From Sanchytrium tribonematis (lineage: Eukaryota > Sanchytriomycota > Sanchytriomycetes > Sanchytriales > Sanchytriaceae), in assembly GCA_018985235.1 (NCBI GenBank), contig JADGIG010000046.1:1-32105 (forward strand): 32,105 nucleotides of DNA, given 5' to 3'. This document shows positions 1 to 32,105 of this stretch, in pieces. Numbering within the stretch: position 1 is the stretch's first letter; each line of letters opens with the position of its first letter. A model generated the notes under the pieces. It was given only the letters and a program-made list of their open reading frames with translations. It was not told the DNA's origin and made no database searches. A program made the translations under genes and the position numbers.

Positions 1-945
1 TGCTAAGTCTTGTATTTCCATTTTGAACCAAACAAATGCTTCCTTCAGTCCCATTTTCCATGACTCTTGTATTTAAAACATTGTCACTAGGCTGGTTCTC
101 TTGTAAATCGCTGTTAAAAATCTCATTCGAAGCAACATTTTCCCGATCCAATTTCCTTATTTGATTAACATGTACACGAGCACCATTGTCCAATAGTAAA
201 TTCCCATACGGTAACACTTCCTGTATTTCATATGGTCCAACATAAGGCTTGTCAATTTTAGTTTTAAGCTCTGGATTTGGAACCAATACCTTGTGTCCCA
301 TTTCCACATCCAACTTGTTTCGTTCCCTTTTTTCTTGTCCTACTGTTCGTGTCACATGATTCTCAACGGCAGCCTGGTTATTGGTGGAATTCCATCTTGA
401 CAATAGATTTGAAACTTCTCTCCCAGATTGTATGGGTCCCCACATTGCTGGTAATCCGTAAAGTAATTCAAATGGAATCTGACCATGCGCACGATGTTTC
501 GTAAAGCGCATCACTTGTAATGCTTTTGGCAATGCACCAACCCAATTTTCCTGGTCGGCCATATTGACTCTAATAAATTCCATAATAGAGTAGTTCGCTC
601 TTTCGGCTACACCATTGCCTTGCTTATATCCAGTTGCCGTAAAATGTATATCAATATCCTGATTTGCACAATATTGTTTCATCTTTGCACAATTGAAGTT
701 ACTCCCTTGATCGGTAATTATCTTTGTGGGTTTGCCATATCTACTAATCCACTCATTATTGAGCTTAGTAACTGCTTCATCAGCCTCAATTGTCAGTAAA
801 GGCACTGCCTCGCACCACTTGGAAAAGTAGTCTACAATAGTTAGGATATACTTGAATTCAAATCCATCAATATCACAAATAGGTAATGGACCAATCACAT
901 CAAGACGTAATCTAATTCTTGAGAATTCCACGTAGTTTTGCTGTT
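1..945 (-). pseudogene. Retroelement integrase catalytic core and GPY/F module
   Basis: An open minus-strand frame of about 310 codons runs off the left edge. The retroviral integrase triad is complete: Asp in TIVDYFSKW, Asp in ITDQGSNF and Glu in GNGVAERAN, with exactly 35 residues between the second Asp and the Glu. A GPY/F-type module follows (KPYVGPYEIQEVLPYGNLLL, then VHVNQIRKL), as in many Ty3/Gypsy integrases. The zinc-binding part sits in another frame just upstream, and the frame change falls near the A5 run at 944-948. It would insert element cDNA into the host genome, but this copy is cut off from its polyprotein by the frameshift. Confidence 0.9.
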
Positions 946-1491
946 TTTCTTGCTCTTCAAGCACTCCTCACATTGTGCAATAGCAGCACTACATTGCCTC
1001 TTAGTTGGTTTGTGATTTCTCTGTCTTAAATAATGATAAAGCTTTTCACTTCCACAATGGTTGACTTGCTTATGAATCTTTAAAATTCCAGAAATATTCA
1101 TGCTTCTCTCTCCCATAGTTTCATTCATTGCTAAAGACTGTTCAAAATAAGTATTCAATCGAGTGAAACTATCTGCTAGAGAATTTGCAGATCCTGAAAT
1201 ATATTGGACAATCAAGTTAAATGGCATTAACGCCATTGCCCAACGTGCAATTCGACCCTTGAGTTCATTTGTGGTGAGGTAGATTAAAGATTTGTGATCC
1301 GTTTTAACAATAGTGTCTTCCCTGCCATCAATATAATATTCAAATTTCTTGACCGCATAGACAATGCTAAACAGTTCTTTTTCTCGGATGCTCCAATTCA
1401 ATTCATGGTTTTTCAAGCACCTAGATACCACTGCAACAATGTTGTTAACTTGAGTGCCCATTTTGCCAACCAACTCCATCAAAAACAACAT
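946..1491 (-). pseudogene. Retroelement RNase H (second copy) and integrase zinc-binding region
   Basis: The frame begins inside an RNase H-like domain: NHELNWSIREKELFSIVYAV, then KFEYYIDGREDTIVKTDHKS, typical of the Ty3/Gypsy RNase H thumb-proximal segment. A tether follows, then a zinc-binding motif with two His (HKQVNH) and a C-x2-C pair (CEEC), the integrase HHCC module. The first RNase H strand is missing here. The segment repeats, in diverged form, what is already encoded at 1510-1803, so the polyprotein carries two partial RNase H copies. The frame ends at the stop near 895, after shifting relative to the integrase core. Confidence 0.85.
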
Positions 1492-1848
1492 TTATCTGCT
1501 GATCTTCGGTGAGATTCTCATTGTATGGAGATACGACAATGAATGGTGATCTGTTTTTATGATGGTATCATCACGACCATGAATGAAATATTTAAACTTG
1601 TCACAAGCAAATACACAAGAGAATAGCTCCTTTTCTCGAATTGGCCATCTAGTCTCCGCATTCTGGAACACCTTTGAACACATGCTAATGATCTCATTGT
1701 GCTGTTTTAATACTGCTCCATATCCTATGTTTGATGCATCGCACTCAATTATGAATCTTTTCTCAAAGTTTGGATGTTTCAGAAGAATGGGTGATTTTAT
1801 CATCTGCTTGATTCTTTCAAATGATTCCTGTTCTTCCTCACCCCACTA
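1492..1848 (-). pseudogene. Retroelement RNase H (first copy), preceded by in-frame TAG
   Basis: An in-frame TAG at 1846-1848 separates this part from the RT connection domain; the frame resumes directly as WGEEEQESFERIKQMIKSP. The RNase H start is clear in FIIECDASNIGYGAVLKQ, which supplies the first catalytic Asp, and in TRWPIREKELFSCVFACDKF and TIIKTDHHSLSYL. After HTM the frame is lost and a second, diverged RNase H piece begins. The segment would degrade the RNA strand during reverse transcription. It is inactive as read because of the TAG and the downstream break. Confidence 0.85.
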
Positions 1849-2462
1849 AAATTCCACATTCTTTTTCCACTTCAGAGCTGGATTTAGGCATTCAAAGTCC
1901 GTAATTGGATCCACTCTGGACATATCCGGCCCAGCATAGTTCGGACTGAATCCATCAAAATTGTTCATTTTTTTGCATATGCTTTTAAGTTGTATTTGGT
2001 CAGTAAAGCGAATATTTCTTGCAATATTTCCAAGTACCCCTCTACTGTTTCCGTACAAATAAGTATATCATCCTGATATGCCAAGACCTTGGAATTATCA
2101 AAACCCTGAAAGATGAAATCAACACCACGTGGAAAACATTTGCCACTATTTTTCAACCCAAATGGCATGTTCACATAAACAAAATGTCCCAAATGACATA
2201 CAAATCCGGTAATCATAATGCTATCTGGATGGACTGTAATCTGCCAATACCCCTTACGGAAATCAATCTTTGAAAACCAATTCTTTCCATAAAATCGACT
2301 CAAAAGATCGCGAATTTTGGGAAGTGGATAACTGTCACTTTCGATTAATTTATTTACACCTCGGTAGTTAACCACAAAGCGTTTCTCAGTTGTACCTGCC
2401 TTGTCAACTAGATGTACTGGCGCACTATACACGGATGGATCGCTTCTCTCAATCTCTTTCAA
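1846..2462 (-). pseudogene. Retroelement reverse transcriptase
   Basis: The palm and finger motifs are recognisable: SAPVHLVDKAG and RFVVNYRGVNKLI, SYPLPKIRDLL, FSKIDFRKGYWQI (first catalytic Asp), MPFGLKNSGKCF and the catalytic box AYQDDIL. YQDD replaces the more common YIDD or YVDD. After KAYAKK the frame breaks at an A7 run (minus strand; T7 at 1968-1974), and the connection region continues in another frame (NNFDGFSPNYAGPDMSRVDP) to the TAG at 1846. The region that usually joins protease to RT is missing upstream, which points to a deletion near 2460. Confidence 0.9.
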
Positions 2463-2820
2463 AATGGATTAAGAAGTCCAATCCTAATAAGATGTCGAAC
2501 TTGTCTGATGGAAATACGTAAAATGTTGCCTTAATGATTGAACCAATGACAACATCAACTTCTGCTTTCTTGTTGCATTGGATTGTAGTTCCATTCACTG
2601 CACTAAATTGCTTCTGGCAATGCCATTCCTTAATTTAGTCAGATGGCTCCAAACTGTCAAAATATGCCTTTGACATAATACTGATGAAACTGCCTCTATC
2701 TAAAAAGCCATCAACTTTGGTGTCGTTGATGTCAATTGTCATCCACATTGGTTTAGGCGTGGAATCAATAATGGCATTTGTAGTGTCTATTTTCTCAATA
2801 TTTGGACAATCCTTTTTTTG
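2463..2820 (-). pseudogene. Retroelement aspartic protease, degenerate
   Basis: The minus strand reads MWMTIDINDTKVDGFLDRGS, SFISIMSKAYFDSLEPSD, then a stop (TAA at 2635-2637), then an in-frame continuation ending SDKFDILLGLDFLIHF. This is the layout of a retropepsin: a D-[ST]-G catalytic loop, a body, and the closing ILG-x-x-FL motif. The catalytic loop here is D-R-G-S, so the hydroxyl residue after the Asp is replaced by Arg. Together with the stop this makes the protease non-functional as read. The frame is lost again just after LDFLIHF, where the RT frame starts. Confidence 0.75.
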
Positions 2821-3340
2821 TTTCAATCTAGGAACCTTACCCCAAGTCTTCTGCAATGCATTAATCTCTCGATACTCTGCAATAAATCGATTTTTCAACT
2901 CTTCCTATGTAGGATTGGCTTGTACCCAACCCAGTATTTTCAGTTGAATTTGACCAGAGAGATACATTGGAAAATACTTCAGCTTGAGTTCATTACCTTT
3001 CAAAATTACCTTTCAAAATTGTTTGAAAGGTAATGAACTCAAGGCGGAGAAAGAAATCAACTGCATCATCCTTACTCGGAACCTTTGGAGGCTGCAACGC
3101 CAGTTGTTGCTGCACTCCATCAAATTGCGGTTAACCTCCAGAATTCATATCTGCTATACCCATCAGATTGGGATGAGGCTGCTGCTGTTTATTGGACTGC
3201 ACAGGGCCCTATTTGGGTTGCATCTCATTTGCTGCCCCTTGGGAAATTCCTGTAACTCCATTTCTTCATCCTTGTTCATGTTGTACACTGTAGGATCAAA
3301 ATTGGCACACACAAGTTTTTCTGGAGCGTCAATCTCACCG
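2821..3340 (-). pseudogene. Retroelement gag-like region, rearranged
   Basis: Gag-like text is present in pieces. One frame gives PKVPSKDDAVDFFLRLEFIT (right part). A second gives FPMYLSGQIQLKILGWVQAN followed by a TAG and EELKNRFIAEYREI (left part), which resembles the W-x-x-L...F-x-x-x-F core of the retrotransposon gag family. Between the pieces lies the inverted duplication at 2983-3043, which interrupts the gag frame. A further piece nearer 3340 carries glutamine-rich text. No zinc knuckle (C-x2-C-x4-H-x4-C) is visible. The assignment rests on position upstream of protease and on the left-hand piece. Confidence 0.6.
2983..3043. repeat. 22-bp perfect inverted repeat with 17-nt spacer
   Basis: Bases 2983-3004 and 3022-3043 are exact reverse complements (22 bp), separated by 17 nt that contain an extra copy of TTACCTTTCAAAA next to the one in the left arm. 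The structure lies inside the gag region and breaks its frame. It looks like a local inverted duplication made during replication or repair rather than a terminator. Confidence 0.9.
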
Positions 3341-3342
3341 AT

Positions 3343-3606
3343 TCACTCATCCTCACTCACAACATCCAATTCCACCACTTCAAAAGCCATACTTAAGTCC
3401 ACGTCCCTCCACAAGGATAAAACTGGAGGTGGAGAATTATTTACTGAATCTGTTATATCATCCAATTCACGCTGATGCTTATGTGAATCCACATTGCCTG
3501 GCTTGTTGCCTTCTAATTGGCTTTGATAAATACCGAATGGTGTTATTAGGTCTGCCACTATTTTATCATCTTCCAGATGCAATTCAAGTCCAAATCTTTT
3601 ATTAAT
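3343..3606 (-). other. Open frame between retroelement and DUF4246 gene
   Basis: A minus-strand frame is open here and ends at a TGA at 3343-3345, after which the same frame continues into the retroelement (IGEIDAPEKLVCANFDPTVY). The encoded text is acidic and low in hydrophobics (ELHLEDDKIVADLITPFGIY). It may be the N-terminal part of the element's gag. The first ATG of the frame lies inside the neighbouring gene, so I do not call it an independent gene. I recognise no domain. Confidence 0.35.
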
Positions 3607-3607
3607 G

Positions 3608-5155
3608 TTAATGCTCACACAATGAAAATTCCCTCTCATACAATTGCTCATTTCTTTCATCCATATAATATTTTCTTTCCTCCATCAATTTCAATCTAAT
3701 TTCTTTTGCTTCCTCCAAATGTATGGGATAATCCATATATCTCATTATTTTATCAAATATCAACTCTGGTAATCCACTTATCAATGATTTGTCTTGTAAA
3801 ATCTCCTTTTTAAACCAATCCATTTGCTGTGGTCCAACTTCCTTTGTACTCGTTATTTTATGATTGGGATGCACTAAAAAGAAACACAGTATCTTCCGAT
3901 GACCATTTTTACCCTTGTCAAGTAACTCAAATGGTTCTACTTTATGCTGATACAAATTAGGAAACACGATTAATTTTCCCTCTTGGATTTCAATTTCACC
4001 AATATTTTGAGACAATGGACCTTCATTAACGAGTCCATAAATCATTTCTACACCATTATCATCATTCTGTTCATAATTAGGCTCACATACACTTTGTCGC
4101 ATGCTCAAAAATGAATTTGAAATATTTTCAACATCGTAGTAATAAATGCCAGTTGCACAAATTTGTTCTCTAGTAGTGCCTTCTATATGCCATACACCCC
4201 CATGATACACTGGATTCTCGGGTGTTAATTGGATATTTGCTAGTTTGATAATGACTTGTAAATGACTTGGCAAATTTAAAATTTGATTTTTTGATTTTGG
4301 GGCATATAATGGGATTTGGGGTTGTTCAGGGACTCTGTTGTCATAATATACATCCCATGCATCATCATAATCCTCATCATTTTCAAAATTATCACGATTT
4401 AAATGTTCTGGCTCTTCTGGATACCAATTTGAATCCACTTGAATTCTATTGGTATATTTGTGAGATAAACAATATTGGAATAATGGGATAAATTCATTGA
4501 ATATAGTAGTGATTAATTCATATAAATGGGTGTGTTTGGGGTGTAAATTGTTGATATAGGACGTGATTTCATATTTGCCATTTTTCAACTCAAATTCGCT
4601 TGGAAGCCATTGATAATGAATTTGAATGTCATCTGATGAGGAAATAGGAGATTTTAATTGACCAGAATTCATTAGTTGTAGACAATTCTCTAGAGTAAAT
4701 GGATTGGATAATTTGGATTTTTCAGATAATGGAAATAAAGAGGGATGGACGATATCAAGCACTTGTTGGTTTGAATTTGGATGCCAATCGAGTAAATGAG
4801 ATGGTACATCTTGAAATTGAGCCATGATTTGCTTGAATTCGTGGTGTAAAGAAGATTCTATGCCATCAAATAATTGAAAAGTGCCATCTACTGGACCATA
4901 TGGCAAATCAAGTGAATCTTGCAACTCATCAAAGCAATATTGAATGATTTCATTTGGCAAATCTTGTTCAATCAATTCTTGCTTCCATTTTTGAGAATAT
5001 GTTGCAAATTTAATTTGCCAATTGGGTTTATTTTTAATAATTTCTAATATTTGCATGATTTGTAATTCTTTTAAACATTTGGGTTGTAATCCATCGCCAT
5101 AATCACCAAATTCAAATGGATAGCCATTTTCCAACATTGCATAAAATGTGGACAT
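3608..5155 (-). CDS. DUF4246-family protein (2-oxoglutarate oxygenase-like)
   Basis: One uninterrupted frame of 515 codons. The text matches what I know of the DUF4246 family, common in fungi: YHGGVWHIEGTTREQICATG, IYYYDVENISNSFLSMRQ, then KLIVFPNLYQHKVEPFEL and GHRKILCFFLVHP. This resembles a double-stranded beta-helix dioxygenase: a HIE triad start (about residue 320), a distal His in the QHKVEPF segment, and the following RKILCFFLV strand. The exact substrate is unknown. The N-terminal half (about 1-250) is less conserved and charged. The start ATG is only 41 bp from the divergent methyltransferase start. The stop TAA is followed 7 nt later by AATAAA. Family assignment is from memory of conserved strings; the biochemical role is inference. 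Confidence 0.8.
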   Translation of the reverse strand: MSTFYAMLENGYPFEFGDYGDGLQPKCLKELQIMQILEIIKNKPNWQIKFATYSQKWKQELIEQDLPNEIIQYCFDELQDSLDLPYGPVDGTFQLFDGIESSLHHEFKQIMAQFQDVPSHLLDWHPNSNQQVLDIVHPSLFPLSEKSKLSNPFTLENCLQLMNSGQLKSPISSSDDIQIHYQWLPSEFELKNGKYEITSYINNLHPKHTHLYELITTIFNEFIPLFQYCLSHKYTNRIQVDSNWYPEEPEHLNRDNFENDEDYDDAWDVYYDNRVPEQPQIPLYAPKSKNQILNLPSHLQVIIKLANIQLTPENPVYHGGVWHIEGTTREQICATGIYYYDVENISNSFLSMRQSVCEPNYEQNDDNGVEMIYGLVNEGPLSQNIGEIEIQEGKLIVFPNLYQHKVEPFELLDKGKNGHRKILCFFLVHPNHKITSTKEVGPQQMDWFKKEILQDKSLISGLPELIFDKIMRYMDYPIHLEEAKEIRLKLMEERKYYMDERNEQLYEREFSLCEH

Positions 5156-5196
5156 GTTTTAAAAATAATTGAAAATTTCAAAGTTTTTCAAAACAA
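5156..5196. promoter_or_regulatory. 41-bp shared promoter gap between divergent genes
   Basis: Only 41 bp separate the two start codons, and the sequence is almost all A/T with no clear TATA or CCAAT box. Either the core promoters are extremely small or they overlap the coding ends. Confidence 0.6.
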
Positions 5197-5943
5197 ATGT
5201 CTATTCAACAAACTGCTGCTCAAGGATTTAATCACCAAGTAGATGCATATGATCGAGGTAGACCAGATTATCCAGCAGATGCCATACTCCATCTCATTCA
5301 TGAATTAAACATTACAAATGACATGAAATTGGTCGATTTGGCAGCAGGCACTGGTAAATTTACTAAAATACTATCTCAACATACAAATGCATCCATCACA
5401 GCCATAGAACCCATTGAAAATATGCGATTTAAATTTCAATCTCATTTATCCATTCCAATTCTAAATGGCACTGCAGAATCCATCCCATTACCAAATGAAT
5501 CAATCGATGTTGTATTTATAGCACAAGCATTTCACTGGTTTGATGCCAATAAAGCCCTACCAGAAATCCATCGCATTTTAAAACCAAATGGTAAATTGGC
5601 ATTAATCTGGAATAAAATGGATTTATCTTGTCATTGGCTATTTAATGTCCAAGAAATGATCAATAAACACAATCCTGGTGTATTACAATATGCCAATACG
5701 CCATGGCAATCTTATTTTGAAGCATCCATCCTATTTTCAACATTAAATTACAAAATGCTTTCTATTCAACACCCTGCTACTTTACAAACAGTCCTAGATC
5801 GTGCAACATCCATTAGTTTCATTTCTAATTTATCAAATGATGAGCAAGAGACATTGAAAGATGAAATTTCTAATTATTTGACAAAAATTGATTTTCAATT
5901 CATTCCTTATCACACAGATGTCTTTTGGTGTAGCAAGATTTAA
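5197..5943 (+). CDS. Class I SAM-dependent methyltransferase
   Basis: A complete 248-codon frame. The SAM-binding motif I is LVDLAAGTGKFT (about residues 46-57), followed by the acidic end of strand 2 (ITAIEPIENM), motif II-like GTAESIPLPNESIDVVFIAQ, the AFHWFD box, and EIHRILKPNGKLALIW. This is the Methyltransf_11 fold. The AFHWFDANKALPEIHRILKP stretch is typical of small cytosolic methyltransferases related to trans-aconitate methyltransferase-like and other uncharacterised eukaryotic enzymes. The methyl acceptor cannot be told from sequence. There is no signal peptide or membrane segment. The stop reads TTTAATAAATTC, so AATAAA begins inside the stop codon. Confidence 0.9.
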   Translation: MSIQQTAAQGFNHQVDAYDRGRPDYPADAILHLIHELNITNDMKLVDLAAGTGKFTKILSQHTNASITAIEPIENMRFKFQSHLSIPILNGTAESIPLPNESIDVVFIAQAFHWFDANKALPEIHRILKPNGKLALIWNKMDLSCHWLFNVQEMINKHNPGVLQYANTPWQSYFEASILFSTLNYKMLSIQHPATLQTVLDRATSISFISNLSNDEQETLKDEISNYLTKIDFQFIPYHTDVFWCSKI

Positions 5944-6077
5944 TAAATTCATCATAAAATATTGGATCCATTATTTAATGGGTAAATTGGGGGATTTCTC
6001 GTTTCCACGCTGCTTGGCAATTTTGCAGCACAGTGATTTTCAGGAAACTAGATCTGAAAATTTCAAATACCAGTCTG

Positions 6078-6125
6078 TGATTGGAGCCATAAATGACGCA
6101 GACCTTGGACTGTCTTTAAAAGAAG
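6078..6125 (+). promoter_or_regulatory. TGATTGG box and TATA-like element before the 6150 gene
   Basis: TGATTGG (reverse CCAAT) is at 6078-6084 and TTTAAAAGAAG at 6115-6125, 24 nt before the ATG at 6150. The same pair, in the same order and at similar spacing, precedes most secreted-protein genes further right. The rest of 5944-6149 holds only an alternative open frame that I reject. Confidence 0.5.
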
Positions 6126-6149
6126 CATTACTGCCTGGAACTTGGCATC

Positions 6150-6623
6150 ATGCTATGGATGACATTTATTTACGCAATACCTACGGTTGACATGAGTGAC
6201 TTAATAGTCACAAACCAAGAATCAATTCGTAAGTTGTTTGGGAAATTGAAAAAGTTGGGCCAGCCAATTAGCAAAATTACAACGGAAATGCTAAGTCAGA
6301 GCGTGGATCCTAATTTTGAGAATTATGAATTGATCTTATTTGATAGTGTGCCCAAAAAGATATGGACAGAATTGGAAAAACAGAGGAAAATTGGTCAGGA
6401 GAAAGAACTTATCGCATCAATCAAAAGTCCAGTTGAAACAATACCGCCAAAAGGACGATTTAGTCTAGATCCAGGGGCTTTGGAAAGATTATCTTCGTTG
6501 TCTGCTGAAGATCAGATCCAAAACGATTTTGAACCACGACAATTATTTGAAAGTAGTGCGAGTAAAGGATCAAGCAGCAAAGTGGAACCACATCCCGATG
6601 GAATATCAGAGACGATTTTCTAA
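6150..6623 (+). CDS. Small secreted protein, probable LT.EQ-family member
   Basis: A 157-codon frame. I chose this start because it yields MLWMTFIYAIP, which matches the very short signal peptides of the genes at 23850-28600 (MIWITLLFAIP, MIWITLLYAG). The mature part begins with TNQESIRKLFGKLKKLGQPI and SKITTEML, resembling KENINTVQAAYKNGDISKLT in the gene at 25667. The rest is charged and helical, then a Ser/Pro-rich low-complexity tail. No cysteine is visible in the mature protein. The gene is convergent with the ABC gene; stops are 26 bp apart. An alternative model uses an upstream frame from 5978 with a 22-nt intron at 6186-6207; I prefer the intron-free model. Function unknown. Confidence 0.6.
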   Translation: MLWMTFIYAIPTVDMSDLIVTNQESIRKLFGKLKKLGQPISKITTEMLSQSVDPNFENYELILFDSVPKKIWTELEKQRKIGQEKELIASIKSPVETIPPKGRFSLDPGALERLSSLSAEDQIQNDFEPRQLFESSASKGSSSKVEPHPDGISETIF

Positions 6624-6649
6624 ATAAGAAAGGTAATTCAATCATAAAT

Positions 6650-9254
6650 TTATTGTCGCATCAATTTAATAAACACATCTTCCAAAGTTCCTTGTGAAAT
6701 TCCAAAATTCACACTTGTTTCATTCTCTAAATAACCCAATAAATCCACCAATTTACCAGCATTGACACCCAATTCTACAATTAATGGGTTCTCATCAATA
6801 ATTTTAAAGTCTGGAATGTACTGTTTAATGATGGATTTCATTTGTTCATTCTCTTCTTTAGGAATATTAAAATTTAATCGATAAGGACAGCCATATTGAT
6901 GTTTTAATGATACCGCATCCCCAAATGCAACAAATTGACCCTTTTTCATGACAGAGATCTCATCTCCCAAAGCAGATGCTTCTTCCATCGAATGCGTTGT
7001 TAAAACAATGATTCGCCCCTTTTTAAATTTCTCTAAAAATTGCCAGACCAATCTTCTATTAAATGGGTCCATACCAGTCTAAATGAGTTTAAATTACAGT
7101 TGGTTCATCCAAAATTAGAAATTTAGGGTCTCCAATGGTAGAAATGACGACACTCAATCTCCTTTTCATTCCACCAGAGTATGATTTACTAGGAAGATGT
7201 CTGACATCCCATAATAATACCGCATTTAATCTTTCTTCTATTAATTTAGATTTCTCTGCTGCTGGCACATTTTTCAAATCACAGTACATATTTAAATGCT
7301 CTAATGCGTTCAACTCGCCATATAACAAGTCAAATTGGGGTGTGATACCACTAAATGCCTGGATATCACTGATACTTGATTTTACTGATTTTTGATGAAC
7401 CAGGGCATCTCCAGCAGATTGCTTCAGAAATCCACTTAATATTTTCAATGTCGTTGTTTTACCACCGCCATTCTGGCCTAGAAATGCCAATAATTGATTC
7501 TCTTTGAATACAAATGACAATCCTTTGACAGCCATCTTTTTGGCAGTGAATAATCCACCATATTCTTTCTTTAAATTCACCAATCTCAATTCATGATGTT
7601 CTAGATTGGTAATCGCTTGTTGTCGTTGCTTTAAAACACCTGTATCTTGACTAGATGGCTCATCTTCTAAATATTTACCAATCCATTCCTTAATGTCAGA
7701 AATAATACTTTGAGTGCCAAATTGCTTGTAATACTCTGGATCTAAAAAGAACCATGGTTTTTCTACTTTACCATTGGTATTGGTGACTATTTTATCAAAA
7801 TAAAGTGCCAAAATGAAGTAAAATAAGAAAATACCCACTAAAATGCCAAAACTATCCCCAGTACTGCCTGTATGATCCATTAAATTGGTAATGACACCCG
7901 GATAAGTGCTATTATATTGCTTGATAAATGTAGATTTATCAGCATCTGCCCAAACATATTTAGTAGGTGAAACCAAATCCCCCGTCGTTGAATTTCTAAA
8001 ATGTTGATTTAGCGTAAAGACGTCTTTAATAATCTTGTTGAGATTAAAAATAGGGATCAATTCTAATGCTTGATGGACAGACGGACTCATGACATCTGGA
8101 GAATACCAGAAATAATAAATTGGTGAATCTCCAGTTGAAACACTCATTAAAATACCTTCTACGATTTGTAATGCGCAACAAATGACCATGATGAAAATAG
8201 CAGTGAATAAAGCCAATCCAGGGCGTCTAATGCAACTGGCAATGGTCATTCCAAGAGCTGTGAAACTCATCAAATACATGAAATAACCCACAAATAAAAT
8301 GGAAGGATCTCCTTGGAAGATCTCAAAGTTGTAAATAATGCCCATAATCATGACAACAAGAGAATTGATTAAAATGATGGGTAATTGAGAAATCAACTGA
8401 GAAATGTAAAAAATGGATGGCCACACGCCAAATGCGACTAAACCAGAGATTAATCCCTTGCTCTCTTCATTTGTGATGGTAGTGATGATATTAATAAATA
8501 TTGGAATACTGGAAATCAATAAAAACAAAGGCAACAAAGATCTGACTGGATATTGTAAATCCATGGTATCCGAATTTAGAGGGATTTTAGGGAGTGGCTG
8601 CGTAGAATACTTCATTTTTAAGACTGGCTTGATACTACTAGGTGGATTATTTGTGTCTACTTTTAAATCATTGAAATTTAAAAATGCTTCTTCTAATAAA
8701 ACTTGAAATGAAACAGCTTGACCACTTGCACTATCACCAGATGTGCCCATATTGGTTTTATTTTGCCAAATCTCATAGTTGTAAATGTGTCTATCTAATT
8801 GATGAGTAAATTTGACACCTAAAGCCGTGGTATTTTGATTTTTAAAGATAAAATCATGCATTTTTGAATCTGTTGAAAATCCAACAATATCCATGTTTTT
8901 AGACAATTCAGTGACATCGGTAGACTCTAATTTGAATGCTTGACCACCATGGAGCACATTCAATTGACTCACAGTGTCCATAATCAAACTATTTAAAGGC
9001 GTAATTGGAGAATACGCAATAGAGATACATGGTGAATTACCAGGAATACATGCCATGACAGGTGCTACTGGACTGACAGTGGGGTCTAGATTACTTACCA
9101 AGGACGCATCAGAAGCAGCAGAGAGAATCCAATAACAAATTGATAAACTAATAACTGGTGTTAAAATCATTAGACAGAGCATGGTTCTCCATGATTTCAT
9201 TTGTAAGCGCGTATTCTTCTTAAGCATGACTTTTAATTGATTTCCAACAGTCAT
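6650..9254 (-). CDS. ABCA-type half transporter with one 19-nt intron
   Basis: A membrane domain is followed by one ATPase domain. The N-terminal helix (LCLMILTPVISLSICYWIL) is followed by a large luminal loop and a cluster of helices (SLLPLFLLISSIPIFINII and others), the ABC2-type layout of ABCA proteins. The ATPase has a Walker A-like FLGQNGGGKTTTLKIL near residue 595 (Gly where Ala is usual), signature YSGGMKRRLSVV near 690, Walker B FLILDEPT and H-loop IVLTTHSMEEA. The two frames join only if the 19 nt at 7079-7097 are spliced out, giving DEPTTGMDPFNRR; the product is then 861 residues. I use the ATG at 9254 (MTVGNQLKV) because further upstream lies promoter repeat sequence. The stop is CAATAAATT. 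Half-size ABCA proteins usually act as dimers moving lipids; the divergent neighbour is a candidate partner (inference). Confidence 0.9.
7079..7097 (-). other. 19-nt GT-AG intron in ABC transporter
   Basis: On the coding strand the intron is GTAATTTAAACTCATTTAG, phase 0, between ACT and ACT. Removing it converts DEPT-V-I-stop into DEPTTGMDP, the invariant Walker B and D-loop text of ABC ATPases. If retained, it gives a stop two codons in. Confidence 0.92.
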
Positions 9255-9508
9255 TTTAAAATGTTGGAATTTTTTCAAAGTGGCTGGTGAAAAATCGATA
9301 TCACATTTTGACGTTGCACGTGGGTAAATTGACGTCACAAGAGCCACCCCTCTGCAATTTGATTTGATAAAAATAGCCAAAATGACGTCACAAGAGCCTC
9401 CGAGTCATTTGATTTGCTAAAAGTAAGTACAATTGTCTGATTGTGACATTAGCAACCTACTAATTGAAATTACAAGGGACTTGACCAAACAACGGATAAA
9501 AGAATTAC
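9255..9508. promoter_or_regulatory. Bidirectional ABC promoter with two CRE palindromes and an E-box
   Basis: Between the divergent ABC genes lie two copies of TGACGTCACAAGAGCC at 9330-9345 and 9383-9398. They are 53 bp apart and both followed by a diverged ATTTGATTTG[AC]TAAAA, so a unit of about 53 bp has been duplicated. TGACGTCA is the full palindromic site of CREB/ATF-type bZIP proteins. A CACGTG E-box is at 9317-9322 and a half site TGACGT nearby at about 9309. The elements are close to the minus-strand gene (76-145 nt from its ATG). Factor binding is inferred from the sequence only. Confidence 0.65.
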
Positions 9509-11932
9509 ATGACAATTAAAGCTCTCATTTACAAGTCTGCAAACGCACAGAAGCGACAACATTGTATGAATTTCTGTTGTTTGACCATCTTTCCCGCCAT
9601 CTCAATGATATTACCAGGCTATTTATTGAACATGCTCAGCACTGTAGACGTCCAAATAGACCATCATTGCCATAAAGAAGCAGATTTGAGTGATTGTATC
9701 ACGTATTTCATGCCATTTTACCCAAATCGTCAAAATATTTCTGTAAATCAACAATTCAAGCCATCCAAGTGGACAGAACACATGCGTATCCACATTCTCA
9801 ACCATGATGATGCACAAAAATGGGGTTCTTTCAACCCATTCATCGTCAAAAATACAAATAATGAATCTCTATTTCAAAACACGCAAAATTCCCCTAAAAA
9901 TGGAATATTTGGAGCCATGCCACCCACGTTTTCATGTGATGGATCTATGTGTATGACAGACATGGAAACAATCCAATATTCTTCTAAAAATGCCATTTTA
10001 CATGATTTTAAACAAATTATTTTAAATGGTCAAAAAATCATCAAAGAAGCCAATGAATCCATGCACGTTGCTCCAAACAATCCAGTCACACACGCCATGT
10101 ACATTGAAAAGAGTGATATTATCCAAGCAACCATCCAACACGGTGATTTAATCGGTGCCATTTACGGTGAAAAAACAGTTCCCCGTCCATACAGCCTTAT
10201 CAATAGAATTACCAATGGATTATTACATCAATCTAGTGATTATTTCATCAATGGTGCACTCAGAGATATGCCATCTACCACCTACACAACATCTGCTTTA
10301 TTTTTACAAATTATTCAAGCATTTGTTGTCATTCTAATTCCAGTCATATTTACCATGTTATTACCCATGCTCTCCTTTGAACACGTCAAGAATAGACCTG
10401 TCATCCAATTATTAATGGCAAATGGCGTGAATTCCACCAAATATCAATTTGCCACATTTTTACATTTCTATGTTTTATATCTTTTAGAAGCCTCCATTAT
10501 GCTCATTATCACCATATTCTTTGATTTCCCATTTAAAAATCACCCATTTATATTAATATTTGCATTTCTAGTCAATGGAATTCAAATTGTCGCTCTTGCC
10601 TTGTTTTTGAGTCCATTTTTCAAAACACCCAGAATGTCATTTATATTTGGGACATTATTGGTATTTGTTCAACTTGTTATTGGATTTTCAAAGAGCGCAT
10701 TTCAAGATATTTTAGATCAATGGGGAATTATTAATATGTATGGTCCCTTGTCATTTTCAAATGCATTAGATGATTTGACTAATAATAATGGTAATCAGAC
10801 CTTGAAATACTGTTTATCTTCATTAGCTGGTAGTATTCTGCTGTTATTTCTTGGATGGTTGATTGAGAATCGTAAAGATCAATCTACTCATAAAACAAAG
10901 AAAATAAAGAAATCCAAGGATCAAATACAAGATATGAGGGATCAAGATGTCATTCAAATGCAAAATAAGATTGAAAATGGGACTATTAAGGATGCAGCAC
11001 TGATTGTTCAAAATATTAGCAAATCTTTTGGTGCCACTCAAATTATTGATAATTGCTCATTTTATGTAGAATCTAATACTGTATTTGGATTATTAGGTGC
11101 CAATGGTGCTGGTAAATCCACTTTAATCCATATTTTAACAGGATTCTTAAAAGCAGATCAAGGGACTGCAAAATATGGTAAATTAGATTTACACACTCAT
11201 AAATCCAAAATCAGACAGAATATTGGTATTTGCTTACAACATGATCTATTTATACCTCATTTAACAGTATTAGAACACTTGATTTGCTTTGGATTGATCA
11301 AGGGGTATTCATTGAAACAATGTCGAGAAATGGCCAAATCACAAATCAATCAATCCCAATTAAATGGATTTGAGAATAGATTCCCAGATACCATGAGTGG
11401 TGGAGAAAAGAGACGATTATCCATTTCCATGGCCAATATCAACCATCCCAAAATCATTTATTTAGATGAACCCACCACTGGATTAGACCCACAAGTCCGT
11501 AGAGTCATTTGGAATATGATCCATCAAATGAAATCAAATAGTACAGTCATTTTAACCACTCACAATTTAGAAGAAGTCGAAATATTGTGTCAACAAATCT
11601 CTATTTTCGTACATGGTCAATTTAAATGTATTGGCACTTTACAACGATTAAAACAGTTGTACGGCACTGGATACCACATCACATTAAGTATCAACAAGTC
11701 AAAATTGCCTCAAATCAAGAAAGTATTGCATAAATTATTCAAAAATCCAAAAATCACCCATTCTGAAAATATGTTGGAATGTCAAGTGAAATACAAGCAA
11801 GGCTATTTAGTGAAATGGTTTAAACAATTAGAACATGTAAAACATCAAAATATTGGAATTTATGATTTCAATATTTCACAATGTTCTTTAGAAGATGTCT
11901 TTTTGAAATTAGTAGGTCAAAATGAAATTTAA
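9509..11932 (+). CDS. ABCA-type half transporter
   Basis: A complete 807-codon frame with no intron visible. An N-terminal helix (CLTIFPAISMILPGYLLNML) leads to a luminal domain of about 230 residues, then five to six helices between about 265 and 450 (for example IQAFVVILIPVIFTMLLPML). A lysine-rich linker at about 455-490 precedes the ATPase. Motifs are intact: Walker A LLGANGAGKSTLIHIL near 530, signature MSGGEKRRLSISMA near 630, Walker B IIYLDEPTTGLDP near 650, H-loop VILTTHNLEEVE. A regulatory C-terminal extension with the SLEDVFLKL motif follows, typical of ABCA. It is divergent from the other half transporter and shares its promoter, so co-expression and a heterodimer are possible. The stop is TTTAATAAATC. 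Lipid transport is inferred from the family. Confidence 0.92.
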   Translation: MTIKALIYKSANAQKRQHCMNFCCLTIFPAISMILPGYLLNMLSTVDVQIDHHCHKEADLSDCITYFMPFYPNRQNISVNQQFKPSKWTEHMRIHILNHDDAQKWGSFNPFIVKNTNNESLFQNTQNSPKNGIFGAMPPTFSCDGSMCMTDMETIQYSSKNAILHDFKQIILNGQKIIKEANESMHVAPNNPVTHAMYIEKSDIIQATIQHGDLIGAIYGEKTVPRPYSLINRITNGLLHQSSDYFINGALRDMPSTTYTTSALFLQIIQAFVVILIPVIFTMLLPMLSFEHVKNRPVIQLLMANGVNSTKYQFATFLHFYVLYLLEASIMLIITIFFDFPFKNHPFILIFAFLVNGIQIVALALFLSPFFKTPRMSFIFGTLLVFVQLVIGFSKSAFQDILDQWGIINMYGPLSFSNALDDLTNNNGNQTLKYCLSSLAGSILLLFLGWLIENRKDQSTHKTKKIKKSKDQIQDMRDQDVIQMQNKIENGTIKDAALIVQNISKSFGATQIIDNCSFYVESNTVFGLLGANGAGKSTLIHILTGFLKADQGTAKYGKLDLHTHKSKIRQNIGICLQHDLFIPHLTVLEHLICFGLIKGYSLKQCREMAKSQINQSQLNGFENRFPDTMSGGEKRRLSISMANINHPKIIYLDEPTTGLDPQVRRVIWNMIHQMKSNSTVILTTHNLEEVEILCQQISIFVHGQFKCIGTLQRLKQLYGTGYHITLSINKSKLPQIKKVLHKLFKNPKITHSENMLECQVKYKQGYLVKWFKQLEHVKHQNIGIYDFNISQCSLEDVFLKLVGQNEI

Positions 11933-11959
11933 TAAATCACTCCTTGAAATCTCCTGTCA

Positions 11960-12940
11960 ATGTGGCTTCCTGTGATAGTTGCATTACAATCACTCAATCT
12001 ATTTCACGATCATAAAGTGATGACTTTGAAGCAACATGAGATGCAAAATATTGGCAATGAATTCCGCATGAAATTAGATGGAAATCACATTAAAGTCTAT
12101 CAACACCATCATTTAACCCATATAGCATCTATCCAAGTATCCAATAACCATATTAAATTATCCAACAACCATTTCACCCATTTCTTTCATTTTATCCATC
12201 CTGCGCAACAAATAGTCAAAATAGACCATCAAGCACATTCATTCAAAATTAATGAGTTCCAATATGATTTATTACATGTATTTCAATTAAAATGGCGATG
12301 TTCTACCCGTAATATCAAAAATGGCAATTATACTGAAAATCACGTACAATATACTGAATTTGATACTGTGATTTCTGGCAATGGACATGCATCTCAAGTC
12401 ATTTGGGAGTATATTGATAGTCATACAATCCAAATCAGTCATTATAAAAGAGGTAATGCCATTAAATTATCTAATTCTGATGTATTGGCTGCCTTGATTG
12501 ATCAAACAGATGATTCAATATTCACATGTGATATTAAAACTACCAATTCACCCTATTTACAAGTATCTGTTCAAAATAGAAATATTCAAAAATGCCAAAT
12601 TCATATTAAATTTGAAAATCAACTCATTTCTAAAATGTTGAGTGAGCATGGCAATTTAATCAAATTAATGGTATTTGGTCATTTCATTTATGTATTTATA
12701 GGTAGTCATCTATCTATTTCAGGAAATGTGATTTATATCATCATGAAACCAAATGAATATTACATGATTTCATCGATTGATTTTTTAATGAAATCTTTTC
12801 AAATTGGAGATTATATCATGAGTGGAAATGATATTGCCATTCAAAATAAAGTATCTGAAAAAATCAATGCTAAATATGTCAATACAGAAATAACAGATTT
12901 ACAACAATTTGCCATTTATTTTAGTCAATGGAAACAATAA
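11960..12940 (+). CDS. Tandem secreted family, member 1 (intact, function unknown)
   Basis: A 326-codon frame starting MWLPVIVALQSLNLF, a very short hydrophobic signal. It is the most divergent of four tandem paralogues (11960, 12969, 14013, 15044). Shared landmarks: an IASIQV-like strand near 55, then FQLKWRCSTRNIKNGNY near 110 (W-x-C-S core), Asn-rich strands, a GNLIKL turn, YVFIGSHLSISGN, YYMISSIDF, and a C-terminal FAIYFSQWKQ. Predicted beta-rich with a few cysteines, no transmembrane segment after the signal. I recognise no known domain. It lies 27 bp after the ABC stop, in the same orientation. The stop is CAATAATAAAA. An extracellular role is inferred from the signal alone. Confidence 0.75.
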   Translation: MWLPVIVALQSLNLFHDHKVMTLKQHEMQNIGNEFRMKLDGNHIKVYQHHHLTHIASIQVSNNHIKLSNNHFTHFFHFIHPAQQIVKIDHQAHSFKINEFQYDLLHVFQLKWRCSTRNIKNGNYTENHVQYTEFDTVISGNGHASQVIWEYIDSHTIQISHYKRGNAIKLSNSDVLAALIDQTDDSIFTCDIKTTNSPYLQVSVQNRNIQKCQIHIKFENQLISKMLSEHGNLIKLMVFGHFIYVFIGSHLSISGNVIYIIMKPNEYYMISSIDFLMKSFQIGDYIMSGNDIAIQNKVSEKINAKYVNTEITDLQQFAIYFSQWKQ

Positions 12941-12968
12941 TAAAATCTTTTTTAAAACATATCCCCCT

Positions 12969-13926
12969 ATGATTTGGTCCATTGTATTTGCCATTGACCA
13001 ATTGAGTTTATTTTGCAATTCTAATTACGTCCAATTAGTCAAAAATAAACCACAGATAATAGACAATTATCAATTGAATTTGCAAGGAAATCGAATTCAT
13101 ATTCTCAATCAACAACCATCTACATCCTGTTTTGGCCAATGTCATCAAAAATCATCCATTCATGTCAATTTTAAAAATGGATTATATTGGAACATGGACT
13201 CGTTTTACAAAGGATTCATTTCAAATGGACCAATTAAATTGTCAAATTGTGGCATTATTCAAAACCAAATGGATTTGTTCTAAGCGTGTCATTCAAAATG
13301 GTAAATATACATTTAATCCAGTAAATTATCATGTGTTTGGTAAATTAATCAATCATCAAATTACAGAATCAATTTATGAAGAAATTCAAATAAAATATAG
13401 GAATTATGATGAAATCGAGATATCAGCAGGTAAATCTCGGGTTGAAATGCGTGTATCTGATAAAATGGCAGTATTAATTCATGAAACAAGTGAATCTATT
13501 GTAACATGTGAAATTCATCAAATTGACGAGCCTTGGTTGGGTGAGTCGAGTCAAAACAGAGTAATTCCAAAATTAAATCTGTATTCATCAAAGGGTTACA
13601 GTCCGATAGAATTGGATCAAAATGGCAATTTGGTAGAAATCATTAAAAATGAAATTTATGCATTTATTGGATCTCATTTTGAATTTAGTGGTAATTTGAA
13701 TATTGAGAATATGGTTTATATTGTAGCAGATTCTGACAAGTATTATGCCATTTCTACAAGTGATTGGATGAACTATGAATTTGAAATTAAGAGACTTTTA
13801 CTAAGTGGGAATAAAGACGTCATTGTGCAAGGAAATGTAGATTCACGATTGGAAATTCATGCATCGCCTAAGAAATTTGCAAATCCATTTGAATTGGCCA
13901 ACTACTTGAAGAATTGGAAACAATAA
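12969..13926 (+). CDS. Tandem secreted family, member 2 (frame break)
   Basis: It starts MIWSIVFAIDQLSLFC, a Met-Ile-Trp signal. The first frame runs to about 13180 (SSIHVNFKNGLYW) and the second from there on (DSFQMDQLNCQIVALFKTKW, ICSKRVIQNGKY). Joined with one extra base removed, the length is 318 residues, close to members 1 and 4 (326 and 327), and the order of motifs matches: W-x-C-S, GNLVEI, YAFIGSHFEFSGN, ENMVYIVADSDKYYAIS, LKNWKQ at the end. The break lies somewhere in 13130-13200, most likely a one-base indel near the A5 run around 13175. A 49-nt GT-AG intron at 13164-13212 also restores the frame but deletes conserved text. Real pseudogene or assembly error cannot be decided here. 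Confidence 0.7.
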
Positions 13927-14012
13927 ATCAAGATCAAATCACATGACATGATCACATGATTTAAAATGATGCCTTTTGGAGAAATTCTTCATTATTTTTT
14001 CAAACCCCCTCC

Positions 14013-14974
14013 ATGTTTTGGTCCATTGTACTCGCCATTGACTCTATGGGATTATTCTGCAATGATAAATATATTCATTTAGAAACAAATCAACCACGAA
14101 ACTTTGAAAAATACCAATTGATTTTACAAAATGATCAATTAAAGGTATCCACTAATTGCGATTATAGATTTGCCATTTGTAACTTATTAAAAAAGACTTT
14201 TAAATTAGATCAGAGTGGTGAAACCATTCAATTTTCTGTTAAATCAAAAAAAGCAGGCTCATTTGTCAATCATTGACCCCATTCCACACCAAATGGCATT
14301 GTTCAGAAAGAGCCACTACGGATGATCACTATAATAACAATGTTGTGAGATATCACACTTTTGGCCAACAAATCACGCAGTCTAGCAAATTGAACATTCT
14401 TGATAAAATTATTTCTGTGAGATACACGAGCCACAATAGAATCAAATTAGAACCAACTGATAGTAATGTTCAAGTCATTTATCCTTCAAATACGATGAGG
14501 GTGTGGATCCAGAAATTTGAGAGATCCATTTTATCATGTGAAATATATTTTATTCCAGAGCCCTATTTGGCCACACCTTTGTGTGAAAGAGTGATTCCTG
14601 AATCATTTTCGATTTACTATATGCTGGAGAATCAATTATTAAGTATGGAATTTAACAATTATGGCAATTTGATTAAATTGTTTGAAAATGAGCCACAAAT
14701 GTATGCGTTTATTGGTGCAAATACTCGATTTGATTCTGATTCTGATGCTGTCCAAAACGAAAATATGGTTTATATTATTACAAAAGTCAATGAATATTAT
14801 GCCATTCCTACAAGGAATTGGATGAACCATGCGTTTAAAATTGAGGGACATTTACTAAGTGGGAATGAAAATGCCATTAAGAAATCACCAAAGAAAATCA
14901 CTGCAACTCAAGTGAATCCGGAATATATTAATTTGGCTAAATTCGCAACTTATTTACATCACTGGAAACATTAA
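14013..14974 (+). CDS. Tandem secreted family, member 3 (frame break at A7)
   Basis: It starts MFWSIVLAIDSMGLFC. The first frame reaches 14276; homology switches to another frame at the A7 run 14247-14253 (CAAAAAAAGC): KSRLICQSLTPFHTKWHCSE aligns with LKCQIVASFLTRWVCS in member 4. Adding one base gives about 320 residues. Downstream landmarks are intact: YAFIGANTRFDSD, ENMVYIITKVNEYYAI, LLSGNENAI and the end FATYLHHWKH. No GT-AG pair of suitable length restores the frame without a stop, so this is an indel rather than an intron. The stop is CATTAAATAG, lacking a clean AATAAA, unlike its neighbours. Confidence 0.7.
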
Positions 14975-15043
14975 ATAGTAAATTGTATTGACTAAATGTC
15001 ATTGAAATAACGCAAAGGAGGGGTCCATCTTAAAACCTCCTGA

Positions 15044-16027
15044 ATGTTTTGGTCCATTGTATTTGCTATTGACTCGTTGGGGTTATTTTGTACATCTCAA
15101 GTGTCTGAAGCACCCAAATATGTTCATTTGAAAAGTGAAAAAACACTAGTAGGTAAATTAGGTTTGAAAAGTGAAAAAACACAAGTAGGTCAATATGGTT
15201 TGAAATTAGAAAATGATCATATTCATGTTTACAATACAAATAAAGTGGCATCCATAAAAGTTGAAACTAATGATAAATTTGAAATTATTGGTACTGAAAA
15301 TTCATTTCAAATAGACCAATTAAAATGCCAAATTGTGGCTTCCTTTTTGACCAGATGGGTGTGCTCTATACGCGCAGTAAAAAATAATCTATATAGCCAG
15401 ACATTTGTGAAATATTCTGTAATAGTTGATCAAATTAACTCACAAAGAGATGGACCAGTAATTAATGGAATTAAATTTAAATACTCGTACACCGCTTATG
15501 ATCAACTTGAGATTTCATCAGTCATGTCAGATTCCGTTGTAATTGGCCCATCTCGTAGCCCTGCTGTATGGATTGTTAAATCAGATTCATTTATTAGGTC
15601 TTGTGAAATCGTTGAAATTAATCAATATTTGTTGCTTTTAAATGGATATACAAGAAATATTCCTCATTTTTATATTTATTTTGATGGATTTAGCATGAAA
15701 TTGGATCCATATGGCAATTTGATCAGATTATCTCAAGAGGAGCCAGAGATTTATGCGTTTATTGGAGCTAATGTGATTTATGATGAAGAAATTAAAATTA
15801 AAGTAGAAAATATGGTTTATATTGTAGCAGATTCTGACAAGTATTATGCCATTTCTACAAGTGACTGGAAAACATTTGAATTTGAAATTGAAGGACATTT
15901 TCTCAGTGGTAATGAAAATGCCATTCAGCAAAGAAATGTAGGCTCACAAGTGGAAAGTCATACATTGACTAAGAAATTTAAGAATTCATTTGAATTGGCC
16001 AGCTACTTGAAGATTTGGAAGCAATAA
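15044..16027 (+). CDS. Tandem secreted family, member 4 (intact)
   Basis: A 327-codon frame starting MFWSIVFAIDSLGLFC. It carries the full set of family landmarks: VASIKVETNDKFEIIGTENS, FQIDQLKCQIVASFLTRWVC, GNLIRLSQEEPEIYAFIGAN, VENMVYIVADSDKYYAIST, FEIEGHFLSGNENAIQ and the end LASYLKIWKQ. A 12-residue unit (LKSEKTLVGKLG) is repeated once near residue 30 (LKSEKTQVGQYG) and is not in the other members. The stretch ENMVYIVADSDKYYAISTSD is identical to member 2, which points to recent duplication or gene conversion. The stop is CAATAAATC. Function unknown; extracellular location inferred. Confidence 0.78.
   Translation: MFWSIVFAIDSLGLFCTSQVSEAPKYVHLKSEKTLVGKLGLKSEKTQVGQYGLKLENDHIHVYNTNKVASIKVETNDKFEIIGTENSFQIDQLKCQIVASFLTRWVCSIRAVKNNLYSQTFVKYSVIVDQINSQRDGPVINGIKFKYSYTAYDQLEISSVMSDSVVIGPSRSPAVWIVKSDSFIRSCEIVEINQYLLLLNGYTRNIPHFYIYFDGFSMKLDPYGNLIRLSQEEPEIYAFIGANVIYDEEIKIKVENMVYIVADSDKYYAISTSDWKTFEFEIEGHFLSGNENAIQQRNVGSQVESHTLTKKFKNSFELASYLKIWKQ
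15128..15199 (+). repeat. Two 36-bp in-frame tandem repeats
   Basis: Units 15128-15163 and 15164-15199 encode LKSEKTLVGKLG and LKSEKTQVGQYG. Each is 36 bp, so the frame is kept. The other family members have no such insertion. Confidence 0.85.
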
Positions 16028-16078
16028 ATCTAATTTATTGAAAATTTTGAATATTTTAAAAATCAAGCCACTTTTGAA

Positions 16079-18772
16079 ATGTACACGCTGTTGACTTCAT
16101 TTCTGGTTGCTGTCTCTATAGACTGTCCAATTATAATTCAATTGGCATTAGATTTAGATATCAAATATACAAATACTGAATATTTTATTCAATATGAAAA
16201 AGATTGTTGTTTGGGAGTTGGGGTGATTTGTGAGAATGAGCGCGTTACGGAGCTACATTGGGGATTCGCAGAGGATTATGGTAAACGGACATATCCAGAG
16301 ATTCAATTACCACCTAAATTACGCGTATTAGATATGTCTCATAGTATAAAAACTATGATTATTAAGAAATTACCAGATACGCTTAAAGTGATGGATTTTT
16401 ACAACACTAATTATCACGCACTTGAATTACAAACATTACCAAATCTCACATATTTCAGATATCATTGTTACTTTGATTTAAAACCACCTATTTTACCAAT
16501 ATTACCAGATACTTTGGAACATATTGATTTTGAATATTGCAGTTTAAAAATCTTTCCACTCAATGCAACAAATTTAAAAGAAGCATATTATGACTCTTGT
16601 AACGCTGCTGTTCCTTCTTTATTTCCAAACTTGCCAGAAACGATTGAAAGAGTTTCTTTATGGTCCTGCAATTTTCATGGTCAAGTCGGAGTTGATTTTA
16701 AACACGTTGTATATCTAGATATAGGTAGTAATTATTTAGAGGGTAATCTCACTATATCATCCCCAAATATCACTGTTTTGGAAACTCGTTATAATAAATT
16801 CGACAGAATGTTTGTGTCAAATATTGATCAAATCCAGTACTGTCGCACTGAAAATAACTATTTTGAACCAGATAATGTGAATGAACTAACTAGATTACAA
16901 TCCAAAGGTTGTACAATCGATTACAAATCTCCACCCTCACCAGATTGTCCAAATTTAATTCTATTTTTGAAACAATTAAATTTCCATTTATTAAATCCAA
17001 AGACATTTGATGATATAGCAAGCTTAAATAACTGCTGTGATAGTTTTATTGGGTCGATTTATTGTTCTGGGAATCGGGTAACAAGAATTGGGTTGGACTA
17101 TGGCAAGTTAAACGGCACCATTAATTCGACATTATTACCAGATTCCTTATATTATTTAAGTCTCAGTTCCGGTGAGATTGGTGGATTGTTTCCTGACTTT
17201 TCAGGTTTGGCCAATTGTCAAGAAATCAATTTGGGAAACAATCAATTGATTGGTCCAATTTATGGCAAATTGCCAAATAATTTAAAATATTTATATATTT
17301 CTAATAATCAATTAAATGGGACTATTCCAAATCTGAATAAACTCACAGATCTAGATGCGGGTTACAACTATTTTGATTCTGTTGAAAATCAATTATCAGG
17401 AAATAATTTAGAAAGTATTTCTATCCTTTTTAATAAAATAGCAGGCATTATTGACATGTCTAATTATGATTCAAAATTTTATGGCAAATTTAATTTTAGA
17501 AATAATTTGATTGATAAAATATTGACTTTAAAGAATGTAACACAAACTGGATGCGATGTTTCCTTGAATAATATTCCACAAGCAGATTCGATGTTTCCTT
17601 GAATAATATTCCACAAGCAGATTTGACGAATTTGACAAGTTGTGCTCACAAACTTCAATTGTATGCAGACCCAATTAATTTTCAAAGTTGTCAATTCATC
17701 AATCAAATGCTTCAAAAAATGAAATTTGAATTCAAGCCACAAAACAATTGTTGTGATTCACTATACGAAATTACTTGTAGTAATCAAAATGTGACTGATT
17801 TAATTTTATATGACAATGCTGGGCCATTATCGACTGTTGATGGCTATGCTTTTTCGATTTTAGATATTCCTTCAAGTTTGCAAACAATCACCATTGTAAA
17901 TCATTTTATTCAGACTGCACAAATACCAAACATCCCTGCGCATGTCAAGTATATTCAATTCACCAATGCAAATATTGGTGGAAAATTGCCTACATTATTA
18001 GAGGGATTAGAAACTTTAAAAGTGACAAATGCAAATTTAAATCAGACAATTCCACCATTACCAAGCACTTTAAAGGTATTAAAATTGATTGATTGCAATT
18101 TATATGGTCCTATTCCCGAATTACCCCCTAATTTACAAGAATTACAAGTACAAGGAAATAATTTGACAGGTCCATTGCCAATATTTCCTGCTTCTTTGAA
18201 AATTGTCATTCTTGGAGATGGTGCACGTGAAGGGAATGTATTTAATGACAGGCTCATTCTTCAAAATCCAACCACTTTAATACTTGGAAATACGAGTATT
18301 TACGATGTGCAGATAAGCAACACAACTTCATTGACCTATTGTGATTTATCATTTAGTCCACTTCAAAATAATATCAATATTGCTAATTTCACAATGTGTA
18401 GCAAGTATTATTTGACAAATTGGCCTCTAAATTTACTACAAAACACTGTTACAGAAAATTCTAAATCAAGTAATTTTTTTTTATCTAGTCGTGACTCGTG
18501 TATTCTATAGAGGAACTACCACCAATGTGATAAATATGACTGTTACCGACATGGTAGATAGTATACTAGTGACATCTGCATTCACCAACACTGCATTATT
18601 GCCAGTCAAATTCAATTTGCCAAAATTCTTTATCAAATGGACTCTACAAATAATATTTAGGGCATCTATTGACTTGGTTCTATTAATGGGTACATTATAT
18701 GGTAATTACTGGTTACAGAAACAGAAATTGAAAACTAAAAAAGTCATTTATTCCGTAGATGTGTCTCAATAA
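16079..18772 (+). CDS. Three-module leucine-rich repeat surface protein, one 19-nt intron
   Basis: It starts MYTLLTSFLVAVSIDC (short signal). Three modules follow, each opening with a cysteine-containing cap (DCCLGVGVICENERVTEL; NNCCDSFIGSIYCSGNRVT; NNCCDSLYEITCSNQNVT) and followed by LRRs of the plant/protist extracellular type (LPDSLYYLSLSSGEIGG, LPNNLKYLYISNNQLNGTIP, LPPNLQELQVQGNNLTGPLP). The end has a membrane helix (LQIIFRASIDLVLLMGTLYG) and a short basic tail. Two features interrupt the frame: a perfect 35-bp tandem duplication at 17554-17623, and a 19-nt intron at 18470-18488. Removing both gives an 879-residue protein. The duplication is a true mutation or an assembly error; as read it truncates the protein. 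The stop is CAATAAATC, 8 bp from the stop of the convergent hydrolase gene. Probable adhesion or recognition role (inference). Confidence 0.85.
17554..17623 (+). repeat. 35-bp perfect tandem duplication breaking the LRR frame
   Basis: 17554-17588 and 17589-17623 are identical. Collapsing them gives DVSLNNIPQADLTNLTSCAH in frame; as read, the first copy leads to SMFP and a stop at 17602. Confidence 0.93.
18470..18488 (+). other. 19-nt GT-AG intron in LRR gene
   Basis: The intron is GTAATTTTTTTTTATCTAG, phase 1. Splicing joins TENSKS to IVTRVFYRGTTTNVIN and so adds the C-terminal membrane helix. If unspliced, the frame stops at 18510 before that helix. Confidence 0.85.
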
Positions 18773-18792
18773 ATCAAATTTTATTTATTTTG
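18766..18792. terminator. Overlapping convergent 3' ends with stop-embedded poly(A) signals
   Basis: The LRR stop reads CAATAAATC on the plus strand; the hydrolase stop reads AAAATAAATAAAATT on the minus strand. Only 8 bp lie between the two stops, so any 3' UTR must run into the opposite gene. Confidence 0.75.
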
Positions 18793-19806
18793 TAAAATAT
18801 CAAGTAATAAATCATTAAATTTCCAATGATCATCTAAATACATGTGATGGCCACCAGCAGATAAATATACTTTATGCATTTCTGGATTTGGATGTTTAGA
18901 AATAGCCAAATAAGCTCCTTCTTTATCCATCCAATCAGAAGTGCCATAAATAAATTGAGTGGGACAAGTCACATTTTTGAATCGATGGCATAATGGGGAT
19001 TTGGCATAGGCACCTGGTAGGAATATATGAGATATGGCATATTCACCAGCACCAGAATCCACAGATATTTGATATAAATAATTATGGAGATTATTTAAAT
19101 CATTTGGATTTAAATGTTTAAAACGTCTTTGAGTGTAGCCACTTAGCATTCTAGGACCAAATGGGCCTAATGTGCGTACGATGGATTGAGGAGTGACAGA
19201 TTTGGTCCATAAATATTTGATGATGGCGCCGTACCAGGGCCATTTGCGTTGTTGGGTTGGGGGTTCTGGAAATCCTGCTGGGGAACATAAAATAAGTTGA
19301 TCTACTGTAGAAGGGTACTTGATGGCATAGCAAGTGCTTAAATAGCCACCTAAAGAATGACCAAATAAGACCATTTTATCAATTTTCATTTTACATCTCC
19401 ATTCTTCAAGGGAATCAATAAAATAGCCTTCTACATCTTGTAATGACTTGCCATTGATCTTATTACGTGTGGATCTACCCATTCCAAGCCAGTCTATGGC
19501 GTATATCGAAGTGCCTTGATTGACCAGTGACATTAAATGAGGATACGTTTTGAAGAAATAAGCCAATCCGACTCCAAATCCATGAGTGATTAAGAGTACT
19601 CGTTTCTCATTGGGTGCTTTGATCATTAATGTGTTGATGGCGCGTTTGTTGTCTAATTGGACCCATCCAATTTTATGATTTTGAATCGTGGATAATAATT
19701 GCTTTTCTGCTAAATCTGATTTAGAAGATGATGCTGGCCAGAACCATCTATATAAGAAACTAAAATAGCCACCTGTGAGTACTTGAGCAGGTGAGAAAAT
19801 ATCCAT
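18781..19806 (-). CDS. ABHD4/ABHD5 (CGI-58/CLD1)-type alpha/beta hydrolase
   Basis: A complete 341-codon frame. Motifs in order: oxyanion HGFGVGLAYFF near residue 75, YAIDWLGMGRSTR, nucleophile elbow LFGHSLGGYLS (Ser near 150), LILCSPAGFPEPP, acid-bearing FIYGTSDWMDKEGA, and catalytic-His region AGGHHMYLDD. The last has the H-x4-D spacing that is characteristic of the ABHD4/5 and yeast Cld1 group. The Ser nucleophile is present, so the protein is probably an active lipase or phospholipase and not the inactive ABHD5 type. Likely role is N-acyl-phospholipid or cardiolipin deacylation at membranes; the substrate is inference. No signal peptide is visible. It is convergent with the LRR gene and divergent from nothing close. 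Confidence 0.88.
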   Translation of the reverse strand: MDIFSPAQVLTGGYFSFLYRWFWPASSSKSDLAEKQLLSTIQNHKIGWVQLDNKRAINTLMIKAPNEKRVLLITHGFGVGLAYFFKTYPHLMSLVNQGTSIYAIDWLGMGRSTRNKINGKSLQDVEGYFIDSLEEWRCKMKIDKMVLFGHSLGGYLSTCYAIKYPSTVDQLILCSPAGFPEPPTQQRKWPWYGAIIKYLWTKSVTPQSIVRTLGPFGPRMLSGYTQRRFKHLNPNDLNNLHNYLYQISVDSGAGEYAISHIFLPGAYAKSPLCHRFKNVTCPTQFIYGTSDWMDKEGAYLAISKHPNPEMHKVYLSAGGHHMYLDDHWKFNDLLLDILQNK

Positions 19807-19854
19807 TTGAATATAGTTTCAAGGAGGTCGTTCATTTCACAAAATCATTTTTAC

Positions 19855-20556
19855 TTATAAAAATTGTGGACACTCGCCAAATCTCATATTTGTGGCTAAA
19901 ATACCATCTCGGATACATGCGTTTTTGATTGTTTGATATTTACCACTTACATAGGCACAAACTGTGTACTGACACGAATTTGGACATGCACCCATTTTGA
20001 TATCTGTGGCATGTGCATTTTGCGCAGCACATGAATTTGCAAATGTCTGTCTTTTGCCATTTAACAAAGCACATACTGGATTCTTTAAAGTACAAGGATC
20101 TCCAATTGGCACAGAACAAGCACCATCCACAATATTTGTAGCACCTTGTCGTGTTGCCTCACATCGATTTGAAAATATCTGCTTCTTTCCACCTAATACA
20201 GCACACACTGGTGCATAAATAGTAGGACAAATCTCAATTGGTTTACAAGCACCAGTTTGAATATTTGCCGCATTATTTAGTAATGCCAAACAAAGCGTGT
20301 CAAATTGTTTTGGTTTCTTATTGATTTCACCACATACTGGAGATGGTTTTTGATATGCTGGACATGTAATAGTACCATTGGTAGATCCAAGACATTTTGA
20401 TGTTGAAAATACAATTGCACCTGCTCGTGTTGCGTAACATTGATTTGCAAATTGTTGTTGTTTGTGGTCTTTAGTGACTGCACAGACTGGTAAATAGAAA
20501 TCTGGACACATGATTTCAACTATTGGAGTGGCTAAAGATAATGGAATCAGAAACAT
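19855..20556 (-). CDS. Secreted five-domain Kazal-like protease inhibitor 1
   Basis: It starts MFLIPLSLATPIVEIMC (short signal, cleavage probably before TPIVE or PIVE). Five Kazal-like repeats follow, at about residues 18-60, 64-105, 108-146, 153-190 and 194-231. A good one is CPTIYAPVCAVLGGKKQIFS followed by NRC and GAC. Each strong unit has four cysteines: C-x6-C (PVC), C about 13 later (N-x-C) and C at the end (G-A-C). The C1 and C5 half-cystines of classical Kazal domains are missing. The P1-like residue, two after the first Cys, is Asp, Thr, Leu or Tyr, not Lys/Arg, so trypsin-like targets are unlikely. It is the first of three tandem Kazal genes on the minus strand. No AATAAA overlaps its stop. 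Confidence 0.85.
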   Translation of the reverse strand: MFLIPLSLATPIVEIMCPDFYLPVCAVTKDHKQQQFANQCYATRAGAIVFSTSKCLGSTNGTITCPAYQKPSPVCGEINKKPKQFDTLCLALLNNAANIQTGACKPIEICPTIYAPVCAVLGGKKQIFSNRCEATRQGATNIVDGACSVPIGDPCTLKNPVCALLNGKRQTFANSCAAQNAHATDIKMGACPNSCQYTVCAYVSGKYQTIKNACIRDGILATNMRFGECPQFL

Positions 20557-20580
20557 GATATTGAAATGGTTGTGACTTGC

Positions 20581-20605
20581 CTTTTAACCACCAACACACC
20601 AATCA
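20581..20605 (-). promoter_or_regulatory. TGATTGG box and TTAAAAG element of Kazal gene 1
   Basis: On the coding strand TGATTGG lies at 20605-20599 and TTAAAAG at 20587-20581, 42 and 24 nt before the ATG. Same order and spacing as in the other secreted genes. Confidence 0.5.
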
Positions 20606-20731
20606 CGACCTTGGATGTTTAATTTATTCAACTTGCAATGACTTGGGGCACTTGCTTCTATCTTGTAATCAATTTACGGATTGATTTACCAAGTGGGCTA
20701 TAAAAATAAATAATCGAGTTTAATAAATTTA

Positions 20732-21469
20732 CTAAAGAGTTGCTTTGCAATTCGACATCGATACGACTGCGTAACCAGCATTTTCAGCCAAACATTGATT
20801 GTTAAACTTTTTAAATTTTCCATCTTTTGATTTTGCACAAACTAGATCAATATTAGCAGGGCAAATATCGCCATTTCCACCATTTCCACCTCCTGTTTTT
20901 GGACATGAACCTGATACAATTGGTGAAGCACCTTGTCGATTCGCATGACACCAACTAGAAAATGTTTTTTGGATTTCATTCACTGTGCCACACACTGGTT
21001 TATCAACTGAGGGACATGGACACGCACCATCTTTCATTTTAGTTGCTTTATCATTTTGAGCAGCACATGCATTTGGATATGTGATTTGTTTGCCATTTTT
21101 AGTAGCACACACAGGTTTCTTTAAAGTGCACGGATCTCCAACAACTGGTTTACAATCCCCACTTTTAATTGGAATTGCTTTGGCTGCCAAGGCTGCACAA
21201 ATATTTGGATAATTTTTTTGTTCTTTGTTAATTGTAGCACAGATATTCAATGAATTGAAACCATATCCTGAACAAGGAACTTGTCCATTTTCAGAAGTTG
21301 GACATTCAGAGTTTCTGAAAACAACCGCCCCCTTTTTCCCAGCTTCACATGCGTTGTTATATTCCGATTGCTTTCCATTTTTGTAAGCACAGACTGTTTG
21401 AATCACATCCGTACACATGATACCATCAATAGCAAAAGAAAGCGTCATCAAAAACATTGCTGATATCAT
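20732..21469 (-). CDS. Secreted Kazal-like protease inhibitor 2
   Basis: I start at 21469 (MISAMFLMTLSFAIDGIMC), since the upstream in-frame ATGs at 21502 and 21499 lie across the TATA box. The product is about 245 residues with five Kazal-like units, for example TVCAYKNGKQSEYNNACEAG, KPVCATKNGKQITYPNACAA and KPVCGTVNEIQKTFSSWCHA. A Gly/Asn-rich linker (GGGNGGNGD) precedes the last unit. The cysteine pattern is again four per unit, with P1-like residues Asp, Leu, Ser and Ala. Units 2 and 3 share order and linkers (CKP..GDPCTLK) with gene 1, so the genes come from a tandem duplication. Function is likely defence against or control of foreign proteases (inference). Confidence 0.85.
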   Translation of the reverse strand: MISAMFLMTLSFAIDGIMCTDVIQTVCAYKNGKQSEYNNACEAGKKGAVVFRNSECPTSENGQVPCSGYGFNSLNICATINKEQKNYPNICAALAAKAIPIKSGDCKPVVGDPCTLKKPVCATKNGKQITYPNACAAQNDKATKMKDGACPCPSVDKPVCGTVNEIQKTFSSWCHANRQGASPIVSGSCPKTGGGNGGNGDICPANIDLVCAKSKDGKFKKFNNQCLAENAGYAVVSMSNCKATL

Positions 21470-21484
21470 TTTGAGAGCATCTCC

Positions 21485-21510
21485 TTTATAAAGACCCATC
21501 ATACCAATCA
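21485..21510 (-). promoter_or_regulatory. TATA box and TGATTGG box of Kazal gene 2
   Basis: Coding-strand TATAAA is at 21490-21485, only 15 nt before the ATG at 21469, and TGATTGG at 21510-21504, 34 nt before it. This leaves almost no 5' UTR if transcription starts about 25-30 nt after TATA. Confidence 0.6.
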
Positions 21511-21582
21511 GCCATGTGCAAAATTAATTTATAGTCTTGCACTGACTTGCTTGAAAAACAGTACATTTCAATTCATTTTCAT

Positions 21583-22208
21583 TTATTTTGTTTTTGGACA
21601 CGCACCATCTGTAATACTGCTGGCTCCCTTGTGTTGCGCACGACACTTGTTTTTAAAAGTGTATTTCTTTTTGTTTAGAGTTCCACACACATGGCTGATA
21701 GTTGCTGGACATTGTGAAATTTCACAATCCCCTCCTGTAATTTCAGTTGCTTTTTGTCGATCTGCTTCACATTGGTTTGAAAAAGTTTTTCTTTTTCCAC
21801 TTACTGTCCCACACACTGGATTCCAATCTGCAGTACAAATGACGACTGGTGGGACTACTGGTGGAGCAGGAGGACATTTCCCATCCGTAATGCTCGTTGC
21901 TTTTTGTTTATTCGCTTCGCACATATTCAAAAATGTTTGCTGTTTCCCATTTGCTGTCCCACATTGAGTTGACCACAAGCTGGTGTTTCCCTGGAATATC
22001 CTGAAACACAAACAATTTCGTCACTTCCAGTCGTCAAAATGACACATTTTGAGGATCTAAACACGGTAGCACCTGCTTTAATGGCTTCACATTCATTTGG
22101 ATAAGTGAATTGTTTGTGATTTAATGCACCACAGACTTCTTTCACTGTTGTTGGACAAGCATCGTCAATTGGGGCTGCAAAAGAAAGAGTAATGAGCAAC
22201 ATGATCAT
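21583..22208 (-). CDS. Secreted Kazal-like protease inhibitor 3 (frame break)
   Basis: It starts MIMLLITLSFAAPIDDAC. The first frame gives one complete unit (VKEVCGALNHKQFTYPNECE) and the start of a second (ETPACGQLN). A second frame gives CGTANGKQQTFLNMCEANKQ, then units with NPVCGTVSGKRKTFSNQC and SHVCGTLNKKKYTFKNKC. The switch falls in 21951-21990. Deleting 14 nt between two TGTGG copies restores a normal 13-residue Cys spacing, which suggests a faulty fusion or a duplication within a Kazal domain. A Pro/Val linker (CPPAPPVVPPVVIC) precedes unit 3. The stop is AAAATAAATG, with AATAAA across it. As read, the protein would end after one domain. Confidence 0.75.
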
Positions 22209-22494
22209 AAATTGGGGTAGACTGCTTTATAAATAGTTGTTAGACCAATTAAAATTTGGTATGATTCATTTGCAAGCTCATTGCTGATTTGCCCAGCTTG
22301 GATTTCATTTGTGGGATGATTTGATTGGCTCATTTGGTCTGGACCAATCAGAATAGGGGTAAATCCATTTGATGCGATTGTTGAAAATTTTTTGAATAAT
22401 TTTTTAATCAACCCCAAAAGTGTCAAATGAAATGACACGAATCGTATGAGTACGCAGATGGATTATTAAAGTGACCTATCGCATCTATTCACAA
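22209..22494. promoter_or_regulatory. Gap between divergent genes; Kazal 3 promoter
   Basis: Coding-strand TATAAA for Kazal 3 is at 22231-22226, 17 nt before the ATG, with a TAATTGG variant of the CCAAT box at 22251-22245 and a full TGATTGG at 22350-22344. A 77-codon frame here has no support and I ignore it. Nothing else is seen in this gap. Confidence 0.5.
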
Positions 22495-22532
22495 TGATTG
22501 GTTCAAAATTACCCATTTTACTGGCTTTAAAT
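22495..22532 (+). promoter_or_regulatory. TGATTGG and TTTAAAT elements before the 22553 gene
   Basis: TGATTGG is at 22495-22501, 51 nt before the ATG at 22553, and GGCTTTAAATTG at about 22523-22534. This matches the spacing in the secreted genes. Confidence 0.4.
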
Positions 22533-22552
22533 TGAAAGTAGCGCGATTTTGT

Positions 22553-23161
22553 ATGTTGAAACGTACTGGTAAATCTCCAAATGAACCCATGAAATGTATT
22601 AAAATCACGAGTATATTATTATTACTGCTATCTTTGGTTTATTTGATCTCCCAATTCTTTGAAAACAATGTTTCATTCTATTACGCGTTTAAATCTATAT
22701 TTGGCATTTATTATCTTGGAATTGCAGTCAATGGATTGTTGAGAAGGTCATATAGAATCACACAAAGTGATATTCATATATTTATGGTATGTAGGGAAAT
22801 TCATTTGTTTTTATCCATCGTGAGACTCGCTACTCTTTACAATTTTGGAAGAGATCAAAAAACCAAGATCTATTATTTCAATTTATTCATTTCTGAAGTG
22901 GTTATTTGGAGTATCGTATCTGCTTATTTACTAGAGAAAATGAGATTATTGTTGAAATTAGAAAGAGATGCGACATCACCCCAGCAACTAAATGATACAG
23001 ATGTCATGATTCAAAATATGGCACAAATGATTGAAAATACGACTCAACAAGTCATTACAATTTTAAAATCTAAAAATTATGATGCGTCTCAAATTTCAAA
23101 TCATTTGGTCAATAAGCAACTAGAATTAACAAATCTACCAGTGTATTTGCCAAGTAAATAA
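22553..23161 (+). CDS. Four-helix membrane protein, member 1 (unknown)
   Basis: The ATG at 22553 (MLKRTGKSPNEPMKC) gives 202 residues. Four hydrophobic segments are visible: ITSILLLLLSLVYLIS, FKSIFGIYYLGIAVNGLL, IHLFLSIVRLATLYNF and FISEVVIWSIVSAYLLE. A polar C-terminal helix of about 60 residues follows (VMIQNMAQMIENTTQQVITI, NLPVYLPSK). The basic N-terminus should face the cytosol. It resembles the next gene in length, helix spacing, the acidic residue in helix 4 (SEVVIWS / AELSIWI) and the Ser/Pro-x-Gln start of the tail. I recognise no family. The stop is AAATAAATG. Confidence 0.7.
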   Translation: MLKRTGKSPNEPMKCIKITSILLLLLSLVYLISQFFENNVSFYYAFKSIFGIYYLGIAVNGLLRRSYRITQSDIHIFMVCREIHLFLSIVRLATLYNFGRDQKTKIYYFNLFISEVVIWSIVSAYLLEKMRLLLKLERDATSPQQLNDTDVMIQNMAQMIENTTQQVITILKSKNYDASQISNHLVNKQLELTNLPVYLPSK

Positions 23162-23241
23162 ATGAATATAAATTGTTATGAAATGCCATTTTAGTGGCAT
23201 ATTTTGTAGTTTTAAAATAGAATCGCGTCTCTTTTTCAAAA

Positions 23242-23802
23242 ATGACAGAGAATCCAGCAAGATATGATATTAACAGCACCACTTATTTGAGTATTAAAAT
23301 CATCATTTGTACCATTACGTATTACTCTATTTCATTAAGCAATCAAGGCATCATTGAAGCTAATTTTTACATTGATGGAACACTCTTCCGATGTTTGTAT
23401 TACATTTTAATTGCCATATTAGCCATGATATTCATTCGAGATGGTGGTTTAAAATCCCAAATTGTGTTTATGAGCTTCCTCGCTTGTTCAAATTTCATTT
23501 ATCTCATTTTAACATTATATGTGTATTTTACATGGTATTTGAATAGTGATGCGGCATTTAAAAGTATTTATGCAGCTGAATTGAGTATTTGGATCTTGAC
23601 ATCGTTTTATTTGGGACTTGGATTTTATTATATTCGACAAATTGAAATTCAAAAAAATGCCATTTCACCTTCTCAATCACCTACCCATCAAATTCCATTA
23701 AATATGATTGCATTATCAGAATCATTAATAAACAAGGGATATTCTATTGATATGATTCAATCAAAGATGATGGAGTGGAAGAATGAAATTGACGTAAATT
23801 AA
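23242..23802 (+). CDS. Four-helix membrane protein, member 2 (unknown)
   Basis: 186 residues from MTENPARYDINSTTY. Four helices: SIKIIICTITYYSISL, LFRCLYYILIAILAMIFI, QIVFMSFLACSNFIYLILTL and AELSIWILTSFYLGLGFYY, then a tail with SPSQSPTHQ and an amphipathic end (LINKGYSIDMIQSKMMEW). Both this tail and the neighbour's end with a short helix that could be a UBA-like or dimerisation element (SKNYDASQISNHLVNK in member 1 against NKGYSIDMIQSKMMEW here); that similarity is suggestive only. The genes are 80 bp apart, same orientation, so a tandem duplication is likely. AATAAA lies 10 nt after the stop. Confidence 0.68.
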   Translation: MTENPARYDINSTTYLSIKIIICTITYYSISLSNQGIIEANFYIDGTLFRCLYYILIAILAMIFIRDGGLKSQIVFMSFLACSNFIYLILTLYVYFTWYLNSDAAFKSIYAAELSIWILTSFYLGLGFYYIRQIEIQKNAISPSQSPTHQIPLNMIALSESLINKGYSIDMIQSKMMEWKNEIDVN

Positions 23803-23849
23803 GAATCAAATAAATACTGCGCAACGATTTAAAAATCTCTTATTTTTTA

Positions 23850-25469
23850 TTAGACAAGTTCCATTCGCTGATTCTGTGGTCTTGGTTCAATTGTTTCTGA
23901 AGGACTTCTTTTTCCACCTGTTATCCAATTACCAAATCTTTCAAGAATACCAGGTTTATCTGGCGTAATCGGAGCGGCGTCTAACCCTTTCGGCAAATCT
24001 AGGGGTTTATTTTCTCCAGCTTGATCCAGTGCCGCGCCTGCTGAATCTAATGCATCATTCATTGAGTTCATCGTTGCATCCATTTTATGATAATTATTTC
24101 TATTTGGTCTGTTGCCACGATAAATTCCAGTCCGGTGTTTAATGTTTTCCACCCCATCACTGAATTTAGTCCAAATTTTCTTTACCGCAATTGTTTTGAA
24201 AAATGATTTCATGAGAATTGTCGATGTTTGCGACAAGATTTTCAAACCACCAAGAGTGACATGGCCTGTACCTTTAGCTACATCTTTGAAAGATGTCGAT
24301 GATTTGATTTCATCTACGCCTTCAAGTATCAAATTGATGGCATCAAAATTATATTCCACCAATTTCTTACCAAATTCCTTGGCCTTTCTTAATCCTGGTA
24401 TTCGATCTAATAATTTTTGCATTTTAGTTTGTTCAGGTGAAATCTGATCTTTTACATTTGCAAATTTGGATTCAATATCTTTAAAGATCTCTGGATTATT
24501 CAATTGTTTTAAAATGGTGTTATCATTTGTAATGAATTTCAATTGATTGTATGCAATGGCTTCAACCACATCTTTTACTTTTTTCTGAGTAAATTCATTT
24601 TTTTTAAGCTCCTCTCTTTTTGCTTGTTTTTTTATCAAAGTGGCTTTAGGCATATTCTTTTTAATCCAATTGTCAATCAGTACATCAGTAACAATATCAA
24701 TTGCATCTGGTCGTTGGAATAATTCTGTGAATTTCCGTTGCTCAGGTGTCAATTTGCTCAAATCATTTTCTCTGTTTCCAGCTTCAATTTTCTTCCAATT
24801 TTCACTCTTGATCTTGTTTTCATCCAATACTAAATCTGGAGATGCCAGATATAGACCAATTTCTTTCATATTTTCTGGATTAGTGATTAATTCCAATAAT
24901 CCATATGCATTTATACCAGACAAGAGTCTTATGTCGCCTTTTTTGATACCCAACATCACTTTCTTGACATTCTCGGGAGTGAGAATTTCCTTGTTCGTGG
25001 TCAATGTCGATAAAAATTCTATCATTTCTGGGGTTCTAGATGGTTTTGTCATGTAATCAATAAAATGTAATTGTTCTGGTGTCAATTTGCTATAATCTTG
25101 AACTTTTAAAGCTTTTCCTAGTTCCACCCAAGTATCTAACCATTCCGGTGTTGCAATAGATGCTTTTAGAAATGCTTCTTCAGTTGCATCTAAAGTTTCC
25201 AAACTGTTTAATATTTCAAGTAGCTTCTTTTGGTTTTCATTCAACTTCTTTTCATTATATTTGCCCTTTGAATATGATCTCTGAATGGCCTTGAAATTCT
25301 CAGTAGTTGAAACAGTTTTTAATTCCATTAAGAGTTGTAGAAAACTTTTTGATGGTTCAGTCACTGTTGTTTCGTCTTGCGTAATTGGTTGTTCTGCAAC
25401 TGGTTGTTTTGCTCTTAGTAAACCTTTAAGATTTAAGGGTATTGCAAATAGCAATGTTATCCAAATCAT
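23850..25469 (-). CDS. LT.EQ secreted family, member A (long)
   Basis: I start at 25469 (MIWITLLFAIPLNLKGLL), because the same string begins members B and D; an upstream ATG at 25490 lies in the promoter motif. The product is about 539 residues with no cysteine visible in the mature part. Several diverged units of about 45 residues have the form EN..AI....GD..LT.EQ..L: TTENFKAIQRSYSKGKYNEK, VQDYSKLTPEQLHFIDYM, TPENVKKVMLGIKKGDIR and RENDLSKLTPEQRKFTEL. These are followed by a C-terminal region starting NFDAINLILEGVDEIKSS with a hydrophobic stretch (GGLKILSQTSTILMKSFF) and a low-complexity polar tail. The helical repeats resemble no family I can name. The stop is TAATAAAA. Confidence 0.75.
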   Translation of the reverse strand: MIWITLLFAIPLNLKGLLRAKQPVAEQPITQDETTVTEPSKSFLQLLMELKTVSTTENFKAIQRSYSKGKYNEKKLNENQKKLLEILNSLETLDATEEAFLKASIATPEWLDTWVELGKALKVQDYSKLTPEQLHFIDYMTKPSRTPEMIEFLSTLTTNKEILTPENVKKVMLGIKKGDIRLLSGINAYGLLELITNPENMKEIGLYLASPDLVLDENKIKSENWKKIEAGNRENDLSKLTPEQRKFTELFQRPDAIDIVTDVLIDNWIKKNMPKATLIKKQAKREELKKNEFTQKKVKDVVEAIAYNQLKFITNDNTILKQLNNPEIFKDIESKFANVKDQISPEQTKMQKLLDRIPGLRKAKEFGKKLVEYNFDAINLILEGVDEIKSSTSFKDVAKGTGHVTLGGLKILSQTSTILMKSFFKTIAVKKIWTKFSDGVENIKHRTGIYRGNRPNRNNYHKMDATMNSMNDALDSAGAALDQAGENKPLDLPKGLDAAPITPDKPGILERFGNWITGGKRSPSETIEPRPQNQRMELV

Positions 25470-25529
25470 TTTGTCACCATTGGATTCCATTTTCTTTTTG
25501 ATTCTGGCACAGATTTCTGTATCCAATCA
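25470..25529 (-). promoter_or_regulatory. Promoter of member A: AAAAAGAAAATGGAATCC and TGATTGG
   Basis: The coding strand has AAAAAGAAAATGGAATCC at 25499-25482 and TGATTGG at 25529-25523. The first matches AAAAGAAGTGGGAT before members B and D, at the same distance from the ATG. Confidence 0.5.
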
Positions 25530-25611
25530 AGAAAGGAGTAAAATCTGATTTTAAATGACACAGAATTAATATCAAATGACAGTGCCTGACTCATTATTAT
25601 AACGATGTATC

Positions 25612-25627
25612 TGAAAAACAGTACATT
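25612..25627 (-). promoter_or_regulatory. Upstream element TGAAAAACAGTACATT
   Basis: TGAAAAACAGTACATT (plus strand) occurs identically at 25612-25627 and 21552-21567, 143 and 83 nt upstream of minus-strand ATGs. A shorter AAACAGTACATTT is at 27577-27588. Related text at 26754 and 28712 reads AAAACA[AG]TTTAGCACCC. Confidence 0.4.
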
Positions 25628-25666
25628 ATCACATGATTGTAAAATGCTTAAGTATCCTTATTTATT

Positions 25667-26590
25667 TTAAAATGGGTGAAGTTCACCCTTAACACGAGAA
25701 TCATTCCCTCCTCTTTTCGCTGCCCCGTCAGTAATATCTCCGTTAGGTAAGTCAATTTTTGGTGGCTCTGTTGAACCAGTGGTCTTCCAAGACGGATCAA
25801 GTATTCCATCCTTTATTCCATCTTTTCCTCCAGTTATTTCTTCTCCAGCCAATACTGCTTCTGCACCCTCTAAAGTGGACTTGACATGGTCACCATTCAT
25901 CCCTTTCACACGTCTTACTGCATTTTTGCCTGCTTCATAAGCACTCACTAATTTCTTCCATGCAAGTGTTTCTGACAACCTCTGAACAATTGAATTTCTT
26001 AAAATACTTGTCAATATTGAGTTGCCTAGACCTTTTAATGAACCATAAATGGTAAAAAGCATTCTTAATGGGTCTGATTTTAAATCCTTCAACGTTGTCT
26101 TCAATTTTTTAATGGGATCGTCCTTATTTGGTTGTGCAAGTGTAGCTATTTCAGATGGTGTAATTGGTGTTTGATCTTGAAGTGGAAGCATTTTGAATCG
26201 ATCCAATCTAATCAATACATACATTTGCTCCGTGGTTAATTTGCTAATATCGCCATTCTTATAGGCTGCCTGGACTGTATTGATATTTTCCTTTGAAAAT
26301 ATTTTTTCAGAGTCACCATTTTCAAAGTGTTCCATTGCCTCCAAATTATTGAATGCTAAATCGAATGCGACTTTAGTTTTAGAATCTTTTGATAAGATAA
26401 TAATTTCAAGTTGGACTTGATTTAGTTGATCCATAGAAGAACCAGCTTGGATAATTGCTTCTAAATTGCTTTGGGTCAATATTTCCATGATTTTTAAGAC
26501 GTCCTTGGAATATGTTAGTTGTAACGTAGGTTGAGTCGGCACTCCTTGTAAAGCTTGTATTCCCGCATAAAGTAAAGTAATCCAAATCAT
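25667..26590 (-). CDS. LT.EQ secreted family, member B
   Basis: Starting at 26590 (MIWITLLYAGIQALQG), the product is about 307 residues; the longer open frame begins with GTG and is not used. The repeat unit is clear: FSKENINTVQAAYKNGDISK followed by LTTEQMYVLIRLDRF. The C-terminal part (DPLRMLFTIYGSLKGLGNSI) corresponds to the glycine-containing amphipathic block of the other members, followed by WKKLVSAYEAGKNAVRRVKG and a polar tail rich in Gly and Asp. Cysteine is absent. It has TGATTGG and AAAAGAAGTGGGAT upstream. AATAAA begins one base after the stop. Secreted; function unknown. Confidence 0.75.
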   Translation of the reverse strand: MIWITLLYAGIQALQGVPTQPTLQLTYSKDVLKIMEILTQSNLEAIIQAGSSMDQLNQVQLEIIILSKDSKTKVAFDLAFNNLEAMEHFENGDSEKIFSKENINTVQAAYKNGDISKLTTEQMYVLIRLDRFKMLPLQDQTPITPSEIATLAQPNKDDPIKKLKTTLKDLKSDPLRMLFTIYGSLKGLGNSILTSILRNSIVQRLSETLAWKKLVSAYEAGKNAVRRVKGMNGDHVKSTLEGAEAVLAGEEITGGKDGIKDGILDPSWKTTGSTEPPKIDLPNGDITDGAAKRGGNDSRVKGELHPF

Positions 26591-26924
26591 TGTGACCGAG
26601 GTGTATCCCACTTCTTTTCAATGACTACACAGATTTACTTACCAATCACCAGCACAATCACAAATGACACAGATATTTGCACCAATAATAAATGGGGTAA
26701 ACTCTATTTATAAATGACACAGATCCTGATTGTTTATTGGATCGTCTGTTTGAAAAACAATTTAGCACCCCACCGTGATGGCATCAAAATATTTGTATGA
26801 CTGGGCCACATCATAAAAGTTAGTAGATATTGATGCTGTTAATGCAAATGAGTAGAAATATTTATAATTAATAAATCAAGTCACGAAAAATAAAATTAAA
26901 AGAATCCCGATTTATTTTGTATTT
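26591..26924 (-). promoter_or_regulatory. Promoter region of member B
   Basis: Coding-strand AAAAGAAGTGGGAT is at 26618-26605, TGATTGG at 26648-26642, and an upstream conserved block at 26754-26779 (AAAACAATTTAGCACCCC then ACCGTGAT). AAATGACACAGAT occurs twice (about 26661 and 26712). The right part is the downstream region of the pseudogene ending at 26925. Confidence 0.5.
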
Positions 26925-27452
26925 TTATGGAATGAGCTCCATGGCATCCCGTACAGTTTCCACTCCTCTTTGGTCTAATGAATTCACTACACCATCAATA
27001 CTCTCACTTCCAATGGTATCAATGGGATGTTTCTCTGACACAGAATCGACAAAATCAGCTGTAAAGTCTCCTCGCCCATCATTGGGTGTATCTCCCATAG
27101 TATTTTCCGCACTTGTCACTCCTTCTTTCATTTCATTAAATCTTGCTACTTCCATTGCGACTGTTTTTGGTTTTAATAAATTTTTGATGGAATTCACTGA
27201 TAGTTCTAATGTTTTCCATGTCGGTGTCACCTCCAATCTTTCCACAATGGAACCCATTAAAAACACTGTTAATGATGGTACACCAATTCCTAATTTCAAA
27301 GTGCCACTGGTAATTTTTGTAATCCCATCTGCAGTATTCCCAATACCTTTTATTTTTCGACGTGATAAATCAGTTGAAACTTTTAGCATTTTCTGTAATC
27401 CCTCTTTTAAATTAGTCAAAGCTTTCAAATTGAAATCAAAAATTGATTATTG
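26925..27452 (-). pseudogene. LT.EQ secreted family, member C (5' part lost)
   Basis: The frame is open from a TAA at about 27452 and has no ATG at its left part, beginning SIFDFNLKALTNLKEGLQKM. It aligns well with the C-terminal half of member E: NLKAFDYLKQGSVALIKSSA, RRTIKGIRNSGDGMGQLIKG and LGVGVPSLAIFILGSFMEI match RRKIKGIGNTADGITKITSG and LGIGVPSLTVFLMGSIVER. The signal peptide and the LT.EQ repeat region are missing; only scrambled, stop-containing text is seen in 27453-27600. The AATAAA signal after the stop is retained. I call it a pseudogene; an upstream exon cannot be excluded but I find no signal peptide. Confidence 0.7.
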
Positions 27453-27742
27453 CCACTCCTTAAAAAATCTTGAGGATACTCGATATCGTCCTTTCGCAAT
27501 GCTCTGGAATTTGTGTGTTGCTATATGCACTCTTCAATTTTCGTTTTGCACCAATATTTTGTTTTGAAACGGAATAAACAGTACATTTGAAGCTATTTTG
27601 AAATTATTCTGCTTCACTTCTTCTTCAAATGTTGGCTGCTTTCCAATTTGAGATTGCTCTGTGCCAATACCGATAAAATGAAACCTGCATCATTAGTCCC
27701 GGTAATAATTCTGGATGCTCAAATCTATTCAAAATCATAAAT
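27453..27742 (-). other. Decayed 5' region of member C
   Basis: This gene-free stretch holds short fragments reading like the family in changing frames (for example RALRKDDIEYPQDFL), plus AAACAGTACATTT at 27577-27588, the upstream element of active members. It is consistent with the former start and promoter of member C after loss. Confidence 0.4.
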
Positions 27743-28600
27743 TTATTCTATCATTGGCTTTCTGTATTCAACTTTACCATCAGAACCAGCACCTTTACCA
27801 TGTGGAATTTCAAATGGTAATTCTGGTCTTTCCATTGTTCCTTCATCACCCATTTCACTCTGTCCAAATTGAAATTCAGTGTCTAAACTTGCTGCTTCTG
27901 TTCCCTTTACAGCTGTTTTTGCTTTATCAACTGCATCTTTGAGTGTATTTGGATCCGAAGATCTCTTTTTTGAAGCGTCTGCTTTATTTTGGATGAATTT
28001 CACACCTGCTTTAATTGTTTTATAAATGGGCTTGTAAATGATGTGTTTTAATAAAGTATATGCTGTTACGATTGACAAGGCAGGTATACCTACAGCCAAT
28101 TTTAGTGACCCATACGCAGTACGTATTAAACCATGAAATGCTTGTTTAATCATGTATTTAGGGCTTAAAAATAATAAATTTAAGGGAGAAGTCGCCATTC
28201 CTACCGATCCTAATAGCAAATATTTTACCGCATCAAGATTGAATATTGCCAATTCTTTCATTAAATCAGTAGACGACAATTTCTTGTCGCGATTCTCAAG
28301 TTTGGTATTTAATGATTCCAATCTTGCATCTCCAAAACCCCCCATTTGGATCTGGGATTCAACCACAGCTGTATGCATTTGTTCGCTGTTTGCCAACTGC
28401 CATAGCAGTTGTTGTTCTGCTGTAAATTTATCAGTTTGACCACTTTTTATTGCATTGGCGAGAGCCCAATAATTTTCATTAGTGACTATTCTTTTAAGAG
28501 TGGATGCTGCTTCTACTACCTGTGGTAAATCAGTTAATTTTTGATATTGCAATTGAGTTTTAACTTTTCTTATTGCTAATAATAATGTGATCCAAATCAT
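27743..28600 (-). CDS. LT.EQ secreted family, member D
   Basis: 285 residues starting MIWITLLLAIRKVKTQLQ. One repeat unit is visible: TNENYWALANAIKSGQTDKF followed by TAEQQLLWQLANSEQ. The C-terminal block NLDAVKYLLLGSVGMATSPL and AYGSLKLAVGIPALSIVTAY parallels NLKAFDYLKQGSV and LGVGVPSLAIFILG in member E. Then comes an extended basic helix (KPIYKTIKAGVKFIQNKADA) and a polar tail. It has no cysteine, and AATAAA directly follows its TAG stop. Upstream it has AAAAGAAGTGGGATCC at 28627-28612 but no full CCAAT box. Confidence 0.75.
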   Translation of the reverse strand: MIWITLLLAIRKVKTQLQYQKLTDLPQVVEAASTLKRIVTNENYWALANAIKSGQTDKFTAEQQLLWQLANSEQMHTAVVESQIQMGGFGDARLESLNTKLENRDKKLSSTDLMKELAIFNLDAVKYLLLGSVGMATSPLNLLFLSPKYMIKQAFHGLIRTAYGSLKLAVGIPALSIVTAYTLLKHIIYKPIYKTIKAGVKFIQNKADASKKRSSDPNTLKDAVDKAKTAVKGTEAASLDTEFQFGQSEMGDEGTMERPELPFEIPHGKGAGSDGKVEYRKPMIE

Positions 28601-28880
28601 AATAACGAAAAGGATCCCACTTCTTTTAACTAGTCTCTCAGAAATTTCAGGTCTATTATCAAATCACAGATCGGGTAAATTCTAAATTCAGATAAATCCC
28701 CTTGAGATTGCAAAACAGTTTAGCACCCACCGTGATTTTCACAGATTGAGAAACATTCTCTATGAATTACATTGAAGTATCAAAAACAAATATGCCTTGG
28801 TTACAGACAAGTCATTTCATATATATATTTTAGTATTTGAAATACCTATCAAGCCCATGTCGCTTCAAAATAATTGTAAT
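28601..28880 (-). promoter_or_regulatory. Promoter region of member D
   Basis: Coding-strand AAAAGAAGTGGGATCC is at 28627-28612 (11 nt before the ATG) and the conserved AAAACAGTTTAGCACCC-ACCGTGAT (plus strand) at 28712-28736. The remaining sequence shows nothing else. Confidence 0.45.
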
Positions 28881-29744
28881 TTATTTTATTATTTTTTTAG
28901 GATGTTCTGTTGCTTCAACAATGACTGGATCAACAAATCTTGTTCCCTCTCCCAATTTAATATCAAAGAAAGAAGGACTTTTAATATCAATTTCTGGATC
29001 AATGCCCTCAAAATCAGATAATGGCGCAGTCTCTACGGATGCTGTAGATATGCCTGATACTCCCCTTTCCATTGTATCTGTATCAAGTTTCATTTCTCCC
29101 CCGTCAAATTTAGATTTCTTTTTAAATCTTCTTCTCCAATTTCCAATCATATCCACCACATTTCTCATTTGATTCCAAATAGGTGTCACTACTGTTATTT
29201 CCATAAATGATCCCAATATAAATATAGCCAAACTGGGTACACCCACTCCCAATTGAATTGCCCCTTTGATCAATTGACCCATCCCATCTCCACTATTTCT
29301 AATGCCTTTAATGGTTCTCCTAATTGCTATTTGCGCACTTGATTTAATGAGTGCCACAGACCCCTGTTTTAAATAATCAAATGCTTTCAAATTATATTGA
29401 ATCAAATTAGATTGCATTTCTTTGATTAAATCAATATCTTCTTCATTGTAAATAGTCAGGAATTCTTTTAATTGTGCAGATTCTGATTTTGTCAATGGAA
29501 TGCCACTTTGTTTCATTCGGAGGTCACCTTGTTGGATTGCCTTGTGCAATGAATCAAATACTTGTTGATCTTGTAAAAAATATAGCGTGGCTTGTTGAGA
29601 TGGAGTTAATGTGTGTATGTCGATTTCATCTTTTAATCCCTTTATCGCATTGATATTCTCTTGTGTATATACAATTTTGAAGAATTGAAGTGCCATATTG
29701 ATTTGAGATGTAGTCAATGCAACTATTAATTGGAACCAGAACAT
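28881..29744 (-). CDS. LT.EQ secreted family, member E
   Basis: Starting at 29744 (MFWFQLIVALTTSQINMA) gives 287 residues. An ATG at 29771 (MKHLSPTLRMFWFQLIVALT) would give a more usual signal length, so the start is less certain. The repeat unit is TQENINAIKGLKDEIDIHTL followed by TPSQQATLYFLQDQQVFDSL. The C-terminal block is best preserved here: NLKAFDYLKQGSVALIKSSA, RRTIKGIRNSGDGMGQLIKG and LGVGVPSLAIFILGSFMEI, with a hydrophobic stretch of about 18 residues that may insert into a membrane. A basic patch (RRRFKKKSK) and an acidic tail with Asp/Glu follow. The stop is AAATAAATTAC. Confidence 0.75.
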   Translation of the reverse strand: MFWFQLIVALTTSQINMALQFFKIVYTQENINAIKGLKDEIDIHTLTPSQQATLYFLQDQQVFDSLHKAIQQGDLRMKQSGIPLTKSESAQLKEFLTIYNEEDIDLIKEMQSNLIQYNLKAFDYLKQGSVALIKSSAQIAIRRTIKGIRNSGDGMGQLIKGAIQLGVGVPSLAIFILGSFMEITVVTPIWNQMRNVVDMIGNWRRRFKKKSKFDGGEMKLDTDTMERGVSGISTASVETAPLSDFEGIDPEIDIKSPSFFDIKLGEGTRFVDPVIVEATEHPKKIIK

Positions 29745-29791
29745 GCGCAATGTCGGACTGAGATGTTTCATCAAAATAATTGGTGTTGTAG

Positions 29792-29798
29792 CCAATCA
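29792..29798 (-). promoter_or_regulatory. TGATTGG box before member E
   Basis: The coding strand reads TGATTGG at 29798-29792, 47 nt before the ATG at 29744. No clear TATA element lies between. Confidence 0.4.
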
Positions 29799-29868
29799 AA
29801 GCATTACCAAGTCTGATTTGGTTTAACACTGCTAATTGATTTTAAAATGTTGTCAATATCACGTTGAT

Positions 29869-31132
29869 TTATTGTTTGATGACAGGTGCTGGTAGTATTT
29901 TGCCTTCTACACTTCCAAATCCAACACAAAATGATTCTCCAACACAAATACCACTCATTTTCACACTATCCCCATCTTCAATAAATGTTCTATTTTCTCC
30001 CTCAATATCTAATGTTTTGGTGCCATTCCATGTTAATTCTAATAATGAGCCATATTCTGACTCAGTTGGACCACTAATTGTCCCAGATCCACATAAATCT
30101 CCACTTTGTAAATTACAGCCATTGACGCAATGGTGTGCAAATTGCTGATGAAAAGACCAGTACATATGCTTTAAATTGCTATTACAAATGACTTTAGAGT
30201 GTTTTTGAGTGGATAATTCCACAGATAATTTCACATCATACGTTTCTAAATGAATTCAATTTACGGTTTTTAGGGCCATTTGTAGGTGTCAAATACGACA
30301 TTGGAGATGGATTTTGTGGTGGTCCTTGACATTTGAAGGGTTCTAATGCATCTAAAGTGACAATCCATGGAGAAATAGAAGTTCCAAAATTCTTACCTAA
30401 AAAGGGTCCTAATGGCACATATTCAAATGCTTGGATGTCTCTAGCAGACCAATCATTCATCAATACAACTCCAAAGATATGATCATTGGCTTCACTAATG
30501 GGAATAGGCTGTCCCAATTCATTTCCTTTTCCTACAAAAAATGCCATTTCTAATTCAAAATCTAATCTTTTAGAGGGTCCAAATGCGGGTTGATGTGGAT
30601 CTTTGGTTTTTAATTGACCATTTGGACGTGTAATGGGTGTACCACTGATTACAATGGAGCTAGCTCGACCGTGATAGCCCACTGGCAAATGGGTCCAATT
30701 TGGCATTAATGCGTTATCTTTGCCTCTAAACATGGTACCTACATTTGTAGCATGTTCTTTAGATGCATAAAAATCAGTATAATCTCCAATTTTAGCAGGT
30801 AAATGCATTTTGACACTCGCAACAGGAATCACAAATTCACTATATTTCTCATGATTTGCAATATTAGAGCCTTTTTTAAACAATTCTTGGATTTGATGAC
30901 GTACGGATTGCCATACTGGTTTACCCATTTCCATAAAATCATTTAAATATGGTTTATCAAATGGATTTGATTGTAATTTCAATAATTGCAATTTGCACAA
31001 TAATGATAAATCAATCACGTTCTCACCAATAATAGTGCCACCGCGTTTGATATTATTGGTTGAAAAGATGCCAAATGGGATATTTTGGATTGGAAATGGA
31101 TGATCCTTTGCGACATTGAAAATGGAGATCAT
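29869..31132 (-). CDS. FAH: Fumarylacetoacetase, one 19-nt intron
   Basis: Hydrolyses fumarylacetoacetate to fumarate and acetoacetate, the last step of tyrosine breakdown, in the cytosol. The start at 31132 (MISIFNVAKDHPFPIQNIPF) matches the N-terminal SH3-like domain of the family; the frame further upstream has no homology. Active-site text is all present: GDYTDFYASKEHATN (metal Asp and general-base His), NWTHLPVGYHGRAS, LDFELEMAFFVGKGN (two metal Glu), MNDWSARDIQAFEY (metal Asp) and LGKNFGTSISPW (Lys). After the intron at 30246-30264 is removed, SPMSYLTPTNGPKN joins QTYDVKLSVEL and gives 414 residues, close to the 419 of the human enzyme. SGTISGPTESEYGSLLEL closes the domain. The stop is CAATAAATC. 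Confidence 0.96.
30246..30264 (-). other. 19-nt GT-AG intron in FAH
   Basis: The intron is GTAAATTGAATTCATTTAG, phase 1, in the codon for Gln. Splicing gives GPKNQTYDVKLSVEL, matching the conserved DINLSV strand of fumarylacetoacetases. It shares the ends GTAA and CATTTAG with the ABC gene intron. If retained, a TGA follows. Confidence 0.93.
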
Positions 31133-31471
31133 ATTTGTATCAAAAAATATTGCAAATTTATTTATTTTTGATTTAATCATCTGGTTTGTATTTTTTGACA
31201 ACTTCATCAGATTTTTTAATTTTTCTTTTATTCTCTGTTTGGTTAATGAACCCTTTCTTTTCAAATTTTAATTGGACTTCTAATCTTCAATCTTTCAAAT
31301 TTCTGGTGTTTTATTTGGGACTCAAAAGACCCTGTTGACTGCGTATTAGGCCATTTACCCACATTTTTATTCTTCCAATCAAAATTATCCCAAGTCTACG
31401 GGCAGGTCTGTTGTATTCGTAAACTGCCTCTTGCAAATACTTATAAACACGCTGAGATCTTTCAAAATATC
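31133..31471. promoter_or_regulatory. 339-bp divergent intergenic region with TATA box
   Basis: TATAAA is at 31442-31447, 24 nt before the ATG at 31472. CCAATCA is at 31375-31381. I see no other element, no tRNA and no long frame. Confidence 0.45.
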
Positions 31472-31732
31472 ATGATTCACTTGATTACCATATCCATATT
31501 TGCATTTCCTTCCAAGCATAATCAAAATCCACAAACTGCGTGCAGAAAGCATGAGCAAACTAAATGCGACAAATTATTTTACCCATATTCCCCAGATAAT
31601 TGTTGGAGACCAGGTTCAATCTGCCCACCATTAAAAGACCCTAAAGGATATCATAAATGCTTAAACCAAATTAAGATTACGTGTGATGGTAAGACATTAC
31701 CTGGTTCATCCCGATTTAAAAAAAATCATTAA
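31472..31732 (+). CDS. Small secreted cysteine-containing protein 1
   Basis: 86 residues from MIHLITISIFAFPSKHNQ, with a very short signal. The mature part has six cysteines: CRKHEQTKC, then two central ones (DNCWRPGSIC), then CLNQIKITC. The outer pairs both have C-x7-C spacing. A Pro- and Tyr-rich middle (FYPYSPDNCW) and a basic end (RFKKNH) complete it. TATAAA is 24 nt upstream and AATAAA 8 nt after the stop. No family recognised. The next gene shares the C-x7-C pairs, so a helical hairpin with cross-linked pairs is possible. Confidence 0.65.
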   Translation: MIHLITISIFAFPSKHNQNPQTACRKHEQTKCDKLFYPYSPDNCWRPGSICPPLKDPKGYHKCLNQIKITCDGKTLPGSSRFKKNH

Positions 31733-31899
31733 TCAAATAAATTGATTTAATTAAAGCGAAATGAAAAAGGGACTGCGTAGACCCTTTCATTCATTTAACA
31801 AATAGTTTACCCACAGACTTGTTTAACCAATTAAAATTCTATGCAATTAATTTGCAAGCATTTGAAATGCATAAATTGATACAGTGCCGTGAAAATATC

Positions 31900-32091
31900 A
31901 TGATGTTTTTGATATCATTTACGATTCTTGCAGTTCCTACAACTTTAACTCCTGGAGAAGCTGCTATGAAATGTTTTTATAACAACTTTGTCAATTGTCT
32001 AAAGTCACACAAATTAGGTTCCAGTTATATTTGCGCCTCTAGGAGTGCTACAAAGTGCAAATATGATGCAACCTCATTAATACCGCATTAA
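31900..32091 (+). CDS. Small secreted cysteine-containing protein 2
   Basis: The ATG at 31900 (MMFLISFTILAVPTTLTP) gives 63 residues with a short signal; an upstream ATG at 31867 would lengthen it by 11 residues (MHKLIQCREN) and hide the signal. Four cysteines form two C-x7-C pairs: CFYNNFVNC and CASRSATKC, separated by LKSHKLGSSYI. This mirrors the outer pairs of the previous gene. The stop is TTAATAAATC, with AATAAA overlapping it. Function unknown. Confidence 0.55.
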   Translation: MMFLISFTILAVPTTLTPGEAAMKCFYNNFVNCLKSHKLGSSYICASRSATKCKYDATSLIPH

Positions 32092-32105
32092 TAAATCAAA
32101 ATTAA

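Follow-up and report, generated by a model that had tools for sequence, protein, structure and literature searches.

Nearly all introns of the algal parasite Sanchytrium tribonematis appear to measure exactly 19 bases

Genes and introns of the window

Sanchytrium tribonematis is a microscopic fungus parasitising algae. The stretch of its DNA analysed here, 32,105 nucleotides of contig JADGIG010000046.1 and in the following called the window, carries three genes whose reading frames are each interrupted by a segment of 19 nt (Table 1). After removal of positions 7079-7097, the gene of an ABCA transporter forms one frame on the minus strand, from an ATG at 9254 to a stop at 6650, in which ...LILDEPT and TGMDP... 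are joined. The resulting DEPTTGMDP is invariant in 7/7 aligned proteins, namely the joined protein itself, the close relatives P0001 and P0057 and four more distant proteins, three of them named chytrid. An earlier note on this DNA had placed a 19-nt, phase-0 GT-AG intron here and claimed that its excision yields exactly this peptide; the coordinates and the restored peptide were confirmed, and the intron reading is supported. The best database match of the transporter was a EukProt protein with 68% identity. Ranked by E-value, the first named matches were long transporters of a ciliate and of Basidiobolus; among all named matches, the top identities over most of the query (43-49%) were fungal, many of them from chytrids.

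Table 1. Position, strand and supporting evidence of the introns and exons in the window.
Feature	Position	Strand	Sequence	Evidence
19-nt intron, phase 0, GT-AG, ABCA transporter gene	7079..7097	-	GTAATTTAAACTCATTTAG	Frame joining and homology
Predicted branch-point A (position 14 of the intron, within CTCAT)	7084..7084	-		Putative branch role
ABCA exon 1 from first in-frame ATG, 719 codons	7098..9254	-		Pfam ABC_tran, ABC2_membrane_3
ABCA exon 2 including stop, 142 codons	6650..7078	-		Frame and aligned proteins
19-nt intron, phase 1, LRR/FNIP-type gene	18470..18488	+	GTAATTTTTTTTTATCTAG	Frame joining and motif (score 19.9) only
LRR/FNIP gene, part 5' of intron	17599..18469	+		
LRR/FNIP gene, part 3' of intron	18489..18772	+		
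19-nt intron, phase 1, fumarylacetoacetase gene	30246..30264	-	GTAAATTGAATTCATTTAG	Frame and homology
Fumarylacetoacetase exon 1 from first in-frame ATG	30265..31207	-		
Fumarylacetoacetase exon 2	29869..30245	-		Domain match, relatives

Two further 19-nt introns had been proposed for the window, and the coordinates of both proved right; that at 30246-30264 is backed by homology, that at 18470-18488 by motif and frame. Once the exons of the fumarylacetoacetase gene are joined, a single FAA_hydrolase domain covers the junction (Pfam), and the relatives run uninterrupted at this site, where the few junction residues are poorly conserved. The best matches of this protein were one ENA protein, followed by four proteins of Blastocladiomycota. 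Homogentisate dioxygenase, belonging like fumarylacetoacetase to tyrosine breakdown, carries a 19-nt intron as well (locus L016, 2959-2977).

Among the neighbouring features, a 35-nt tandem duplication in 2.1 copies (17550-17623) shifts the frame between the LRR frames 16079-17602 and 17599-18510, and stems either from mutation or from an error introduced during amplification or assembly. Broken frames at 2-2898, of which one contains an integrase core and another a reverse transcriptase domain (Pfam), are read as a decayed retroelement, and a DUF4246 protein (E 2.8e-105) is encoded at 3608-5155. Three clusters of adjacent look-alike predicted secreted proteins lie at 11960-16027, 19855-22208 and 23850-29795; one member is cysteine-rich and Kazal-like by eye, and the four members scanned gave no Pfam match.

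Length distribution

The intron class was followed through a genome sample of 6.34 Mb in 311 contigs. In 256 kb of this sample together with the window (288,105 bases), segments were counted that lie between two arms of at least 60 codons each, open when joined and closed if the segment stays. With the ends GTA..[TA]AG this gave 18 segments of 19 nt and three of 20 nt, against 0-3 at each other length from 10 to 40 nt, and eight controls with altered ends gave 0-2 at 19 nt over the same bases. At 20 nt the control GTG..[TA]AG also reached 3, equal to the real count, so that the evidence for the 20-nt minority lies in its motif and in the frame-blind scan. With plain GT..AG ends the contrast was weaker (14 at 19 nt vs 3-8 in five controls, 232 kb).

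The frame-blind scan covered the full 6.34 Mb with the pattern GTAA-N(3-33)-TTATTTAG. Since the reversed pattern gave more matches than the real one (322 vs 156), the raw count is no evidence, and it is the length distribution that counts: among 100 listed of the 156 matches, 54 measured 19 nt, ten 20 nt, one 18 nt and none 21 nt, with the remaining lengths scattered at about 1.2 per length. A scoring matrix, for which 20 of the frame-joining hits had been selected by eye as training set, was applied to 303,533 bases and returned 31 segments of 19 nt and eight of 20 nt, the background being about 2 for each length. Because the training set was picked by eye, these matrix-based counts are partly circular, which does not apply to the frame-joining and frame-blind counts or to those of the conserved T and A given below. 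Extrapolated from the matrix counts, and from a sample that is not random, the 6.34 Mb would hold roughly 700 introns.

For these end motifs the background was flat between 21 and 500 nt, with no excess indicating a longer class; end motifs other than GTA..[TA]AG were covered up to 120 nt only. The distribution is thus that of an ultra-short class, narrow, below 25 nt and without longer companions, with lengths of 19 or 20 nt. From 42 candidate rows, three doubtful by eye, four touching a contig end and four with fewer than 100 codons were set aside, leaving 31 clean cases, five of which were 20-nt introns. A scan with length histogram, of the kind that the earlier note had proposed as a check, gave a sharp 19-nt peak, frame-joined in 288,105 bases as well as frame-blind in the 6.34 Mb, and the presumed population fixed at 19 nt is correct as to this peak but not as a strictly single length. 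One segment of 15 nt with a high motif score (GTAAATTTAATTTAG, locus L015, 8050-8064) was left aside as chance, its downstream arm comprising only 15 codons; it is either that or a rarer, shorter intron. Altogether, this genome appears to carry hundreds of introns, nearly all of exactly 19 bases, which are among the shortest known.

Protein repair after removal of the introns

Joined proteins with both arms of at least 45 codons were available in 27 cases, 14 of which were tested, and the junction was continuous in 13, an exact restoration of conserved proteins as expected of U2-type introns. Ten joined proteins were sent to Pfam, and in nine a single domain spanned the junction: a kinase, an FAA hydrolase, a helicase C, an inositol phosphatase type, a septin, an NAD kinase, a homogentisate dioxygenase, a SNF2-type helicase and OST3/OST6. 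In the tenth, a MutS-like protein, the junction falls between domains and no Pfam domain crosses it. Compared with solved structures, the joined SF3B1, RPB1 and RPD3 were free of gaps at the junction; gaps away from it were present in RPB1 and RPD3.

The gene of SF3B1, the protein that grips the branch site during splicing, has a 19-nt intron and that of RPB1 a 20-nt intron, and once this single intron is out, neither RPB1 (1,669 codons) nor SF3B1 (912 codons) contains a second interruption. The EukProt entry P0241 represents the SF3B1 of the same genome, with 100% identity across 79% of the query length, and stops inside the intron with the tail SIGSFF; the other top matches were three EukProt/ENA proteins with 64-73% identity, followed by named early fungi.

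These genes bear on the reading of the segments as errors of assembly or sequencing, or as marks of gene decay. Published sanchytrid genomes derive from whole-genome amplification and single-cell assembly (PMC8371127), and in the window the 35-nt duplication does break a frame, but errors or decay would not share one length and one motif, nor would they leave RPB1 and SF3B1 otherwise free of interruptions, and this origin is accordingly considered very improbable.

Intron anatomy and splicing machinery

The donor reads GTA, in most cases with A as the next base (13/20 of the seed segments that trained the matrix), and the acceptor is mostly TAG (17/20). The acceptor merges with a yTnA motif, whose A is separated from the exon by five bases. 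In the frame-joining set, which was chosen without regard to a branch motif, T at -8 together with A at -6 occurred in 18/18 segments of 19 nt and 3/3 of 20 nt, and in 28/163 segments of the remaining lengths between 10 and 120 nt. The additional base of the 20-nt introns sits between the donor and the putative branch A. GT-AG ends combined with a donor and a branch consensus are features of U2-type introns. Because only five bases separate branch and exon, little room is left for a polypyrimidine tract; a search for the large subunit of U2AF in the 6.34 Mb, which amount to about 57% of the 11.2 Mb published, gave 20 weak matches and none over the cut-off.

Genes for U6 snRNA (61.8 bits, ACAGAGA kept) and U2 snRNA (115.9 bits, GTAGTA kept) both scored over the cut-off. 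The U1 candidate, at 43.7 bits, lies below the Rfam cut-off of 69.5 and has a canonical 5' end (ATACTTACCT). Of the spliceosomal components U1, U2, U6 and SF3B1, the last three are present, and U1 is a weak candidate.

Retention of 19 or 20 nt (3n+1, 3n+2) always shifts the frame, and each of the stops TAA, TAG and TGA ends long frames in this genome. In 21/31 clean cases the retained reading stops inside the intron and in the others within 33 codons, in agreement with the frameshift and stop that the earlier note had anticipated.

Splicing itself, the branch nucleotide and the steps of recognition are what we infer from sequence. U1 would recognise GTAA at the donor and U2/SF3b the yTnA branch site fused to the acceptor, five bases from branch A to exon; the span from donor to branch, with the branch A at position 14 or 15, would set the total intron length, and excision would join the exons exactly, retention shifting the frame.

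Programmed translational bypassing, in which ribosomes skip a segment that is kept in the mRNA, would likewise place segments of fixed length inside frames that are otherwise stopped. Known bypasses, such as those of phage gene 60 and the mitochondrial byps, need matching take-off and landing codons. Here the triplets flanking the segment on its two sides agree in just 1/31 cases, and neither GT-AG ends nor a branch motif nor snRNAs are predicted by bypassing, which we regard as next to impossible. Introner-type mobile introns, marked by target-site duplications at their ends, were dropped on the same count of three-base matches (1/31).

The segments are thus almost certainly, as far as sequence can tell, U2-type spliceosomal introns of a sanchytrid fungus, forming a genome-wide ultra-short class in which 19 nt is the rule and 20 nt the minority. 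This intron reading, put forward in the earlier note, accounts for the exactness of the length, for the GT-AG ends and the constant position of the putative branch point, and for the precise restoration of essential proteins.

Position in genes and turnover

The introns lie towards the 3' ends of their genes: in 28/31 clean cases the upstream arm is longer than the downstream arm, and the quintiles of relative position hold 0, 2, 3, 9 and 17 introns (sign test 2.3e-6, Kolmogorov-Smirnov 2e-7, n=31). When 60 codons are taken off each upstream arm, the count is still 28/31. This bias is to be read with the provisos that starts are first ATGs, that a further intron would shorten an arm, that cases were selected with a trained matrix and that n is 31. 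Fungal introns are reported to be lost preferentially at 3' ends (PMC8476143) and intron-poor species to retain 5' introns (PMC7738191), so that, measured against what these sources give, the bias found here is the reverse of the usual one and contradicts the usual rule for intron-poor species.

Two, one and three close relatives, respectively, lack the introns of ABCA, fumarylacetoacetase and SF3B1 at the corresponding site; these relatives are taken as sanchytrid-like, and their SF3B1 and ABCA stretches run uninterrupted. Such absence is meaningless in ENA proteins if these are spliced models; P0001 and P0243 share the EukProt frame-calling name style of P0241. The ABCA relative P0057 ends with ...GRVILL-YFKFI-stop where others have LTTHSM or LTSHSM. 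Back-translated, YFKFI-stop reads G-TAY-TTY-AAR-TTY-ATH-TAG, 19 nt that fit the intron class, and judged from this peptide only, the relative may carry a 19-nt intron elsewhere in ABCA.

Recent gain is the simplest reading of the absences in relatives, with three genes as its basis; on the same three genes, repeated loss may account for them instead. From the absences, the P0057 peptide and the 3' location in 28/31 cases, the opposite of the pattern left by cDNA-mediated loss, it could further be supposed that sanchytrids are still gaining ready-made introns of 19-20 nt near 3' ends, their length being a target set by the spliceosome and not the outcome of gradual shrinking. This supposition is tentative, and we hold it to be somewhat more probably wrong than right.

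Host genome and earlier knowledge

Sanchytrids are placed as sister to Blastocladiomycota, and the S. tribonematis genome is given as 11.2 Mb with 34.64% GC and an N50 of 11,874 (PMC8371127). GC of the sampled sequence was 34.7%. The single TPPP match, of 174 aa, is the long form expected for S. tribonematis, for which 174 aa are reported, with 180 aa in A. gromovi (PMC10459994). A universal SSU primer site found no match in the 6.34 Mb sample. Ubiquitin gave eight matches; because the two examined are single ubiquitins fused to ribosomal-protein tails, the search for the rhizarian polyubiquitin insertion came out empty. Rhizarian (mikrocytid) and ciliate affinities were dropped, the protein relatives being fungal.

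No paper on sanchytrid introns was found in the open-licence PMC literature and, as far as seen within it, an ultra-short intron class of nearly fixed length is new to fungi. In the genome paper, frames were called by TransDecoder on contigs, and the word 'intron' occurs there only in a reference title (PMC8371127). Proteins called as open frames from contigs of this phylum can be expected to end prematurely wherever such an intron occurs, as exemplified by SF3B1, and truncated calls of this kind bear on phylogenomics and on claims of gene loss.

Comparison with known short-intron systems

The earlier note had named nucleomorphs and heterotrichs as comparable and as not fitting, rightly, since the genome is fungal; mikrocytids and Loxodes are short-intron groups absent from its comparison. 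Chlorarachniophyte nucleomorph introns of 18-21 nt (as cited in PMC10245619) overlap in length with those described here, but belong to a relic algal nucleus and have a broader range. Loxodes magnus comes near with a mean of 19.3 nt, but its distribution is broad with a mode of 17 nt and its UGA context-dependent (PMC11441545), whereas here lengths are 19 or 20 nt and all three stops close frames.

The mikrocytids Mikrocytos mackini and Paramikrocytos canceri (Rhizaria) are likewise parasites whose conserved introns fall into a single narrow range of sizes, 16 nt (217/224) or 17 nt in their case, but form an unrelated lineage (PMC10245619). That study reports none in metabolic or transporter genes, whereas in the present genome such introns interrupt the genes of ABCA, fumarylacetoacetase and homogentisate dioxygenase. 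As to fungi, losses favour 3' ends across 263 species, in contrast to introns sitting towards 3' ends here, and no sanchytrid is named in the text of that survey (PMC8476143).

With the sanchytrids, the short list of lineages whose ultra-short introns are of fixed length (heterotrichs, mikrocytids, nucleomorphs) would gain a fungal phylum, and with it an independent case for comparing the geometry of splicing. Stentor coeruleus shares the fixed length, the GT-AG ends, the five bases from branch A to exon and conserved U1/U2/U6 pairing regions, but is a ciliate with introns of 15-16 nt and the branch A at position 10 of 15 (PMC9505925). With the same distance from branch to exon and a span from donor to branch four bases longer in the fungus, the two constraints would be separable.
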